From a virus: DNA of 49,741 nt. The position numbers and the translations under genes were made by a program. The DNA is taken from the IMG/VR virus record IMGVR_UViG_3300044640_001073, positions 1 to 49,741 of that record. One strand, given 5' to 3'. Of this stretch, positions 1 to 49,741 are shown one piece after another. Each line of letters begins with the position of its first letter. Positions within the stretch are counted from its first letter, which is position 1. Under the pieces are notes generated by a model. That model made no database searches. It saw nothing but the letters and a program-made list of their open reading frames with translations, and was not told where the DNA came from.

Positions 1-1
1 G

Positions 2-2185
2 TCTAGTGTTACTGCATCAGGTAACATACAAACTAGTGCAAACATTGTTACAGACTTAATTGCAGGTAGAACTACCGGTATAACAATTACCGCAGCCGGC
101 ACAAATCAAAATATTAACTTAGTTCCAACAGGAACTGGTAAAGTTAACGTTGGTAACTTCATTATATCTAACGTAGCTGAGCCTGTAGCTGATACTGATG
201 CCGCTACTAAGAAATACGTTGATGACGTTGCTCAAGGTCTACATACTCACGATAGTTGTAACGCGGCAACACAAACTACGTTGGCAACAATTTCAGGTGG
301 TACTGTTACATATAACAATGGTACAGCAGGTGTTGGTGCTACATTAACTACAACAGGAACATATACAACTATTGACGGTGTTACATTGTCAGATGGTATG
401 CGTATTCTTGTTAAAAATGAAGTAACTACCGCAAATAACGGTATCTATGTAAGAACAAGTGCAACAGTATTAACACGTGCAGATGACTTTAATACTTCTG
501 TTGAAATGGCTGGTGGTGACTTTACATTCGTTACTGCAGGTACATTGTATGATAACACTGGTTGGGTAATGACTGATCCAGTAACTACAGTTGGAACAAG
601 TCCAGTTGTTTGGGTACAGTTCTCAGGTGCAGGTACATACACAGCAGGTACAGGATTAACATTAACTGGCTCACAGTTTAGTATTACTAATACTGCTGTG
701 TCAGCAGGTAGTTATGGTAACGGTGATAGTGTAGCATCATTTACCGTTAACGGTCAAGGTCAATTGACTGCGGCGGCCAACGTTGTTATTACAGCAAATG
801 CGGCAAACTTATCCGGCACAACACTAAAATCAACAGTTGTTACTTCTAGTTTGACAAGTGTTGGTACATTGGGATCGTTATCTGTCACAGGTAATGCAAG
901 CGCCGGTAACTTAAACACAGCAGGTGCAGTTGTCGCAAGCACATTAACAAGTAATGTAACAACTGGTACTGCTCCATTAACAGTATCAAGTACAACACGT
1001 GTTGCTAACTTAAACGTTAATTATGCTAACGTTAGTGATTTTATTAGCGTAACCGCCGGATCAGGAAATAACTTCCTTATCTTTGCAAATGCGGCATCTG
1101 GTAACATAACAGAACTAACAAGTACAGGTTTAATTGCGAACTTATCAAATAACTCTATTACAGCAACTACATTTGTTGGTGCATTGTCAGGTGCGGCAAC
1201 AAGTGCAACTACCGCAGGTACAGTAACAACAGCCGCACAACCCAACATTACTAGTACCGGTACACTAACAAGTTTAGCAGTTACAGGTAACATAAGTGCA
1301 GGTAATGTATCAGCGACAACATTCACTGGTGCACTAAGTGGTGCGGCTACAACAGCCGGTACTGTAACAACTGCGGCTCAGCCAAATATTACAAGCTTAG
1401 GAACACTATCATCATTAACTGTTTCGGGTAATGTAAGCACCGGTAACGTAAGTGGTACATTGTTAACCGGTACATTAGCAACTGCGGCACAACCAAACGT
1501 AACAAGTGTTGGTACACTGTCAAGTTTGGGTGTAAGTGGTACTATCACAGCCGCAAATATTACAGCAAACACAGGTGTGTTTGCAGGTAGTGGTGCCAAC
1601 TTAACTACACTGAACGCAAGTAACGTATCTAGTGGTACATTAGCACAAGCACGATTAGCAAATGCCGCAGTAACACTAGGTAGTACTGCATTGACGTTGG
1701 GTAGTACTGTAACAACAGTTGCAGGCTTAACTAGTGTTACATCAACAACATTTGTTGGTGCATTGACAGGTGCGGCAACTAGTGCTACTACAGCGGGTAC
1801 TGTAACAACAGCGGCTCAACCTAACATTACAAGTGTTGGTACATTGACCTCTGTAGCAGTGACAGGTAATGCTACTGTTGGTAACTTAATTGCAGGCGGC
1901 GGGGCAGGAGGAAACATTACTGGTGCTAACTTAGTCTCAGCTAACTTCTTTACAGGTACATTAACTACTGCGGCTCAGCCTAACATTACGAGTGTTGGTA
2001 CATTAAGTTCATTAGCAGTTACAGGTGCAGTTACTGCGGGTAACGTATATGCAAACAGTGGCACCGGTGGATTCACTACATTACAAGCAACTACATTCAC
2101 TACTGGTGCAAACACAACAGCAGGTACAGTAACTGGTAACTTCTCATTGAGTGCAGGTTCTCGTCATCAAGCAACTTACGCTTAA
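2..2185 (+). CDS. Repetitive tail-fibre-like protein (5' partial)
   Basis: The reading frame is open from the first bases of the window, so the N-terminus lies upstream; the first internal start is a TTG at 281. The protein is rich in Ala, Thr, Gly, Ser and Val. It carries at least five imperfect repeats with a TAAQPNITSVGTL core followed by SLAVTGN-type residues, spaced irregularly by G/A/T-rich linkers. An NVAEPVADTDAATKKYVDD segment near the visible start is typical of phage tail-fibre and collar proteins. Such repeats usually form an elongated trimeric beta fibre used for receptor contact. It lies just upstream of the nrd cluster. Fibre or other virion adhesin is likely; the exact structural position is unknown. 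Confidence 0.75.
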   Translation, partial: SSVTASGNIQTSANIVTDLIAGRTTGITITAAGTNQNINLVPTGTGKVNVGNFIISNVAEPVADTDAATKKYVDDVAQGLHTHDSCNAATQTTLATISGGTVTYNNGTAGVGATLTTTGTYTTIDGVTLSDGMRILVKNEVTTANNGIYVRTSATVLTRADDFNTSVEMAGGDFTFVTAGTLYDNTGWVMTDPVTTVGTSPVVWVQFSGAGTYTAGTGLTLTGSQFSITNTAVSAGSYGNGDSVASFTVNGQGQLTAAANVVITANAANLSGTTLKSTVVTSSLTSVGTLGSLSVTGNASAGNLNTAGAVVASTLTSNVTTGTAPLTVSSTTRVANLNVNYANVSDFISVTAGSGNNFLIFANAASGNITELTSTGLIANLSNNSITATTFVGALSGAATSATTAGTVTTAAQPNITSTGTLTSLAVTGNISAGNVSATTFTGALSGAATTAGTVTTAAQPNITSLGTLSSLTVSGNVSTGNVSGTLLTGTLATAAQPNVTSVGTLSSLGVSGTITAANITANTGVFAGSGANLTTLNASNVSSGTLAQARLANAAVTLGSTALTLGSTVTTVAGLTSVTSTTFVGALTGAATSATTAGTVTTAAQPNITSVGTLTSVAVTGNATVGNLIAGGGAGGNITGANLVSANFFTGTLTTAAQPNITSVGTLSSLAVTGAVTAGNVYANSGTGGFTTLQATTFTTGANTTAGTVTGNFSLSAGSRHQATYA

Positions 2186-2229
2186 TATCAAATTCATACA
2201 CACTACTTAAAAATGATAAGTAGTGTTGT

Positions 2230-2667
2230 ATGAACATCTTTCAATCAACTTACGAAGCTAGGCTTCAAGATTGGTTTCAATTACGTAAATCCGTAATAAA
2301 CTTACCCATAGATAAACAATGTATAACCATAGATGAATGGTGGCAACGTGCCCCATTGGTCACGCATCATCTACATCCACTAGATATGGAAAACTGGCCT
2401 GATCCTTGGGAACTTTTGTCCGAAAATACCTACTGTGAGGTTGCAAGAGCGTTAGGAATGTGTTATACTCTATTGTTATTAGATATATCTGATGTAGAAA
2501 TGGTATTATCAACTAACAACATAGGTGAAGATGTGGTATTAGTCTTGGTAGACAACGCAAAATATATACTGAATTATTGGCCCAATACGGTAGTAAATAA
2601 CAATCTACGTGATTTTAAAGTAGTAAGCAAGATAGATTTAGATAAAATAATCAAAAAAATAAAATAA
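2230..2667 (+). CDS. Hypothetical phage protein, 145 aa
   Basis: I do not recognise a named family. It starts at an ATG 44 nt after the fibre gene and ends 12 nt before nrdA, on the same strand. The N-terminal half is Trp-rich (WWQRAP, ENWPDPWELL) and has a conserved-looking NTYCEVARALGMCYTLLLL segment around residues 66-85. The C-terminus is basic (KIDLDKIIKKIK). There is no signal peptide or membrane segment. The position suggests cotranscription with the nrd genes, but no function can be assigned. Confidence 0.7.
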   Translation: MNIFQSTYEARLQDWFQLRKSVINLPIDKQCITIDEWWQRAPLVTHHLHPLDMENWPDPWELLSENTYCEVARALGMCYTLLLLDISDVEMVLSTNNIGEDVVLVLVDNAKYILNYWPNTVVNNNLRDFKVVSKIDLDKIIKKIK

Positions 2668-2679
2668 ACAGGTAAAACA

Positions 2680-4998
2680 ATGCAGATATTAGTAACCAAA
2701 AGAAATGGTAGTAAAGAGCCACTCACATTAGAAAAATGGCAAGCACAAGTAGCAAAAGTATGTAAGGGGATAGCAGATGTTAGCCCGAGTATGATAGAAA
2801 TAAAATCCCAACTACATTTTTATGATGGTATCACAACTAAACAAATTGATGGAATTACACTACGCGCCATCGTTGATTTAATTGATGTAGAGAATAATAG
2901 TGATGTTGGCCATACTAACTATCAATATGTAGCGGGCAAGCAACGTGTATCTATGTTGCGTAAAGATGTATATGGCTCATATGAAGTTCCGCACCTCTAT
3001 GAGATTGTTAAAAAGAATGTATCAACTGGATTATATACTAGTGAGCTATTAGAGTGGTATACTGAAGCCGATTGGGACAAGATGAATGATATGTTGGATC
3101 ATTCTAAAGACGAACAATACTCTTATGCCGCCATTGAACAACTCATTGAAAAATACTTAGTAAAGAATAGAAGTACGAAAGAAATCTATGAAACTCCACA
3201 AATTAGATACATGGTTGCAGCCGCTACAGTTTTTCATAAAGAAGAACCTAATAATGCCCGTATGCGTTATATCAAAGAATATTATAACGCTGCCAGTGAT
3301 GGACTTTTTACTCTTGCTACTCCAGTCCTTGCTGGCCTTGGGACTCCTACTAAGCAGTTTAGCAGTTGCGTCCTTATTCGCAGCGATGACGATCTTGATA
3401 GTATCTTCGCTAGTGGCGAAATGATGGCCAAGTATGCCAGCAAACGTGCTGGCATTGGCTTAGAGATTGGTAGACTACGACCACTAGGCAGTCCTATACG
3501 TGGCGGAGAGATTATGCACACCGGCATGATACCGTTCTTAAAGAAATGGTTCGGTGATTTAAGAAGTTGCAGTCAAGGAGGTATTCGTAATGCAAGTGCT
3601 ACAGTATTTTATCCCATTTGGCATCATCAGTTTGATGATCTTATCGTACTTAAAAACAATCAAGGAACCGAAGAAACCCGAGTCCGTCATATGGATTATG
3701 GGGTTGTGCTTAGTGCTTTCTTCTGGAGACGATTCAAAAACAAAGAAAACATAACATTCTTTGATCCTAACGAAGTTCCTGATCTATATGAAGCATTCTA
3801 TTCTAACACTGAAAAGTTTGAAGAACTGTACGTCAAATACGAAAAACAAAAAGATTTACGTAAAAAAACAATGTCAGCCGAAGAAGTATTCAAGTCAGGC
3901 ATATTAAAAGAACGAACCGATACGGGTCGTATATATCTAGTATTCATCGATAACGTGATGAAACAAGGACCGTTTGACCCAGAATATCATACAATATACC
4001 AGAGTAACTTATGCTGTGAAATACTTTTACCTACTAAATCCTTTAAACGTTTGGATGACAGCGATGGTCGTATCGCTCTTTGCACATTGGGCAGTATCAA
4101 TTGGGGTTCGTTCCGTAACCCAGAAGACATGCGCCGTGCTTGTCGCATATTGCATCGTAGCCTCAATAACATTCTTGACTATCAAGACTTTCTTTCCATC
4201 CAGTCTAAACTATCAAACGATGAAATCAGACCGCTCGGAATCGGAATCACAAATCTTGCCTACTGGCACGCCAAGCGAAATTTCAAGTACGGAGAAAAAG
4301 ATTCCTTGGCTGAAGTCAAGACGTGGATGGAACATCAAGCCTACTACCTAACAGAAGCATCAGTTGAATTGGCCAAAGAACGCGGAAAGTGCGAAGGCAG
4401 CGATAAAACACGATATGGTCAAGGTGTATTCCCTTGGGAACTACGTGCTAACGGTGCCAACGAATTAACAAACTTTGCTCCCGAACTAGACTGGGAAACA
4501 TTACGCACACAAATGAAAGAACATGGAGTCCGTAATGCTACACAAATGGCTGTAGCTCCTGTAGAATCAAGCAGTGTAGTAATTAATTCTACAAATGGTA
4601 TTGAAATGCCAATGAGTTTGATATCAGTTAAAGAAAGCAAAGCAGGAAGTTTTGTACAAGTCGTTCCTGAATATCATAAGTTGAAAAACAAATATCAAAT
4701 GATGTGGGATCAAAAAGACTGTGATGGTTACTTAAAGACAGCGGCAGTGATTGCAGCCTATGTGGATCAAAGTATCAGTACTAACACATTCTATAACCCT
4801 GCACATTTTGCGGATCGTAAAGTTCCAACTACATTGATTGCTAAGAACTTGATGCAAGCACACTATTGGGGACTAAAGACATTCTACTATAGCTTGATTA
4901 ATAAAGCGGGTAGTAAGAGCCAAGATGAAACCGTATTAGATTTGCCAAGTGGCTTTAACGATATGGACGAAGAAGATTGCGAAGCGTGTAAGCTATAA
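2680..4998 (+). CDS. nrdA: Ribonucleoside-diphosphate reductase alpha subunit, class Ia
   Basis: Reduces ribonucleoside diphosphates to deoxy forms for phage DNA synthesis, using a radical delivered by NrdB. At 772 aa it is full length. An N-terminal ATP-cone fills about residues 1-95 (QILVTKRNGSKEPLTLEKWQ). The catalytic cysteines are visible: C230 in SSCVLIRSD, the radical cysteine in NLCCEI (about C445) and C468 in IALCTLGSINWG. The C-terminus ends DCEACKL, the CxxC that shuttles electrons from a glutaredoxin, and one is encoded at 7621. It is the first gene of nrdA - SGNH - nrdB - oxygenase - grx. Identity is secure. Confidence 0.97.
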   Translation: MQILVTKRNGSKEPLTLEKWQAQVAKVCKGIADVSPSMIEIKSQLHFYDGITTKQIDGITLRAIVDLIDVENNSDVGHTNYQYVAGKQRVSMLRKDVYGSYEVPHLYEIVKKNVSTGLYTSELLEWYTEADWDKMNDMLDHSKDEQYSYAAIEQLIEKYLVKNRSTKEIYETPQIRYMVAAATVFHKEEPNNARMRYIKEYYNAASDGLFTLATPVLAGLGTPTKQFSSCVLIRSDDDLDSIFASGEMMAKYASKRAGIGLEIGRLRPLGSPIRGGEIMHTGMIPFLKKWFGDLRSCSQGGIRNASATVFYPIWHHQFDDLIVLKNNQGTEETRVRHMDYGVVLSAFFWRRFKNKENITFFDPNEVPDLYEAFYSNTEKFEELYVKYEKQKDLRKKTMSAEEVFKSGILKERTDTGRIYLVFIDNVMKQGPFDPEYHTIYQSNLCCEILLPTKSFKRLDDSDGRIALCTLGSINWGSFRNPEDMRRACRILHRSLNNILDYQDFLSIQSKLSNDEIRPLGIGITNLAYWHAKRNFKYGEKDSLAEVKTWMEHQAYYLTEASVELAKERGKCEGSDKTRYGQGVFPWELRANGANELTNFAPELDWETLRTQMKEHGVRNATQMAVAPVESSSVVINSTNGIEMPMSLISVKESKAGSFVQVVPEYHKLKNKYQMMWDQKDCDGYLKTAAVIAAYVDQSISTNTFYNPAHFADRKVPTTLIAKNLMQAHYWGLKTFYYSLINKAGSKSQDETVLDLPSGFNDMDEEDCEACKL

Positions 4999-5014
4999 AA
5001 ATAATAGATATTAT

Positions 5015-5836
5015 ATGGAAGAATTTTTTGAAAAAATTAATCTAATGCCGTGGTCTAAACCTGTTTTAATAAATCCAAACGGTGATGCCAAGTTAGCAAT
5101 ATTTGGTGATAGTTTTGGCTCTAGTCCTGATGATCTATTGTTTGACCAATGGTGGCCCACTAAACTTGCAAACTTATTAGAAGTTAAAGAGTATATTAAT
5201 TATTGTAGGCCCGAGACTAGTTTTTACTTTACATATACTAATTTTGTAAAACACTATAGAGACAATGATATCAATATTGTGTTGGTTACTAGTCCACATA
5301 GATATACCAAATCAGTTGTATTACGAGCAGTTTCAAAAGAAAGAGACACCGTAATTTCAAATATTCATAAGTTAGAGTACTTAAAAAAATCTAACAAGTT
5401 AACCGACAACGAACATCAATTACTGAATTATTTAGAAGGATGGTTTATTTCCGCAGACGATCAATATATGGATGCTATGCATTCACTAATGATTAATCAT
5501 ATTATTTCACTTGATCCTAATGTTATTTTAATACCTTGTTTTAATGACTCTATTGAAAATAGCATACGTAATATGATAGGATTAAATGCAGTACAACATC
5601 TATACGAAGTTGTAAGAATGCAACATAAATCACTAGGCGTAAAAAAAATAAATACTATCAGTGAATACACAGAAAAGTCTACCGTTATATCTTGTCATTT
5701 TACACCAGAGATGAGCAGTATAGTTACTGATTTGGTATTTGAAAGAATCAAGACGGGTAAATGGAACTGGAATTTTCCAGAAGACATAAAACATAATCAT
5801 ACACTGGAACACTATTATGAGCAAAGAACAATATAA
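5015..5836 (+). CDS. SGNH/GDSL-like hydrolase candidate, inserted between nrdA and nrdB
   Basis: The frame stays open upstream to 4949 inside nrdA, but the ATG at 5015 lies past the nrdA stop and gives a natural start (MEEFFEKINLMPW, 273 aa). Residues around 24-31 read AIFGDSFGSS, matching block I of SGNH/GDSL esterases with the nucleophilic Ser. A later His-containing segment near the C-terminus (SCHFTPEMS) could supply the catalytic His. It overlaps the nrdB start by 20 nt, so translation is probably coupled. The substrate is unknown; cell-surface acyl groups or glycans are possible targets. Family assignment is moderate, function open. Confidence 0.6.
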   Translation: MEEFFEKINLMPWSKPVLINPNGDAKLAIFGDSFGSSPDDLLFDQWWPTKLANLLEVKEYINYCRPETSFYFTYTNFVKHYRDNDINIVLVTSPHRYTKSVVLRAVSKERDTVISNIHKLEYLKKSNKLTDNEHQLLNYLEGWFISADDQYMDAMHSLMINHIISLDPNVILIPCFNDSIENSIRNMIGLNAVQHLYEVVRMQHKSLGVKKINTISEYTEKSTVISCHFTPEMSSIVTDLVFERIKTGKWNWNFPEDIKHNHTLEHYYEQRTI

Positions 5837-6917
5837 CCTAAACACAAAGACAGATTATTTGAATAGAAAAATGTTTTTGGACCCGGAAGGTCCCGTAACC
5901 ATTCAAAGATTTGAAGAAGTAAAATATAAAAAGATTGCCGACTTTGAAACTACAGCACGTGGTTTCTTCTGGGTGCCAGAAGAAGTATCACTAACAAAAG
6001 ATGCAAATGATTTTAAAGAAGCAAGTGATGCAGTTAAGCACATCTTTACTAGTAACTTATTGCGTCAAACAGCATTAGATAGTTTGCAAGGACGTGCTCC
6101 TAGCCAAGTATTCACGCCAGTTGTATCACTACCGGAACTAGAAGCATTGATTTATAACTGGAGTTTCTTTGAGACTAACATTCATAGCCGTAGCTATAGT
6201 CACATCATTCGTAATATCTATAATGTTCCTAAAGATGTATTCAATACTATCCACGATACAAAAGAGATTGTTGATATGGCAAGTAGTGTTGGAAGATACT
6301 ATGACGAATTACATAAAGTAAATTGCCGCAAAGAGTTAGGTGAAGATGTGAATGAAAAAGAACACATCAAAGCAATCTACATGGCATTACATGCCAGTTA
6401 CGCATTGGAAGCATTCCGCTTTATGGTATCATTCGCTACCTCGTTAGCAATGGTTGAGAACAAAATCTTTATTGGTAATGGCAATATTATCAGTTTAATT
6501 CTCCAAGACGAACTTCTCCATAAAGGCTGGACTGCCTACCTTATTAACCAAGTAGTAAAAGAAGATAGTCGTTTCGCACAAGTTAAATCAGAGTGTGAAG
6601 CTGAAGTCTACCAACTCTACTTGGATGTGATCCGTGAAGAAAAAGAATGGGCAGACTATCTGTTTAAGATGGGCCCAGTTATTGGCTTGAATGCAACTGT
6701 CTTAAAAGATTTTGTTGATTATACTGCAACAGGAGCACTAAAAGAGATTGGGATACGATATAACAACCCGGCGCCAAAAATGACACCTATTCCTTGGTTC
6801 AACAAACACGTTGATACAAGTAAAAAACAAACCGCATTACAAGAAAACGAATCAACTAACTATGTCATTGGCGTGATGACCGATAGTATTGAATATGATG
6901 AACTCCCCAATATTTAA
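5817..6917 (+). CDS. nrdB: Ribonucleoside-diphosphate reductase beta subunit, class Ia
   Basis: Ferritin-fold subunit that houses the diiron-tyrosyl radical for NrdA; 366 aa, usual length. Visible ligands by comparison with E. coli: D88 in LDSLQGR, E119 and H123 in ETNIHSRSY, the Glu in YALEAFRF, and Glu/His in QDELLH. The radical tyrosine would be Y127. The first metal motif reads E-T-N-I-H, one residue longer than the ETIH I recall from E. coli. It overlaps the preceding SGNH gene and the following oxygenase-like gene, consistent with one transcript. Confidence 0.96.
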   Translation: MSKEQYNLNTKTDYLNRKMFLDPEGPVTIQRFEEVKYKKIADFETTARGFFWVPEEVSLTKDANDFKEASDAVKHIFTSNLLRQTALDSLQGRAPSQVFTPVVSLPELEALIYNWSFFETNIHSRSYSHIIRNIYNVPKDVFNTIHDTKEIVDMASSVGRYYDELHKVNCRKELGEDVNEKEHIKAIYMALHASYALEAFRFMVSFATSLAMVENKIFIGNGNIISLILQDELLHKGWTAYLINQVVKEDSRFAQVKSECEAEVYQLYLDVIREEKEWADYLFKMGPVIGLNATVLKDFVDYTATGALKEIGIRYNNPAPKMTPIPWFNKHVDTSKKQTALQENESTNYVIGVMTDSIEYDELPNI

Positions 6918-7608
6918 TGTATACCAGTTCCCTGAATGGTCAAGTGTAATTTCTAAAGAAATTGAAGAAGCTAAACAAGTTGATTCAAATTGGCACCATG
7001 CTATTAACTGGCGAGTAGATCATAATGGGGAAAGAACAACTGATCCATCTAATACAACACGGGGAGTATTTGATGATGTCAGACTACACTTTATTAATAG
7101 AAACTTTAATATTGTGTATGAAGAAAGCACGATACATCTAGCACTGTCTGGATATGAATATAATCCATTGTTTGTTAAATCATTAGAGTTGTTTGAACTA
7201 GCTAGAGAATTTAACAAAGAAACCGGGCCGTTTGGAAGAATGATTGTTTGGGATTGTCCTCCCGGCAGTAAAATTTCAGCACATGTTGATACTTTACCGT
7301 ATCAAACAAATGTAACTAGATATATATTTACAGCATCAAAACAAAGATCGCCTGATATAACAATCAAAATAAATAACAAAGAAGTAGAATTAAATTCAGG
7401 TATGATGTTTGCATTTCATGCGGAAGACATGCACGAATTTACAAATCATAGTGATGATTATTGGTATTTTTTAGGAATTGATTATTGGATTCCTAAAAAG
7501 TTGCAAGAAGGTATTGAAAAGTATAATATTACAAAAGATACAATATTAGAGTATGATGCTGAAATGGGAGTTAATTTCCCTAGATGCAAATATTGGACAA
7601 GACATTAA
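6895..7608 (+). CDS. Fe(II)-dependent oxygenase-like protein (double-stranded beta-helix)
   Basis: About 237 aa from the ATG at 6895; a TTG at 6889 is a less likely start. It overlaps the nrdB end. It carries an HxD pair (H130-V-D132 in SAHVDTL) followed about 48 residues later by H180 in EDMHEFTNHS, the 2-His-1-Asp facial triad of cupin or 2-oxoglutarate oxygenases. The aspartyl/asparaginyl hydroxylase-like branch is my best guess. It is one of five such proteins in this window (also 18844, 30726, 31208, 44259). The substrate is unknown; the nrd-operon position could be incidental. Confidence 0.6.
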   Translation: MMNSPIFNVYQFPEWSSVISKEIEEAKQVDSNWHHAINWRVDHNGERTTDPSNTTRGVFDDVRLHFINRNFNIVYEESTIHLALSGYEYNPLFVKSLELFELAREFNKETGPFGRMIVWDCPPGSKISAHVDTLPYQTNVTRYIFTASKQRSPDITIKINNKEVELNSGMMFAFHAEDMHEFTNHSDDYWYFLGIDYWIPKKLQEGIEKYNITKDTILEYDAEMGVNFPRCKYWTRH

Positions 7609-7620
7609 AAAGGAAATAAA

Positions 7621-7851
7621 ATGACAGCAATCGTGTGGAGTAAGTATCATTGCCCTTATTGCGACCAAGCAAAGGCACTATTAAAAAGTAAAGGTATACA
7701 ATTTGAAGAACGTAAGATTGGAGATGGATATACCAAAGAAGAATTGCTAGAAGCAATCCCGTCAGCAAGAACAGTACCGCAAATCATTTTAGATGGTGTA
7801 CTAATCGGTGGTTTCACTGAACTCAAACAAAAATTAACAGAAAGTATCTAA
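7621..7851 (+). CDS. Glutaredoxin
   Basis: A 76 aa thioredoxin-fold protein with the dithiol active site C11-P-Y-C14 and a TVPQI cis-proline segment around residues 50-54, followed by GG near residue 63. It is the likely electron donor to NrdA, whose C-terminal CxxC is present. AAAAGGAAATAAAATG provides a good ribosome binding site 12 nt after the oxygenase gene. Equivalent in role to T4 NrdC, although it reads as a glutaredoxin rather than a thioredoxin. Confidence 0.93.
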   Translation: MTAIVWSKYHCPYCDQAKALLKSKGIQFEERKIGDGYTKEELLEAIPSARTVPQIILDGVLIGGFTELKQKLTESI

Positions 7852-8156
7852 TGCAAATAGCAATTGAATCAAACAAAGTATACACATTTAAACTTAACTC
7901 AGGTGAAGAACTTATAGCAAAGGTAATTCAAGCAGGTGGTGACTTCATTATTATTGAAGAACCTGTCTCTATTGCACCTACACAGCAGGGTATGCAAATG
8001 ATCCCTAGTATCTTTACTGCAAATCCGAAGGGTGAATTCAAGCTAAATACTAGTAGTATTGCTATTTACGCTGAAACTGATGATAGTGTTAGAATGAAGT
8101 ATTTAGAAGCAACAACCGGTATTAAAGTACCAGATAAGAAAATAGTATTGGGATAA
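7851..8156 (+). CDS. Small phage protein, possible Sm-like beta barrel
   Basis: 101 aa, starting on the last base of the glutaredoxin stop (TAATG coupling). The N-terminus (YTFKLNSGEELIAKVIQAGGDFIIIEEPV) has the strand-turn pattern of small LSm/SH3-like barrels, and the C-terminus ends in a short charged tail. Similar-looking proteins occur in T4-like phages, but I cannot name the family with certainty. There is no catalytic motif. It sits between the nrd and the structural genes. Confidence 0.65.
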   Translation: MQIAIESNKVYTFKLNSGEELIAKVIQAGGDFIIIEEPVSIAPTQQGMQMIPSIFTANPKGEFKLNTSSIAIYAETDDSVRMKYLEATTGIKVPDKKIVLG

Positions 8157-8157
8157 T

Positions 8158-8442
8158 ATGGCAAAGCTTAGTAGGAAGGGTGATGAAAATCAAGCAGGCG
8201 GCAAGATAATACGTGGTGCCTCAACTGTTTTTGCTAACGGCATTCAAGTAGGATTGCATGTTAGTCAATTAACACCTCATGCACCATGGGGTAGAAAGCC
8301 GCACCCTCCTCACAAAGCTGCCTCAACAACCGGCGGTAGTCCTACAGTATTCTGTGAGGGCTCACCGGTATTAAGAGTAGGATCGGGTAATACATGTGGA
8401 CATTCTATTGTTCAAGGTAGCCCTGATATATTTGTGCCATGA
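8158..8442 (+). CDS. PAAR-domain spike tip protein
   Basis: 94 aa protein of the PAAR family that caps the central tail spike and sharpens it for membrane puncture; T4 gp5.4 is the reference. Visible signs are the repeated G-S/G-P turns (GGSPTVFCEGSPVLRVGSGNTC, split here across two repeats) and the metal-ligand candidates His and Cys (HPPHK, FCEGSP, CGHS). It overlaps the following virion gene by 4 nt (ATGA). Its presence supports a contractile-tailed virion. Confidence 0.82.
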   Translation: MAKLSRKGDENQAGGKIIRGASTVFANGIQVGLHVSQLTPHAPWGRKPHPPHKAASTTGGSPTVFCEGSPVLRVGSGNTCGHSIVQGSPDIFVP

Positions 8443-10559
8443 GTGATTCAGGAAAACAAAGCCCATTGGGCGTAAACGTAATGAGTTCATTGTTGCAAAA
8501 CAATGGACTAGGTATCAATCCAATTGTAACTGATTTTGCCGGCAGTAGCAAATCTTATTCTGATTTTTCGTTTGGATCAATCGTACAAAACACTGTATTA
8601 CGTTTAATTACTTGGTCAATAAATGATGCTTGTCTACGTGGACAAGTTAACGGAGATGTATACAATAATATAATTTTTGTAGGTGGATTGACAAATAGCA
8701 TAGGTTTTATAAACATTGTATCGACACCTTCATACTTTACAGTATACCATGATACTAGTGTAATAAGTCAATTTCCTGCAGGTACGTACATACAGCTAAG
8801 TGCGTCAGTTGAAGGATACAATGATACTTGGTTGATTAGTACAAGTAAATCTGGCTCATTTGTAGTAGTAACAACTGCTGACCCAGGTAATGTCACTGGC
8901 GGAAATATTAAATATGGAACACTAGTACCGGGATTAGGTAATAGCGGAACGTATGCGTTTACATGGAATAATGATACAACTGGTCCATACGGTGTAGGTA
9001 CTGCTTGGGGTGGTACTAAGTATAGTAATGGTGGCAACAAACCAGTAACACAGTGGGGCTTCAATAGATTAATTGCGTTACAAGCTTGGGATGAATTTAA
9101 CTATAATGAAGGTCAACCTAAGTATAAAGATTTCTTAGGATCTTTTCAACAAGCGGACTCGTTTGTAAACTATACTAATAGTGCTATAACCTCAGTTGAC
9201 AATTCTAAGTCATTCTTAGAAGGTACGTATAGTAATATGAATGATTTGATTAGTGCAGACATAACAGGTGTCTCATTGGCTACATTCAATTTTGGTCAAG
9301 ACTTGATTAAAACTGGACGTGCAATTAATCTAAATAAGATTAACACGTTTGGCTTACCTTCTAATTTATTAGAAACTTTACAAGAAAACAATGCACTAAC
9401 ACCAGCTGTTAGTTTAGCATTATTAGCCGCCGGCATGACTCAATCTGAATTGGCCGCTATACTTAGTAATAACAATAGTATAACAAAAGAACAACAAGTA
9501 AAAATATATAAAGCTTTTACCATTGTTCTAGGAAAAGATTTGCAAGAAGTATTGATACCTTTGAATTGCAAAACAGAAGGAATAGAATCATTAGCTGATT
9601 TGTTAAATCCTAAAAAATTGTTTCCTACTAGAGCTACATCAACTAGTTCAGCAGTGTATCAGACATTAACTGTTCCTTTATACAACACCGGACAAGCCGC
9701 ACAAGGTATAACTCCAGTTACAAATACAAAAAATGTATACTATGGTGGCAATAATTTGTCAGTACCATATTATACTTTAGTAACAACTAGAAATACAGAT
9801 AACACAGTATCTACAATAATTACAGCCACTGCTCGGACAACTACGTCTTCTTTTGATAGCAACACATATCCTAACTTCCAAGGTTATGCTTTAACAGTAG
9901 TAGCTGAATTAAATAATCAATTAGCAGTCAGTACAGACAATGATGCAGTTACCTTATTCGCCAATACAATTGATGTGTTGAATACCCAAGTAAAAGATTT
10001 GACTACATCAACCGTAAATAACAACTTCTCAACTAGACTTTATCCGTCAAGCAAAGTATATTATTTTATATACGGACAGGGAGTAGCAAACGCATCAGTC
10101 AACTCTCAATTAACTTCACCTACAGTACAAGACAGAGTAACACCTGTGTATCCAGCAGGAGTACCCTCACCAAACATTGGTACTGCACTTGCTGACGCCC
10201 CTATCCCAACACAGCAATCATCTAATGTAACTTTTGCTGCCGGACCAGCAGTAGGAAATCAAAGTGTTGTTGCAGGTGATCCTACTTCTACCCCATTCTT
10301 AGGTAGAGATCCTGCAGTAATACCTAAGGCAGAAACTGATGCGTTCATTGCCTGGCAAGGAGATCAAATAAACCCAGTCACTGGTAAACCAATCTCTGAA
10401 ACTTGGGCCGCACAAGGTATTACAAATCCATACGAAGATCCTAGAATACAAAATCAAGCTGTACAACAAGTACAACGTGCAGACCGCAGAGAGGATCTTT
10501 TCCAATCACAAGGTGTGGCAGCACCTACAGATTTGATAAGACCATGGGAACAACCTTAA
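8439..10559 (+). CDS. Large virion structural protein, 706 aa (baseplate region)
   Basis: I do not recognise a named family. The protein is Thr/Asn/Ser-rich with many short beta-type stretches, as in phage baseplate or fibre-associated proteins. Residues 60-215 look like a folded beta domain (SINDACLRGQVNGDVYNNII), residues 270-390 are more helical, and the last 130 residues are Pro/Gln-rich and probably flexible. No enzyme motif was seen. It follows the PAAR tip gene with ATGA overlap and is followed 12 nt later by another virion-type gene. A structural role is inferred from size, composition and neighbours. Confidence 0.7.
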   Translation: MSDSGKQSPLGVNVMSSLLQNNGLGINPIVTDFAGSSKSYSDFSFGSIVQNTVLRLITWSINDACLRGQVNGDVYNNIIFVGGLTNSIGFINIVSTPSYFTVYHDTSVISQFPAGTYIQLSASVEGYNDTWLISTSKSGSFVVVTTADPGNVTGGNIKYGTLVPGLGNSGTYAFTWNNDTTGPYGVGTAWGGTKYSNGGNKPVTQWGFNRLIALQAWDEFNYNEGQPKYKDFLGSFQQADSFVNYTNSAITSVDNSKSFLEGTYSNMNDLISADITGVSLATFNFGQDLIKTGRAINLNKINTFGLPSNLLETLQENNALTPAVSLALLAAGMTQSELAAILSNNNSITKEQQVKIYKAFTIVLGKDLQEVLIPLNCKTEGIESLADLLNPKKLFPTRATSTSSAVYQTLTVPLYNTGQAAQGITPVTNTKNVYYGGNNLSVPYYTLVTTRNTDNTVSTIITATARTTTSSFDSNTYPNFQGYALTVVAELNNQLAVSTDNDAVTLFANTIDVLNTQVKDLTTSTVNNNFSTRLYPSSKVYYFIYGQGVANASVNSQLTSPTVQDRVTPVYPAGVPSPNIGTALADAPIPTQQSSNVTFAAGPAVGNQSVVAGDPTSTPFLGRDPAVIPKAETDAFIAWQGDQINPVTGKPISETWAAQGITNPYEDPRIQNQAVQQVQRADRREDLFQSQGVAAPTDLIRPWEQP

Positions 10560-10571
10560 TAGAATAAAAAT

Positions 10572-12581
10572 ATGGCAGGCGAATTAACAACTAATACAGC
10601 AAACACTACAGAACCTGAAATCAATATTCAACTTGTTCAAGGTGGTTTTGGATCATATCTAGATGGTATACTACCACCTGATATTGCAGTAGCCGCCGGC
10701 GCATTTGGAGCATCAATTAGTCAAATACGAAACATTACTAATGTTCCAGTTGAAAAATTAGCTCAGGCTGCAATGACAATAGAGACTACAAAAGGTCTTA
10801 ACATTAATGGCTCTGATATACCTACTATATTATCAGAAGCAGATCAAGCATTGAATCTTATTGCCTTGGGGTCGGGTCCTAGAGGACAATATACTACCTC
10901 AGATTTCTTTGGCTGTATGTCAGGATTGCCGTACCCTCTGAGAGAAATATACAACACCATACGTGGCATACAAACACAAAAACTACATAACATATACAAT
11001 CAATTGTTTCTAGCAGTAACTTGGGAAAAAGCAAGAATAGATATTACTCAACCATATTGGTATGTTATTTCTAAAGCATATGTCCCACCAACGGCTAGCC
11101 CCAATCCACCTAATCCTGACTATCAGCCAGACCCCGAAGAGCCGGATTACGATCCAGTTGAATACACGTTTGCTCCTACTAATAGTCCTCTTTATTGGTC
11201 AGCCCCTGGCGAACCAGAAGAATATGATTGGTATTATTCACTATCGTTAACTTTAGGTGAAGACGGCGGCGGCTATGGAAGAGGTACAGCGCCCAATCCT
11301 ATTGTAACTATACGACCAAATAATGTAGGAGCGTCTGTAATAACAAGTACTGGTAGAAACGATGAACTAGCCGGCTCTATGGGCAGAGGAACTTTTGGCA
11401 GAGTAAGTGCAGACATAAGCAACGGTGGACCATATTTGTGGGCACATACTGTACAGACTAATTGGTCAGCAGGTAATATATATCCTAATCAAACTCGCCC
11501 CTTCTATCCACCACAAGACGATAATTGGGTAAGATCCAACATGCCTAGAGAATCAGTGACAATTCAGCACCCACCTATAGAAACTCTCCCTGTATCTCCA
11601 TCTGGTGCGATATCAACTGCTGGTAAAAATACAGGAGGTGACGTATATGTTGATCCTTTCTTTACCGGTGGCTCGGGTAAAATAGCATCAGGAGAACCTG
11701 GTTGGTCTTGGATGAATTCTCCGGTTAAATCATATATCGATCAAGCCAACGAAGAAATATTAGCAATAAGAAACAACAGACCTAGAGAATCGTTTCTTCT
11801 TAATAAATTATGGGATAGAACTGGCGAACAATTGACTAGAGAACAACGTGCTAGAAGTATAGGACTTGCACCTTTGCCCGTACCCAAAGATGATAATCTA
11901 AATAGATTCCCTACTAGTCAAATAGTATTTACGGACGCAGTACCTCAATTTGCGCTTAATACTAAGCCACATATGACTGCACAAACATTAGAAGCAATTG
12001 TAAACTTATGTACTAGTGGTGGCCAAAGTCTTGTGGGCATGATGCGTGAGTCACGTAACCAAAACAAGTTGACAGCAATAGGCATTCCGTTAGATAATAA
12101 CATACCCGACACAATAACATCAAAAGAAAATAAACAATTGATTGCTAATGGTTTACTACCCGGTACTATACCTGCAAAACTCGAACAAGTACGCTGTGCA
12201 GACGGTGCCATACTTGCTCCTACTCCGGTTGGTTATTATAATTCGGGTACTAACTTGTATATCGTCACTAACCCTGGACTACAACCGGTTATTAATGACG
12301 ATGGAGATTCTGTATTACCTCCACAAGATCCAGACACTGTGGATCCCAACTTCCCTGAATTCCCTCCAATTATCCCTGGGGATCCAGGCCCAGGTACCCC
12401 GATTGATACAGGTGAACCAAACTTCCCGGGAAGTTTTGGTGGAGGAGGTTTTGGAGATATAATTCCTCCGGAATTAAACCCACCCTTCTTCTCAAATAAT
12501 GTATTATCATCAGTATACTCAATTAATGAAGCAATCGATGATGTCATTAGATGCAATTGCGATTGCTGGGACGATTTGTAA
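10572..12581 (+). CDS. Large virion structural protein, 669 aa
   Basis: Unrecognised. Residues 20-160 form a mixed helical region (DIAVAAGAFGASISQIRN). Residues 170-215 are a Pro/Asp/Glu-rich linker (NPPNPDYQPDPEEPDYDP), and a second Pro/Gly-rich linker occupies about 580-640. The C-terminus ends in CNCDCWDDL, a compact Cys cluster that could bind metal or form a disulphide. It lies between another structural gene and the lysin gene. A virion or assembly role is inferred from context only. Confidence 0.68.
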   Translation: MAGELTTNTANTTEPEINIQLVQGGFGSYLDGILPPDIAVAAGAFGASISQIRNITNVPVEKLAQAAMTIETTKGLNINGSDIPTILSEADQALNLIALGSGPRGQYTTSDFFGCMSGLPYPLREIYNTIRGIQTQKLHNIYNQLFLAVTWEKARIDITQPYWYVISKAYVPPTASPNPPNPDYQPDPEEPDYDPVEYTFAPTNSPLYWSAPGEPEEYDWYYSLSLTLGEDGGGYGRGTAPNPIVTIRPNNVGASVITSTGRNDELAGSMGRGTFGRVSADISNGGPYLWAHTVQTNWSAGNIYPNQTRPFYPPQDDNWVRSNMPRESVTIQHPPIETLPVSPSGAISTAGKNTGGDVYVDPFFTGGSGKIASGEPGWSWMNSPVKSYIDQANEEILAIRNNRPRESFLLNKLWDRTGEQLTREQRARSIGLAPLPVPKDDNLNRFPTSQIVFTDAVPQFALNTKPHMTAQTLEAIVNLCTSGGQSLVGMMRESRNQNKLTAIGIPLDNNIPDTITSKENKQLIANGLLPGTIPAKLEQVRCADGAILAPTPVGYYNSGTNLYIVTNPGLQPVINDDGDSVLPPQDPDTVDPNFPEFPPIIPGDPGPGTPIDTGEPNFPGSFGGGGFGDIIPPELNPPFFSNNVLSSVYSINEAIDDVIRCNCDCWDDL

Positions 12582-12618
12582 TCACTAATAACTTGTTCAA
12601 ACAAGTGAAAGGATAGTA

Positions 12619-13206
12619 ATGAAAGAAAATTTTTTAAAATTTGGTAAATTAGCTACCACTATGTTGGTACTAATTTACGGGTTGTTTTTATCTGGTTCAA
12701 TAACACAGATGAACAAACCAGAACCTGTTGTACAAGCACATGCTGATATTAAAAAAATAGTAGACCCTAAACAAGTTGCTTGTATGGCTAAAAATATTTT
12801 TTATGAAGCAGGTGGAGAATCTGTATTAGGTCAAGCCGCTGTAGCTAGAGTTGTAATGAATAGAGTTCAGCATGGATTTGGAAAGAATCCATGTGAAGTG
12901 GTTTATCAAACTACACACCTTGACAAAATAAACACTGATGGCTTAGCAGAGCGAGTTAAGCTTTGTCAGTTTAGCTGGGTATGTGAAGGCAAATCAGAAC
13001 CCAATAAAAATAGTCAACGATATATACAAGCACAACAAGTAGCATACGAAGTTATGGTTAACGATGGCTACAATGACGTTGTTCCAAAGTCAACATTATT
13101 TTTTCATAATATACATGTAGACCCTATGTGGCCTTATAAACAAGTAAAGAGGATAGGAAATCATATATTTTATTCTAAGCATAAAAAATCTAAATCTGAT
13201 GTATGA
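12619..13206 (+). CDS. SleB/CwlJ-type cell-wall hydrolase (probable endolysin)
   Basis: 195 aa. An N-terminal hydrophobic stretch at about residues 11-30 (LATTMLVLIYGLFLSGSIT) can act as a signal-anchor or SAR-type export signal. The Hydrolase_2 domain follows: CMAKNIFYEAGGES holds the conserved Glu, then GQAAVARVVMNRV and CQFSWVCEGK, and a STLFFHN segment near the end. The family cleaves peptidoglycan glycan strands. Placed after the virion genes, it is likely the phage lysin or a virion-linked wall enzyme. It overlaps the next gene by 4 nt. Confidence 0.88.
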   Translation: MKENFLKFGKLATTMLVLIYGLFLSGSITQMNKPEPVVQAHADIKKIVDPKQVACMAKNIFYEAGGESVLGQAAVARVVMNRVQHGFGKNPCEVVYQTTHLDKINTDGLAERVKLCQFSWVCEGKSEPNKNSQRYIQAQQVAYEVMVNDGYNDVVPKSTLFFHNIHVDPMWPYKQVKRIGNHIFYSKHKKSKSDV

Positions 13207-13682
13207 GCGAAGATAAACCAAATTCAGCAAATGGAGTTAGTAGTTATGATTCCACTAGTTCTGGATCACTGATTCATTTCTTTAATCGCAATGTAACACC
13301 ATACGCTACTGAATCTAGTGGACCTAAATTTGATTTAGTCCCTGTAGAGAAGCATAAAGACATTATGCTTAATGTTGCAAGACTACATGCCAAGCAAGAA
13401 TATGATAGAATCATGGAACTAGTTAACGTACTACAGAAACAAGCAGAACAGATTAAACATCGTTTAGACTTGACTGATATGGTTCATGCCGCTAAGTATG
13501 ATTTTCAGTTAGCAAATGGTAGTATATATTGGTTATTGTATGACCATAGAAAACAGTTTACTAGGTTGAGCATTAATGGACCCAATGATTGGTCTAGTAG
13601 TTCTCCCACTGAATATGAATATTTGTGTAAAGTTAAATGGTTAGGAGATCACACATGGATAGAGGTAGAAGATGATAAGTAA
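13203..13682 (+). CDS. DUF2452-like phage protein
   Basis: 159 aa. The central segment FDLVPVEKHKDIMLNVARLHAKQEYDRI followed by a predicted helix (LVNVLQKQAEQIKHRLDL) matches my memory of the DUF2452 family found in phages and bacteria. The N-terminal 45 residues are Ser/Asn-rich and probably disordered. It overlaps both neighbours (4 nt with the lysin, 11 nt with the next gene). Function unknown. Confidence 0.7.
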   Translation: MSEDKPNSANGVSSYDSTSSGSLIHFFNRNVTPYATESSGPKFDLVPVEKHKDIMLNVARLHAKQEYDRIMELVNVLQKQAEQIKHRLDLTDMVHAAKYDFQLANGSIYWLLYDHRKQFTRLSINGPNDWSSSSPTEYEYLCKVKWLGDHTWIEVEDDK

Positions 13683-14238
13683 AAGTCCAGAACGACATAC
13701 TTTTCAAGCAGAGGCGTATGTTGAACGTTGTAAAGAAGAGGGTAAAGAGCCTAGTGAAGATTATTTAAATCTTTATAAATCTTATCGTCAGCAAGATGAA
13801 GATAATATTGCAAATCCTGAATGGCAAAAAGATAACATGGAGTACGACTTACGCAGTACTCAATGGATTATTGACAAAGTAAAAGCAAGTGATGTGTATG
13901 CACAAAACTTATATGCCGCAATGTGTAATAATGACTTCACTAAAAACGATGTTATCCCCATACTAACTGAGAAACGATGGCACTGTAGTTGGAGAAGTGC
14001 AGGTGGCATCATTGCTGATATGCAAGAAAAGGGTGATTACATTGATTGGTACTGTAGCGGCATCAGAGATGTTAAGATACTAGATGATGATGAATTCCAA
14101 GCACTAACTAAAGAACAGCAAGAATACTATATACAAGGTAAAAAGTTTGTGTCAGAAAGTTGTGTAACTGATGAGATACGAGAAGATTTATTGAAATTAG
14201 GTTGGATAGTAATAGATGAAGAACCTGAAGCATACTAA
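13672..14238 (+). CDS. Conserved hypothetical phage protein, 188 aa
   Basis: Mostly helical and acidic. A distinctive middle segment at about 100-130 reads KRWHCSWRSAGGIIADMQEKGDYIDWYCSGI, split here by no gap, and resembles proteins seen in T4-like phages of aquatic bacteria. No catalytic motif is apparent. It overlaps the DUF2452-like gene by 11 nt and ends 22 nt before iscU. No function is assigned. Confidence 0.7.
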   Translation: MISKSPERHTFQAEAYVERCKEEGKEPSEDYLNLYKSYRQQDEDNIANPEWQKDNMEYDLRSTQWIIDKVKASDVYAQNLYAAMCNNDFTKNDVIPILTEKRWHCSWRSAGGIIADMQEKGDYIDWYCSGIRDVKILDDDEFQALTKEQQEYYIQGKKFVSESCVTDEIREDLLKLGWIVIDEEPEAY

Positions 14239-14260
14239 ATACAATACAGGAGACTAACAC

Positions 14261-14647
14261 ATGGCTTATAGCGCACAAGTAGTTGACCACTATGAAAACC
14301 CACGAAACGTCGGCAGTTTTGCAAAAGACGATGAAGACGTTGGTACAGGTATGGTTGGAGCACCCGCATGCGGTGACGTAATGAAATTACAAATTAAAGT
14401 AGATAAACTAACAGGGTTAATAACAGATGCCAAATTTAAAACATATGGGTGCGGGTCGGCAATTGCTTCTTCAAGTCTTGTCACAGAGTGGGTCAAGGGT
14501 AAAACATTGGATGAAGCATCAACAATTAAAAACAGCACAATCGCAGAAGAACTCAGCCTCCCCCCAGTTAAAATCCACTGTAGCATCCTCGCAGAAGACG
14601 CCATCAAAGCCGCAGTAGAAGATTATCGCAAAAAAATGGTAACATGA
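14261..14647 (+). CDS. iscU: Fe-S cluster assembly scaffold IscU
   Basis: 128 aa, the normal length. All three cluster-ligand cysteines are present (C37 in APACGD, C64 in GCGS, C107 in IHCS), with D39 and the LPPVK motif (100-104) bound by the HscA chaperone in bacteria. It therefore looks able to take part in host ISC assembly; no IscS or HscA is encoded here. TACAGGAG gives a strong ribosome binding site 8 nt upstream of the ATG. Likely clients in this window are three radical SAM enzymes. A 4 nt overlap joins it to the next gene. Confidence 0.95.
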   Translation: MAYSAQVVDHYENPRNVGSFAKDDEDVGTGMVGAPACGDVMKLQIKVDKLTGLITDAKFKTYGCGSAIASSSLVTEWVKGKTLDEASTIKNSTIAEELSLPPVKIHCSILAEDAIKAAVEDYRKKMVT

Positions 14648-15276
14648 AGTCAGATGAAATCATACCAATTACTTACATAGGCGGTACCGGTGGAAATTTT
14701 TTGTGTCATTTTATTGTTAGTGCAAAACGTAATAATAAAGACAATATTAAACTAAGTGAGCATGGAAATGCTCACTTGTTCAGTGCTAAAGATATTATAG
14801 GTCCTGTACAGGGATTACTAACACCTGATTTAGATAAAATTAAATATATTTTTTCTCAATTGCCACTTAGCGGTTTAGAAAAACCCTATTATACTGCGGC
14901 ACACTTAGCCAACATAAGCACTATTAATTCATATTTTGTCAGAAGTATACGAATTACATATGACATAGATGATATACTAAATATAGCAAAGGTATTTTAT
15001 GGAAAATTCATTATAGATTGTGAACGACATAAAAAATCAATTAAAAACATATCAGCAGAACATTATCATTGGTTAGAAGAATTTTCTTTTAAAGAAAATA
15101 TGACTAATATATTGTTTATTTCTTGGAAAGAATTACTATATGGAAATGTTATTGATTTGATTTCTAAGATAAGTATATTTACTAATATTGATAAAGATAG
15201 ATTTTTAGCAGAGTCTTTAACACATTGGAGAAATAAAACTCAAATGTGTATTGAGAAGTTTACTAATATACAATAG
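14644..15276 (+). CDS. Hypothetical protein with P-loop-like N-terminus (sulfotransferase-like?)
   Basis: 210 aa, ATGA overlap with iscU. Residues 10-21 read TYIGGTGGNFLCHF, a glycine loop after a beta strand that recalls the PAPS-binding loop of sulfotransferase-like phage proteins, but not a classic Walker A. The remainder is helical with Lys/Ile-rich composition; LFISWKELLYGN near residue 158 is the sort of second strand-loop seen in that fold. Family assignment is tentative. Confidence 0.5.
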   Translation: MKSDEIIPITYIGGTGGNFLCHFIVSAKRNNKDNIKLSEHGNAHLFSAKDIIGPVQGLLTPDLDKIKYIFSQLPLSGLEKPYYTAAHLANISTINSYFVRSIRITYDIDDILNIAKVFYGKFIIDCERHKKSIKNISAEHYHWLEEFSFKENMTNILFISWKELLYGNVIDLISKISIFTNIDKDRFLAESLTHWRNKTQMCIEKFTNIQ

Positions 15277-15304
15277 ATAGCTTATTAATACCGAAGAGGT
15301 ACCA

Positions 15305-15607
15305 ATGTCAAATGATACAGCAAAATTTTTAAATAGTCGTCGCCGTCACAAAAACGATGTAGCAATCGCACGACAAGTTCAAATTGCCAAAACACATGGT
15401 CTTACAAACAAAGACAAAGCAATTAAAGAACCGCATCGTTTAGCTAAACACCATGTTATGGATTGCGGTAATCCTAATTGCTACTTATGCGGTAATCCTC
15501 GCAAAACTCACAAAGACAAACTGACAGCACAAGAGAAACGTTTGTTTCAAGATACTGAAAAAGTAACCGATAAACACAGTAACGGTCTTCATCCTAAAGA
15601 AGATTGA
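15305..15607 (+). CDS. Small zinc-binding-like phage protein
   Basis: 100 aa, basic, with the core HHVMDCGNPNCYLCGNPRKT near residues 49-68. The C-x4-C-x2-C arrangement plus flanking His residues suggests a zinc ribbon or knuckle. Similar short proteins are common in T4-like phages, without known role. It has its own ribosome binding site (GAAGAGG) after a 28 nt gap. It might bind nucleic acid; that is inference from basic charge and the Cys/His cluster. Confidence 0.72.
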   Translation: MSNDTAKFLNSRRRHKNDVAIARQVQIAKTHGLTNKDKAIKEPHRLAKHHVMDCGNPNCYLCGNPRKTHKDKLTAQEKRLFQDTEKVTDKHSNGLHPKED

Positions 15608-15623
15608 TTCACCCTTTTTCTTG

Positions 15624-15631
15624 TATAAATA
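15624..15631 (+). promoter_or_regulatory. Late promoter box TATAAATA before ahpC
   Basis: Exact match to the T4 late promoter consensus. It lies 49 nt before the ahpC ATG, so the transcript would have a normal leader with the AAGGAG ribosome binding site. Confidence 0.55.
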
Positions 15632-15634
15632 TTA

Positions 15635-15653
15635 TTGAGTATGATATACTCAA
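15635..15653 (+). repeat. Perfect inverted repeat upstream of ahpC
   Basis: TTGAGTAT-GAT-ATACTCAA, 8 bp arms with a 3 nt spacer. It begins 3 nt after the late-type TATAAATA box, so it would lie at the predicted transcript start. It could be an operator or a 5' hairpin; no T-run follows, so it is not a standard terminator. Confidence 0.5.
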
Positions 15654-15680
15654 ACAGACTATTACACACAAGGAGATAAT

Positions 15681-16235
15681 ATGAAAACAGTTGGAAATAA
15701 ATTAGATAAATTTGCAGTAACAGGAGTCCGTCCAGGACAACCAGAAGACGCTTTCTATACGATTACAGATGAATCGTTTGAAGGAAAGTGGAAAGTAATC
15801 GTTTACTACCCCAAGGACTTTACATTCGTTTGCCCCACAGAAATTGTAGCTTACGACAAGTTGGCACAAGATTTTGCCGACCGTGATGCAGTGTTGCTAA
15901 CAGGTTCAACAGACAACGAGTTCTGCAAAGTGGCATGGCAAAAAGCACATCCAGACCTACAAAAGATTACACATCATCAGTTTGCTGATACACAACGCTG
16001 GGATCCAGACACTGGAAATCTCAGCTTAATTGAACAACTTGGTGTATTTTATGCACCAGCTGGTGCGGCACTACGTGCTACCTTCATTGTTGACCCTAAT
16101 AATGTTATTCAACACGTTACGGTTAACAACTTAGATGTTGGTCGTAATCCAGATGAAACATTACGTGTATTAGACGCATTGCAAACTGGTGAACTATGCC
16201 CTTGCAATCGTGCTATTGGTGGAGAAACACTATAA
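15681..16235 (+). CDS. ahpC: 2-Cys peroxiredoxin AhpC
   Basis: 184 aa. Reduces H2O2 and organic peroxides. The peroxidatic cysteine is C51 in DFTFVCPTE; the C-terminal GELCPCN segment (C173/C175) can supply the resolving cysteine. WDPDTGNLS and the RATFIVDP strand are typical of the AhpE/AhpC branch that pairs with AhpD rather than AhpF. Start ATG follows ACAAGGAGATAAT. It overlaps the next gene, an AhpD-type protein, by 1 nt, which argues for a functional pair. Confidence 0.93.
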   Translation: MKTVGNKLDKFAVTGVRPGQPEDAFYTITDESFEGKWKVIVYYPKDFTFVCPTEIVAYDKLAQDFADRDAVLLTGSTDNEFCKVAWQKAHPDLQKITHHQFADTQRWDPDTGNLSLIEQLGVFYAPAGAALRATFIVDPNNVIQHVTVNNLDVGRNPDETLRVLDALQTGELCPCNRAIGGETL

Positions 16236-16774
16236 TGCAACCAATCACCTTAAATGGTGATTGGGTACAATCTGTAAAAGATAGTATACCCGATCATTCT
16301 AAAGATATCAAGTTAAACATTGATGCGGTTATTAATCGTAGTGGACTAGATCCAGTTGATACACACGCAATCGCTTATGTGTCAGCATTAGCCGCAGGCA
16401 ATGGTGGGCTAGCATTTGAGATTGAACACAACAGTCCTTTGTTCACTAATGAAGCAGAACGTGAGGCTGCAAAGACTGCGGCTTCATTGATGGGTCAAAA
16501 CAATATTTGGTATCCATTTACTGAGATGGCCAATGATGAATCTATGAAGGGTTTACCTGCAGGATTGCGTATGAATGCATATGCTACTCATGGTGGTGTA
16601 TCTAAGAAAAAATTCGAAATGTATTCATTAGCCGCAAGTATTGTTGGTAAATGTCATTTCTGCGTTAAGGCACATTATGATACACTAAAGAAAGAAGGCA
16701 TGACTACGCAAGAGTTAATGTCAGTTGGACGTATTGCCGCAGTTATCAATGCTATTGGTAAAGTTTCGCTATAA
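16235..16774 (+). CDS. ahpD: AhpD-type alkylhydroperoxidase
   Basis: 179 aa from the ATG in the TAATG junction with ahpC; the in-frame ATG at 16196 inside ahpC is a false extension. The CMD-family active site KCHFCVKAHYDTL is at about C140-x2-C143 with H147. In actinobacteria AhpD relays electrons to AhpC. The Gly/Ala-rich all-helical body is typical. Together with ahpC it would give the infected cell extra peroxide protection. Confidence 0.88.
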   Translation: MQPITLNGDWVQSVKDSIPDHSKDIKLNIDAVINRSGLDPVDTHAIAYVSALAAGNGGLAFEIEHNSPLFTNEAEREAAKTAASLMGQNNIWYPFTEMANDESMKGLPAGLRMNAYATHGGVSKKKFEMYSLAASIVGKCHFCVKAHYDTLKKEGMTTQELMSVGRIAAVINAIGKVSL

Positions 16775-16777
16775 ATA
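16770..16777 (+). promoter_or_regulatory. Late promoter box TATAAATA, 4 nt before ATG 16782
   Basis: Overlaps the ahpD stop codon and sits 4 nt ahead of the tandem methyltransferase ATG. A T4-like start point would fall at that ATG, predicting a leaderless message. Confidence 0.45.
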
Positions 16778-16781
16778 ATGG

Positions 16782-18221
16782 ATGACTAATATATTTGAAA
16801 TTGCTACTGAATTTGTTGATTATGATAATAGAAAATTTCGTATGGTGCATAATAAAACATCTAGTGAAGTTTTACAAAATAAATTCGAAGTACAATTACC
16901 TATAGAGCTTATTAAAGATAAGACAATATTAGACTTAGGGAGTTGTCTTGGCGCTGCCGGACATTACTCCCTAACCCATGGATGTAAACATTATACTGGA
17001 GTAGAAGTACAACCCTATTACTTTGATACTAGTAATTTAATATTATCTAAGTATTGGGCTAAGGACAAATTTGAAATCATACAGCAGGATGTTGAGAAAT
17101 TTTTAGATAATTGCATCGAACAAAATATTCAATATGATTATGTTTTAGCCGCTGGTATAATATACGGATTCTTGGACATTGTATCAATTATTAAAAAGAT
17201 ATCAAAAGTTACAAGAAATCAAGTCTTAATAGAGACAATGAATTTACCAACCGAATATGATTCTAATCACGGGTTTGTTTTAATAACTCGAACTGAGAGT
17301 ATGGTTAAAGGTGATGATTCTGAAAATAGCGATTTTTATACTGGACCTTCTTCAAGGATATCACTATCTGCGTTAGATATATTAATGTCTACATTTGCCT
17401 TTAATAGAACCGAAGAAATTATTCTTCCAAAAAAATCCCTGACTTCTAATGATTCATATCATAATATTGCTGAATTTTCAATTACTAAAACGTCAGGACC
17501 ACTACGATACATTGTACGCTATAATAGAATAGGTACGATAGTAAAACCACTTAATGATATCTTATTAGAAGATAGTACAAAGAAGAATGAGCCTAAGAAA
17601 AATTGGGTGTTTGATGATTCAGTAGCTAAACGATTTCAACAAGAAGCAGAGGCACATATACCTTCTTATCACAATGTTATTGATATGTGTGTTAAATTTG
17701 CCAATAAGAATTTAAAAAAAGATGCTAGAATAATTGATGTTGGTAGTGCATTGGGATACACAATGAAACGATTTATTGATGAAGGTTATACTAATATAAT
17801 CGGAGTAGATAATAGTCGTGCAATGATTGACAACAGTATTTTTCCTGAGTTAGTTATTGAAAGTGATTCTTTCCCTAAAAATATTTATGATTTTGTTTTA
17901 GCTAATTGGACTATGCATTTTATTCAGGATAAATATTCCTATCTGACTGATATCTATAACTCATTATCAAATGACGGTTATTTAATACTTACTGATAAGC
18001 TACAACAATCTGAAATTGTTAAGCGTGAGTATTATGATTTTAAAAGAAAAAACGGGGTACCCGAAGAATATATTCAGCAGAAAGAAAAAGATTTAATTGG
18101 TATAATGCATAGTGTTACCTTAGGCTGGTATACTAATAAATTACATATGGTGGGATTTAAAACAGTAGAAGTGATACATGCTGATTTAGGTTTTGTTACG
18201 TTTCTTTGTAAGAAAGAGTAA
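16782..18221 (+). CDS. Tandem two-domain SAM-dependent methyltransferase
   Basis: 479 aa with two class I methyltransferase domains. The first (about 30-215) has motif I LDLGSCLGAAGHYSL and acidic VEVQPYY; the second (about 270-475) has IDVGSALGYTMKRF and GVDNSRAMI. In the first domain the GxGxG loop is altered to GSCLG, in the second to GSALG. Such twin enzymes usually act on small metabolites, glycans or lipids. It starts 7 nt after ahpD. Substrate unknown. Confidence 0.8.
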   Translation: MTNIFEIATEFVDYDNRKFRMVHNKTSSEVLQNKFEVQLPIELIKDKTILDLGSCLGAAGHYSLTHGCKHYTGVEVQPYYFDTSNLILSKYWAKDKFEIIQQDVEKFLDNCIEQNIQYDYVLAAGIIYGFLDIVSIIKKISKVTRNQVLIETMNLPTEYDSNHGFVLITRTESMVKGDDSENSDFYTGPSSRISLSALDILMSTFAFNRTEEIILPKKSLTSNDSYHNIAEFSITKTSGPLRYIVRYNRIGTIVKPLNDILLEDSTKKNEPKKNWVFDDSVAKRFQQEAEAHIPSYHNVIDMCVKFANKNLKKDARIIDVGSALGYTMKRFIDEGYTNIIGVDNSRAMIDNSIFPELVIESDSFPKNIYDFVLANWTMHFIQDKYSYLTDIYNSLSNDGYLILTDKLQQSEIVKREYYDFKRKNGVPEEYIQQKEKDLIGIMHSVTLGWYTNKLHMVGFKTVEVIHADLGFVTFLCKKE

Positions 18222-18223
18222 AG

Positions 18224-18823
18224 TTATTTCATACTATCCCAATCAAAATCAAATGATGGGTCTAGTTTTTCATACATGATCCATTGCTTTGTATATTGAA
18301 TAGTAACGGGGAACTCCAGCGCATTTACTCCGTTAAAAAACATATGGTGTGATTGTCTAGGAGTTCTTTTTTCTCCTAAACGTAGGCGTTTCCAAATTTT
18401 AGTCAAGTTCTTATTATAATCATTGAAGCAAATGGCAATTGCTTTAAAGTTATTTTCAATGGCCCATGATTTCTCTGCAGGCAATAATATTTCTCTAGCA
18501 ATAGAAAGATGTCTGTAGTTTTTTGCTACCCATGTTCTAGTTCCGGCAATCGCTAAATCCTTGCAGAACGCACTAGTATAAACCCCACTACACCCTACTA
18601 TTTGATCTCCGTCAAATGCTACATGATATTCTCCGCCTGTAGTAAATCTATTGGTACGTTCTAATAAGTACGGTAGAGTATTGTTTTTATTTTTCCAGTC
18701 ATTATCCCACATGTTTTCATGTGCAGGCTGTGTTGTTTCTTTTCGAGCCTCTTTTAAAAATTCAAAGAAGATATCACGTTGAGGCAGTGTCATATCGGAA
18801 TAAGCTAAAATAGTATAGGACAT
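18224..18823 (-). CDS. GNAT-like acyltransferase, paralogue A
   Basis: 199 aa. The core HVAFDGDQIVGCSGVY resembles GNAT strands 2-4, and the ICFNDYNKNL segment at about residues 133-142 matches the region around the acyl-CoA binding site in related proteins. It is clearly paralogous to the 29322-29930 protein: both share QPAHENMWDNDWKN / EPSHKNMYDDDWKN, the FNDYNK stretch, a conserved MF(F/Y)NG and the C-terminal YTKQW. The pair encloses the PP-loop and desaturase operons. It ends just after the plus-strand methyltransferase gene (convergent). Confidence 0.65.
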   Translation of the reverse strand: MSYTILAYSDMTLPQRDIFFEFLKEARKETTQPAHENMWDNDWKNKNNTLPYLLERTNRFTTGGEYHVAFDGDQIVGCSGVYTSAFCKDLAIAGTRTWVAKNYRHLSIAREILLPAEKSWAIENNFKAIAICFNDYNKNLTKIWKRLRLGEKRTPRQSHHMFFNGVNALEFPVTIQYTKQWIMYEKLDPSFDFDWDSMK

Positions 18824-18827
18824 CCCG

Positions 18828-18839
18828 TATTTATAAATA
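18828..18839. promoter_or_regulatory. Bidirectional late promoter
   Basis: The palindrome TATTTATAAATA gives a TATAAATA box on each strand: minus box 18828-18835, 4 nt before the GNAT ATG (18823), and plus box 18832-18839, 4 nt before the ATG at 18844. Predicted starts coincide with the start codons. Confidence 0.55.
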
Positions 18840-18843
18840 CGTT

Positions 18844-19119
18844 ATGCAATATTACAAAAAGATAGAAATAGATTTTTATGATGATATCGTCAGTGATGCA
18901 GTTGACTATCTAAAAATACATAAGCCTGAAATCTATTATAGGTTAACTAATACAACGTATCATCCATTAGATGTTACTGCGTTTAAAAAATACTGTCCTA
19001 AATTAGATGCCGGGTTTGCTAAATATGGATTGACTTGCAATTGGGCTGTGGCATACGTTATGACACAAAATAGTCACAGTCCGATACATGTCGATGGGTA
19101 CCCCAGTCTGCAAGAATAA
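18844..19119 (+). pseudogene. Truncated Fe(II)-oxygenase-like gene
   Basis: 91 aa reading frame whose last residues are SPIHVDGYPSLQE. HVD is the first half of the 2-His-1-Asp triad seen in the neighbouring oxygenase-like proteins; the second half (about 70-100 residues with the distal His and Arg) is absent. It ends 5 nt before the stop of the convergent Bug gene. This looks like the remnant of a gene cut when the island was rearranged, though a short functional protein cannot be excluded. Confidence 0.6.
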
Positions 19120-19124
19120 ATTTA

Positions 19125-20045
19125 TCACTTACTTTTTGGTAGTTTAGATGCTAACGACTTCCAATAACTTCTTTCAGTATCGTACCATTCTTGTGAATTA
19201 TTTAAAGGAATGTTAACGACTGTTAGATTGTCTTTAATATAGCTTTCTCTAACCTTTTCGTTGATAGAAGCTCTAGATAGAATGTCATGGATTTCTTTTG
19301 CTTTAGCATTTGGCATTTCTCTAGATGAAAAAATAGCATAATTAGCAACTAGTTTATCTACACCAGCGATACCCTGTTTAGTTAGTGACAGACCTTTAAA
19401 ATCATCTAAATCCTTAGTGCCGGTGTATCCGATTACAGTCACTTCTTTTGCATCAATCATGGGTTTTGCATCGATAAAAAATGTTACTGCCGCATCTACA
19501 TGCCCGCCAGCCGCCGCAACAGTTGCATCAACCATACCCTTATAATTTATGAGATTTAAATTAGGATTTTTTTCTTTTAGTATATTAGCTAGCATATCAG
19601 AAATACTACCAATACCACTGATACCTATACTAGGTTTTTCTTCCTTTAATAGTTCATTTATATTTTTATATTTCTTACTAACAATCACTAACGGAGCACC
19701 GATCGACTGTACTAATACTGGTTTGAATTTGTCTAGGTCATGCACACCTACCGTTTCTACTGCTGGTCTAATGAAAAAACTAGAACTCATGCCTACTAAT
19801 GTATTGGATGGATTTTGTAATACATGATTTGCCGCAATGGAACCACCGGCACCCGCTTTGGATTCTACTATAAAATTATATTTTGATTGGCTTTTATTAG
19901 CATCTTCTGCTATATGTCGTATAGTTGATGCTTGATTTGATCCTATACTGAATCCCCATGCTATAGAAATAGTTTCTGATGCGTGTGAAAGTGAGGCTAC
20001 ACTTAATGTAGCGATTGCCAAAATTGTTTTAATGTTGAATGTCAT
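19125..20045 (-). CDS. Bug/TctC-family periplasmic binding protein 1
   Basis: 306 aa with a Sec signal peptide (residues 1-22, cleavage after LSHA). The mature part has the Bug fold marks: an early strand and loop (ISIAWGFSIGSNQ), AGAGGSIAAN at about 63-72 and INYKGMVDATVAAAGGHVDAAV. Bug proteins bind carboxylates or related small molecules; no TctA/TctB transporter genes are seen. It is the last gene of a seven-gene minus-strand operon and overlaps the upstream PP-loop gene by 17 nt. Confidence 0.85.
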   Translation of the reverse strand: MTFNIKTILAIATLSVASLSHASETISIAWGFSIGSNQASTIRHIAEDANKSQSKYNFIVESKAGAGGSIAANHVLQNPSNTLVGMSSSFFIRPAVETVGVHDLDKFKPVLVQSIGAPLVIVSKKYKNINELLKEEKPSIGISGIGSISDMLANILKEKNPNLNLINYKGMVDATVAAAGGHVDAAVTFFIDAKPMIDAKEVTVIGYTGTKDLDDFKGLSLTKQGIAGVDKLVANYAIFSSREMPNAKAKEIHDILSRASINEKVRESYIKDNLTVVNIPLNNSQEWYDTERSYWKSLASKLPKSK

Positions 20046-21186
20046 TCATATCTCCTATGTAGTAATTATTTAAGAAAGTTTTTAACCCGTCAAAATTTTT
20101 TTCTCTAATCATTACGTAGTCTCCTGCATTGTTTGCTACGTAATTGATACCTTCTTGCCATACCTTATACTCTATAGTATTAGAATATTGTGATATAAAC
20201 CAAGCATCCATCTCACTATTCCAGTCTTTAATAGACTTGTCGGCTTGATACCAAGAATCATTCCAAGTTGTATAGATAATGTTCCTGTACATGCGTTCAT
20301 GTACTAACCTATGTTTAGTGAACAAATCAGCACGATCTACCGGAGTCCACAACGGCTTATACTGAGGGAATGCTTCTAGCCAACGCTTGATAACATGTGC
20401 CTGCTTACACATTATTGATAATGCGCTTGGATCCCAATAAAAGTATTCAACCGTAGCGTTATCATATTCAGACAGGTGTTCACTTGCGCTAGCAATGTTA
20501 GCACTCTTGTCGCTGAATAATATGTAGAATTGATTTCGTTTGATGTATGTTCTAGGTTTCTCTATGCCTAAAATTAAACAAATGCTTTTACTACGATCAA
20601 ATTGATTACGCATTTCTTTGAAGTACGTATAGTTATACCTAGTCGCGCCACTTACATTTAAAGGTTCACGCTTTGATTCTACCCATGATGCGTCGGATGC
20701 TTTTCGTAATGTGTCAAATACGTTGTCACTTAAATCCAACACTGTTATTTTAGTCTTTGGACTGTTGTTTTTTATATATTGTAGTCTGTGAACCGTTTGC
20801 AAATCAAACTCTGCCCCCGCATTCCAACTTTCTTTATTACTAGTATCCAGTACTATAGCTTTGTTGGCTTTGGACATGTGGTTGACTACTATCTCATCTA
20901 TCAGTAGACCCTGTCTTAGAAAAGATTCTAAGATATTGTTGCTATCACTGCCGCCGCTATAACTCAAAACTACATAATCGTATTTCTCTCGTATAGCTCT
21001 AGCTCGGCGATCATACAGTTGGTCAAGCGTTTCGATTGGTTCATTAGTCCAATCAAAAGATTTAAACTCTGCATCATTGAAGTGCCAATCTATAGGCTTT
21101 TTTGTAGAAGTAGCGTATATACATGCTTGGATCTTAGAGTCGAACTCTAATCCATTACATGAATAGTATCCCAGTTTTTTGTTCAT
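20029..21186 (-). CDS. PP-loop ATP pyrophosphatase 1
   Basis: 385 aa. The PP-loop SYSGGSDSNNIL lies at about residues 75-86 after a hydrophobic strand (YDYVVL), as in asparagine synthetase, QueC and tRNA thiolation enzymes that adenylate a substrate. The N-terminal 60 residues carry a WHFNDAEF motif shared with paralogues. The remaining 290 residues have IEKPRTYIK and YFYWDPSALSIM blocks also found in paralogue 3 (25056). No zinc ribbon is seen. Substrate unknown. It overlaps the next gene (Bug 1) by 17 nt. Confidence 0.75.
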   Translation of the reverse strand: MNKKLGYYSCNGLEFDSKIQACIYATSTKKPIDWHFNDAEFKSFDWTNEPIETLDQLYDRRARAIREKYDYVVLSYSGGSDSNNILESFLRQGLLIDEIVVNHMSKANKAIVLDTSNKESWNAGAEFDLQTVHRLQYIKNNSPKTKITVLDLSDNVFDTLRKASDASWVESKREPLNVSGATRYNYTYFKEMRNQFDRSKSICLILGIEKPRTYIKRNQFYILFSDKSANIASASEHLSEYDNATVEYFYWDPSALSIMCKQAHVIKRWLEAFPQYKPLWTPVDRADLFTKHRLVHERMYRNIIYTTWNDSWYQADKSIKDWNSEMDAWFISQYSNTIEYKVWQEGINYVANNAGDYVMIREKNFDGLKTFLNNYYIGDMNDIQH

Positions 21187-22330
21187 GATTTTTTTTAAGT
21201 TTACCTAAGAAATGTCTTTTTGAGTGTACTTGTTTTAGTTCGCCGTTTGGTAATGTAAGTTTTTTATCTAATAGATTTAAGTATGATTTGTACTTATATT
21301 TCCATGCTTCTTTAACCTTCATTACTTCTGGGTTAGTTTCTACTACTATTTCACCTGGCCTAAAGTCTGCGTAAACACCATTGGGTGGTTTGTCTACTTG
21401 AAATCTAGATATGTCCCATCCAGGGTATAGTATTGGTCTAATAATATCACCCATAAGTTGATGACGTTTGTTGTATCGCCTGTTCCACTTTTCTTTGTAT
21501 AAGATATCTTGATGATTTGTATTATCGTTATACCATTGTAGTGTTCTATATGCCATTTCAAATGCTAGATTGGGCATCTTGGGAGTCCAATAGAAATGTT
21601 CTGTGCCTGTACTATTTTCTATAGTAGGTGGGTTAATGGCAATAGGTCCATCCGCAAATTCTAGATACACATTATCTTGTCCGTCTGCTTCTAGCCTAGG
21701 CTTATCTACCCCACTGATACTAGCAACTTTTTTACCTTGCTCTAATAGTTTCTTTTCAATTGGATCAACAACTCGGTTTGATTGTCGTAATATATTTGAC
21801 ATGAAATATTGAGCATACAATCCTTGAAAGAGGTCATCGTGATAGTATGATTCATCCATACCCTCTTCTAACCAATCGATCAGTTGTATTTTAATCTCAG
21901 GGTGATTTTTAGCTAACCATTCAAGATCAGGTTTGATAGTATAATCCCACTCACTTAATTTGTTTTCAGGTTTAGTATTCCAAGCACTTGGGTTATGTAG
22001 CCCTTTGTCTATTAAGCTAAAAGGGTGCTTTACTCTAACTTGGTCTAGTTTAATACCGTTTTCTACAAAAGTTTTTAATATGTATCCACTGTCACTACCA
22101 CCACTGTAATTTAAAATTAGATAGTCATATTCATCTCTCAATTGCAATGCCCGTTGACGATATAATTCTTTCAGTGACAGCTTTCCTAAACTTGATACAT
22201 CTATTGCTGAGAATAGGTCGTCATGAAAATGCCAACTAACCGGCATTTTTCTTTCACTAGCATCTATGAATGCCATCATCTTACTAAAATGAACGGTCTC
22301 ACCTACTTTATAGTAACTAGTATTAATCAT
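21155..22330 (-). CDS. PP-loop ATP pyrophosphatase 2
   Basis: 391 aa. PP-loop NYSGGSDSGYIL near residue 77, preceded by the same WHFHDDLF and RALQLRDEYDYLIL blocks as its paralogues. More divergent in the C-terminal half, which retains a HFYWTPKMP block equivalent to YFYWDP in paralogue 1. It starts at the TAATG junction with Bug 2 and overlaps PP-loop 1 by 32 nt. Role probably ATP-dependent activation of a carboxylate or base; substrate unknown. Confidence 0.75.
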   Translation of the reverse strand: MINTSYYKVGETVHFSKMMAFIDASERKMPVSWHFHDDLFSAIDVSSLGKLSLKELYRQRALQLRDEYDYLILNYSGGSDSGYILKTFVENGIKLDQVRVKHPFSLIDKGLHNPSAWNTKPENKLSEWDYTIKPDLEWLAKNHPEIKIQLIDWLEEGMDESYYHDDLFQGLYAQYFMSNILRQSNRVVDPIEKKLLEQGKKVASISGVDKPRLEADGQDNVYLEFADGPIAINPPTIENSTGTEHFYWTPKMPNLAFEMAYRTLQWYNDNTNHQDILYKEKWNRRYNKRHQLMGDIIRPILYPGWDISRFQVDKPPNGVYADFRPGEIVVETNPEVMKVKEAWKYKYKSYLNLLDKKLTLPNGELKQVHSKRHFLGKLKKNHEQKTGILFM

Positions 22331-23313
22331 TATTTTTTCTTTTGATTGTCTGCGGCTTTAGCTAACACAGGTAAAGTATCTTGTATTGTTTCTTTGACTG
22401 CATTTCTGAATGCGTTTGGACCCATCTCATCATTGTCTAGTGTAAGGAATGAATTGTCAAGAATAGTCTGATACTCTTTACCCTTCATGTAATTAGTAAA
22501 ATGTTTTATATAAAATTCTACAATTTCTTTGTTCGTGCCCTCTGGCAATGCGACACCGTTAATACCAGTCAGACTGAATCCTTTAATAGTTTCGCTAACT
22601 GTTGGTACATTTGGTAACTTTGCTAAACGTTTGGGGCTAGTAACTGCAATTGCTTTTACTTTGTTGGCTTCAATTAGACTATACGGACTAGGCATGACAA
22701 CAATCGCATAATCGGTTGATCCGGCTGCAACATCAATAGATGCTTCCGTAGGTCCTTTGTATGGTATACGGACAATGTCTTTTTCTTTACTGTATTTTGA
22801 TGCTACAAGAAAGTTTTCTACTTGAGCTAATCCACCACCTGGACCATGTCCAATACTGAATCTTTCAGGTTTATTCGATCTAAAAGATGATAGCATCTTT
22901 GGAACAGTATCTGCTTCTACTGAGATTTTTCCTATCAGTATAGATGGGTTCTTTGACAGCATTGAAACTAGTTCAAACTTGTCCCATTCGTATTTACGTG
23001 CTCCGGGATAGTACAAGTCTGGTGTTACAAACATACCTGTAGCTAGTACAGACAATAATGTATGCCCATCTTTTGTAGATTCATGGACATCATTTGCTGC
23101 CAAGATTCCACCTACTCCAGTTTTGTATTCGTAGGACACTTGAAAGCCACTATCATTTAATGATTTTCCAATAGCTCTAGTCACTACATCGCTACTACTG
23201 CCCGGTGTAGTAGCCATAACTAACTTGATTGGTTTGTTCTTATCAGGTTGCCATGCGTGACTATTGGAGATAAGGGAAAGAGATAGCAACAACGTTGCTA
23301 GTATTTTGTTCAT
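22330..23313 (-). CDS. Bug/TctC-family periplasmic binding protein 2
   Basis: 327 aa. Signal peptide residues 1-20 (LLLSLSLISNSHA). The mature part shows the most typical Bug features of the three: KPIKLVMATTPGSSSDVVTRAIG, TGVGGILAANDV, IPYKGPTEASIDVAAGSTDYAI and LPNVPTVSE, the last being strongly conserved in the family. Its start lies 53 nt inside the upstream NMO-like gene; the signal peptide shows that this start is real. Ligand unknown. Confidence 0.9.
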   Translation of the reverse strand: MNKILATLLLSLSLISNSHAWQPDKNKPIKLVMATTPGSSSDVVTRAIGKSLNDSGFQVSYEYKTGVGGILAANDVHESTKDGHTLLSVLATGMFVTPDLYYPGARKYEWDKFELVSMLSKNPSILIGKISVEADTVPKMLSSFRSNKPERFSIGHGPGGGLAQVENFLVASKYSKEKDIVRIPYKGPTEASIDVAAGSTDYAIVVMPSPYSLIEANKVKAIAVTSPKRLAKLPNVPTVSETIKGFSLTGINGVALPEGTNKEIVEFYIKHFTNYMKGKEYQTILDNSFLTLDNDEMGPNAFRNAVKETIQDTLPVLAKAADNQKKK

Positions 23314-24172
23314 ATCGGGTGCCTTTTAATAAATTGAATAATATCTGTGCTACAGATTCTATTTTATTTACCTGGTTCACAGCTTGTCCTAAAAAAACAT
23401 GCCCGTCAGTTCCTGACTTTATTCCTAATCGTATGGATTTGGTGTTATTGAAGTCATCATTGTTCACCGGAGAGAAAACTAATGCGTTTTGTTGAGCCTT
23501 ACCAAGTCTGACCAAATTATCTATAGTAGCATCAACTATCTTCTGTTTAGCAGTAAGACTTATGGAGCTTTCCTCACTGGCTGCGAATAATGTGCCTATA
23601 GCTACAGCAACAGCTCCTCTGTCTATATATTGTTCTACTTCAGCACCAGTACCAATACCGCCGGACACTATGATTTTAATTAGAGGATACAACTGTTTGA
23701 TGGTTTCAAATGTCTCTAGTAATGACATGTTTTTGTTACCACGCCCGGCGCCTTCTCCACCTTTAAGCATTATTACCTCAAACCCATCTAATATTTCGGT
23801 ATGATAAAGTACTTTAATAATAGGAGTTATATTTGATTTTTTGCATATTTTTTGTATCTCGGGCCAAGAGTCTTGATCCACACCCTCAATCAATTCTACA
23901 AATTTTATATTATATTTGGTAAGTATGTCTAACGTCTGTGTGTTCTTCATGTCTTTACCATCCAGACTTGGAATGACACTACTATTGCTAGCCCTAACAA
24001 CATATTCTTTTAAGCCTGCTTCAAACAATTCATTGTTCAATGCCCCGTGTCTGTAGTAAATAAAACCACAGAGTGTGGGAGTCATGCCTGCGTTACTACA
24101 TGCAACTGCTAAGTTGACATCACTGACCGGGTTCATACCTGCTAATACTATTGGGCAAGTGCTAGAAAACAT
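23261..24172 (-). CDS. Nitronate monooxygenase-like FMN TIM-barrel protein
   Basis: 303 aa from the ATG at 24172 (TGATG junction with Bug 3; a TTG at 24175 would add one residue). The NMO/2-nitropropane dioxygenase signature is present: PIVLAGMN at the N-terminus, MLKGGEGAGRGN (the GxEAGGH position), then IVSGGIGTGAEVEQYIDRGAVAVAIGTLF, given here in parts, for phosphate binding. The usual catalytic His of NMO follows EAGG as H; here the sequence reads EGAGRG, so a different reaction is possible. FabK-like activity is an alternative. Confidence 0.75.
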   Translation of the reverse strand: MFSSTCPIVLAGMNPVSDVNLAVACSNAGMTPTLCGFIYYRHGALNNELFEAGLKEYVVRASNSSVIPSLDGKDMKNTQTLDILTKYNIKFVELIEGVDQDSWPEIQKICKKSNITPIIKVLYHTEILDGFEVIMLKGGEGAGRGNKNMSLLETFETIKQLYPLIKIIVSGGIGTGAEVEQYIDRGAVAVAIGTLFAASEESSISLTAKQKIVDATIDNLVRLGKAQQNALVFSPVNNDDFNNTKSIRLGIKSGTDGHVFLGQAVNQVNKIESVAQILFNLLKGTRYEQNTSNVVAISFPYLQ

Positions 24173-25068
24173 CAATTCAACCTTAGGTTATGTTTTATGA
24201 TAAACTGTTTAGTTTTTGTATTGTTAGCTATGGCAGTGTCTATTGCTTTTTTATTAGTACCAGGCATAGGGAAAAGACCTAATAATGCTATATTATCTGA
24301 GATAGATGCACTGGCAAACACTACATTTATGTCGCCTATAATTTTTTGACGAATCGCATTGTTTAAATTCTTACTAACAACAATACCTAGTAGGCTTTGT
24401 ACTGGAAAGTCTTCTTTGTAATAAGTCTTCCATGTTAGTACGTTTGATAATATAGTATGACTAGATAATAACACAGACAGCCTAGGATCATTAATATGCC
24501 CTGCAACTAATGGATAATTAGCAAACATACAGTCGATGTTTCCGGCAAGTAAATCTATAAGGCTTGTTGCGCCACCTTGAGCATATGGTATTACTTGATG
24601 TGTAGTTGGCAATTGACTCAATAGGATTTCAGTCGATATATGTTCACTGCTACCATACCCTGCTATTCCAAAATTCAATGAACCTTTATATGATACAAAA
24701 TCACTGTATTTTGAAAAGTTATGCTTCTTGTTGCACACTAACAAACTTGGCATCGCCCCAACAACTGCTATCAATTCTAAATCATCTTCCGTGTATCCTG
24801 GATTGGAACTTAGCATATTGGTGACTAGAATCTGACTTAGAGTAGCAACCATAAGACTATCAGATGTTAATATTTGTCTCACTGCTATTTTACCTTGAGC
24901 GCCCGGTCTATTGATAACAACATAGTCTTTGGGTAACTTTTGTGAGATTAACCTAGTGACCTTATCACTAGGTCCACCCGAGCCGTGATGCACAGTGAAT
25001 TCAATCGTACTGGCATTACATGTCATTATAGTTACTAGTAACATAATCAATGCTATTAATTTGTGCAT
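24172..25068 (-). CDS. Bug/TctC-family periplasmic binding protein 3
   Basis: 298 aa with a signal peptide (residues 1-19, LVTIMTCNA). Visible Bug blocks: IEFTVHHGSGGPSDKVTRLI, INRPGAQGKIAVRQIL, PYAQGGATSLIDLLAGNIDCMF. It follows PP-loop 3 with a 13 nt overlap and its stop abuts the NMO-like start. Ligand unknown. Three different Bug proteins in one phage operon without transporter membrane subunits is unusual; such orphan proteins act as sensors or scavengers in Bordetella relatives. Confidence 0.85.
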   Translation of the reverse strand: MHKLIALIMLLVTIMTCNASTIEFTVHHGSGGPSDKVTRLISQKLPKDYVVINRPGAQGKIAVRQILTSDSLMVATLSQILVTNMLSSNPGYTEDDLELIAVVGAMPSLLVCNKKHNFSKYSDFVSYKGSLNFGIAGYGSSEHISTEILLSQLPTTHQVIPYAQGGATSLIDLLAGNIDCMFANYPLVAGHINDPRLSVLLSSHTILSNVLTWKTYYKEDFPVQSLLGIVVSKNLNNAIRQKIIGDINVVFASASISDNIALLGLFPMPGTNKKAIDTAIANNTKTKQFIIKHNLRLN

Positions 25069-26219
25069 AAACCCCTCATCTCTCCTATCTCAAAGTTATG
25101 TGAGTATAACGTAAGTCCATCTTTAACACCAGAAGCATCTGTTTTAACAAACGAGGTTGCACGATTTTCTAAGTATCGTATTCCTTCTAGCCATATGTTA
25201 TGTGCGGTACTGCCTTTATGTCCATCAATAAACCAATGGTCAAATTCACTGTACCAATCACTAGTAGCTTTATCAGCTTGGTACCAAGCATCATTCCATG
25301 TTGTATATAATATATTGCGTAATAATCGTTCGTGGACAAGCCGATATTTTTCTGCTGTCAATGATTTACCAATCCATAGATGTTGTTTTTCGGGAAAAGC
25401 CTCTAACCATCTTTTAATAACATGTGCTTGCTTTGTTAGTAACCTACAGGCATCAGGACTCCAATAAAAATACTCTACAGCCGAGTTGGTATATTCTTGT
25501 ATATGCTCAGCCACTGTTACTAAGTTAGTAGCCCGATCAGTGAATCTCATGTAAAATTTACCATTAGAATGTATAAAAGTTCTGGGTTTTTCTATACCTA
25601 AAATTAAAGCTATCTTTTTTTGTTTGTCAAATTGTTTACGTATCTCATTGAAGTGTATGTAATTAAATCTAGTTGCTCCCAAAGGATTCAAGCCCTCACG
25701 TTTGTTTAAAATCCAACTAGCATCACCTACGTTAGTAAAGCTATCAAACAGATTTTGAGTTAAGTCTAATATACTGATCTTAGTTCTAGGTATTAGATTT
25801 TCTACTTCTTTTAATCTAGGTATAGTCTGTAAGTAATGCTCACTTGCCGCGTGTTTTGGATCAATTACTTTCTTATCTACAATCGTATATTTGCTATTTC
25901 CCTGATCCATTGTGTTGACTACTATCTCGTCTATCAATAAGTTTTGTCTGATAAAACTCATTAATATATTATGGCTATCAGCACCTCCACTGTAACTTAA
26001 TATTAAGTAATCGTATTTTTCTCTAAGGTCTCTGGCTCTAGCATCATATAGTTGATCTAATGTTTCGATTGGTTCGGTCTTCCAATCGTTACGTTCAAAC
26101 TCTCCGTTATTGAATATCCACTGTAGTGGTTTCTTCACGGATTCCGCATATAGGCACGCATGAATTTTACTAGCAAATTCTTTACCATCACATACATAAT
26201 ATCCTAAATTTTTATCCAT
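25056..26219 (-). CDS. PP-loop ATP pyrophosphatase 3
   Basis: 387 aa from the ATG at 26219; the longer open frame to 26387 runs into the divergent gene and is not used. The start MDKNLGYYVCDGKEF matches paralogue 1 (MNKKLGYYSCNGLEF) closely. PP-loop SYSGGADSHNIL near residue 77: the third motif Gly is followed by Ala instead of Ser. C-terminal YFYWSPDACRLL, HVIKRWLEAFP and TTWNDAWYQADKA blocks are almost shared with paralogue 1. First gene of the seven-gene operon. Confidence 0.78.
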   Translation of the reverse strand: MDKNLGYYVCDGKEFASKIHACLYAESVKKPLQWIFNNGEFERNDWKTEPIETLDQLYDARARDLREKYDYLILSYSGGADSHNILMSFIRQNLLIDEIVVNTMDQGNSKYTIVDKKVIDPKHAASEHYLQTIPRLKEVENLIPRTKISILDLTQNLFDSFTNVGDASWILNKREGLNPLGATRFNYIHFNEIRKQFDKQKKIALILGIEKPRTFIHSNGKFYMRFTDRATNLVTVAEHIQEYTNSAVEYFYWSPDACRLLTKQAHVIKRWLEAFPEKQHLWIGKSLTAEKYRLVHERLLRNILYTTWNDAWYQADKATSDWYSEFDHWFIDGHKGSTAHNIWLEGIRYLENRATSFVKTDASGVKDGLTLYSHNFEIGEMRGLCTN

Positions 26220-26226
26220 AGACTGA

Positions 26227-26234
26227 TATTTATT
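26227..26234 (-). promoter_or_regulatory. Late-type promoter box AATAAATA, PP-loop operon
   Basis: On the minus strand the box AATAAATA ends 7 nt before the PP-loop 3 ATG (26219). One mismatch to TATAAATA. The likely start of the 26219-19125 operon transcript. Confidence 0.4.
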
Positions 26235-26262
26235 AAATATAGCTATAAAGGATTTAAAATAT

Positions 26263-27183
26263 ATGTTGACCTTAGGATTAAAAAATGGGCATTTTTTTGC
26301 GGAGTATACTACAGTCAATAGACCAATTGGAAATATTAAAGAAGAATGTGATTTACGAGCCATAGACCTAGCAAAAGATAATGACAAGTTTATGTTAGGT
26401 ATGAGTTCTGGTTTAGATAGTCAAATAATCTATCTTAGTTTCGTCAAGCAAAATATACCAATCGAGTGTGCGTTTTTGTATCTTCCGGGGTATAATGAGT
26501 TTGAATACAAGAATCTACGGATACTAGAAAAAGCATGGGGATTCAAAGCACATATAGTTGATATTGATCCCGATAAAGTCAAAGACGAAATTCTACACTC
26601 AAGTGCCGAGTTAAACATACATCCTAATCAAATATTACAGAGAAAATTCTTAAGTCAATTACCAGATGATTACGCATTTTTACAGGGCTGGGACGGCCCT
26701 TTGATAGTCTTTAACGACAAAAAGCCATTCTATTACGAAGGTTATAATAGCTTTGAAGTAAGTAGAAACCGTGCATTTAACTCACTAAATCGTAAGGGCA
26801 AGAACATACTTTATGATAGGACAACTGAGTGTATATTGAGTATGTTGCAAGATGACATAATGAAGGGATACGTTAAATCGGCTGAGTATTTTGAGGGCAA
26901 CGGTTTAACTAAAGATGGATATCCAATATCTATAGTTGACAGATGGGACTACTATGTAAAACCTATAATGTATGCTAAGTATTGGGGTGATGATTTATTC
27001 TATTTCCCAAAGTATGCAGGACCTGAGGGGATTGATTATATTGAATCTGCTCCTAAACATAAATTTAGAGAACAATACATAACAGTTAATTATGAACAAT
27101 TCATTCAAGATTTGCACAATCAGGAAACTGATATTGTCAGATATTACGACAAGCAACGCCCGTCAGGCAATTGGGTTGATTAA
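26263..27183 (+). CDS. PP-loop ATPase 4 (asparagine synthase-like)
   Basis: 306 aa, plus strand, divergent from PP-loop 3. The PP-loop reads MSSGLDSQIIYLSF at about residues 47-60, the S-x-G-x-D-S type seen in asparagine synthetases. Further on, YLPGYNEFEYKNLRI and VDIDPDKVK correspond to the second strand that reads the adenine in this fold. No glutaminase domain. AAAGGAT lies about 12 nt before the ATG. Its 3' end overlaps the convergent PP-loop 5 gene by 47 nt. Substrate unknown. Confidence 0.7.
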   Translation: MLTLGLKNGHFFAEYTTVNRPIGNIKEECDLRAIDLAKDNDKFMLGMSSGLDSQIIYLSFVKQNIPIECAFLYLPGYNEFEYKNLRILEKAWGFKAHIVDIDPDKVKDEILHSSAELNIHPNQILQRKFLSQLPDDYAFLQGWDGPLIVFNDKKPFYYEGYNSFEVSRNRAFNSLNRKGKNILYDRTTECILSMLQDDIMKGYVKSAEYFEGNGLTKDGYPISIVDRWDYYVKPIMYAKYWGDDLFYFPKYAGPEGIDYIESAPKHKFREQYITVNYEQFIQDLHNQETDIVRYYDKQRPSGNWVD

Positions 27184-28084
27184 CTTCTAAATAGAAATCA
27201 GACATACTGCGTTGATCTGTTTGTCTATATATCAACCCATTGTATTTCTTCTTCAAGTGTTCTTCAAATTCTAACACTAAATGGTCAGTGTATTCAAATC
27301 CAGTCTTTTTTATTCTCTCTATTAAATCTGGATACGTTTCATTGTAACCTAAGTATTTTGTACTTGTGACACCTGTTTTACCAATATATTGATCGGTAAC
27401 TAATTTCTTAAACCAATTTAAGTATGTATATGAAACAACTACACCCGGAGTCCACTTGAACCATTCAGCAATAGCACTACGATTTGTAGCCCGTACATAC
27501 TTTGAATATCCTATGTCATGCTCAAAGCATTGAACCCACCACTCACTTGGTTCGTTATAATCAACTGACGGTCTAAACCATCGACAGTCACTAGCACCTA
27601 TAATAGGAATATTATCTACAAAATCCATAAACTTGAGTTGCGGAAGAGCCCTAGGTCTGTCTATTTGTGCAATCTCACTGATAGATTCTGCTTCAGATTC
27701 ATAGAATTTTTCTAAATTAAAATCAATTATTTTATATGGTACACCTAATTTTTCACAAGAAACAACAGCATGGCTAACATCGTATACGTTATAATCTTTC
27801 TCATAGCGAAAGATATTAACGTCAAAATCATGTTTTAGTTCAAGATAGCTACGTAATACCAATTCGCTATCCATTCCACCTGAAAATAAGATACTGAATT
27901 TTTTACCATCAAAATGATCTATGGTACTTTTGGCATTGTTTAACAATTCTTCTTTAAAAGAAAATACTGGTTTAATACATTCAGTGAATGTAGTTTTCAA
28001 TACCTGTGTAGCATCTGATTTTCTTTCAAACTTAGCGTTACCATAAGACCAGTAGTACCAATCATTTTCGCTGGTATAAATCAT
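27137..28084 (-). CDS. PP-loop ATPase 5
   Basis: 315 aa. PP-loop ILFSGGMDSELVLRSYL near residues 64-80; this is the best match in the window to the QueC/asparagine synthase consensus SGGxDS. CEKLGVPYKIIDFNLEKFY forms the following strand-helix. It starts with an ATGA overlap at the end of the hydroxylase-like gene, so it belongs to the lipid-type operon (30684-27137) rather than to the Bug operon. Substrate unknown. Confidence 0.72.
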   Translation of the reverse strand: MIYTSENDWYYWSYGNAKFERKSDATQVLKTTFTECIKPVFSFKEELLNNAKSTIDHFDGKKFSILFSGGMDSELVLRSYLELKHDFDVNIFRYEKDYNVYDVSHAVVSCEKLGVPYKIIDFNLEKFYESEAESISEIAQIDRPRALPQLKFMDFVDNIPIIGASDCRWFRPSVDYNEPSEWWVQCFEHDIGYSKYVRATNRSAIAEWFKWTPGVVVSYTYLNWFKKLVTDQYIGKTGVTSTKYLGYNETYPDLIERIKKTGFEYTDHLVLEFEEHLKKKYNGLIYRQTDQRSMSDFYLEVNQPNCLTGVACRNI

Positions 28085-28515
28085 GTGACTTTTTTGTAAG
28101 AGTTAAACAGCAAATCCCATATTGGGAAGAATAGTCCGTAGTTTTTATTAGATTGTCTGTGATGTATTAAATGCCATCTACCACTAGTAAAGTACGGTAT
28201 GTCAATGTTTTTGTTGTGTTCGATTGTTTCTTGTATGAACGCGGCCCACACATAATAAAAGACAATTATCCAGTACTGTCCTGTCAGTATACCAAAGATA
28301 ATAGTAGGAATAACTTCTGTCAGCCATAAATCTAAAGTGCTGATCCAGTTGTCATTAAAGAGAAAAAGATTGTTCCAATGCCACTTAGTGGGAGGGTTAG
28401 CATTGATATGTCTATGGTGATGCCAATGGATTCGTTGTATAATAGGAGTTTTGTGTCCTATTCTATGAATCCAGTATAGTATAAAAGTCCAAAGAAAGAA
28501 ATATAAAATAAACAT
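28081..28515 (-). CDS. Fatty acid hydroxylase/sterol desaturase superfamily protein, short
   Basis: 144 aa membrane protein with the family His clusters: HRIGH (residues about 17-21), HWHHHRH (29-35), and HLIHHRQSNKNYG near residue 113. Together they can hold a diiron site. Two hydrophobic segments (1-16 and 58-88) support a membrane location. It is shorter than typical family members (200+ aa) but keeps the His clusters. It probably hydroxylates or desaturates a lipid. Neighbours are two desaturases. Confidence 0.75.
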   Translation of the reverse strand: MFILYFFLWTFILYWIHRIGHKTPIIQRIHWHHHRHINANPPTKWHWNNLFLFNDNWISTLDLWLTEVIPTIIFGILTGQYWIIVFYYVWAAFIQETIEHNKNIDIPYFTSGRWHLIHHRQSNKNYGLFFPIWDLLFNSYKKVT

Positions 28516-28545
28516 CTAGTAATTTATAACATTATAGGGATAATG

Positions 28546-29328
28546 TCAAATTTTTATTAATCGTATTACCAATCCTGATATATCTACTTCCCACCATTTT
28601 TGTTGTGTACTGTAGTTCTTGGGAAATCTATGATGATTGTTATGCCAACCCTCGCCCCAGCTGGGCAATGCCCAAATCCAGTTGTTGCAACTATGGTCGG
28701 ATAAGTTGTATGTTCTATATGAACCCCACCAAGATTCTTTGTGTCCTGCATAATTAACTACGTTACTCATAATAGCGGCAATGACAACTGGCATCCAGTG
28801 CAAGAATATCATAAGATACCAACCGCCTATTAGGAACAATATTAAGCTATAGCAAACTAACAACAGATTATAATATCGGTGTAAGAACTTATGATAAGGA
28901 TCACTTGCAACGTGACGCATTCTCCAAAGCACTTTGTGGTCTATTGGGTACTTAAGCAAAAATACTTTCCACCCTGTTATCCAAGGGCTATGCGGATCAC
29001 CTTCTCTATCACTCTTTAAATGATGCTTAATATGTATCGCTGTCCATACTACCGAGCTTCCTGTATTTGCCATACAACCTAAAAATGTTCCTATCTTAGT
29101 TATCAAGTCATGTGTTTGATAGCTTTTATGCGTTAAATTTCGATGAAAAGTAACAACGATTCCTAGACAGACATATAGGAAATAACCAAATATACTCAAG
29201 CCCACTGTTTCAATATTGACACCGTATGTGTAGTATCCAAAAATACTACCTAACAGTGCTACTATTAAAAACAACTGAGTTGTAAGAGTGTTACTAACCA
29301 ATAAATTTTTCATGTAATTATTTAGCAT
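28546..29328 (-). CDS. Acyl-lipid/acyl-CoA desaturase 1
   Basis: 260 aa from the ATG at 29328, which has GGGAG 8 nt upstream; the TTG at 29343 is less likely. Three His boxes of delta-9 type membrane desaturases are intact: HRNLTH (about 66-71), HIKHH (about 103-107) and HNNHH (near residue 228). Hydrophobic spans around 15-60 and 150-190. It introduces a double bond in fatty acyl chains in the membrane. The start overlaps the upstream GNAT gene by 7 nt. Confidence 0.9.
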   Translation of the reverse strand: MLNNYMKNLLVSNTLTTQLFLIVALLGSIFGYYTYGVNIETVGLSIFGYFLYVCLGIVVTFHRNLTHKSYQTHDLITKIGTFLGCMANTGSSVVWTAIHIKHHLKSDREGDPHSPWITGWKVFLLKYPIDHKVLWRMRHVASDPYHKFLHRYYNLLLVCYSLILFLIGGWYLMIFLHWMPVVIAAIMSNVVNYAGHKESWWGSYRTYNLSDHSCNNWIWALPSWGEGWHNNHHRFPKNYSTQQKWWEVDISGLVIRLIKI

Positions 29329-29930
29329 CTTATGCTCTCCCAATTTGGTTCATATGTTTCGTCTATTTTATGATAGATCGCCCACTGCTTTGTATAGTTT
29401 ATCAAGACTGGAAAATCAACATGATATTGACCATTGTAAAACATACTGTCTGGATTTCTTTTCTTTTCGATTCCAAAGCCAGATCGCTTGAAATAAGGCA
29501 ATAGTCTTTTGTTATAGTCATTGAATGTTAGGGCTATTGTTTTTAAATTCTTATCTTTAGCCCACTTTAACTGCACGGGTAATATATATCTTCCAATTAC
29601 AAACTTACCTCTTAGGTCTTTATCTAACCAAGTTCTTACACCACCAAGTGCTACGTTCTTATCAAAGTCACTTATATTGACACCGGACAATGCACAAATG
29701 TTATTTTGCTCATCAAGTAGAACAAACATGTCACCGTTCTCATTCTTGAATCTGTCACTACAATATATCAAGTACGGAAACACCGCATCGTTGTTTTTCC
29801 AATCATCGTCATACATATTTTTATGACTTGGTTCGGTCTTTTCTTCATACGCATTCTTGCAATATTCTAAGATTTGATCTTGATTAATTAAATGAAAATC
29901 GTTTTGAAATAAGCTAACTACCTTAAACAT
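29322..29930 (-). CDS. GNAT-like acyltransferase, paralogue B
   Basis: 202 aa, paralogue of 18224-18823. Shared blocks: KNMYDDDWKN, RTWLDKDLRGKFVIGRYILP (compare RTWVAKNYRHLSIAREILLP), LTFNDYNKRLLPYFKR, MFYNG and YTKQWAIYHK. It lies between the two desaturase genes, overlapping both (8 nt and 7 nt). Such placement suggests an acyl-group donor or acceptor linked to fatty-acid chemistry, for example N-acylation of an amine or amino acid. That is inference; no substrate residue is diagnostic. Confidence 0.68.
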   Translation of the reverse strand: MFKVVSLFQNDFHLINQDQILEYCKNAYEEKTEPSHKNMYDDDWKNNDAVFPYLIYCSDRFKNENGDMFVLLDEQNNICALSGVNISDFDKNVALGGVRTWLDKDLRGKFVIGRYILPVQLKWAKDKNLKTIALTFNDYNKRLLPYFKRSGFGIEKKRNPDSMFYNGQYHVDFPVLINYTKQWAIYHKIDETYEPNWESIRC

Positions 29931-30684
29931 TTTTTTTACCTACTAGTTTAATGATATATGTGACAGGATCAAACTCAAACCAACGTATTTTTGTAGTGCT
30001 TTTTTCCGCATGTGCATGATGATTATTGTGCCAAGCATCTCCTAAAATAAAGGGCCATAGAAAAAAGTTGTTTGTACTGTTGTCTCTTGTTGAAAAGTTT
30101 CGATAACCGTACGTGTGTGCAAAGTAATTAAAACAGTTCTGACTAAACTGTACTAACAGTACAGGAACTACCCAAGTAAAATACACTAAACTTAGGTCTA
30201 TCAGTCCTAAGATTAGTAACCAGCTTATTATGATGAGCAAATAATATTTGTTTATCAATATTTGTTCAGGCTTCATGAGGTCTTTGATTAAAAACAGTTT
30301 TGGTTTCTCGTCTGTTTTGCTTGGAGTAAATCCAAGCAGTCTAAATCCTATGTTACCCGGGCCATGTGGGTCTTTATCAGTATCGCTGTATGCGTGATGC
30401 TGTCTATGCACATATACCCATCCTAAGGGACTTCCTCTACCCGTCAGTATTGCAATAAACGTGAACAACCAATGCATTACTTTATTTAATTCAAAACTTT
30501 TATGTGTATAATAGCGGTGCATTGTCATGCTAAGACCCAATATACTATAAATATAAAAACTAACTATCATCAGAACTATGTTTGTCATAGTAAATTGAAA
30601 GTAAAATAACCCTAATAGGGTGCACAAAATAGTAAAGATTTGAATTTTGTTTAGTGTTTGTTCGCTAGAAGAAAAGAAGTTCAT
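29923..30684 (-). CDS. Acyl-lipid/acyl-CoA desaturase 2
   Basis: 253 aa. His boxes HRYYTH, HRQHH and HNNHH are complete, and four hydrophobic segments fit a membrane desaturase. It differs substantially from desaturase 1 (for example WVYVHRQHHAYSD versus WTAIHIKHHLKSD), so this is not a recent duplication. It is the first gene of the lipid-type operon, preceded by a GATAAATA box 4 nt before its ATG. Temperature- or infection-linked membrane remodelling is a plausible role. Confidence 0.9.
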   Translation of the reverse strand: MNFFSSSEQTLNKIQIFTILCTLLGLFYFQFTMTNIVLMIVSFYIYSILGLSMTMHRYYTHKSFELNKVMHWLFTFIAILTGRGSPLGWVYVHRQHHAYSDTDKDPHGPGNIGFRLLGFTPSKTDEKPKLFLIKDLMKPEQILINKYYLLIIISWLLILGLIDLSLVYFTWVVPVLLVQFSQNCFNYFAHTYGYRNFSTRDNSTNNFFLWPFILGDAWHNNHHAHAEKSTTKIRWFEFDPVTYIIKLVGKKNV

Positions 30685-30688
30685 TTTG

Positions 30689-30696
30689 TATTTATC
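30689..30696 (-). promoter_or_regulatory. Late promoter box GATAAATA, desaturase operon
   Basis: Minus-strand box 4 nt before the desaturase 2 ATG (30684). It should drive the five-gene operon 30684-27137. Confidence 0.5.
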
Positions 30697-30713
30697 CTAT
30701 ACTAACAACTTTA

Positions 30714-30721
30714 CATAAATA
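30714..30721 (+). promoter_or_regulatory. Late promoter box CATAAATA, 4 nt before ATG 30726
   Basis: Plus-strand counterpart of the divergent pair at 30689. Same 4 nt spacing to the start codon. Confidence 0.45.
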
Positions 30722-30725
30722 GTAC

Positions 30726-31211
30726 ATGAACGACACTAATTTCATAGACTTAAATTACAGCCCTGATAGTGATTTATTAGTAGAATTATATGAATTGGCT
30801 AAAGCTGACCAGTTTTATATCAGTCCTAGCAACGTATATAGAACTGATATCATGGGCCCACTACGTGATAAATTGCAAAATATAGTCAACGCTGAAATTG
30901 CTGATTGTGGAATACTTAGGTCTGAACCAAATTCAGTATACCCGTATCACGTTGACGAGTTTCGTGTTTGTGCAATAAACATGCTTATGGTAGAGCCAAG
31001 TGATTATCACGTGACTAGGACTATGGTTGGTATAAAACCAGAACGTGTAAATTACAGACAAAACTATTTCATGATGCTAAATGTCATGAAACTTCACATG
31101 ACAATGAATAAACATCCCACAGAGTATCGATATGTGTTATCTCTTGGATTTAAAGAAAATTCATACGAAAACATGCTTCAAATGAACAGAAAAGGATTAC
31201 TCATCAAATGA
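30726..31211 (+). CDS. Fe(II)-dependent oxygenase-like protein
   Basis: 161 aa. H75-V-D77 in VYPYHVDEFR, then H124 in MKLHMTMNKH and R135 in YRYVLSL, spaced as in double-stranded beta-helix dioxygenases. The short length leaves little besides the core barrel. ATGA overlap with the next oxygenase-like gene shows the two are made together. Substrate unknown; candidates are products of the adjoining lipid or PP-loop operons. Confidence 0.6.
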   Translation: MNDTNFIDLNYSPDSDLLVELYELAKADQFYISPSNVYRTDIMGPLRDKLQNIVNAEIADCGILRSEPNSVYPYHVDEFRVCAINMLMVEPSDYHVTRTMVGIKPERVNYRQNYFMMLNVMKLHMTMNKHPTEYRYVLSLGFKENSYENMLQMNRKGLLIK

Positions 31212-31783
31212 TGCCTTATTTCTTAAAGATCAATGTACCAAACTACGAATCGATGCGTATACAATTAGAATCAGCGACAGCTCAATTTGTCACTGAAAAA
31301 CTTAGGTATAAAGATGTTTCACATGCTTGGTTAAAAGACAATGTCCCTCTATTGTATGATTTCTTGGAAGCTAGAAAAAAACAAGAGATACGCTTGCATA
31401 GAATTTATATTAGTGCTCCTAACAGTGAGTTGTTGCCACATGTCGACGGATCTATTAAATTTAAATCACCTCTAGGTTTGAATTTTCCAATATCGGGGTT
31501 TGAGGGCATAGCAATGGATTGGTACAGTTGCCCCTCTGATAACTTTAAAGACGGGCCCTACGGGTTTAACGGATTACCGGCTTGTAGAATAGTTGACTTT
31601 TCTATATTAAAGCATGAAGCAACTACCGTAGTAGATTGTCCTACATTTGTACGTCAAGATGTGCCACACGGGGTAAAGAACAATCAACCGCAGGCTAGAG
31701 TTGTACTAAGTACGAGGTTTTATCAAGATTATACTTTTGGGAGAGAATTTCATGAAGTTTTGAAATTTTCTGATTTATTATGA
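31208..31783 (+). CDS. Fe(II)-dependent oxygenase-like protein
   Basis: 191 aa. H78-V-D80 in LLPHVDGSIKF, distal His in RQDVPHGVKNNQPQARVVLSTRF with an Arg in the last strand that could bind 2-oxoglutarate. The PHGVxN arrangement is close to phytanoyl/aspartyl hydroxylase-like phage proteins. Paired with the preceding gene. Substrate unknown. Confidence 0.62.
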   Translation: MMPYFLKINVPNYESMRIQLESATAQFVTEKLRYKDVSHAWLKDNVPLLYDFLEARKKQEIRLHRIYISAPNSELLPHVDGSIKFKSPLGLNFPISGFEGIAMDWYSCPSDNFKDGPYGFNGLPACRIVDFSILKHEATTVVDCPTFVRQDVPHGVKNNQPQARVVLSTRFYQDYTFGREFHEVLKFSDLL

Positions 31784-31789
31784 TAAATA
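31782..31789 (+). promoter_or_regulatory. Late promoter box GATAAATA before 31811
   Basis: Overlaps the stop region of the oxygenase-like gene and precedes the 31811 ATG by 21 nt with a GAGGAA ribosome binding site between. One mismatch to TATAAATA. Confidence 0.45.
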
Positions 31790-31810
31790 CATTCTAATGA
31801 GGAATTTAAA

Positions 31811-32122
31811 ATGGCACAGTTTACTACAGTAAGACAATATTTTAGAAGGTATTCAGATACCCCATGGTATATAGAGTCACCTGAGTATAGAACATACGTT
31901 AATGAAACATATCATCAGACAGGTAAAATCATTAGTTCTGACAGCGAACTTGATGAAGACCAGTTGATACTTACTAAGGTTGTAGTTTGGGATAGTGAAG
32001 AATCTAGGAATGAATTTGTCAATGATCCTAATATTAAGTCCGAATTTATCCCTAGAAAAGAATACCATGACATGCATGGTATCGTATTTCGTATGGTTAT
32101 TCCACCAAATCCTGAAGTTTAA
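31811..32122 (+). CDS. Small hypothetical protein, possible dimeric alpha-beta barrel
   Basis: 103 aa. The pattern of alternating strands with TKVVVWDSEESRNEFVNDPNIKS followed by a final strand IVFRMVI resembles antibiotic-biosynthesis-monooxygenase-like (ferredoxin-fold) small proteins, but no cofactor residues are evident. A similar layout occurs at 40856. The last 26 nt overlap the convergent radical SAM gene. Confidence 0.65.
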   Translation: MAQFTTVRQYFRRYSDTPWYIESPEYRTYVNETYHQTGKIISSDSELDEDQLILTKVVVWDSEESRNEFVNDPNIKSEFIPRKEYHDMHGIVFRMVIPPNPEV

Positions 32123-33080
32123 CCAACGGGTTATACTTGTTTAACCGTAAGTCCCCGGGGCACGGGCAGAATTTTCGTGTACAGTCAATGTACTCATCTA
32201 ACAACGTAAAATTCTCTAGTCGCCCCAAATTTTGTATTTTACATATCCCAGCCCAAACATTACCATCGTAGTTCACGTTTATACCTGAGTTACCAGCTGA
32301 ACACTTCCATTGGTAGAAATGATTCAATCTAGACATTGTTAGTTCTGCAATGTTAGTGACAGGTCTAGAGGTACCGTCTTCAAACGTCATTATTGCTCTA
32401 TCATTAGCACTGGGTAACATTCCTCGACCCTTTCTGAACACATCATATCTTGCCTGCACATTATTCATAAATGCTTCTTGGTCTTGGTTGTACTCATATC
32501 GGTCTCTATCAGATGTACCTAAGTAATTTAGCACTTTTGGTTGTGCCATTGGTTTAAGATCGTCATCTAATAAATTATACAAATTGACGGTTTGATCCCA
32601 GTGTTTGGTATCACAACTTAAGTTAAAGTTTACTTCTACGTTTTGTTGAAGCAAATAATGACTCAATTCATTTATCTTTTCTATCTTAGTAAACTCGGGA
32701 TGCAGCGATATTGTAACAAGTTGAGGGAGCACTGTCAGCTTACTCCACCATTCATAATGTCTAGCCCCATTTGTGTTCACACCAATGAAACCATATGGCG
32801 CTAATTTTTCAATTATAGTAGAAAACATGGGATGCACAGTTGGCTCACCGCCTGATATTATCATGTACAGTTTTCTTCCCCTTAAGTGTTTAGATATCAA
32901 GTTAACTAGAAAGATATTTATTTGATCGTCACTAGGGAATCCAGGTTTAGTGCCATTGGCATATAATCCACCGTGTAGGGTACTAGGGCAATAGTTGCAT
33001 TTAAAATTACAGAAATCGGTTAGAGTCCAGTAGATGTATAGTGTGTCTATTGGTTTTTTAATTTCTATGATCTTGTTCAT
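32097..33080 (-). CDS. Radical SAM enzyme with C-terminal Cys cluster
   Basis: 327 aa. CNFKCNYC (residues about 23-30) is the CxxxCxxC site for the SAM-bound 4Fe-4S cluster, followed by ISGGEPTVHP (GGE motif). The C-terminal part has CSAGNSGINVNYDGNVWAGIC and CTRKFCPC, a twitch/SPASM-like auxiliary cluster domain. Such proteins modify peptides, sugars or lipids. ATGA overlap with the upstream methyltransferase gene; last gene of a four-gene operon. Confidence 0.88.
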   Translation of the reverse strand: MNKIIEIKKPIDTLYIYWTLTDFCNFKCNYCPSTLHGGLYANGTKPGFPSDDQINIFLVNLISKHLRGRKLYMIISGGEPTVHPMFSTIIEKLAPYGFIGVNTNGARHYEWWSKLTVLPQLVTISLHPEFTKIEKINELSHYLLQQNVEVNFNLSCDTKHWDQTVNLYNLLDDDLKPMAQPKVLNYLGTSDRDRYEYNQDQEAFMNNVQARYDVFRKGRGMLPSANDRAIMTFEDGTSRPVTNIAELTMSRLNHFYQWKCSAGNSGINVNYDGNVWAGICKIQNLGRLENFTLLDEYIDCTRKFCPCPGDLRLNKYNPLVKLQDLVE

Positions 33081-33634
33081 ATAGATTCTAATTTGATAAA
33101 GTATTTTTTTGCAACACTGTTTTTGTTTTTGTTCATCGAAGGACTGATATTTTTATCCTCTAAAAATACAGTACATTTCAAAGAGAAATCTTTACAGATT
33201 TCGTCTATTAATTCACTGTTCCATATGCCGTGTTCCCAGCTAAAGGACCTAACGTAAATTCGATATGTATCATTAGCAAGACTTTTGATTTTCTTTAATT
33301 GATTATACAGTATAGGTTTGCTTACTGGATTTAAACTACCCAAACAAAAGAAAGCATCAAACTTTTGCACAGTATTGAAATCTTCTATTTTAGTGATAAC
33401 ATCAGCTAAAGAGTCTTGGTACATGATAGGATCTATTCCTACTAAGTTCTTGATTAGATTCTTGAATGGATTAATTCCGCAGCCTACATCTAGTACCCAT
33501 TCGTTGTCCGATATTTCTTTAGAAAGTTCAATTCCTGTATATTGATAGTTCAAGGTAGTAAATCTAGATACGGCCCAATCACTCGGTGAAAACCATGCAA
33601 AATCAGTGGCTGGTAGTATTGAATAAGTATTCAT
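33077..33634 (-). CDS. Class I SAM-dependent methyltransferase
   Basis: 185 aa. Motif I VLDVGCGINPFKNL at about 48-61, followed by VGIDPIMY (acidic loop) and AFFCLGSLN (motif IV region). It lies between two radical SAM genes with 4 nt overlaps on each side. The product of one radical SAM enzyme is a natural candidate substrate. Not related in sequence to the tandem enzyme at 16782 beyond the fold. Confidence 0.82.
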   Translation of the reverse strand: MNTYSILPATDFAWFSPSDWAVSRFTTLNYQYTGIELSKEISDNEWVLDVGCGINPFKNLIKNLVGIDPIMYQDSLADVITKIEDFNTVQKFDAFFCLGSLNPVSKPILYNQLKKIKSLANDTYRIYVRSFSWEHGIWNSELIDEICKDFSLKCTVFLEDKNISPSMNKNKNSVAKKYFIKLESI

Positions 33635-35172
33635 AGTCCAAAGTTGCGCTTGTAATTACTTATGTAATCTTGTCTTATTTTTTCGATGTTAGGGATGACA
33701 ATACGATTTCGCCAAAAAGCGAACTCTTTCCTGTTCATGTTCAACAGGTCATCGAATGTTACTTTGCTTACATTAGTTTTTTGTAATTGGTTCCATAAAC
33801 CAAACAGTGTGAAACCACCGTGAGCAAATTTAAAAGATTTTCTGGCCAGGGTGTCTAATTCTAGTCTCATGTTATCTGCCTGATATGAATTTGTGATTTC
33901 ACTTTTATTATTATGCCAATCGTGCTTACCATCTTTCCAATAGTAACCATATTTAGTCGCATTCTTTGTAAACTCACTCATTTGAGACTTATTACGTGAC
34001 GTATCTGGATTTTCAATTCGTAAGAAATTTACTCTAACCAGATCAATATCTTTTGTTTGATCTTTTATCCACTGCTTTGTTTCTTCATATGATTCTAATG
34101 TTTCATATGGTAACCCGGTTATTAGCGCAACTTCTATTTTTACTTGAGAGCCCCAATGTATCTTTTTCAAATCATCTAATAACATTTTAGATTTTTCACC
34201 GGTCAATCCTTTACCCACAGACCTAGCAGCCTCGTTATGAAAACTTTCAACACCAAACATAGCCCCAACTAAGCCCATTTCTTTTAATAATTGTATTTGT
34301 TCTCTATTGTGGTATAACAAGTCGAGTCGCAAATAAGTTGAAAACTTTATCTTAAAGGGCAATGATGTAAACACAGCATGTAACATTCGCAACTTTTCAG
34401 TGGAATCGTTAAAGGTGTCATCACTGATGATATAGTATTGTATTTTGTAGTGGTTATAGTTTCTTATCAATTCTGTACGCAATACCTCGGGATCTTTTAT
34501 GTAATCTAGTTTCTTTTTTCCGTTTAATCTAAACGTACAAAAACTGCATTTAAAGATACATCCTCTAGCAACCTCTAATACTACAGCCTCTCCCGGGACA
34601 ATATAATCTTCGGGCGCATAAATTATTTGTGATTTTGAGAAGTCAAAATCATAGTCGCTCGGGACATATACGGGTATACCCTTTTTAGATATTTTGGTAG
34701 GTACTGGAATCTCATGATTATGATACAGTGCGTTGGTATACTTGCATACAAAATATTCAGGAAATCCATCAAATATTGCATCTACTTCTTTCAAAGAAAT
34801 GTCTTCAATTGTCTCGGTCATTGAAAAAGGACTTGCTCCGCCTAATATAAACTTTACTTTTAAATTGATAAGTTTTGCATAATCTATTATTATATTGGCT
34901 TTTTTTAGTATACTAATTTGGTCAGCAGCGGAACCCCATAAAAAAAAGGTAGAACTGAATCCAATTATTAGCGTTTTGTCTCCTACTAGATTATCTAGTA
35001 ATTGTATTAATTCAGTATATTTAAAAAATTGAAAAAAATGAACGACTTGGCATGTGAAACCTTGCTGCCTCAACTCAGTTGACATACGGTGTATTCCGTA
35101 TACCTTCTGTAGACTATTAGATTCAGGACTAGTACTAAATAATATTACTTGGAAATTTTCTTTTTGTATCAT
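33631..35172 (-). CDS. B12-binding-type radical SAM enzyme
   Basis: 513 aa. The N-terminal 150 residues resemble a degenerate cobalamin-binding Rossmann domain (VILFSTSPESNSLQK, FILGGASPF); the B12 His motif DxHxxG is not seen. The radical SAM core begins at RGCIFKCSFCTFRLNG (CxxxCxxC, about residues 204-219) and contains FGVESFHNEAARSVGKG and ITGLPYET, typical of the Elp3/MiaB-like B12 radical SAM group. Role unknown: C-methylation, ring rearrangement or methylthiolation are possible. Confidence 0.87.
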   Translation of the reverse strand: MIQKENFQVILFSTSPESNSLQKVYGIHRMSTELRQQGFTCQVVHFFQFFKYTELIQLLDNLVGDKTLIIGFSSTFFLWGSAADQISILKKANIIIDYAKLINLKVKFILGGASPFSMTETIEDISLKEVDAIFDGFPEYFVCKYTNALYHNHEIPVPTKISKKGIPVYVPSDYDFDFSKSQIIYAPEDYIVPGEAVVLEVARGCIFKCSFCTFRLNGKKKLDYIKDPEVLRTELIRNYNHYKIQYYIISDDTFNDSTEKLRMLHAVFTSLPFKIKFSTYLRLDLLYHNREQIQLLKEMGLVGAMFGVESFHNEAARSVGKGLTGEKSKMLLDDLKKIHWGSQVKIEVALITGLPYETLESYEETKQWIKDQTKDIDLVRVNFLRIENPDTSRNKSQMSEFTKNATKYGYYWKDGKHDWHNNKSEITNSYQADNMRLELDTLARKSFKFAHGGFTLFGLWNQLQKTNVSKVTFDDLLNMNRKEFAFWRNRIVIPNIEKIRQDYISNYKRNFGL

Positions 35173-36509
35173 AATTTTAGTTCAGGGCAGTGTCGTTTCA
35201 ATAAATCATGTACATCAGTGAGTGTTACTCTCCAATTAGTACTTCTTCTTTCATCCAGTATATCCATTACACGTACAAATTCGTGTAATTTGCTAATGTC
35301 AAATTCATCCAAATATTTAGTTAAAAGATTAATCATAGCCTTGAACCATTTGTGATCTGCGTCATCCTCACCTGCGCATTTATACTTTTCTATTATTTCT
35401 AGTTTAGCAGATTTGGGTAAGTGGCGCAAATCTAACCAACTTGGCCCTTCTAAGAACCGATACTCAGTCGGGACATTCAATGTCTTAGCAAACTTATTAA
35501 CTCGCATCATGCTATAGATGCTTCCTATACCCACACATGTGCTTATGTAGTGAATTTCAATACCACTTTTTTGCAGGGTCTTGATATTTTCAGTAAAGTT
35601 ATTAAATTTCCCAGGGAATCTTATAAGTTCATATTGCTCCCCTACATCATCAATACTAACACACATTAAAATTTTTTTAAATTTCTTTAGCTTTGCTATT
35701 AGTTTGGGGTTAATGACTGACAAATTAGTATCAAACCGTAACTGCACATCCGTAGCAAAATTATTATCAATTAGATAGTCAAGCATTTCATGCATTGCCG
35801 GAACTAAGAAGGGTTCGCCTCCCGTGAAATATATATATTTCAATCTAGGAGCAATTTCTTTGACTCGATTCCACCATATCTCTGTTTCGTACCATTTAGG
35901 TATATCCATAGTCACCCGACCATGTTCATCTCTTTCAAGATTATATGTTTTGAATTTGCCAAATTTGTAAATTTGTTGCCCGCCGTAATAATTTATGTCC
36001 AACCAATCATCATACCAAAGATTACTATGCTGTGGGCTGCACATGATACACTTCATGTTACATAAATTACCAAACCTAAGGTGAAGATTTACTACTTTGC
36101 TAGTAGCTGTTCCATCGTCAAGGGTATATCGGTCAGCCTTATCATACGTTACATACTCGGGTATTGAAGGAGCCGTTAGTCTAATTACTCGTTGTCGCTT
36201 GCTCCTTCCAGTATCGATACTGTTGCCCCATTCTAACAAGCCCTTAGTACTGTCTTCACTGTCATAGCAATTTCTACATCTTTTGGGTTTGATATTTTCT
36301 TTTAACTCAAGCCTATGTTTCTTGTGAGTTACACTGTTGATCGCCTCTTCAAACGAATGGGTTAGCACGTTCATCACATCGTTGTTTTCATCCACTGCCA
36401 TTCCAAAATCTGAATCGTAGTTAGCAAGGCAACAAATTTTATAGTCACCACCTGCTCCGATTTCAATCTGCGACCATAGCTCAGGACAAAAACTTTCATT
36501 ATTAAACAT
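35169..36509 (-). CDS. Twitch-domain radical SAM protein
   Basis: 446 aa. Two Cys regions: N-terminal CCLANYDSD and CRNCYD (residues about 26-27 and 79-82), and the SAM cluster site CNMKCIMC near residue 150, followed by YFTGGEPFLVP. The order, with extra Cys ahead of the core, matches the twitch-domain radical SAM proteins often found in large marine and freshwater phages. First gene of the operon 36509-32097. Target probably a peptide or small molecule. Confidence 0.87.
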   Translation of the reverse strand: MFNNESFCPELWSQIEIGAGGDYKICCLANYDSDFGMAVDENNDVMNVLTHSFEEAINSVTHKKHRLELKENIKPKRCRNCYDSEDSTKGLLEWGNSIDTGRSKRQRVIRLTAPSIPEYVTYDKADRYTLDDGTATSKVVNLHLRFGNLCNMKCIMCSPQHSNLWYDDWLDINYYGGQQIYKFGKFKTYNLERDEHGRVTMDIPKWYETEIWWNRVKEIAPRLKYIYFTGGEPFLVPAMHEMLDYLIDNNFATDVQLRFDTNLSVINPKLIAKLKKFKKILMCVSIDDVGEQYELIRFPGKFNNFTENIKTLQKSGIEIHYISTCVGIGSIYSMMRVNKFAKTLNVPTEYRFLEGPSWLDLRHLPKSAKLEIIEKYKCAGEDDADHKWFKAMINLLTKYLDEFDISKLHEFVRVMDILDERRSTNWRVTLTDVHDLLKRHCPELKL

Positions 36510-36530
36510 TCATTACCTCACGTATATGAG

Positions 36531-36538
36531 TATTTATT
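36531..36538 (-). promoter_or_regulatory. Late-type promoter box AATAAATA, radical SAM operon
   Basis: Minus-strand AATAAATA 21 nt upstream of the 36509 ATG, with GTGAGG as a ribosome binding site between them. Confidence 0.45.
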
Positions 36539-36577
36539 GATTGTTCAACGTATGGTACAAAATATCAAACTAAATTG

Positions 36578-36606
36578 TTGACAACAATTCGAAAGGCATA
36601 TATACT
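36578..36606 (+). promoter_or_regulatory. Sigma70-type promoter P1
   Basis: TTGACA (36578-36583), 17 bp spacer, TATACT (36601-36606). First of three tandem promoters entering the tRNA region. Confidence 0.75.
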
Positions 36607-36665
36607 ACACACTTGCATCGAGAAATCGTTGCATTGAAGTTTGGGCAAGATGATAGAAAAAGTTG

Positions 36666-36694
36666 TTGACAACTATTCCAATCTCTGCTATACT
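36666..36694 (+). promoter_or_regulatory. Sigma70-type promoter P2
   Basis: TTGACA (36666-36671), 17 bp, TATACT (36689-36694). It is followed by CATGAATTGAGAAA, a block also found after P3 and, slightly changed, after the 42418 promoter. Confidence 0.8.
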
Positions 36695-36764
36695 TCAGTC
36701 ATGAATTGAGAAATCGATTCAGGAAATAATTTTTGAATTTTGGGCAGATAGATGAAAAAAAGTG

Positions 36765-36793
36765 TTGACACTATTTCGTTTCTCTGCTATAAT
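36765..36793 (+). promoter_or_regulatory. Sigma70-type promoter P3 (consensus)
   Basis: TTGACA (36765-36770), 17 bp, TATAAT (36788-36793): full consensus. Followed by CATGAATTGAGAAA. The spacers of P2 and P3 share TCTCTGC just before the -10 box, so they are duplicates. Confidence 0.85.
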
Positions 36794-36871
36794 TCATACA
36801 TGAATTGAGAAAAGGCACATAAAAACGCCTTAAAAAGACAATTTTTTTAACCAGGACTAAATAACTTTACT

Positions 36872-37045
36872 ATGAAAAACATTTGCATTCAATCGCTAAA
36901 ACATACGGGTCAGTGGCAGATAGCCTCTTTGACACCAGTGTTAGCCTCTGAGGGTAACGTGTCTACACCGAGTATTCGCGGGTCACTATTTAATTATGAT
37001 GCGAGAATTCCGGGGAGTCTCATAGAAGGAGAAAGATACACTTAA
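36872..37045 (+). CDS. Small ORF, 57 aa, first in tRNA region
   Basis: ATG MKNICIQSLKHTGQW, ending IEGERYT. It is the only longer ORF between promoter P3 and the terminator at 37070. AGGA lies about 15 nt upstream, which is far for a ribosome binding site. No family recognised. Overlapping RNA structure could instead be the functional unit here. Confidence 0.35.
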   Translation: MKNICIQSLKHTGQWQIASLTPVLASEGNVSTPSIRGSLFNYDARIPGSLIEGERYT

Positions 37046-37069
37046 AGTATCTACTCTAACAAGATTATG

Positions 37070-37108
37070 AAACCCCTGGGAAACTAAAAAGTCTCAGGGG
37101 TTTTTGTT
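37070..37108 (+). terminator. Rho-independent terminator
   Basis: AACCCCTG (37071-37078) pairs with CAGGGGTT (37095-37102), followed by a T-rich tail. It ends the short P3 transcription unit. Confidence 0.85.
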
Positions 37109-37137
37109 TGTGTTGTGAAAAAACAACAAAAGGAAAT

Positions 37138-37166
37138 TTGACAATAAATGGATAAACAGATAGAAT
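37138..37166 (+). promoter_or_regulatory. Sigma70-type promoter P4
   Basis: TTGACA (37138-37143), 17 bp, TAGAAT (37161-37166). The AAATTTGACAATAAATGGATA block and an upstream TGTTGT...ACAACA hairpin recur at 42392-42431, so the two promoters share ancestry. Confidence 0.6.
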
Positions 37167-37294
37167 TCAAAACTTCTGAAGCAAAGCGTGATTGGTTTAG
37201 CGATCACGTTCTGACAAAGGAGCAACTAGCACAGTTGATAGCTAACAAGTTACAACGTGCAAAAGTTTATCATATACTGTATAAGGTAAAATGA
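37148..37294 (+). CDS. Small ORF, 48 aa, overlapping promoter P4
   Basis: MDKQIEFKTSEAKRDW... ends KVYHILYKVK and looks protein-like (charged, helical), with AAAGGAA about 11 nt upstream. However, the ATG lies inside promoter P4, so it could be translated only from readthrough transcripts. It ends in an ATGA junction with a 61 aa ORF at 37291 whose second half is RNA stem-loops. Low confidence. Confidence 0.35.
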   Translation: MDKQIEFKTSEAKRDWFSDHVLTKEQLAQLIANKLQRAKVYHILYKVK

Positions 37295-37476
37295 TAAGCA
37301 ACGTGAATAGGCAACGAGAGCCGGAATACAGCGTTAAATGTATCGAATGGGCGGACAGTAGGATGAAATCTGTGGCGATAACACAGAGACTAAAATCACT
37401 GGGTAGGGTATCAACCCTACCATGTCGTGTAGCAATACACGGCATTCTAAAACATACTACATGCACAATTGGGTAG
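37291..37476 (+). CDS. Doubtful ORF, 61 aa, running into RNA hairpins
   Basis: Starts MISNVNRQREPEYSVKC with AAGG 6 nt upstream and ATGA coupling to the preceding ORF. From 37402 onward the same DNA forms perfect hairpins (GGTAGGG/CCCTACC; CGTGTA-GCAA-TACACG; the long hairpin at 37443), so the C-terminal third is unlikely to be selected as protein. Confidence 0.25.
   Translation: MISNVNRQREPEYSVKCIEWADSRMKSVAITQRLKSLGRVSTLPCRVAIHGILKHTTCTIG
37402..37441 (+). ncRNA. Two perfect hairpins ahead of long hairpin H0
   Basis: GGTAGGG-TATCAA-CCCTACC (37402-37421), then CGTGTA-GCAA-TACACG (37426-37441) with a GNRA-type tetraloop. They sit immediately before long hairpin H0, suggesting one folded RNA of about 135 nt. 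Confidence 0.5.
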
Positions 37477-37535
37477 ACATGGTAGTCACTGAGCGAAAGT
37501 TTAGCAATGACGCTTTGGTAGTATGTTTTAGAATG
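37443..37535 (+). ncRNA. Long-hairpin RNA H0
   Basis: CATTCTAAAACATACTAC (37443-37460) pairs perfectly over 18 bp with GTAGTATGTTTTAGAATG (37518-37535) around a 57 nt loop. The loop shares blocks with that of H4b (42598): ATGCAC.ATT, GGGTAGACATGGT and CTTTGGTAGTATG. It lies 61 nt before the first tRNA. No known RNA family recognised. Confidence 0.6.
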
Positions 37536-37596
37536 CTTACTACAGATGAACAGTACATATCCCTCTGACGGATATGCTGTAGTGACAGTTTTTTAT

Positions 37597-37675
37597 TCCG
37601 TAGAACCCGAGCATGGTGCATGGGCTTGACTGTTAATCAATGACTAGCTGGGATCGTTACCCAGATACGGAGCCA
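37597..37675 (+). tRNA. tRNA-Asn(GUU) 1
   Basis: 79 nt with CCA encoded. Acceptor TCCGTAG/ATACGGA (last pair open), G73. Loop CTGTTAA gives anticodon GUU. The 27-43 pair is open, as in several tRNAs here. Confidence 0.85.
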
Positions 37676-37682
37676 AATTTAC

Positions 37683-37757
37683 GCCATGGTAGCAGACTGG
37701 TAATGCACCGGATTGTCTATCCGTTTTATGCGAGTTCGATTCTCGTCCATGGCGCCA
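37683..37757 (+). tRNA. tRNA-Asp(GUC) 1
   Basis: Acceptor GCCATGG/CCATGGC, G73, CCA encoded. Loop TTGTCTA gives GUC, with an unusual U37 and an open 27-43 pair. A second, canonical Asp tRNA lies at 43334. Confidence 0.82.
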
Positions 37758-37766
37758 AGTTTTTGT

Positions 37767-37842
37767 TGGGGTATAGTGTAATGGCTTATCACATCGGGCT
37801 TTGAACTCGATAATCTTGGTTCGATTCCAAGTACCCCTACCA
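37767..37842 (+). tRNA. tRNA-Gln(UUG) 1
   Basis: Acceptor TGGGGTA/TACCCCT with a U1-U72 mismatch and A73; stem TCGGG/CTCGA; loop CTTTGAA. The 5' half resembles E. coli tRNA-Gln (TGGGGTAT). A73 instead of G73 may weaken charging. Confidence 0.8.
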
Positions 37843-37849
37843 AGTTTAT

Positions 37850-37923
37850 CTCCGAGAGATGTTACGGTAGCATCCCTGGCCTGGAACCAGGAAGCGGCAG
37901 TTCGACTCTGCCCTCGGTGACCA
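37850..37923 (+). tRNA. tRNA-Pro(UGG)-like, atypical anticodon loop
   Basis: Acceptor CTCCGAG/CTCGGTG (one U-U), C1:G72 and A73 as in bacterial Pro tRNA. Stem CCTGG/CCAGG encloses loop CCTGGAA, giving UGG but with C33 instead of U33 and A37 instead of G37. A canonical Pro(UGG) is at 47094; this copy may be decayed. Confidence 0.6.
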
Positions 37924-37932
37924 AAATTTAAT

Positions 37933-38019
37933 GGAGTGTGTTCCCTGTCGTCGGCTGTAACCCGATGGTCATGTTAAGCAGGGTGGCGACAAGAGGTTCG
38001 ATTCCTTCACACTCCACCA
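37933..38019 (+). tRNA. tRNA-Tyr(GUA)-like with reduced D-arm
   Basis: 87 nt. Acceptor GGAGTGT/ACACTCC, A73, CCA encoded, T-loop TTCGATT. Stem GTCGG/CCGAT with loop CTGTAAC gives GUA, but only 10 nt separate the acceptor from this arm, so the D-arm is lost, and an oversized variable region (GCAGGGTGGCGACA) follows. Canonical Tyr(GUA) is at 43183. Confidence 0.55.
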
Positions 38020-38030
38020 AACAATTTAAT

Positions 38031-38105
38031 GGGGGCAGTAGCGGGCTACGGGTGATCCTTGCAAGATTGCTGACTAGAAGGGTTCAACTCCCTCGGCTTC
38101 CACCA
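38031..38105 (+). tRNA. tRNA-Ala(UGC) 1
   Basis: Acceptor GGGGGCA/GGCTTCC with the Ala identity pair G3:U70, A73 and CCA. Stem TGATC/GATTG with loop CTTGCAA gives UGC. The D-arm is short and poorly paired. A canonical Ala(UGC) is at 45396. Confidence 0.72.
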
Positions 38106-38111
38106 AACAAT

Positions 38112-38187
38112 GCAACTTTAGCTGATGTGGTCATAGTGGCGGTGTGAAGTACCGTTGAAGTAGGTTCGATTCCTACAGGTTGCACCA
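38112..38187 (+). tRNA. tRNA-Phe(GAA) 1
   Basis: Acceptor GCAACTT/AGGTTGC, A73, CCA. Stem GCGGT/ACCGT with loop GTGAAGT gives GAA; G32 and U38 are unusual. A canonical Phe(GAA) is at 40717. Confidence 0.8.
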
Positions 38188-38192
38188 GATTT

Positions 38193-38248
38193 AGGATGCT
38201 AACAGCAAAGTTAAAAACTTTTCTTTTGGTGAAAACAAAATGCATCCT
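38193..38248 (+). ncRNA. Covarying small stem-loop, copy A
   Basis: AGGATGC ... GCATCCT with conserved internal blocks TAACAGCAAA and GAAAACAAAA. Copies at 39337 and 48707. It is followed by TTTTATTTT and tRNA-Glu begins 10 nt later. Confidence 0.6.
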
Positions 38249-38258
38249 GTTTTATTTT

Positions 38259-38333
38259 ACTCAGTTCGTCTATCGGTAAGGACGACAGCCTTTCAAGTTG
38301 TAAAGACGGGTTCGATTCCCGTACTGAGTACCA
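38259..38333 (+). tRNA. tRNA-Glu(UUC) 1
   Basis: Acceptor ACTCAGT/ACTGAGT, A73, CCA. Stem ACAGC/GTTGT, loop CTTTCAA. The D-arm TTCGTCTA...GGAC is like E. coli Glu. Confidence 0.9.
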
Positions 38334-38342
38334 CAATTTAAT

Positions 38343-38419
38343 GCGACCGTAACTCAGTTGGATAGAGTACCAGGCTACGAACTTGGGAGTCGGGAGTTCG
38401 AATCTCTCCGGTCGCACCA
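38343..38419 (+). tRNA. tRNA-Arg(ACG)
   Basis: Acceptor GCGACCG/CGGTCGC, A73, CCA. Stem CCAGG/CTTGG, loop CTACGAA. A34 must be edited to inosine by host TadA to read CGU/C/A. Confidence 0.93.
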
Positions 38420-38427
38420 ATAAACAT

Positions 38428-38456
38428 TTGACAATAATTCAATTGTCTGATACAAT
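38428..38456 (+). promoter_or_regulatory. Sigma70-type promoter P5
   Basis: TTGACA (38428-38433), 17 bp, TACAAT (38451-38456). It drives the Lys tRNA pair and the RNA hairpins that follow. Confidence 0.75.
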
Positions 38457-38478
38457 ACATTTTTAAAAGGAGAACGAC

Positions 38479-38502
38479 ATGAAACGTTCAGGTAAACGAT
38501 AG
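38479..38502 (+). CDS. Seven-codon mini-ORF (possible leader peptide)
   Basis: ATG AAA CGT TCA GGT AAA CGA TAG (MKRSGKR) with a strong AAAGGAGA ribosome binding site 8 nt upstream. It is immediately followed by a 7 bp hairpin (38502-38538). The basic Lys/Arg codons just ahead of two tRNA-Lys genes suggest leader-peptide control, by inference. Confidence 0.4.
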   Translation: MKRSGKR

Positions 38503-38538
38503 TGTCATTCTTGACCCCCGTATGGTCAGGGATGGCAC
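38502..38538 (+). ncRNA. Hairpin after mini-ORF
   Basis: GTGTCAT pairs with ATGGCAC (one G-U), enclosing an inner TGACC/GGTCA hairpin. No T-run follows. It may form part of an attenuator with the mini-ORF. Confidence 0.4.
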
Positions 38539-38564
38539 GTAAAAGAAAACTATTTACGATCCAT

Positions 38565-38639
38565 CCCTTCGAGATGTTACGGTAGCATACCGGACTCTTA
38601 ATCCGAGAAGACTCAGTTCAATTCTGAGCGGAGGGACCA
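38565..38639 (+). tRNA. tRNA-Lys(CUU)
   Basis: Acceptor CCCTTCG/CGGAGGG, A73, CCA. Stem CCGGA/TCCGA (27-43 open), loop CTCTTAA. The D-arm ATGTTACGGTAGCAT is shared with the Pro-like tRNA at 37850. Confidence 0.85.
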
Positions 38640-38642
38640 TAT

Positions 38643-38720
38643 GGGGGTATAGTGTTAACGGTTTAGCACAGCGGACTTTTAATCCGCCAGGTCAGGGTTC
38701 GAATCCCTGTGCCCCTACCA
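38643..38720 (+). tRNA. tRNA-Lys(UUU)
   Basis: Acceptor GGGGGTA/TGCCCCT (G1-U72), A73, CCA. Stem GCGGA/TCCGC, loop CTTTTAA. Its CCA end is also the first bases of long hairpin H1. Confidence 0.92.
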
Positions 38721-38801
38721 TATCAAAACACATTACCTATTGACAGCGGCGTACCCGTAGAGTTAATAGGCGTCTTGCAAGCTAGTGTGTTTTGATATGG
38801 T
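38717..38801 (+). ncRNA. Long-hairpin RNA H1
   Basis: ACCATATCAAAACACATTA pairs with TAGTGTGTTTTGATATGGT (38783-38801). The loop has an inner CCTATT/AATAGG stem. The 5' arm includes the ACCA of tRNA-Lys(UUU). Confidence 0.6.
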
Positions 38802-38869
38802 AGTTTAACTCCGTGGTTAACTCCACCAGACCGACGCCGCTTCGTGCGGGTTGAAGTAAGGAGCTACCA
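38797..38869 (+). ncRNA. Branched RNA structure between H1 and H2
   Basis: GGTAG...CTACC and CTCC...GGAG close a region with hairpins GTGG-TTAACT-CCAC and CCGC-TTCGT-GCGG. It shares its end bases with both H1 and H2, so alternative folds are possible. Confidence 0.4.
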
Positions 38870-38959
38870 TATATGAACACATTCACAGATCCGCCCGAGT
38901 AGTAAGGGAGACAGCGACTAACCGTTGAAGGACTGTTTAAGAGTGTGTTCCTATATGGT
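38866..38959 (+). ncRNA. Long-hairpin RNA H2
   Basis: ACCATATATGAACACATTC pairs with GAGTGTGTTCCTATATGGT over 17 of 19 positions plus one G-U. Loop of about 56 nt (CCGCCCGAGTAG... AAGGACTG). Confidence 0.55.
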
Positions 38960-38974
38960 ATCAATAAATACTTG

Positions 38975-39157
38975 ATGGAAATTCAATCTATACAACGAAT
39001 ATCAGACTATGTGCGTAATGACATTGTAGTCCGTCAATATTCTCAAATATTAGATCCAAAGACTCTCAAGACCTACTATGAATGTGTGACATACACATAT
39101 CAAGGTACACTTGACTCTTACAATGATAAGGGTCAGGATGTTGATACAAAAGCATAA
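38975..39157 (+). CDS. Small hypothetical protein, 60 aa
   Basis: MEIQSIQRISDYVRNDIVVRQYSQILDPKTLKTY... ends DKGQDVDTKA. The ATG at 38975 lies after hairpin H2; an upstream in-frame ATG at 38945 lies in the hairpin arm. There is no clear ribosome binding site. Composition is protein-like. It ends 1 nt before tRNA-Ser. Confidence 0.5.
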   Translation: MEIQSIQRISDYVRNDIVVRQYSQILDPKTLKTYYECVTYTYQGTLDSYNDKGQDVDTKA

Positions 39158-39158
39158 C

Positions 39159-39246
39159 GGAAGATTGGCAGAGTGGCCGATTGCGTCAGTCTTGAAAACT
39201 GAAGGCTCGAAAGGGTCCGTGAGTTCGAATCTCACATCTTCCTCCA
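39159..39246 (+). tRNA. tRNA-Ser(UGA)
   Basis: 88 nt, class II. Acceptor GGAAGAT/ATCTTCC, U73, CCA. Stem TCAGT/ACTGA, loop CTTGAAA. Long variable arm with a CGAAAG loop. Confidence 0.93.
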
Positions 39247-39253
39247 ACACAAT

Positions 39254-39331
39254 GCCCTTGTGGACAAATTGGCAAAGTCGCTTCTCTCAAAAGGAAGAGT
39301 GTTCTCGGTTCGACTCCGAGCAAGGGTACCA
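39254..39331 (+). tRNA. tRNA-Leu(CAA), short variable loop
   Basis: Acceptor GCCCTTG/CAAGGGT, A73, CCA. Stem CTTCT/GGAAG, loop CTCAAAA. The variable loop is only 6 nt (AGTGTT), whereas bacterial Leu tRNAs are class II. Confidence 0.82.
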
Positions 39332-39336
39332 GTTTT

Positions 39337-39396
39337 AGGATGCTAACAGCAAATTTATACACTCAACTTTTAATTGAAAACGTAAAAATGCATCCT
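39337..39396 (+). ncRNA. Covarying small stem-loop, copy B
   Basis: AGGATGC ... GCATCCT with TAACAGCAAA and GAAAACGTAAAAA blocks, followed by TTTTATTA. tRNA-His starts 10 nt downstream, the same distance as copy A to tRNA-Glu. Confidence 0.6.
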
Positions 39397-39406
39397 GTTT
39401 TATTAT

Positions 39407-39481
39407 GGTGACTATAGTGTAGTGGAAGCACCCGAGTCTGTGAAACTCGTAGTACGGGGTCGGTACCCGTTAGTTACCCCA
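39407..39481 (+). tRNA. tRNA-His(GUG)
   Basis: Encodes the extra G-1 opposite C73, then GTGACTA/TAGTTAC. Stem CGAGT/ACTCG, loop CTGTGAA. CCA encoded. Confidence 0.93.
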
Positions 39482-39486
39482 ATCAT

Positions 39487-39561
39487 GGTGATATAGCACA
39501 GCGGTAGTGCATCTCCTTCATACGGAGCAGGTCGTTAGTTCAAATCTAACTATCACCACCA
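39487..39561 (+). tRNA. tRNA-Met(CAU), elongator type
   Basis: Acceptor GGTGATA/TATCACC, A73, CCA. Stem CTCC/GGAG, loop TTCATAC. The G1-C72 pair excludes the initiator type. Confidence 0.85.
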
Positions 39562-39566
39562 AGTAT

Positions 39567-39640
39567 GCCCGGTTAGTTAAATGGTATAACACACCCCTGA
39601 TAAGGGTGAGACACAGGATCGTAACCTGTACTGGGTACCA
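39567..39640 (+). tRNA. tRNA-Ile(GAU)
   Basis: Acceptor GCCCGGT/ACTGGGT, A73, CCA. Stem CACCC/GGGTG, loop CTGATAA. The T-loop reads ATCGTAA, a departure from TTCGAAT. Confidence 0.85.
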
Positions 39641-39648
39641 CAATTTAT

Positions 39649-39724
39649 ACCCTCTTCGCCAAGTTGGTAAGGCTCGGGATTTTGATTCCCGCATGCGGTG
39701 GTTCGAGTCCATCAGGGGGTGCCA
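39649..39724 (+). tRNA. tRNA-Gln(UUG) 2
   Basis: Acceptor ACCCTCT/AGGGGGT, G73, CCA. Stem CGGGA/TCCCG, loop TTTTGAT. The better Gln copy of the two. Confidence 0.9.
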
Positions 39725-39886
39725 GTTTAGGGATAGACGATAGGTTTGAGTCCCTGTCAATCTAGTCACAGTGGGGTTAACTGTGATGACACTATAGTAT
39801 GATTGATGGGTGTATAAACTTGCCTATGCGAGACAATCTAACGAGGCTTATTAACACTAAGATAGTTAGGCTCCCGATCTTTATAT
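39725..39886 (+). ncRNA. Structured untranslated stretch between tRNA-Gln and tRNA-Thr
   Basis: Contains hairpins AGGGA/TCCCT, GTCACAGT/ACTGTGATGAC, GATTG/CAATC and CTAAC/GTTAG. No ORF or tRNA found. It could be one folded RNA of about 150 nt; no family recognised. Confidence 0.4.
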
Positions 39887-39962
39887 GCTCCCATAGTTTG
39901 TAATGGTAAAATATCTCTTTGGTATGGAGAAGTCGATGGTTCGAATCCATCTAGGAGCACCA
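39887..39962 (+). tRNA. tRNA-Thr(GGU)
   Basis: Acceptor GCTCCCA/TAGGAGC (one C-A), A73, CCA. Stem TCTCT/GGAGA, loop TTGGTAT. Confidence 0.87.
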
Positions 39963-39968
39963 AATTTT

Positions 39969-40043
39969 GGATGATTATTTCAGCGGTAGAATACTTCCGT
40001 GACAAGGAAGAGGTCAGTGGTTCGACCCCACTATCATCCACCA
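39969..40043 (+). tRNA. tRNA-Val(GAC)
   Basis: Acceptor GGATGAT/ATCATCC, A73, CCA. Stem CTTCC/GGAAG, loop GTGACAA. Confidence 0.92.
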
Positions 40044-40071
40044 AACATAATTGACTTGCCATTGTATCAAC

Positions 40072-40079
40072 ACTAAATA
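40072..40079 (+). promoter_or_regulatory. Late-type promoter box ACTAAATA, 5 nt before ATG 40085
   Basis: Weak match to TATAAATA, placed 5 nt before the FkbM-type gene. Confidence 0.3.
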
Positions 40080-40084
40080 TCATA

Positions 40085-40726
40085 ATGAAAAATATTATGA
40101 TTACCGATGTTACTGAGAAAAATTTTATAATTGATTTTTTTAAAAACAAACCAAATGGTAGATTTCTAGAAATAGGTGCAAATGACGGAGAACCAACTCA
40201 GGATACAGAACCCATGTGGGGATTAGTAGAAAAAGGATGGTCAGGGGTATACTGTGAACCAAATCCAATTTCATGTGCTAAATTGATATCAAACATATTA
40301 CCATACAAAGATAAAATACAAGTATTTAATGGTGCAGTTTCTATGAATAATAACGAAGGTCTAGTAGATTTTTATCTTTCGTTACAAACAAGAATGTCAT
40401 CAAGTTTGGATCCCACCTGGAGTAAAAAACAATATTATTACAAACCAGAACATCAACAATATCCAATGATAACCAGTATGGTTAGTTTCCAATCATTAAT
40501 TGATTTTATAGGAAATGATTTTGATTGTATTAGCATTGATGTTGAAAATAATAGTGCAGTGGTATCAGATTTATTAATGTCAATAGATTGGGGTCAGTTT
40601 AAAAATTGTAAAGTGTTGTGTTTAGAAGCTGCCACTTCGAAAGTAATTGAATATCTCAAAACTTTCAATTACACTGAATTCATAAAAACCCCGGTGCATA
40701 ATTTATTATGCATAAAGCCGACATAG
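40085..40726 (+). CDS. FkbM-family methyltransferase
   Basis: 213 aa. FLEIGANDGEPTQDTEPMW holds motif I, GVYCEPNPISCAKL the acidic loop, and FDCISIDVENNSA the IDVE motif typical of FkbM O-methyltransferases. These act on sugars or small molecules. The last 10 nt, including the stop codon, lie inside the following tRNA-Phe gene, whose acceptor stem encodes the final codons. Confidence 0.83.
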   Translation: MKNIMITDVTEKNFIIDFFKNKPNGRFLEIGANDGEPTQDTEPMWGLVEKGWSGVYCEPNPISCAKLISNILPYKDKIQVFNGAVSMNNNEGLVDFYLSLQTRMSSSLDPTWSKKQYYYKPEHQQYPMITSMVSFQSLIDFIGNDFDCISIDVENNSAVVSDLLMSIDWGQFKNCKVLCLEAATSKVIEYLKTFNYTEFIKTPVHNLLCIKPT

Positions 40727-40792
40727 CTCAGTTGGTAGAGCAGTAGACTGAAAATCTATGTGTCGCTGGTTCAACCCCAGCTGTTGGCACCA
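40717..40792 (+). tRNA. tRNA-Phe(GAA) 2
   Basis: Acceptor GCCGACA/TGTTGGC, A73, CCA. Stem GTAGA/TCTAT, loop CTGAAAA. Overlaps the 3' end of the FkbM gene by 10 nt, so its promoter lies within or upstream of that gene. Confidence 0.93.
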
Positions 40793-40831
40793 AATTTTAT
40801 ATTTCTTGTATTATTCAAAAATATCACACGT

Positions 40832-40839
40832 GATAAATA
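40832..40839 (+). promoter_or_regulatory. Late promoter box GATAAATA before 40856
   Basis: 16 nt before the ATG, with ACAGGAG between. Confidence 0.45.
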
Positions 40840-40855
40840 CATACAGGAGACAGAT

Positions 40856-41125
40856 ATGACAACTTTTACTAAATATTCAACATTGACTTTTCAACTTACT
40901 GTAGATTTGGTTCCTGTAAGTTTTTTAGATGCACTAATGACTAAAGCAGATCAAATGGAATCAGAATCTAAAACAAATGGTTTATATACATTTGTTGATG
41001 AACATCGTACTAGACGAGTTTGGTTAGACCAAACTGCCGCAGATGAATGGGTACAGTTTGTTGCAACGGAAGCGGCCTTATATGATGTAGTAATTACTGA
41101 CTATTTAATAGGTGATAACGTATAA
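40856..41125 (+). CDS. Small hypothetical protein, 89 aa
   Basis: MTTFTKYSTLTFQLTVDLVPVSFLDALMTK...; the ATG at 40856 with ACAGGAG is preferred over an open extension to 40760, which runs through tRNA-Phe. Strand-helix-strand pattern (YTFVDEHRTRRVWLDQTAADEWVQFV) resembles the 31811 protein. Followed by a terminator. Confidence 0.65.
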   Translation: MTTFTKYSTLTFQLTVDLVPVSFLDALMTKADQMESESKTNGLYTFVDEHRTRRVWLDQTAADEWVQFVATEAALYDVVITDYLIGDNV

Positions 41126-41146
41126 TCAAATGCATATCTAATAATA

Positions 41147-41175
41147 AACGGTGACTTGTTCACCGTTTTCTTTTG
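41147..41175 (+). terminator. Rho-independent terminator
   Basis: AACGGTGA/TCACCGTT stem with CTTGT loop and a T-rich tail. Ends the 40856 unit just before promoter P6. Confidence 0.85.
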
Positions 41176-41177
41176 TC

Positions 41178-41206
41178 TTGACAAAAATAAACAAATCAAG
41201 TATAAT
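41178..41206 (+). promoter_or_regulatory. Sigma70-type promoter P6 (consensus)
   Basis: TTGACA (41178-41183), 17 bp, TATAAT (41201-41206). The start point would fall almost at tRNA-Arg(UCG). Confidence 0.85.
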
Positions 41207-41213
41207 ACTGTAC

Positions 41214-41288
41214 GGGTCCTTAGTTCAATGGATAGAATACGATGCTTCGAACTTCGGGATGTGGGTTCGATTCCTGCAGGACCCGCCA
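41214..41288 (+). tRNA. tRNA-Arg(UCG)
   Basis: Acceptor GGGTCCT/AGGACCC, G73, CCA. Stem CGATG/CTTCG (one U-U), loop CTTCGAA. Confidence 0.88.
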
Positions 41289-41336
41289 GACCGACATTAA
41301 ATACAATCAGTGACAATAGCAGAAAAGGAGTACACA

Positions 41337-41897
41337 ATGGCTGTTCTAGCACTAGATATCTCGGGAGTTCCAAGACAATGGATCTCATATGATGACGCAA
41401 TTACCTACCAAGCAAAAGATGCCATTGCATGGTCAATGGGGGAAGTTGTGGCTAGATATCGCGGTGGTGTACAGAAAGATGGTACTGAAAGCTACCTAGA
41501 AACTTCTAGCATCATTGCTATCAAAGGTCATGGATTCAACCCATACAAACATTCATGTGTCGCACTAAGTAACAAAACATTGTTCGGTCGTGACAGACAT
41601 GTATGTGCATACTGTGGAGAATACTTTGCAAACTATCATACACTAAGTCGTGACCACATTGTTCCAAAGAGCAAAGGTGGTGAAAACACTTGGATGAACG
41701 TTGTTACAGCTTGTAAAGATTGTAACAGTAAGAAGGGTCATAAGAGTTTGAAAGAAGCACGTATGGAATTGCTTTACGCACCTTACGTACCTAATCATTA
41801 CGAAAATATGATTCTTCAACATAGAACTATTCTTGCTGACCAAATGGAATATTTGCTTGCAGGTGTTCCTAAGCATAGTAGAATTCTCCTAAGCTAG
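41337..41897 (+). CDS. HNH endonuclease
   Basis: 186 aa from the ATG with AAAAGGAG; an in-frame start at 41310 is less likely. CAYCGEYF (C90, C93) and CKDCNSKKG (about C126, C129) form the zinc site; LSRDHIVPKSKGGENTWMN is the catalytic HNH segment. The N-terminal 80 residues are family-specific. It may be a free-standing homing endonuclease in the tRNA array, or a phage recombination/packaging nuclease. Confidence 0.9.
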   Translation: MAVLALDISGVPRQWISYDDAITYQAKDAIAWSMGEVVARYRGGVQKDGTESYLETSSIIAIKGHGFNPYKHSCVALSNKTLFGRDRHVCAYCGEYFANYHTLSRDHIVPKSKGGENTWMNVVTACKDCNSKKGHKSLKEARMELLYAPYVPNHYENMILQHRTILADQMEYLLAGVPKHSRILLS

Positions 41898-41917
41898 AAA
41901 AGATATCACGATGAGGC

Positions 41918-41946
41918 TTGACATAAAAGTTTTGTTGTGATATACT
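41918..41946 (+). promoter_or_regulatory. Sigma70-type promoter P7
   Basis: TTGACA (41918-41923), 17 bp, TATACT (41941-41946). Serves tRNA-Thr(UGU) and tRNA-Asn. Confidence 0.8.
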
Positions 41947-41963
41947 TCAGTTAAATAAAAGAC

Positions 41964-42038
<75 letters not shown>

Positions 42039-42057
42039 AAATTATTGTCAGTTTTAT

Positions 42058-42133
42058 TCCTCAATAGCACAGCGGTAGTTGCGTCTGACTGTTAATCAGA
42101 ATGTCGGTGGTTCGATCCCATCTTGAGGAGCCA
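42058..42133 (+). tRNA. tRNA-Asn(GUU) 2
   Basis: Acceptor TCCTCAA/TTGAGGA, G73, CCA. Stem TCTGA/TCAGA, loop CTGTTAA. Canonical copy. Confidence 0.93.
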
Positions 42134-42155
42134 ATCAAATCGTTATTGTCAAAAG

Positions 42156-42184
42156 TTGACAATAATTCACAAATCCTCTATAAT
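42156..42184 (+). promoter_or_regulatory. Sigma70-type promoter P8 (consensus)
   Basis: TTGACA (42156-42161), 17 bp, TATAAT (42179-42184). Precedes tRNA-Arg(UCU) by 21 nt. Confidence 0.85.
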
Positions 42185-42205
42185 AGAGACAAGTAAGAAA
42201 TTCAT

Positions 42206-42280
42206 CTGGCGTTCGTTCAACGGATAGGACATCATTCTTCTAAAGTGATTATAGGGGTTCGATTCCCTTACGCCGGACCA
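42206..42280 (+). tRNA. tRNA-Arg(UCU)
   Basis: Acceptor CTGGCGT/ACGCCGG, A73, CCA. Stem TCATT/AGTGA, loop CTTCTAA. Its ACCA end starts the arm of hairpin H3. Confidence 0.9.
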
Positions 42281-42388
42281 AATTAAAACACATTACTCAC
42301 AGGACAGCCAAATCTGTCTGTAACTTCTAGTTGTAACCAAGCGTGAGAACTTGGGAAGTGTGATTCTCATAGTGTGTTTTAATTTGGT
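42277..42388 (+). ncRNA. Long-hairpin RNA H3
   Basis: ACCAAATTAAAACACATTA pairs with TAGTGTGTTTTAATTTGGT (one G-U). Inner CTCAC/GTGAG stem holds a GACAG/CTGTC hairpin. Followed by TGTTGTA-GAAA-TACAACA, a GNRA hairpin (42391-42408). Confidence 0.6.
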
Positions 42389-42417
42389 TCTGTTGTAGAA
42401 ATACAACAAGATAAAAT

Positions 42418-42446
42418 TTGACAATAAATGGATATGGTGTTACAAT
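42418..42446 (+). promoter_or_regulatory. Sigma70-type promoter P9
   Basis: TTGACA (42418-42423), 17 bp, TACAAT (42441-42446), followed by CATGAGTTGAGAAAG as after P2/P3. It drives the cluster of long hairpins H4a-H4d. Confidence 0.8.
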
Positions 42447-42485
42447 CATAGCATGAGTTGAGAAAGTCATCGCACTTCTTAACAA

Positions 42486-42503
42486 CGATCTTTAAAAATT
42501 TAT
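42486..42503 (+). promoter_or_regulatory. boxA-like antitermination leader
   Basis: CGATCTTTAAAAATTTAT, about 35 nt after the predicted start of P9. It resembles boxA of bacterial rRNA leaders (TGTTCTTTAAAAATTT type in betaproteobacteria). Better matches are at 43762 and 45212. Confidence 0.45.
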
Positions 42504-42504
42504 T

Positions 42505-42604
42505 GAATATGATGTCCTCGCATAGACAACACAAAGCACGATAATGTTGCTAAGTGATAACAGTCCGTAATCTTGTGAAAGAAAACGTAGCGAGGAGTCA
42601 TATA
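42505..42604 (+). ncRNA. Long-hairpin RNA H4a
   Basis: AATATGATGTCCTCGC pairs with GCGAGGAGTCATATA, 7 bp of GC-rich helix extended by ATGA/TCAT. About 70 nt loop. Its 3' arm shares TCATATA with H4b, so the two stems are mutually exclusive at the ends. Confidence 0.5.
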
Positions 42605-42707
42605 AAAACATACTTCATGCACCATTCGAAAGATGTAAGTGGGTAGACATGGTGTTCGCTGAGTTGAAAGATTCAGAAAGATACTTTGGTAGTATGTTTT
42701 TATATGA
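42598..42707 (+). ncRNA. Long-hairpin RNA H4b
   Basis: TCATATAAAAACATACT (42598-42614) is perfectly complementary to AGTATGTTTTTATATGA (42691-42707), 17 bp. The loop matches that of H0 in several blocks (ATGCACCATT, GGGTAGACATGGT, CTTTGGTAGTATG). Confidence 0.65.
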
Positions 42708-42711
42708 TTAA

Positions 42712-42823
42712 TCATATAAAAACGCATATTAGTTTGAAAGTCCAGCTAAGTTGAGCGTCCCCTGTAAAACGGGGAAAGAGCTAGAATTGCAGGTTAGTAT
42801 TGCTTTTATGTGTTTTTATATGA
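42712..42823 (+). ncRNA. Long-hairpin RNA H4c
   Basis: TCATATAAAAACGCATA pairs with TATGTGTTTTTATATGA (one G-U). Loop with hairpin CCCC-TGTAAAA-CGGGG. Separated from H4b by TTAA, so the junction itself is the palindrome TATATGATTAATCATATA. Confidence 0.6.
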
Positions 42824-42830
42824 TTTGTGG

Positions 42831-42898
42831 TCATATTGAAGTGTATACAGGCATGTCGCCTCGCTGGATCGGGGGTGTTTGTGTGTATTTCAATATGA
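42831..42898 (+). ncRNA. Long-hairpin RNA H4d
   Basis: TCATATTGAA pairs with TTCAATATGA, extended by GTGTATAC with GTGTGTAT across a bulge. Inner AGGC-ATGTC-GCCT hairpin. Shortest of the cluster; tRNA-Glu follows 4 nt later. Confidence 0.5.
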
Positions 42899-42902
42899 TT
42901 AT

Positions 42903-42977
42903 GGAGCCATCGTCTATCGGTTAGGACACAAGGTTTTCATCCTTGGAAGCGGGGTTCGATTCCCCGTGGCTCTTCCA
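42903..42977 (+). tRNA. tRNA-Glu(UUC) 2
   Basis: Acceptor GGAGCCA/TGGCTCT (G1-U72), U73, CCA. Stem CAAGG/CCTTG, loop TTTTCAT. Confidence 0.88.
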
Positions 42978-43182
42978 GAATCCAGTTACTACTTTCTTTA
43001 AAGTAGCGTTTGAATAGCGACAGAGTTCCGGTGGCAGAAGACCGTAAGCGCAGGGATGGAAACTACCCCAGCAGAATCTGATAGGCAGAATCTCACTGCA
43101 CACAGACTTTGAATAAATGAGATGGACAGAGTAACCGCTCAATTAAGGGCTGGCATGGAACCCAGTAGCTTATACTAATTTT
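42978..43182 (+). ncRNA. Structured stretch of 205 nt before tRNA-Tyr
   Basis: No ORF with a plausible start. Holds CTACTTT-CTTT-AAAGTAG and several shorter pairings; CAGGGATGGAAACTACCCC resembles CAGGGATACTGGAAACTGCC at 46673. It may be a folded RNA; family not recognised. Confidence 0.35.
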
Positions 43183-43269
43183 GGAGATGTAGGAAAATTG
43201 GTAACCCCAGTGGACTGTAAATCCGCCGCCCGAAAGGCACTACTGGTTCGACTCCAGTCATCTCCACCA
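43183..43269 (+). tRNA. tRNA-Tyr(GUA)
   Basis: 87 nt, class II. Acceptor GGAGATG/CATCTCC, A73, CCA. Stem GTGGA/TCCGC, loop CTGTAAA. Normal D-arm, unlike the 37933 copy. Confidence 0.93.
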
Positions 43270-43333
43270 AGTTTATGAGTTCGTCTAGAAACCGGTAAAT
43301 TGTAGTTTAGTCTACAAGCTCATGATTAGTTTT

Positions 43334-43410
43334 GCACCGTTAGATCAGTTGGTTAGATCGCATGCCTGTCACGCATGAGGCCAGGGGTTCGAGTCCCCTA
43401 CGGTGCGCCA
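43334..43410 (+). tRNA. tRNA-Asp(GUC) 2
   Basis: Acceptor GCACCGT/ACGGTGC, G73, CCA. Stem CATGC/GCATG, loop CTGTCAC. Canonical copy. Confidence 0.94.
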
Positions 43411-43416
43411 AATATA

Positions 43417-43506
43417 TGGACATGATGTGTCAATTACCTGATGCTGGTATGAAATTCCCTAATAGCATAGGGGAAAGAAGTGGGTTAGATTCCCAATATT
43501 GTCCAC
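43417..43506 (+). ncRNA. tRNA-like element without readable anticodon
   Basis: Ends in ACCA after GGACA/TGTCC acceptor pairing, with a T-arm-like GTGGG-TTAGATT-CCCAA and a TACC...GGTA arm. The arm in the anticodon position (TTCCCTA-ATAGCA-TAGGGGAA) has a 6 nt loop lacking U33. A degenerate tRNA or a tRNA mimic. Confidence 0.5.
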
Positions 43507-43726
43507 CAAAGTTTTGTAAGTGTCAGCAAGTGGAGTCACGCTGTTTAGGTTTCTTCGAAGGACTGAAACAGTAGAAGGTAGCGGGTTCGACCCCCGTCCG
43601 ATCGGAAGATCGGAATACAGTTGGAGTATCATCTGGACAAAGCCCAAGTGACGTATCTTGACCCAGCCGGCTTAATTACATGGGAAAATGGTTGCGATAT
43701 GAGGGACGTAACGGCTTACAAATTCA
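43507..43726 (+). other. Noncoding stretch with hairpins, no clear gene
   Basis: Contains CTGTTT...AAACAG, an isolated T-arm-like GCGGG-TTCGACC-CCCGT without CCA, and CCGATC-GGAA-GATCGG (GNRA-type). An open frame from 43621 runs into tRNA-Leu and is not convincing. Possibly a decayed tRNA plus RNA structure. Confidence 0.35.
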
Positions 43727-43755
43727 TTGACAACAATTTGTATTTGATATATAAT
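43727..43755 (+). promoter_or_regulatory. Sigma70-type promoter P10 (consensus)
   Basis: TTGACA (43727-43732), 17 bp, TATAAT (43750-43755). The boxA-like sequence follows immediately, then tRNA-Leu(UAA). Confidence 0.85.
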
Positions 43756-43761
43756 ACAGAC

Positions 43762-43778
43762 TGTTCTTTAAAAAGTAA
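43762..43778 (+). promoter_or_regulatory. boxA-like antitermination leader
   Basis: TGTTCTTTAAAAAGTAA, at the predicted 5' end of the P10 transcript. It matches the rRNA-leader boxA core TTCTTTAAAAA. Confidence 0.55.
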
Positions 43779-43780
43779 TT

Positions 43781-43865
43781 GCGACTGTGGTGAAATAGGT
43801 AGACACAAGAGACTTAAAATCTCTCGCTTAACAGCATCCCGGTTCGATTCCGGGCAGTCGCACCA
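43781..43865 (+). tRNA. tRNA-Leu(UAA)
   Basis: 85 nt, class II. Acceptor GCGACTG/CAGTCGC, A73, CCA. Stem AGAGA/TCTCT, loop CTTAAAA. The only Leu tRNA here with a long variable arm. Confidence 0.94.
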
Positions 43866-43874
43866 AAGAATGAT

Positions 43875-43951
43875 GCCTCTATAGCGCAATTGGTTAGCGC
43901 AGTGGACTCATAATCCATTGGTTCCTGGTTCGAGTCCAGGTGGAGGCACCA
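43875..43951 (+). tRNA. tRNA-CAU, Ile2 (lysidine) or elongator Met
   Basis: Acceptor GCCTCTA/TGGAGGC, A73, CCA. Stem GTGGA/TCCAT, loop CTCATAA followed by TTGGT, which resembles E. coli Ile2 (k2CAU). If Ile2 it would read AUA, useful for an AT-rich phage. Confidence 0.85.
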
Positions 43952-43959
43952 TCTAAATA

Positions 43960-44051
43960 GGAGACGTGGCCGAGTGGCCGAAGGCAGCAGGTTGCTAACC
44001 TGTCGTATGTGGCAACACGTACCGTGAGTTCGAATCTCACCGTCTCCACCA
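43960..44051 (+). tRNA. tRNA-Ser(GCU)
   Basis: 92 nt, class II. Acceptor GGAGACG/CGTCTCC, A73, CCA. Stem GCAGG/CCTGT, loop TTGCTAA. Confidence 0.93.
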
Positions 44052-44052
44052 A

Positions 44053-44235
44053 TCAGCGATGATTTGTTTTGTTTATGATTTGATGTAAAATAGTAGGATC
44101 ATCACTCATCATTCGAGCAAGCAATCCAGTAAGGTAGCCCCGTTCATATAATAACTGTTCGTGGCTATCTTTATAATTACGTTTGTGTTGACGCAAAAGT
44201 TTTTCAATAACATCAATGCAGTTTTGGAGTTCCAT
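44053..44235 (-). CDS. Small conserved-looking phage protein, 60 aa
   Basis: MELQNCIDVIEKLLRQHKRNY... ends IINKTNHR. Two amphipathic helices (CIDVIEKLLRQHKR and LYERGYLTGLLARMM), reminiscent of small phage proteins with a YERGYLxGLLA motif. Preceded on its strand by an ATTAAATA box 4 nt before the ATG. Ends 1 nt from tRNA-Ser. No function assigned. Confidence 0.7.
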   Translation of the reverse strand: MELQNCIDVIEKLLRQHKRNYKDSHEQLLYERGYLTGLLARMMSDDPTILHQIINKTNHR

Positions 44236-44239
44236 ACTA

Positions 44240-44247
44240 TATTTAAT
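44240..44247 (-). promoter_or_regulatory. Late-type promoter box ATTAAATA, 4 nt before ATG 44235
   Basis: Same 4 nt spacing to the start codon as other late-type boxes in this window; two mismatches to TATAAATA. Confidence 0.35.
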
Positions 44248-44258
44248 AAAAAAATGTA

Positions 44259-44789
44259 TTATTTTAAGTTAAGTATATTTTTAATATCTTTCATAGTGAC
44301 TCTGCTATAGTCACTTTGATGACGTACTACAATAGTCAGGCACCATCTGGGTTCTAACATATTTAAAATATTATGTGGTATACCTACTTGTACTATGTTG
44401 TACTCTGATAAAGTTTGCTCATATATTTTTTCAACCTCATTTAAATCATACGGTATAAATAATCCAGGTTTACCAGTAGCACCTTCTTTAGTGTGAGTTA
44501 TGTCTTTAGTTTTGTACCAAATCATTTTGCTATCTTTACCACCATAAATATAGTTTATTTTAACATAATCTCCGCCTTCACAGTCTGTGTGGGGCTTAAT
44601 GAAGCTTGGGGTAGATTTGTAAAATAACCCAAAACTAGTCAATGCTAAATTGTATTGTTTAAAAAAATCATATAACTTTAGATTTATATCTTTTGGATCA
44701 ATAGGCTGATATGGTATTGTTCCATACTCAGTGATGGATTTGTTTAAAGGATAAAAATCTAAAGTTAAAGGAATACAGTAATCAGTCAT
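44259..44789 (-). CDS. Fe(II)-dependent oxygenase-like protein
   Basis: 176 aa. H67-T-D69 in FIKPHTDCEGG, distal H139 in VGIPHNILNM, R148 in EPRWCLTIVVRH. The HxD...H triad plus conserved Arg fits the double-stranded beta-helix oxygenase fold shared with 6895, 30726 and 31208. It has a TATAAATA box 4 nt upstream of its ATG. Confidence 0.62.
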   Translation of the reverse strand: MTDYCIPLTLDFYPLNKSITEYGTIPYQPIDPKDINLKLYDFFKQYNLALTSFGLFYKSTPSFIKPHTDCEGGDYVKINYIYGGKDSKMIWYKTKDITHTKEGATGKPGLFIPYDLNEVEKIYEQTLSEYNIVQVGIPHNILNMLEPRWCLTIVVRHQSDYSRVTMKDIKNILNLK

Positions 44790-44793
44790 ACTG

Positions 44794-44801
44794 TATTTAT
44801 A
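44794..44801 (-). promoter_or_regulatory. Late promoter box TATAAATA, 4 nt before ATG 44789
   Basis: Exact consensus on the minus strand, four bases from the start codon. Confidence 0.55.
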
Positions 44802-45000
44802 AAGAACGTTCCGGGCGTCTCCGGATACTGTGACCCACAGGATGAGAAGTACAGTGACATGTACGGGTGGTAGTCTTTAAACCCAAAGGCCGCTAGCAAT
44901 GCGAGAACGGTCCCTGTCGGGAAGCGGGTGGAAGGTAGCACAATGTATGGGTTCATCCATGATGCCACTATAATTACCGCCGGGGGACGCAGAGCAATAT
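44802..45000 (+). ncRNA. GC-rich structured stretch before tRNA-Cys
   Basis: About 200 nt without a convincing ORF. TCCGGGCG...CGGA, TACTGTGA...TACAGTGA and CCCTGTCGGG pairings suggest a folded RNA. It is more GC-rich than its surroundings. Not recognised. Confidence 0.35.
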
Positions 45001-45077
45001 GTGGGTATGTAGCTGAATGGTTAGGCCTCGGATTGCAAATCCGACTCATGCAGGTTCGATCCCTGTTACCCACTCCA
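45001..45077 (+). tRNA. tRNA-Cys(GCA)
   Basis: Acceptor GTGGGTA/TACCCAC, U73 (Cys identity base), CCA. Stem TCGGA/TCCGA, loop TTGCAAA. Confidence 0.94.
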
Positions 45078-45085
45078 GAATATAT

Positions 45086-45159
45086 GCGGGGCTCGTATAG
45101 TGGTAATACCTTAGCCTTCCAAGCTAAAGCGAGGGGTTCGATTCCCCTGCCCCGCTCCA
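45086..45159 (+). tRNA. tRNA-Gly(UCC)
   Basis: Acceptor GCGGGGC/GCCCCGC, U73, CCA. Stem TTAGC/GCTAA, loop CTTCCAA. Confidence 0.94.
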
Positions 45160-45176
45160 AATTTGTCCAAAAGTTG

Positions 45177-45205
45177 TAGACAGATAAATAACTATCTGCT
45201 ATAAT
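45177..45205 (+). promoter_or_regulatory. Sigma70-type promoter P11
   Basis: TAGACA (45177-45182), 17 bp, TATAAT (45200-45205). Followed by a boxA-like leader and tRNA-Leu(UAG). Confidence 0.7.
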
Positions 45206-45211
45206 ATCTTT

Positions 45212-45230
45212 TGTTCTTTAAAAATTTATA
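45212..45230 (+). promoter_or_regulatory. boxA-like antitermination leader
   Basis: TGTTCTTTAAAAATTTATA, at the predicted 5' end of the P11 transcript; the best boxA match in the window. Confidence 0.6.
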
Positions 45231-45241
45231 GTAAGTATTTT

Positions 45242-45318
45242 GCCCAGGTGACGGAATTGGTATACGTGTTGGTCTTAGAAGCCAAATTTTGAGAGTTCGA
45301 GTCTCTCCTTGGGCACCA
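45242..45318 (+). tRNA. tRNA-Leu(UAG), short variable loop
   Basis: Acceptor GCCCAGG/CTTGGGC, A73, CCA. Stem TTGGT/GCCAA, loop CTTAGAA. D-arm is Leu-like (GGAATTGGTATACG), but the variable loop is only ATTTT. The CCA overlaps hairpin H5. Confidence 0.87.
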
Positions 45319-45397
45319 TATTAAAGCATACTGCCGAAGTTGGTTCGGTTAGACAGGGAGATCCAATTGCCCATGTCGTTAGTATGTTTTAATATGG
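45316..45397 (+). ncRNA. Long-hairpin RNA H5
   Basis: CCATATTAAAGCATACT (45316-45332) pairs with AGTATGTTTTAATATGG (45381-45397), 17 bp with one G-U. Inner CCGAA-GTTGG-TTCGG hairpin. It spans from the CCA of tRNA-Leu to the first two bases of tRNA-Ala. Confidence 0.62.
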
Positions 45398-45471
45398 GGG
45401 TGTAGCTCAGTTGGGAGAGCGGTTGCTTTGCAAGCAATAGGTCGCAGGTTCGATCCCTGTCTCCTCCACCA
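45396..45471 (+). tRNA. tRNA-Ala(UGC) 2
   Basis: Acceptor GGGGGTG/CTCCTCC with G3:U70, A73, CCA. Stem GTTGC/GCAAT, loop TTTGCAA. Confidence 0.94.
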
Positions 45472-45521
45472 GAATATTAAAATCTAATGTAACATGTCTA
45501 AATAACATACAGGAGATTGAA

Positions 45522-46190
45522 ATGAACATAGTAGTAATAGGGGGCGGCAAGCCCGGCAAATTTGGTAATGATTTTTGTAATCGTGCAAGAAATGAAGGAC
45601 ATAATGTGTATGTTATTAGTCATAAAGACTATGGCACTAATGATCCTAAACATGTTGTAGCACCGTTCAATAACGTTGTTGATTTTTTAGAAGCATTCAA
45701 AAATCTAACTAAAGATTTAGACACAATAGATATTCTATTGTACAATAGTAATGCACATTCATATCCGGGACGTCCGGACGAGTTACAGTCTACCGGTAAT
45801 GTTTCACCGGAGAAGTGGATACAAGCTCTAACATTAAATGTAATCATACCTCATGCAGTTTCTTTAGAAGCACTAAAGAAAATGTCTAAAGGTAGTGGTA
45901 TTGTTTTTATGACTTCCATGATGTCATATGACCTTAGTCGTAAAGATTGGACGGCTACAGTAGGATATGCAGGACTTAAGGGAGTACAGAATCATTTAAT
46001 GATTGGTTTAGCAAATCATAATGATAAAGGAGCTGTTGTAACTTGTGTTTCACCTCACTTCCCTTATGATAATGCAGAAAAATACAGTATGGTTTTAAAT
46101 CATACTTACAATTATATTACTTCTTTAACAGAAGAAAGTAATGGCAAAATCAGAGGTATTTGGGATAACACGCCTAAATACATGAACTAA
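45522..46190 (+). CDS. Short-chain dehydrogenase/reductase-like protein
   Basis: 222 aa. N-terminal nucleotide-binding loop VVIGGGKPGKFG (residues 4-15), a DILLYNSNAH segment in place of NNAG, and the YxxxK catalytic pair Y149/K153 in GYAGLKG with a preceding FMTSMMS (Ser). A complete SDR core with short substrate loop. ATG follows ACAGGAGATTGAA. Substrate unknown; sugar nucleotide or acyl reduction is possible. Confidence 0.83.
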   Translation: MNIVVIGGGKPGKFGNDFCNRARNEGHNVYVISHKDYGTNDPKHVVAPFNNVVDFLEAFKNLTKDLDTIDILLYNSNAHSYPGRPDELQSTGNVSPEKWIQALTLNVIIPHAVSLEALKKMSKGSGIVFMTSMMSYDLSRKDWTATVGYAGLKGVQNHLMIGLANHNDKGAVVTCVSPHFPYDNAEKYSMVLNHTYNYITSLTEESNGKIRGIWDNTPKYMN

Positions 46191-46248
46191 GAGTAACGAA
46201 TCACAAAGAAAGCGAGGTTAATATGCGATTTTAGATAAGGAGAACAAC

Positions 46249-46569
46249 ATGTCTAGAACGTATAAAGACCTCCCTAGCAAACTCAGATATCCTGAGGAAG
46301 CATGGGACTATCGTTACTACTTTTCAGGCGGCCGCAAGTACATTGATTACTTAGAGTATCCTGGAGTTTTAACTAAGAAGAAAAAGAATATTGATACAGA
46401 GAATCACTGGATGAGTACACCAATGTGGTGGGTTCGTGAAATGATGAATCAACCACAACGAGCAAAAGGCAATCAGTGGGAGAAAATTGTATTGAAAGTA
46501 GATATCAGTGATTTGGACATCATTGATTACCCGAGTGTGAGCCGCAAGCCCCACTTGTACTACTGGTAA
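46249..46569 (+). CDS. Conserved-looking phage protein, 106 aa
   Basis: MSRTYKDLPSKLRYPEEAWDYRYYF... The SRTYKDLPSKLRYPE opening recurs, as I recall, in small T4-like phage proteins. Basic KKKKN patch near residue 44 and a WWVREMMNQPQRAK segment. AAGGAGAAC 7 nt upstream of the ATG. No function known. Confidence 0.7.
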   Translation: MSRTYKDLPSKLRYPEEAWDYRYYFSGGRKYIDYLEYPGVLTKKKKNIDTENHWMSTPMWWVREMMNQPQRAKGNQWEKIVLKVDISDLDIIDYPSVSRKPHLYYW

Positions 46570-46853
46570 ATAAACCCGTCTTACTATTTTTACGTAACGA
46601 AATAGCGTCCCTGTAACGATAGAACAGGGGGTACACTAGGACCTGACCTCACAGTCCCCATTTCAGGGATACTGGAAACTGCCTAGGGTGAGGATTAACA
46701 GCCTTTCCAAAAGAAGAAAATGTTATGGACAGTGTAACAACTCAGAGATTGGGCTTATGTGGTGTAAGTAGCAGTCTCACTTTATAAGTGTGTTTCACAC
46801 CCAGCTGATAAGACTGGCTCTGTCGAGTGAAAAAGAAATACATTTATAAATTA
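46570..46853 (+). ncRNA. Structured stretch of 284 nt before initiator-like tRNA
   Basis: No plausible ORF. Nested pairings: CCCTGT/ACAGGG, CCTCAC/GTGAGG enclosing CAGT-CCC...GGG-CTG, and GGTGT...ACACC enclosing CACTT-TAT-AAGTG. The order suggests a single folded RNA. It is not tmRNA or RNase P RNA by their known core sequences. Confidence 0.45.
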
Positions 46854-46927
46854 CGCGGGTAGGGTGGTCACCACACCGGTCTCATAAGCCAGGTGCATCG
46901 GCAGTTCGAATCTGTCACCCGCATCCA
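46854..46927 (+). tRNA. Initiator-type tRNA-fMet(CAU)
   Basis: CGCGGGT pairs with ACCCGCA except C1-A72, the mismatch that permits formylation. U73, CCA. Loop CTCATAA; stem CCGGT/GCCAG has G29-C41 and G30-C40 but U31-G39 instead of the third G-C. Confidence 0.85.
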
Positions 46928-46941
46928 AATAGGAAAATCGT

Positions 46942-47091
46942 ATGCCAATGTATGAAACAACAGTTCGCACACCTCAAGGTGATACCAAAGATAAAGTCTT
47001 TGCACCTAATGTACAAGAAGCTAAGAAGCTTTTTGAACAGAAACATGGTCCTAGAAATGTTCCATACATACCGCATATGATACCAAGTTAA
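46942..47091 (+). CDS. Small ORF, 49 aa
   Basis: MPMYETTVRTPQGDTKDKVFAPNVQEAKKLFEQ... ends YIPHMIPS. AGGA 8 nt upstream of the ATG. The strand-turn-helix pattern (TVRTPQGD...NVQEAKKLFEQKHG) recalls small phage proteins with a conserved helix. It lies between tRNA-fMet and tRNA-Pro. Function unknown. Confidence 0.6.
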   Translation: MPMYETTVRTPQGDTKDKVFAPNVQEAKKLFEQKHGPRNVPYIPHMIPS

Positions 47092-47093
47092 TT

Positions 47094-47170
47094 CGGAGTG
47101 TGGCGCAGTCTGGTAGCGCACCTGGTTTGGGACCAGGGGGTCCAAGGTTCGAATCCTTGTACTCCGACCA
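47094..47170 (+). tRNA. tRNA-Pro(UGG)
   Basis: Acceptor CGGAGTG/TACTCCG, A73, CCA. Stem CCTGG/CCAGG, loop TTTGGGA. Canonical copy. Confidence 0.95.
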
Positions 47171-47193
47171 AAGTTTTTAAAAGAGGAAATAGT

Positions 47194-47361
47194 ATGACAT
47201 GTAGAGGTTATGATTCAAAGGCAGTTAAAGTCCCCAAATCAGTTAAACGTGCCGCGGCATTGATTAGTGATGCTCATGTGCGCGGGGCTTTTATTCGTAG
47301 TTTTGTTGAGATTGAAAAAAGCAACTCACGTTCAGGTGGGAGTCGAGGAGACAAGAAGTGA
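47194..47361 (+). CDS. Small basic protein, 55 aa
   Basis: MTCRGYDSKAVKVPKSVKRAAALISDAHVRGAFIRSFVEIEKS... with AAGAGGAA upstream; the open extension to 47098 runs through tRNA-Pro and is not used. The basic N-terminus and central helix suggest nucleic-acid binding, by inference. GTGA overlap with the next ORF. Confidence 0.6.
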   Translation: MTCRGYDSKAVKVPKSVKRAAALISDAHVRGAFIRSFVEIEKSNSRSGGSRGDKK

Positions 47362-47549
47362 GCAAGGGCAGTAGACCCCGTCCCTATAGTGTTAACTTAA
47401 ACACATTTAATAATAACTGGGACAATATTTTTAGAAAAAATCAAGTAGATGATGACAAGCAACCTCCACCGGGAACTAGTCGTATTGAATCATCTAATAT
47501 TAATATTGATGTTGATACAGAAGTTAAAGATAGTACCCAGGGTGGTTAG
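47358..47549 (+). CDS. Small hypothetical protein, 63 aa, GTG start
   Basis: MSKGSRPRPYSVNLNTFNNNWDNIFRK... GTG start overlapping the previous stop by 4 nt. The first half is basic and Asn-rich, the second acidic (VDDDKQ, DVDTEVKD). Resembles small T4-like phage proteins with FxxNWDxIF; no function known. Confidence 0.6.
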   Translation: MSKGSRPRPYSVNLNTFNNNWDNIFRKNQVDDDKQPPPGTSRIESSNINIDVDTEVKDSTQGG

Positions 47550-47559
47550 ATAGAATTAT

Positions 47560-47634
47560 GCATCGATAGCTCAGGGGTAGAGCGTCTCCTTTACACGGAG
47601 AGGGTCCGCGGTTCGAAACCGTGTCGATGTACCA
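47560..47634 (+). tRNA. tRNA-Val(UAC)
   Basis: Acceptor GCATCGA/TCGATGT, A73, CCA. Stem TCTCC/GGAGA, loop TTTACAC. Confidence 0.93.
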
Positions 47635-47651
47635 AACATAAAGGAGTAACT

Positions 47652-47792
47652 ATGAGCAAAAGTGAAGATGTGATTAGTCGTGCATATGGACATATTGTAA
47701 AAGAAGTTACTCCCATAATTAGTTTTGATATAATTGTATTTCGTGGTTTCAAATACTACTGGTACAAGTTAGTCAGAAAAGTTACAAGATAA
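47652..47792 (+). CDS. Small ORF, 46 aa
   Basis: MSKSEDVISRAYGHIVKEVTPIISFDIIVFRGFKYYWYKLVRKVTR with a strong AAAGGAG 7 nt before the ATG (sequence given for its two halves without break only here in part). A hydrophobic middle and basic C-terminus. It fills the gap between tRNA-Val and tRNA-Gly exactly. Function unknown. Confidence 0.6.
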   Translation: MSKSEDVISRAYGHIVKEVTPIISFDIIVFRGFKYYWYKLVRKVTR

Positions 47793-47867
<75 letters not shown>

Positions 47868-47892
47868 AGTTTTACAACAACAGAAAGATGTT

Positions 47893-48114
47893 ATGACTGA
47901 AAGCAGAGCAAGATATACAAGTGAAGAAGCCGCACTCATGGTTGGGAGTCGATTTGATTTAGTTCTTATTGCCTCACAACGTGTAAGAGAATTAAAGCGT
48001 GGACATCGTTCTACACTTAATACTAAAGCAGGACCAATTGTAACTGCATTGATGGAAATCGAAGCTGGTCTAGTAGGTCGTGAATATCTAAAACGAATTA
48101 GAAAGAATTTATAA
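47893..48114 (+). CDS. rpoZ: RNA polymerase omega subunit
   Basis: 73 aa. SRFDLVLIASQRVRELKRG (residues 19-37) corresponds to NRFDLVLVAARRARQM of E. coli omega, and IVTALMEIEAGLV (about 52-64) to the conserved second helix. The N-terminal SEEAALMVG matches VQDAVEKIG. Omega aids assembly of beta-prime and sigma choice. Phage omega could redirect host polymerase, for example toward the late promoters. It lies between tRNA-Gly and tRNA-Trp. Confidence 0.87.
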   Translation: MTESRARYTSEEAALMVGSRFDLVLIASQRVRELKRGHRSTLNTKAGPIVTALMEIEAGLVGREYLKRIRKNL

Positions 48115-48119
48115 ACAAT

Positions 48120-48193
48120 ATCTCCCTAATGTAATGGCAGCATACCGGTCTCCAAAACCGTTAGTCAAGGTTCGAGTCCTTGGGGGGATGCCA
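48120..48193 (+). tRNA. tRNA-Trp(CCA)
   Basis: Acceptor ATCTCCC/GGGGGAT, G73, CCA. Stem CCGGT/ACCGT (27-43 open), loop CTCCAAA. Last tRNA of the array. Confidence 0.93.
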
Positions 48194-48213
48194 AATAAAT
48201 TGCCCAAAAGCAA

Positions 48214-48242
48214 TTGTCAATAAATCAATACAGTGTTACAAT
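48214..48242 (+). promoter_or_regulatory. Sigma70-type promoter P12
   Basis: TTGTCA (48214-48219), 17 bp, TACAAT (48237-48242), then ACATGTATTGAAAG, similar to the block after P2, P3 and P9. It drives the long leader of the Ro-like gene. Confidence 0.7.
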
Positions 48243-48249
48243 ACATGTA

Positions 48250-48776
48250 TTGAAAGATTAAAAGGTTAGGTACAGCAATCCATACTTTATTGGAACTGTT
48301 AGACACTGTGGTGAATCATTGGAGCAAAGCAGGTAAAACTGTGTAGCGTTGAAGGTGTTCATTGAAGCAAGACTAACAAGCTCAGAGTGATGGCCTGAGT
48401 TTAATAAAAGCAGTCAACAACTAACCTGTTTGTATTCTAGGATGATTACAGCAACTTAAACATAAAATCTGAACTAATTGCTATAGAAGATGGTCGCAGG
48501 ACACAGTAGAAATACTGTTCTAGGAAACTAGACATTGAAGGAATAGACGACACATTGGAAAGACTTTGTATGTTGCTAGTAGCAGACACAATTACTAGAT
48601 AGTCAACATGAATTGTTGATAGGGTCTACGAAACTGAACCGATATACAGGGGATGAGGTAGACCAGAAAATAAACTTAACCGTTTCACTCATCCTGCTAG
48701 AGACATAGAATGTTAACAGCAAATTTAAATTTCAACCAATATCTGAAAACAAAACACATTCTGAGAGGTAAATAAA
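48250..48776 (+). ncRNA. Long structured leader / candidate Y-like RNA upstream of Ro-like gene
   Basis: 527 nt with no ORF. AGGTTAG (48263) pairs with CTAACCT (48421), enclosing GTTAGAC/GACTAAC and a CTCAG/CTGAG hairpin: a branched domain of about 165 nt. Further hairpins include ACAGTA-GAAA-TACTGT, CTAG-GAAA-CTAG, and GGTCTAC/GTAGACC, with GGATGAG/CTCATCC as an alternative. It may hold one or more small RNAs bound by the downstream protein, or be a long regulatory leader. Confidence 0.5.
48707..48762 (+). ncRNA. Covarying small stem-loop, copy C
   Basis: AGAATGT ... ACATTCT with TAACAGCAAA and GAAAACAAAA blocks. Relative to copies A and B both changed stem positions are compensated. It ends 14 nt before the Ro-like ATG and would hold or flank its ribosome binding site (GAGAGG). 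Confidence 0.62.
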
Positions 48777-49741
48777 ATGAACGCATTTGTAAACGCAATC
48801 GCAAATCAAGAAGCCCGTACTACAAACGGTATGAAGGCTCGTAAGTCAACCGCTAACTCAGTGGTTGATCTATTCTACAACATCGGCGCAAGCCGTGGTA
48901 AGAACATTATCCCAGCATTCACTGCGGCTTATGTGCAAGACAAGGACCTCGCTTTGCGTGTGGCTTTGTGGGCACGTGATGCACGTGGTGGTGCAGGTGA
49001 ACGTCAACTGTTCCGTGATATCTTGTCATACTTGGAAAAGCATGACCCAGAAGCGGCAGCACGTTTGCTAGTTAAGATTCCTGAAGTAGGTCGTTTCGAT
49101 GACTTGTTTGTCTTTAAGGACAAGGATCTTAAGGCTAAGGCATATTCTTTGTTAGGTGACAACCTTCGTGCAAAGAACGGCTTGGCAGCTAAGTGGACTC
49201 CTCGTAAGGGAGAAGTAGCACGTGAAATCCGTGAATTCTTCGGTATGAGTCCTAAGCAATATCGTAAGCAACTTGTGTCAATGACTAAGGTTGTTGAAAC
49301 ACAAATGTGTGCTAACGATTGGGACAACATCAACTATTCGCATGTGCCTTCACAGGCATCACGAATCTACAAGAAGGCGTTCAACCGTCATTCTACTACA
49401 TTCGCTGAATACGTTGCAAAGTTGGTGAGTGGTGACAAGACAGTGAAGGTCAATGCTTCGGCAGTGTTCCCTCATGAAGTCTTGAAGGGTTTAATCTCTG
49501 CGTACGGCCGTTCTACTTTGGGTAAGACCGAATTGGATCACGTAACCGCACAATGGGATGCATTGCCTAACTACATGAACGATGCAAACATTCTACCATT
49601 GGTAGACGTATCTGGTTCTATGACTTGCCCAGCAGGTGGAACTGGTTCAGTAACATGTTTGGACGTTTCTGTTTCGCTTGGTTTGTACCTAGCTGACAAG
49701 AACAAGGGTGCGTTCAAGGACACATTCTTGACTTTCAGTGG
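48777..49741 (+). CDS. Ro60/TROVE-like (DUF2828-like) RNA-binding protein with vWA domain (3' partial)
   Basis: 321 aa visible; the frame is open at the window end. The N-terminal part is an all-helical repeat region: AFTAAYVQDKDLALRVALWARDARGGAGER and LLVKIPEVGRFDDLFVF (shown in parts) are typical of TROVE/DUF2828 proteins. A vWA domain begins with LVDVSGSMTC near residues 274-283, the metal-binding DxSxS motif. Ro60-type rings bind Y RNAs and misfolded or tRNA-like RNAs. G/C-richer and codon-biased compared with its surroundings, suggesting high expression. GAGAGG upstream of the ATG. Confidence 0.85.
   Translation, partial: MNAFVNAIANQEARTTNGMKARKSTANSVVDLFYNIGASRGKNIIPAFTAAYVQDKDLALRVALWARDARGGAGERQLFRDILSYLEKHDPEAAARLLVKIPEVGRFDDLFVFKDKDLKAKAYSLLGDNLRAKNGLAAKWTPRKGEVAREIREFFGMSPKQYRKQLVSMTKVVETQMCANDWDNINYSHVPSQASRIYKKAFNRHSTTFAEYVAKLVSGDKTVKVNASAVFPHEVLKGLISAYGRSTLGKTELDHVTAQWDALPNYMNDANILPLVDVSGSMTCPAGGTGSVTCLDVSVSLGLYLADKNKGAFKDTFLTFS

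Follow-up and report, generated by a model that had tools for sequence, protein, structure and literature searches.

GOLLD and ROOL are phage non-coding RNAs found near tRNA islands, and their function is not known; they are 659 to more than 800 nt long and have one conserved, cage-forming fold, with no handle carrying swapped payloads (PMC12286853). RNA anti-CRISPRs (Racrs) provide a precedent for small phage RNAs directed against host defence; they are solitary CRISPR-repeat mimics, which probably sets them apart from the units considered here (PMC10651486). For Listeria phage CKA15, it has been proposed that RNAs found in abundance 5′ of an Rsr-like gene are Y RNAs (PMC12282133). The bacterial YrlA–Rsr/Ro60 system features an end-paired stem and a variable, sometimes tRNA-like, module. 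RNAs rnaC and rnaD (species 1 and 2) of phage T4 are small, stable RNAs with no assigned function, encoded in a tRNA cluster directly after a tRNA, and rnaC ends in a T-arm-like hairpin. In position they resemble the units described below; however, their folds differ, and neither a constant closing handle nor payload exchange is seen in them. Lacking the handle, rnaC and rnaD can be ruled out as homologues. To our knowledge, as far as the open-access literature in PubMed Central extends, none of these precedents (T4 rnaC/rnaD, GOLLD, ROOL, YrlA, Racrs) has both a constant handle and payloads that can be exchanged.

The DNA analysed here, referred to as the window, is a virus record of 49,741 bases. 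According to ARAGORN, it contains 36 tRNA genes between 37.7 and 48.2 kb, every one on the + strand. A stretch of this array, H4, contains four hairpins, H4a–H4d, which we interpret with moderate confidence as small-RNA cassettes of a phage tRNA array, having a constant handle, a swapped payload and a role against host defence.

The H4 region and its surroundings

The handle is a constant closing helix of about 17 bp, with the RNA sequence 5′ CCAUAU-nn-AAACACAUU / AGUGUGUUU-n-nAUAUGG 3′. At the DNA level, the consensus of a whole handle unit is CCATAT-nn-AAACACATT [payload] AGTGTGTTT-n-nATATGG. The payload inside the handle is structured and 28–105 nt long, a typical whole cassette being 70–115 nt. 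The features of the H4 region are as follows:

42418–42446, + strand: promoter TTGACA–17 nt–TACAAT, then the shared start region TGAGTTGAGAAA; the same block is present in relatives L016 (twice) and L004
42487–42499, + strand: boxA-like antitermination signal GATCTTTAAAAAT in the leader; also at window positions 43763 and 45213, and repeated in L016
42507–42603, + strand: H4a, a structured RNA, but of a different type, with a GC stem at 42515–42521/42590–42596; its outer arm shares positions with the H4b 5′ arm
42598–42709, + strand: H4b, handle unit; arms 42598–42614/42691–42707; payload 42615–42690
42710–42825, + strand: H4c, handle unit; arms 42710–42728/42807–42825; payload 42729–42806
42828–42901, + strand: H4d, a diverged hairpin resembling a handle unit, separated from tRNA-Glu by 1 nt
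42903–42977, + strand: tRNA-Glu(UUC), the gene that follows H4, apparently in one transcript with it

An initial annotation had placed four long hairpins at 42505–42898. Their stems were found, and the fold of 42480–42905 (−131.9 kcal/mol, z = −6.7) was reached by none of 100 shuffles. The H4b stem is 17 bp long and 100% paired and that of H4c is 19 bp and 95% paired, while the H4d stem is formed by 42831–42849 and 42880–42898; folded singly, these hairpins have z values against shuffles of −4.6, −6.2 and −6.3. The weakest of the four is H4a (z = −2.5), composed of a 7-bp G+C stem and six A+T-rich pairs (42507–42512 with 42598–42603). Because these outer pairs use the first bases of the H4b 5′ arm, only one of the two hairpins, H4a or H4b, can be complete at a time. 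As the annotation had stated, the hairpins enclose no tRNA (ARAGORN and Rfam, with the same result for the units of the whole window), and the sole ORF of at least 60 aa in the region is antisense and mechanical. No Rfam family reaches the gathering threshold in the H4 region. H4b and H4c belong to the handle-unit family; H4d and H4a do so less clearly.

The palindromic junction from which the annotation derived an exchange of partners between hairpins does exist, at 42696–42723 between H4b and H4c, and a swap is possible, but the partner-swapped fold of this pair is 7.7 kcal/mol worse than the local one (−65.7 versus −73.4 kcal/mol). Both the junction and the potential for exchange arise because all units carry similar handles, and adjacent units that overlap or abut recur in other loci. 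Given this origin and the cost of the swap, a designed switch is not needed as an explanation.

The composition of the region varies among relatives. H4b is absent in the close relatives L004 and L016, where the end of H4a runs straight into H4c; a clean gain or loss of H4b is accounted for by the shared TCATATAAAAAC (12-bp repeats). Its payload is 98–100% identical over 61–64 nt in L082, L083, L084 and L088, where the outer handle differs. H4c has homologues in L016 and L004, with the inner hairpin replaced in the latter, and a different unit occupies the place of H4d in both. L004, L016 and L092 retain H4a, and its stem has undergone the compensatory change from TCCTCGC/GCGAGGA to TTCTCGC/GCGAGAA. 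A self-contained RNA of four hairpins is thus not supported: besides the loss of H4b and the replacement of H4d, no terminator was found between the H4 units and tRNA-Glu at 42903. The only terminator-like site, a weak one, lies inside H4d.

The 17-bp-spaced promoter and the boxA-like sequence of the initial annotation are present and conserved together. The promoter–leader–boxA block is found in two copies in L016, with 86–94% identity, and partially in L004; its repetition in L016 argues against a chance match. Counted alone, promoter-like sites are no more numerous in the H4 region than in shuffled sequence. The motif downstream of the 42418 promoter also occurs at window positions 36666 and 36765, and the start region TGAATTGAGAAA is common to this promoter and to three tandem promoter-like copies at 36546–36812. 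That RNA is the product, as the annotation held, is very likely, considering the covariation of handles and payloads and the conservation of units and of the promoter–leader–boxA block in other phages.

The window has two other structured or conserved stretches. A tRNA-Asn is located inside a 16-bp stem (42040–42167), the 3′ arm of which overlaps a consensus promoter at 42156, and a non-coding stretch of about 260 nt at 46573–46833, for which Rfam gives no match, is 77% conserved in L082, L083, L084 and L088.

Handle units in phage tRNA arrays

The hairpins noted at first are one stretch of a family whose extent had been under-read; the window contains five further units:

37441–37537, + strand: handle unit with the payload type of H4b
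38715–38803, + strand: handle unit, cluster 2; the 5′ arm begins in the TACCA 3′ end of the Rfam tRNA at 38643–38717
38865–38960, + strand: handle unit, cluster 5
42275–42390, + strand: handle unit with its core 5 nt past the CCA end of tRNA-Arg; homologue in L004
45316–45397, + strand: handle unit, cluster 9, filling the tRNA-Leu/tRNA-Ala gap exactly

The arms of the window units have the common sequence 5′ AAAACAYAYT ... ARTRTGTTTT 3′. Between the second and third of the units listed, a structured module at 38804–38863 is closed by their facing arms (GGTAG...CTACC); the same module is found in L141 and L190, again flanked by a unit on either side.

A gene for a DUF2828 (Ro60-like) protein starts at 48777, 0.6 kb past the last tRNA of the array, and runs off the record (48777–49741); it has relatives in 658 GenBank phages. 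An H-type-pseudoknot-like element, AGGATGCTAACAGC...GCATCCTGTTTTA, is repeated in the window at 38188–38256, 39334–39404 and 48700–48766. The last copy lies just 5′ of the DUF2828 gene, and 43 loci match it over at least 30 nt. Using the protein adjoining the window array, 80 relatives were found in IMG/VR, most of them with tRNA arrays, and 33 of 39 arrays found through the DUF2828 protein contain handle units. A scan of IMG/VR with the handle alone (AAACACATT N38–68 AGTGTGTTTC) identified at least 120 stretches. Among the 131 pattern matches listed, the nearest tRNA is on the same strand in 123 and on the opposite strand in none; the remaining eight, without a nearby tRNA, were set aside, and one type among them overlaps a permuted tmRNA in L098. 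In a control on 16 contigs, the reversed pattern gave no matches, versus 20 for the true handle pattern. Across 84,980 species of bacteria and archaea, the handle extended by four bases matched only once, in Xenorhabdus.

In total, 304 unique units were collected from 139 viral loci by pairing and similarity, all of them in the tRNA sense; since handle identity was among the criteria, its conservation in this set is partly built in. Arrays of about 20 tRNAs have about two units, and most tRNA junctions of such arrays contain none. No unit matched Rfam, either at gathering thresholds (window and ten relatives) or at relaxed ones (window array and five relatives), and the GOLLD model RF02032 has no match in the units of the window. 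A blastn search of the units against named phages found no relative; phage H50 was discarded as a candidate, its match being short and within a stretch without tRNAs. Judging by Rfam 15 and open-access papers, the handle units are apparently a large, widespread and undescribed RNA family of big bacteriophages.

A cultured example is Synechococcus phage BUCT-ZZ01 (ON615601), which infects S. elongatus PCC 7942 and has three handle units, all unannotated (L215:1240–1381, 4635–4729 and 4723–4866). One lies 5′ of tRNA-Ile, and two overlapping units occupy the position between tRNA-Lys(UUU) and tRNA-Met, the same slot as is used in metagenomic phages. The z values of their folds are −6.3, −3.8 and −3.7.

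Many units abut tRNAs with exact spacing. The core starts exactly 5 nt past the CCA end of a tRNA in 123 of the 304 units (about 40%); the gap from core to the next tRNA is exactly 6 nt in 51, meaning that the unit ends where the tRNA starts; and 39 are flush with a tRNA on both sides. With such spacing, the handle helix takes in CC from the upstream and GG from the downstream tRNA. More than half of the units abut no tRNA. Among the 127 abutting upstream tRNAs, 56 are tRNA-Lys, which makes up about 5% of all tRNAs; this bias may be due to shared ancestry of one site. In other tRNA-rich phages, some tRNAs are enclosed in extended stems (L216:5548–5644, L217:10273–10373, L215:1852–1951).

The handle helix covaries. 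In 60 distinct handles, 16 of the 17 pairs change on both sides, and none of 500 shuffles was as good; 96.4% of the handle cells are paired, versus 78.5% in shuffles and 32–57% when the arms are slid by 1–3 columns. The units had been selected for pairing at most handle positions, with the exception of the two outermost pairs; these nevertheless covary, being paired in 58 and 53 of the 60 handles, and their double changes number 19 and 17. In the tRNA sense, G–U pairs far exceed A–C, except at one position where A is often opposite C, and this excess shows the pairing to be of RNA rather than DNA.

Payload diversity and exchange

The 296 distinct payload loops fall into 183 clusters, and those with several members have inner stems with compensatory changes. 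A T-arm is present in 14 of the 183 payload types (0.4 expected in shuffles) and an anticodon-like arm in 21 (10 expected). The tRNA-like payloads are a minority; most payloads lack a T-arm and most resemble nothing known.

At the tRNA-Lys(UUU)/tRNA-Met site, the handles are 96% and the tRNAs 77% identical, while the 18 payloads have an identity of 0.52, against 0.51 when shuffled. In L154 and L104, the tRNAs are 96% and the handles 100% identical, and the payloads (identity 0.51) are unrelated. Payload types are found again at other sites and on other handles in other phages. The best explanation for the wholesale replacement of the payload at a fixed slot, with the handle and the flanking tRNAs kept, is selection by variable host factors.

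Some slots hold other elements. L058 and L051 have RNAs of 202 and 220 nt with a different closing stem (GAATGACAATT...TTGTCATCC) between tRNA-Lys and tRNA-Met, and a pseudoknot-like element of about 50 nt takes the place of the handle unit in the tRNA-Leu/tRNA-Ala spacer of L002, L016 and L093.

Possible roles of the units

The cassettes are probably transcribed along with the tRNAs; for H4, transcription would start at the 42418 promoter, and the leader would provide boxA-type antitermination. Units flush with tRNAs would be expected to be cut free by tRNA end-processing, with RNase P acting at the next tRNA and 3′ processing at the previous one, and this would leave a blunt, stable, stem-closed RNA. 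The handle would be the common part, serving processing and stability and providing recombination homology for the cassettes, perhaps also a protein site, while the payload would be the working part, facing variable host factors. The most likely targets are RNA- or tRNA-targeting defences, for which the payload RNAs would be decoys or inhibitors. The anticodon nuclease PrrC is known to be counteracted by phage tRNA-Lys, and retron-Eco7 by tRNA-Tyr of phage T5 (PMC11555353); together with tRNA-Lys being the commonest neighbour of the slot, this favours decoys or inhibitors with moderate confidence. More tentatively, the units may constitute a modular RNA armoury of large phages, with more than 180 payload types presented by the constant handle in fixed slots of tRNA arrays, each a decoy or inhibitor of one host defence and exchanged between phages by recombination at homologous handles and tRNAs.

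The exact abutment of units on tRNA ends, and the long stems that enclose tRNAs themselves in other phages, would also be consistent with processing or folding insulators, in which the handle aids tRNA end maturation or prevents misfolding of neighbours and the payload is neutral filler. This is unlikely, as the same payload types persist in different phages and show compensatory changes, over half of the units do not abut any tRNA and most tRNA junctions in unit-bearing arrays have no unit.

By anatomy, the nearest rival is a Y RNA, the handle being the binding stem of a Ro60/TROVE-type protein and the payload an effector module, as in bacterial YrlA. The Ro60-like gene beside the window array, the presence of units in most arrays found through its protein, the T-arms of some payloads and the analogous proposal for phage CKA15 agree with such a role. 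However, 14 of 16 contigs chosen by the handle (106–355 kb, possibly incomplete) have no Ro60-like protein, which weakens the idea; two have it, and none of the 16 matches Pfam TROVE. Relaxed Rfam searches gave no YrlA or Y_RNA match in the window array down to E = 3; in five relatives, the YrlA matches were all weak and fell on tRNA genes. The units, without an Rfam match and mostly without a Ro60-like protein on the 16 contigs, thus probably differ from YrlA, and a Y-RNA function appears quite improbable. Phage-encoded RNase III and RtcB, considered as handle partners, are absent from all 16 contigs.

The gain or loss of H4b between 12-bp repeats and the swapping of payloads could reflect selfish DNA cassettes, MITE- or integron-like, with the inverted ends as DNA recombination sites. 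This is very unlikely in view of the single orientation relative to tRNAs (123 to 0 among the pattern matches listed), the sense-strand excess of G–U over A–C at all but one position and the covariation of the handle helix; on casual inspection, neither a transposase gene nor a target-site duplication was apparent at the units. The same orientation and G–U bias speak against a mobile cassette of the attC or MITE type, with orientation-independent ends and no RNA pairing. Least of all can H4 be expected to be one four-hairpin RNA exchanging partners as a structural switch: the palindromic junction and the TCATATA arms held in common, the overlap of the H4a outer arm with the arm of the next unit in four phages and the overlapping tandem units of BUCT-ZZ01 are in line with it, but the composition is not conserved, the swapped fold is the worse one and exchangeability follows from the handles being identical.

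If the units are indeed anti-defence cassettes with a constant handle, a widespread class of phage RNA genes has been missed by standard annotation, having no Rfam family and being unannotated even in the cultured example. The role of phage tRNA arrays would then extend to that of a library of RNAs, interchangeable and with regulatory or anti-defence functions, and the combination of constant handle and swapped payload would be a signature for finding many functional RNAs together. The occurrence of units in BUCT-ZZ01, with the laboratory strain S. elongatus PCC 7942 as its host, makes the idea directly testable.

Larger structured RNAs also occur in these phages. GOLLD is found in the arrays of unit-bearing phages at L203:311–775 and at L165:10286–10556, the latter match being truncated and scoring under the gathering threshold. 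The permuted tmRNA of L098 (13913–14302; beta_tmRNA and tmRNA_permuted models) lies on a phage-classed contig with 24 tRNAs.

What the first reader, a model, noticed from the sequence alone, without database searches (positions are those of the whole stretch)
48250..49741. Phage Ro60/TROVE-like protein behind a 527 nt structured leader at the end of the tRNA array
The protein has the helical-repeat region and the DVSGSM vWA motif of the Ro/TROVE group. Bacterial Ro proteins are often encoded next to Y RNAs, some with tRNA-like modules. Here the upstream stretch is untranslated, has a sigma70-type promoter and multiple GNRA-capped hairpins, and the adjoining array holds hairpin RNAs and an anticodon-less tRNA-like element. 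A phage Ro-Y RNA system that guards or remodels tRNAs is a reasonable hypothesis.
Basis: partly seen in the sequence, partly recalled or inferred. Interest (0 to 1): 0.85.

Follow-up and report, generated by a model that had tools for sequence, protein, structure and literature searches.

The report
Phage Ro60 with tandem Y-like RNAs
A large phage carries a relative of the human Ro60 RNA-quality-control protein, and both the gene's own leader and the neighbouring tRNA genes carry copies of one small RNA hairpin found beside Ro genes in most Ro-encoding phages tested, which suggests a viral Ro–Y RNA system that may control its own production.

Summary
Window 48777-49739 is the first 321 of about 471 residues of a phage Ro60-like protein (PHROG 850, DUF2828/DUF7788). 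An AlphaFold2 model of a near-identical full-length copy matches Ro/TROVE structures over ~400 residues (ten best entries all Ro, Z 13.5-18.5; best non-Ro 10.9). The 527-nt leader is a conserved, covarying RNA behind a conserved sigma70-type promoter. It holds three tandem domains of one design: 6-bp helix, 2 nt, ACAGCAA, variable interior (pseudoknotted in domain 2), helix, UG. Two free ~55-nt copies lie between tRNAs at 38194-38247 and 39338-39395.

The same signature occurs beside Ro or in tRNA arrays of 19 of 22 diverse isolated Ro+ phages. An unbiased test of all 7-mers ranks ACAGCAA first (36 seen, 0.87 expected); three Ro-negative phages gave one hit in 660 kb. In seven Ro loci, the window included, the last hairpin ends 10-23 nt before the Ro start codon; in Vibrio phage VH7D it encloses the Shine-Dalgarno and start codon. 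I infer that these are phage Y RNAs and that Ro represses its own translation. Binding is untested; tRNA guarding has no direct support. Phage Ro and Y RNAs were known; signature, tandem leader and RBS site appear new.

The parts
48214..48242 (+). sigma70-type promoter TTGTCA-17-TACAAT; transcript would start at about 48249
   Evidence: on its own no more than chance; the -35/-10 pair recurs at the same place in nearly all listed relatives
48249..48776 (+). structured 5' leader of the Ro-like gene, made of three tandem Y-RNA-like domains
   Evidence: conserved in viral contigs; covariation
48264..48428 (+). domain 1: helix GGTTAG/CTAACC (48264-48269 / 48421-48426), ACAGCAA 48272-48278, UG 48427-48428
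   Evidence: helix 100% paired in 30 relatives with 24 double-sided changes, 0 in slid controls
48440..48696 (+). domain 2: helix GGATGA/TCATCC (48440-48445 / 48689-48694), ACAGCAA 48448-48454; interior pseudoknot: 48623-48629 with 48658-48664, crossed by GAAAC 48630-48634 with GTTTC 48682-48686
   Evidence: covariation of the closing and both pseudoknot helices
48708..48763 (+). domain 3: minimal hairpin, helix GAATGT/ACATTC (48708-48713 / 48756-48761), ACAGCAA 48716-48722; ends 13 nt before the start codon
   Evidence: 98.9% paired, 5 of 7 pairs with double-sided changes
48764..48768 (+). Shine-Dalgarno AGAGG, directly after domain 3
   Evidence: sequence
48777..49741 (+). Ro60/TROVE-like RNA-binding protein, first 321 of about 471 aa (cut by the window end); vWA/MIDAS motif DVSGSM
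   Evidence: full-length stand-in L005 (317/321 identical)
38194..38247 (+). free-standing Y-like hairpin between tRNA-Phe and tRNA-Glu: GGATGC-TA-ACAGCAA...GCATCC-TG
   Evidence: homologues in 25 loci
39338..39395 (+). free-standing Y-like hairpin between tRNA-Leu and tRNA-His, same design
   Evidence: homologues in 33 loci
37683..48193 (+). array of about 37 tRNA genes in which the free-standing hairpins sit and after which the leader begins

Best explanation
This is a phage Ro60-Y RNA system. The protein is a Ro/TROVE ring with a C-terminal vWA domain (shown by model and fold comparison). Its RNA partners are hairpins in which a closing helix is followed by NN-ACAGCAA on the 5' strand and UG after the 3' strand (the signature and its association with Ro genes are shown; that Ro binds it is inferred). 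The phage makes such RNAs in two ways: as ~60-nt free hairpins cut out of the tRNA-array transcript, and as three tandem domains in the leader of the Ro mRNA. The third domain abuts the Shine-Dalgarno. When Ro exceeds its free Y-like RNAs it would bind the leader, cover the ribosome-binding site and shut off its own translation (inferred). By analogy with Deinococcus Rsr, the Ro-RNA particle would then handle structured, damaged or misfolded RNA during infection (analogy only).
For: Ro fold: ten best PDB entries are all Ro/TROVE, Z 13.5-18.5, rmsd 4.4-4.6 over 394-410 residues for the best eight; next entries are vWA-only at 10.9; Foldseek E 4e-8. Leader: three domains with compensatory changes, strictly linked to the Ro ORF (98/98). 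Signature: top of 16,380 7-mers in the helix-N2-7mer-helix slot across 22 Ro+ phages, p 2.5e-27, with UG tail 36 vs 0.87 expected. Tandem arrays beside Ro in many phages. Ro-negative T4, SPO1, XacN1: 1 signature at 117 ACAGCAA sites against 42 at 264 in Ro+, Fisher p 1.8e-6. Independent set of 12 new Ro loci: 23 signatures in flanks vs 0.2 in shuffles. Hairpin-only BLAST of 50,697 phages: best distinct hits Milchi, GAP32 and XbC2 are all Ro+. Free copies in relatives: 42/42 on the Ro strand, 40/42 within 100 nt of a tRNA. RBS site: last hairpin ends 10-23 nt before the start codon in phiM19, DLP_6, LAh_9, BUCT-ZZ01, CPX, RHph_I1_18 and the window, and contains the AUG in VH7D.
Against: No binding, expression or processing data for this phage. 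Three of 22 Ro+ phages (phiAS5, ME3, PMS2) show no convincing signature in the segments searched, and in GAP32 the copies found lie ~200 kb from Ro, so the linkage is not absolute. In Alf5, KP2025, S-CoN_Ph7 and MsGreen the hairpins lie downstream of Ro, and in LMTA-94, EFDG1 and BUCT194 73 nt or more before the start, so RBS control cannot be universal. Bacterial YrlA RNAs use different conserved strands (GGCGAAUGC..), so the inference that ACAGCAA is the Ro site is by association only. Domain 3 is no more stable than shuffled sequence on its own. The window cuts the ORF; full length is inferred from L005.
Confidence: 0.7

Rival explanations
1. The leader is only a precursor of Y RNAs: its three domains are cut out and act in trans, and the position next to the Ro start codon reflects co-transcription, not regulation.
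For: Free-standing copies exist in the same genome and look excisable, mostly 5-13 nt from tRNAs in the listed examples; in several phages the hairpins lie downstream of Ro, where they cannot control its translation.
Against: Eight divergent loci put the last hairpin at the RBS, and VH7D folds the start codon itself into the closing helix. Domain 3 is kept at a near-constant distance from the start codon in almost all of 98 viral contigs.
Confidence: 0.35
2. The leader is a cis-regulatory element that senses something other than Ro (a host protein, an RNase, translation state), and ACAGCAA is the site of that factor.
For: No binding data; the pseudoknot of domain 2 is typical of sensing or translational-control RNAs.
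Against: The signature follows the Ro gene across phages of Proteobacteria, Firmicutes, Actinobacteria and Cyanobacteria and is nearly absent from Ro-negative phages. It also occurs as free hairpins without a downstream gene.
Confidence: 0.12
3. The ACAGCAA hairpins are tRNA-array processing signals or terminators that have nothing to do with Ro.
For: 40 of 42 free copies sit within 100 nt of a tRNA.
Against: Absent from tRNA-bearing Ro-negative phages T4 and XacN1. Present beside Ro as tandem arrays without a tRNA in between (LAh_9, CPX, S-CoN_Ph7) and inside the Ro leader. No T-run terminator design.
Confidence: 0.05

Closest known systems
Deinococcus radiodurans Rsr with its Y RNA (and bacterial rsr-yrlBA operons)
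   Same: Ro/TROVE fold (Rsr 2nvo Z 14.2), with small RNAs encoded next to the protein; phiM19 even has the YrlA tRNA-like module
   Different: bacterial YrlA closing strands differ (GGCGAAUGC..GGAACUACA / CUUGUCGCC); no three-domain pseudoknotted leader or RBS-abutting hairpin was seen in the YrlA stretches examined; protein only ~14% identical in the structural alignment
Phage Ro proteins: Thermus phage phiLo Ro60 (9kop, 9l5y), mycobacteriophage 'Ro-like RNA binding protein', PHROG 850
   Same: same fold (Z 18.5 and 17.3) and, for PHROG 850 and the mycobacteriophages, same protein family
   Different: previous records describe the protein; I found no description of the ACAGCAA signature, of the leader or of hairpins in the tRNA array in the papers held
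Listeria phage CKA15: CKA15_055 and proposed Y RNAs (PMC12282133)
   Same: authors proposed that a phage Rsr-like protein works with abundant ncRNAs encoded just upstream; CKA15 carries three signature hairpins at record 25,289-25,560, directly before the Ro gene
   Different: their most-read region (26,236-26,727) does not carry the signature; no motif was reported in the passages read; no leader control proposed there
GOLLD, ROOL and other large ornate phage RNAs
   Same: large structured RNA near phage tRNA genes
   Different: no Rfam match up to E 5 apart from tRNAs and chance hits; strictly linked to a Ro gene

Membership tests
Ro60/TROVE protein | helical-repeat ring domain followed by a vWA domain, as in Ro60/Rsr | tested here: met
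   AF2 model (pLDDT 80.5, pTM 0.73) aligns to Ro entries over both domains, residues 8-471, Z up to 18.5; best non-Ro 10.9
Ro60/TROVE protein | MIDAS residues of the vWA domain (DxSxS, T, D) | tested here: met
   D277, S279, S281, T349 and D381 invariant in 28 divergent sequences; assignment of T349/D381 to MIDAS is by inference
Ro60/TROVE protein | Pfam TROVE or vWA_Ro60 sequence match above cut-off | tested here: not met
   vWA_Ro60 15.6 bits against 27.7; TROVE not reported; matches DUF2828 and DUF7788 instead. The fold test is the stronger one; the membership claim rests on it
Ro60/TROVE protein | binds Y RNA on the ring's outer surface | not testable with these tools
   needs biochemistry
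Bacterial YrlA RNA (RF02553) | covariance-model match above gathering score | tested here: not met
   no match in the searched array/leader stretch up to E 5 and none in the whole window at the gathering score; phiM19 element 35.2 bits against 69
Bacterial YrlA RNA (RF02553) | tRNA-like module (T-arm, acceptor-like stem, D-arm) in permuted order | tested here: not met
   not matched in the window elements; present in phiM19 and apparently in S13 (by eye)
Y RNA in the broad sense (Ro-partner ncRNA) | encoded with, and co-occurring with, a Ro gene | tested here: met
Y RNA in the broad sense (Ro-partner ncRNA) | closing helix made by the 5' and 3' ends with conserved unpaired bases beside it | tested here: met
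   helix + NN-ACAGCAA...UG with covariation
Y RNA in the broad sense (Ro-partner ncRNA) | physically bound by Ro | not testable with these tools
   needs pull-down or EMSA

The most novel reading that the evidence does not exclude
Phage Ro proteins recognise a universal RNA signature (6-bp helix, NN, ACAGCAA, variable insert, helix, UG), and the same site is built into the leader and ribosome-binding site of the Ro mRNA, so that Ro senses the pool of free Y RNA and sets its own level: an autogenous circuit not described for any Ro protein that I know of.
Probability: 0.5. Interest if true: 0.8.

Novelty: new variant of a known kind. Interest (0 to 1): 0.74.

Why it matters
Ro60 is an old, widespread RNA-binding protein and a major human autoantigen, yet what it does in bacteria is known in detail for hardly more than one species, and its viral versions are annotated mostly as 'hypothetical' or 'RNA-binding'. 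Over 650 sequenced phages carry this protein family. A simple searchable signature of its likely RNA partner makes it possible to list the RNAs in each phage, test binding directly in workable laboratory phages, and ask why phages with many tRNAs keep a Ro particle. The RBS-abutting hairpin gives an immediate, cheap test of autoregulation.

Tried and rejected
(1) Known large phage RNAs (GOLLD, ROOL) and YrlA: no Rfam match in the array/leader at E up to 5. (2) A tRNA-like module in the leader: not matched. (3) YrlA hits in DLP_6 and S13 at tRNA pairs rejected: they span two neighbouring ordinary tRNAs. (4) Identity of CKA15's most abundant RNA region with the hairpins: not so, the region holds no signature. 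(5) ACAGCAA as the bacterial YrlA Ro site: not so, bacterial YrlA carries other conserved strands. (6) Sequence search of the PDB gave nothing usable. (7) The first AF2 model with a shallow alignment had pLDDT 72 and was replaced by a deeper one. (8) In the k-mer and phage scans, helix pairing was part of the selection, so covariation was counted only on leader alignments chosen by the core motif and its position, not by pairing.

Full report
OBSERVATION. The ORF at 48777 is open to the end of the window (321 codons). It matches PHROG 850 'RNA-binding protein' at E 1e-90 and Pfam DUF2828; the full-length stand-in also matches DUF7788, and vWA_Ro60 only at E 0.016. Tblastn finds the family in 677 of 50,697 phage records, all below 60% identity to this copy. 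Viral contigs give many close copies. L005 has an identical leader over 586 nt and a protein 317/321 identical over the shared part; its 471-aa product was used as the full-length stand-in.

PROTEIN. A first AF2 model from closely related sequences reached pLDDT 72 and already ranked Ro proteins first. With relatives down to about 34% identity added the model reached pLDDT 80.5, pTM 0.73. The ten best PDB entries by VIA-align are all Ro/TROVE: 9kop 'Trove domain' Z 18.5, four Ro autoantigen/Ro60 entries 17.1-17.6, Thermus phage phiLo Ro60 17.3, two further Ro60 complexes 15.2, Deinococcus Rsr 14.2, human Ro60 13.5. The best eight align over 394-410 residues through both domains. The next entry, a vWA domain alone, has Z 10.9. 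Foldseek agrees (E 4e-8). So the ring domain is there; sequence families alone would not have placed it in TROVE.

LEADER. The 527 nt before the start codon are conserved as DNA in more than 60 viral contigs at 65-100% identity. All 98 contigs holding the 3' motif CATCCTG..AGAATGTTAACAGCAA have the Ro ORF starting about 81-133 nt further on. A TTGTCA-17-TACAAT promoter precedes it (in the single sequence no better than shuffles) and recurs as TTGACA-like / TATAAT-like boxes in nearly all listed relatives. The leader resolves into repeats of one design: AGG-helix-NN-ACAGCAA ... helix'-CUG(UU). The window has three; relatives have one to five core motifs in the 900 nt searched, mostly two to four.

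COVARIATION. Domain 1 closing helix: 100% of cells paired in 30 sequences, 24 double-sided changes, none when slid by 1-3 columns. Domain 3: 98.9% paired, five of seven pairs with double-sided changes. Domain 2: closing helix 97.5%; inside it two crossing helices that form a pseudoknot, 90.0% and 95.9% paired, with up to 17 double-sided changes at one pair. Shuffles with related sequences are only a guide, but the slid controls collapse in every case.

FREE COPIES. The same signature occurs twice more in the window, both times between tRNA genes: 38194-38247 (tRNA-Phe / tRNA-Glu) and 39338-39395 (tRNA-Leu / tRNA-His). One further match at 791 lies far away, uses a different helix and is probably chance. 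In the related contigs there are 42 distinct free copies, all on the Ro strand, 40 within 100 nt of a tRNA (mostly 5-13 nt in the listed examples), median 61 nt.

OTHER PHAGES. I fetched 1.19 Mb, mostly around Ro, from 22 diverse isolated Ro+ phages. In the slot helix6-N2-[7-mer]-N12..150-helix6', ACAGCAA is first of 16,380 7-mers (66 vs 13.4 expected, p 2.5e-27); with a UG tail, 36 vs 0.87 (p 8e-46); tRNA D-arm words come next in the first list. A spacer of 2-3 nt is preferred. Counting relaxed variants (NCAGCA core, UG or AG tail), 19 of the 22 have it beside Ro or in a tRNA array; phiAS5, ME3 and PMS2 do not convincingly. This count is my reading of the lists. Examples: seven in tandem before Ro in LAh_9, three before Ro in LMTA-94, two in CPX, three after Ro in S-CoN_Ph7 and MsGreen, four in the tRNA array of Milchi. 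Ro-negative T4, SPO1 and XacN1 gave one signature in 660 kb; at ACAGCAA sites 42/264 against 1/117, Fisher p 1.8e-6. On a set of 12 Ro loci fetched later the flanks hold 23 signatures against 0.2 in shuffles. A BLAST with one free hairpin alone picked Milchi, GAP32 and XbC2 as best distinct records among 50,697; all three encode Ro, whereas Ro occurs in 1.3% of records.

RELATION TO YrlA. In phiM19 an Rfam YrlA hit (35.2 bits, below the cut-off of 69) covers an evident T-arm / acceptor / D-arm module. Its closing helix CGAGTC/GACTCG is followed by AT-CAACAGCACC, so a tRNA-like module and the ACAGCA signature occur in one RNA. In S13 the signature hairpin also encloses what reads as a permuted tRNA (by eye). 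Bacterial YrlA RNAs from a sample of one bacterial phylum carry different closing strands. The phage signature is therefore related in architecture but not the same motif.

RIBOSOME-BINDING SITE. The last hairpin ends 10-23 nt before the Ro start codon in DLP_6 (10), LAh_9 (12), the window (13), phiM19 (15), CPX (20), BUCT-ZZ01 (21) and RHph_I1_18 (23). In VH7D the hairpin GACATT-TT-ACAGCAA-..GAGGAA..-AATGTC-AG encloses the Shine-Dalgarno and its 3' strand contains the start codon. At the background rate of the Ro-negative genomes this would be expected about 0.001 times (my estimate). This is the basis for proposing autogenous translational control.

LITERATURE. Phage Ro proteins are known: a TROVE protein in some jumbo phages was linked to RNA repair (PMC7824862), mycobacteriophage records carry 'Ro-like RNA binding protein', and the phiLo structure exists. 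Chen et al. 2014 reported likely Y RNAs in bacteria and mycobacteriophages (as cited in PMC12282133; the paper itself is not held). In Listeria phage CKA15 the Ro homologue is found in purified particles and abundant ncRNAs upstream of it were proposed to be Y RNAs. CKA15 has three signature hairpins at 25,289-25,560, directly before the gene, but its most-read region at 26,236-26,727 has none. I found no earlier description of the signature or of the leader in the papers held; subscription papers could not be searched.

MECHANISM, step by step. Ro fold: shown by model. RNA signature, its covariation and its association with Ro: shown. Ro binds the signature: inferred (probability about 0.8). 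Free hairpins are released from the tRNA transcript: inferred from position (0.7). Ro represses its own translation through the RBS hairpin: inferred (0.5-0.6). Particle acts on structured or damaged RNA: by analogy with Rsr (established knowledge), not tested. Guarding of tRNAs: compatible with the gene neighbourhood, no direct evidence.

Noticed in passing
46570-46853: A second untranslated stretch of about 280 nt before tRNA-Met, conserved in 50 related loci (up to 90% identity over 219 nt) but without the Ro signature; no Rfam match. Probably another structured RNA.
   Followed up: partly
38715-38960, 45319-45395, 44790-45000: Further hairpin or structured-looking stretches in the tRNA array without the ACAGCAA signature; the first has matches in 4 related loci, the other two in none.
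   Followed up: partly
38643-38717: A tRNA reported by Rfam (61.8 bits) and missed by ARAGORN.
   Followed up: no
L010 4370-4607: A second, partial copy of the 5' half of the leader about 1.1 kb upstream of the full one: perhaps module duplication in progress.
   Followed up: no
L083 5155-5290 (Cronobacter phage S13): Signature hairpin that reads as enclosing a permuted tRNA-like module, 0.8 kb downstream of Ro and next to a tRNA annotated 'tRNA-OTHER'.
   Followed up: partly
Aeromonas phage LAh_9, record 29929-30034: The annotated start of the Ro gene lies about 105 nt upstream of the conserved start and overlaps the last two hairpins; probably a wrong start.
   Followed up: no
Listeria phage CKA15_055 (PMC12282133): The Ro homologue was detected in purified virions by mass spectrometry (20 peptides, 57% coverage), so Ro may be carried into the cell with the particle.
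   Followed up: no
L316 (Rickettsiales MAG contig RXKF01000034.1): The only hit for this Ro type in 84,980 bacterial/archaeal genomes with the peptide patterns used; it has one signature upstream and may be a phage contig in the bin.
   Followed up: no
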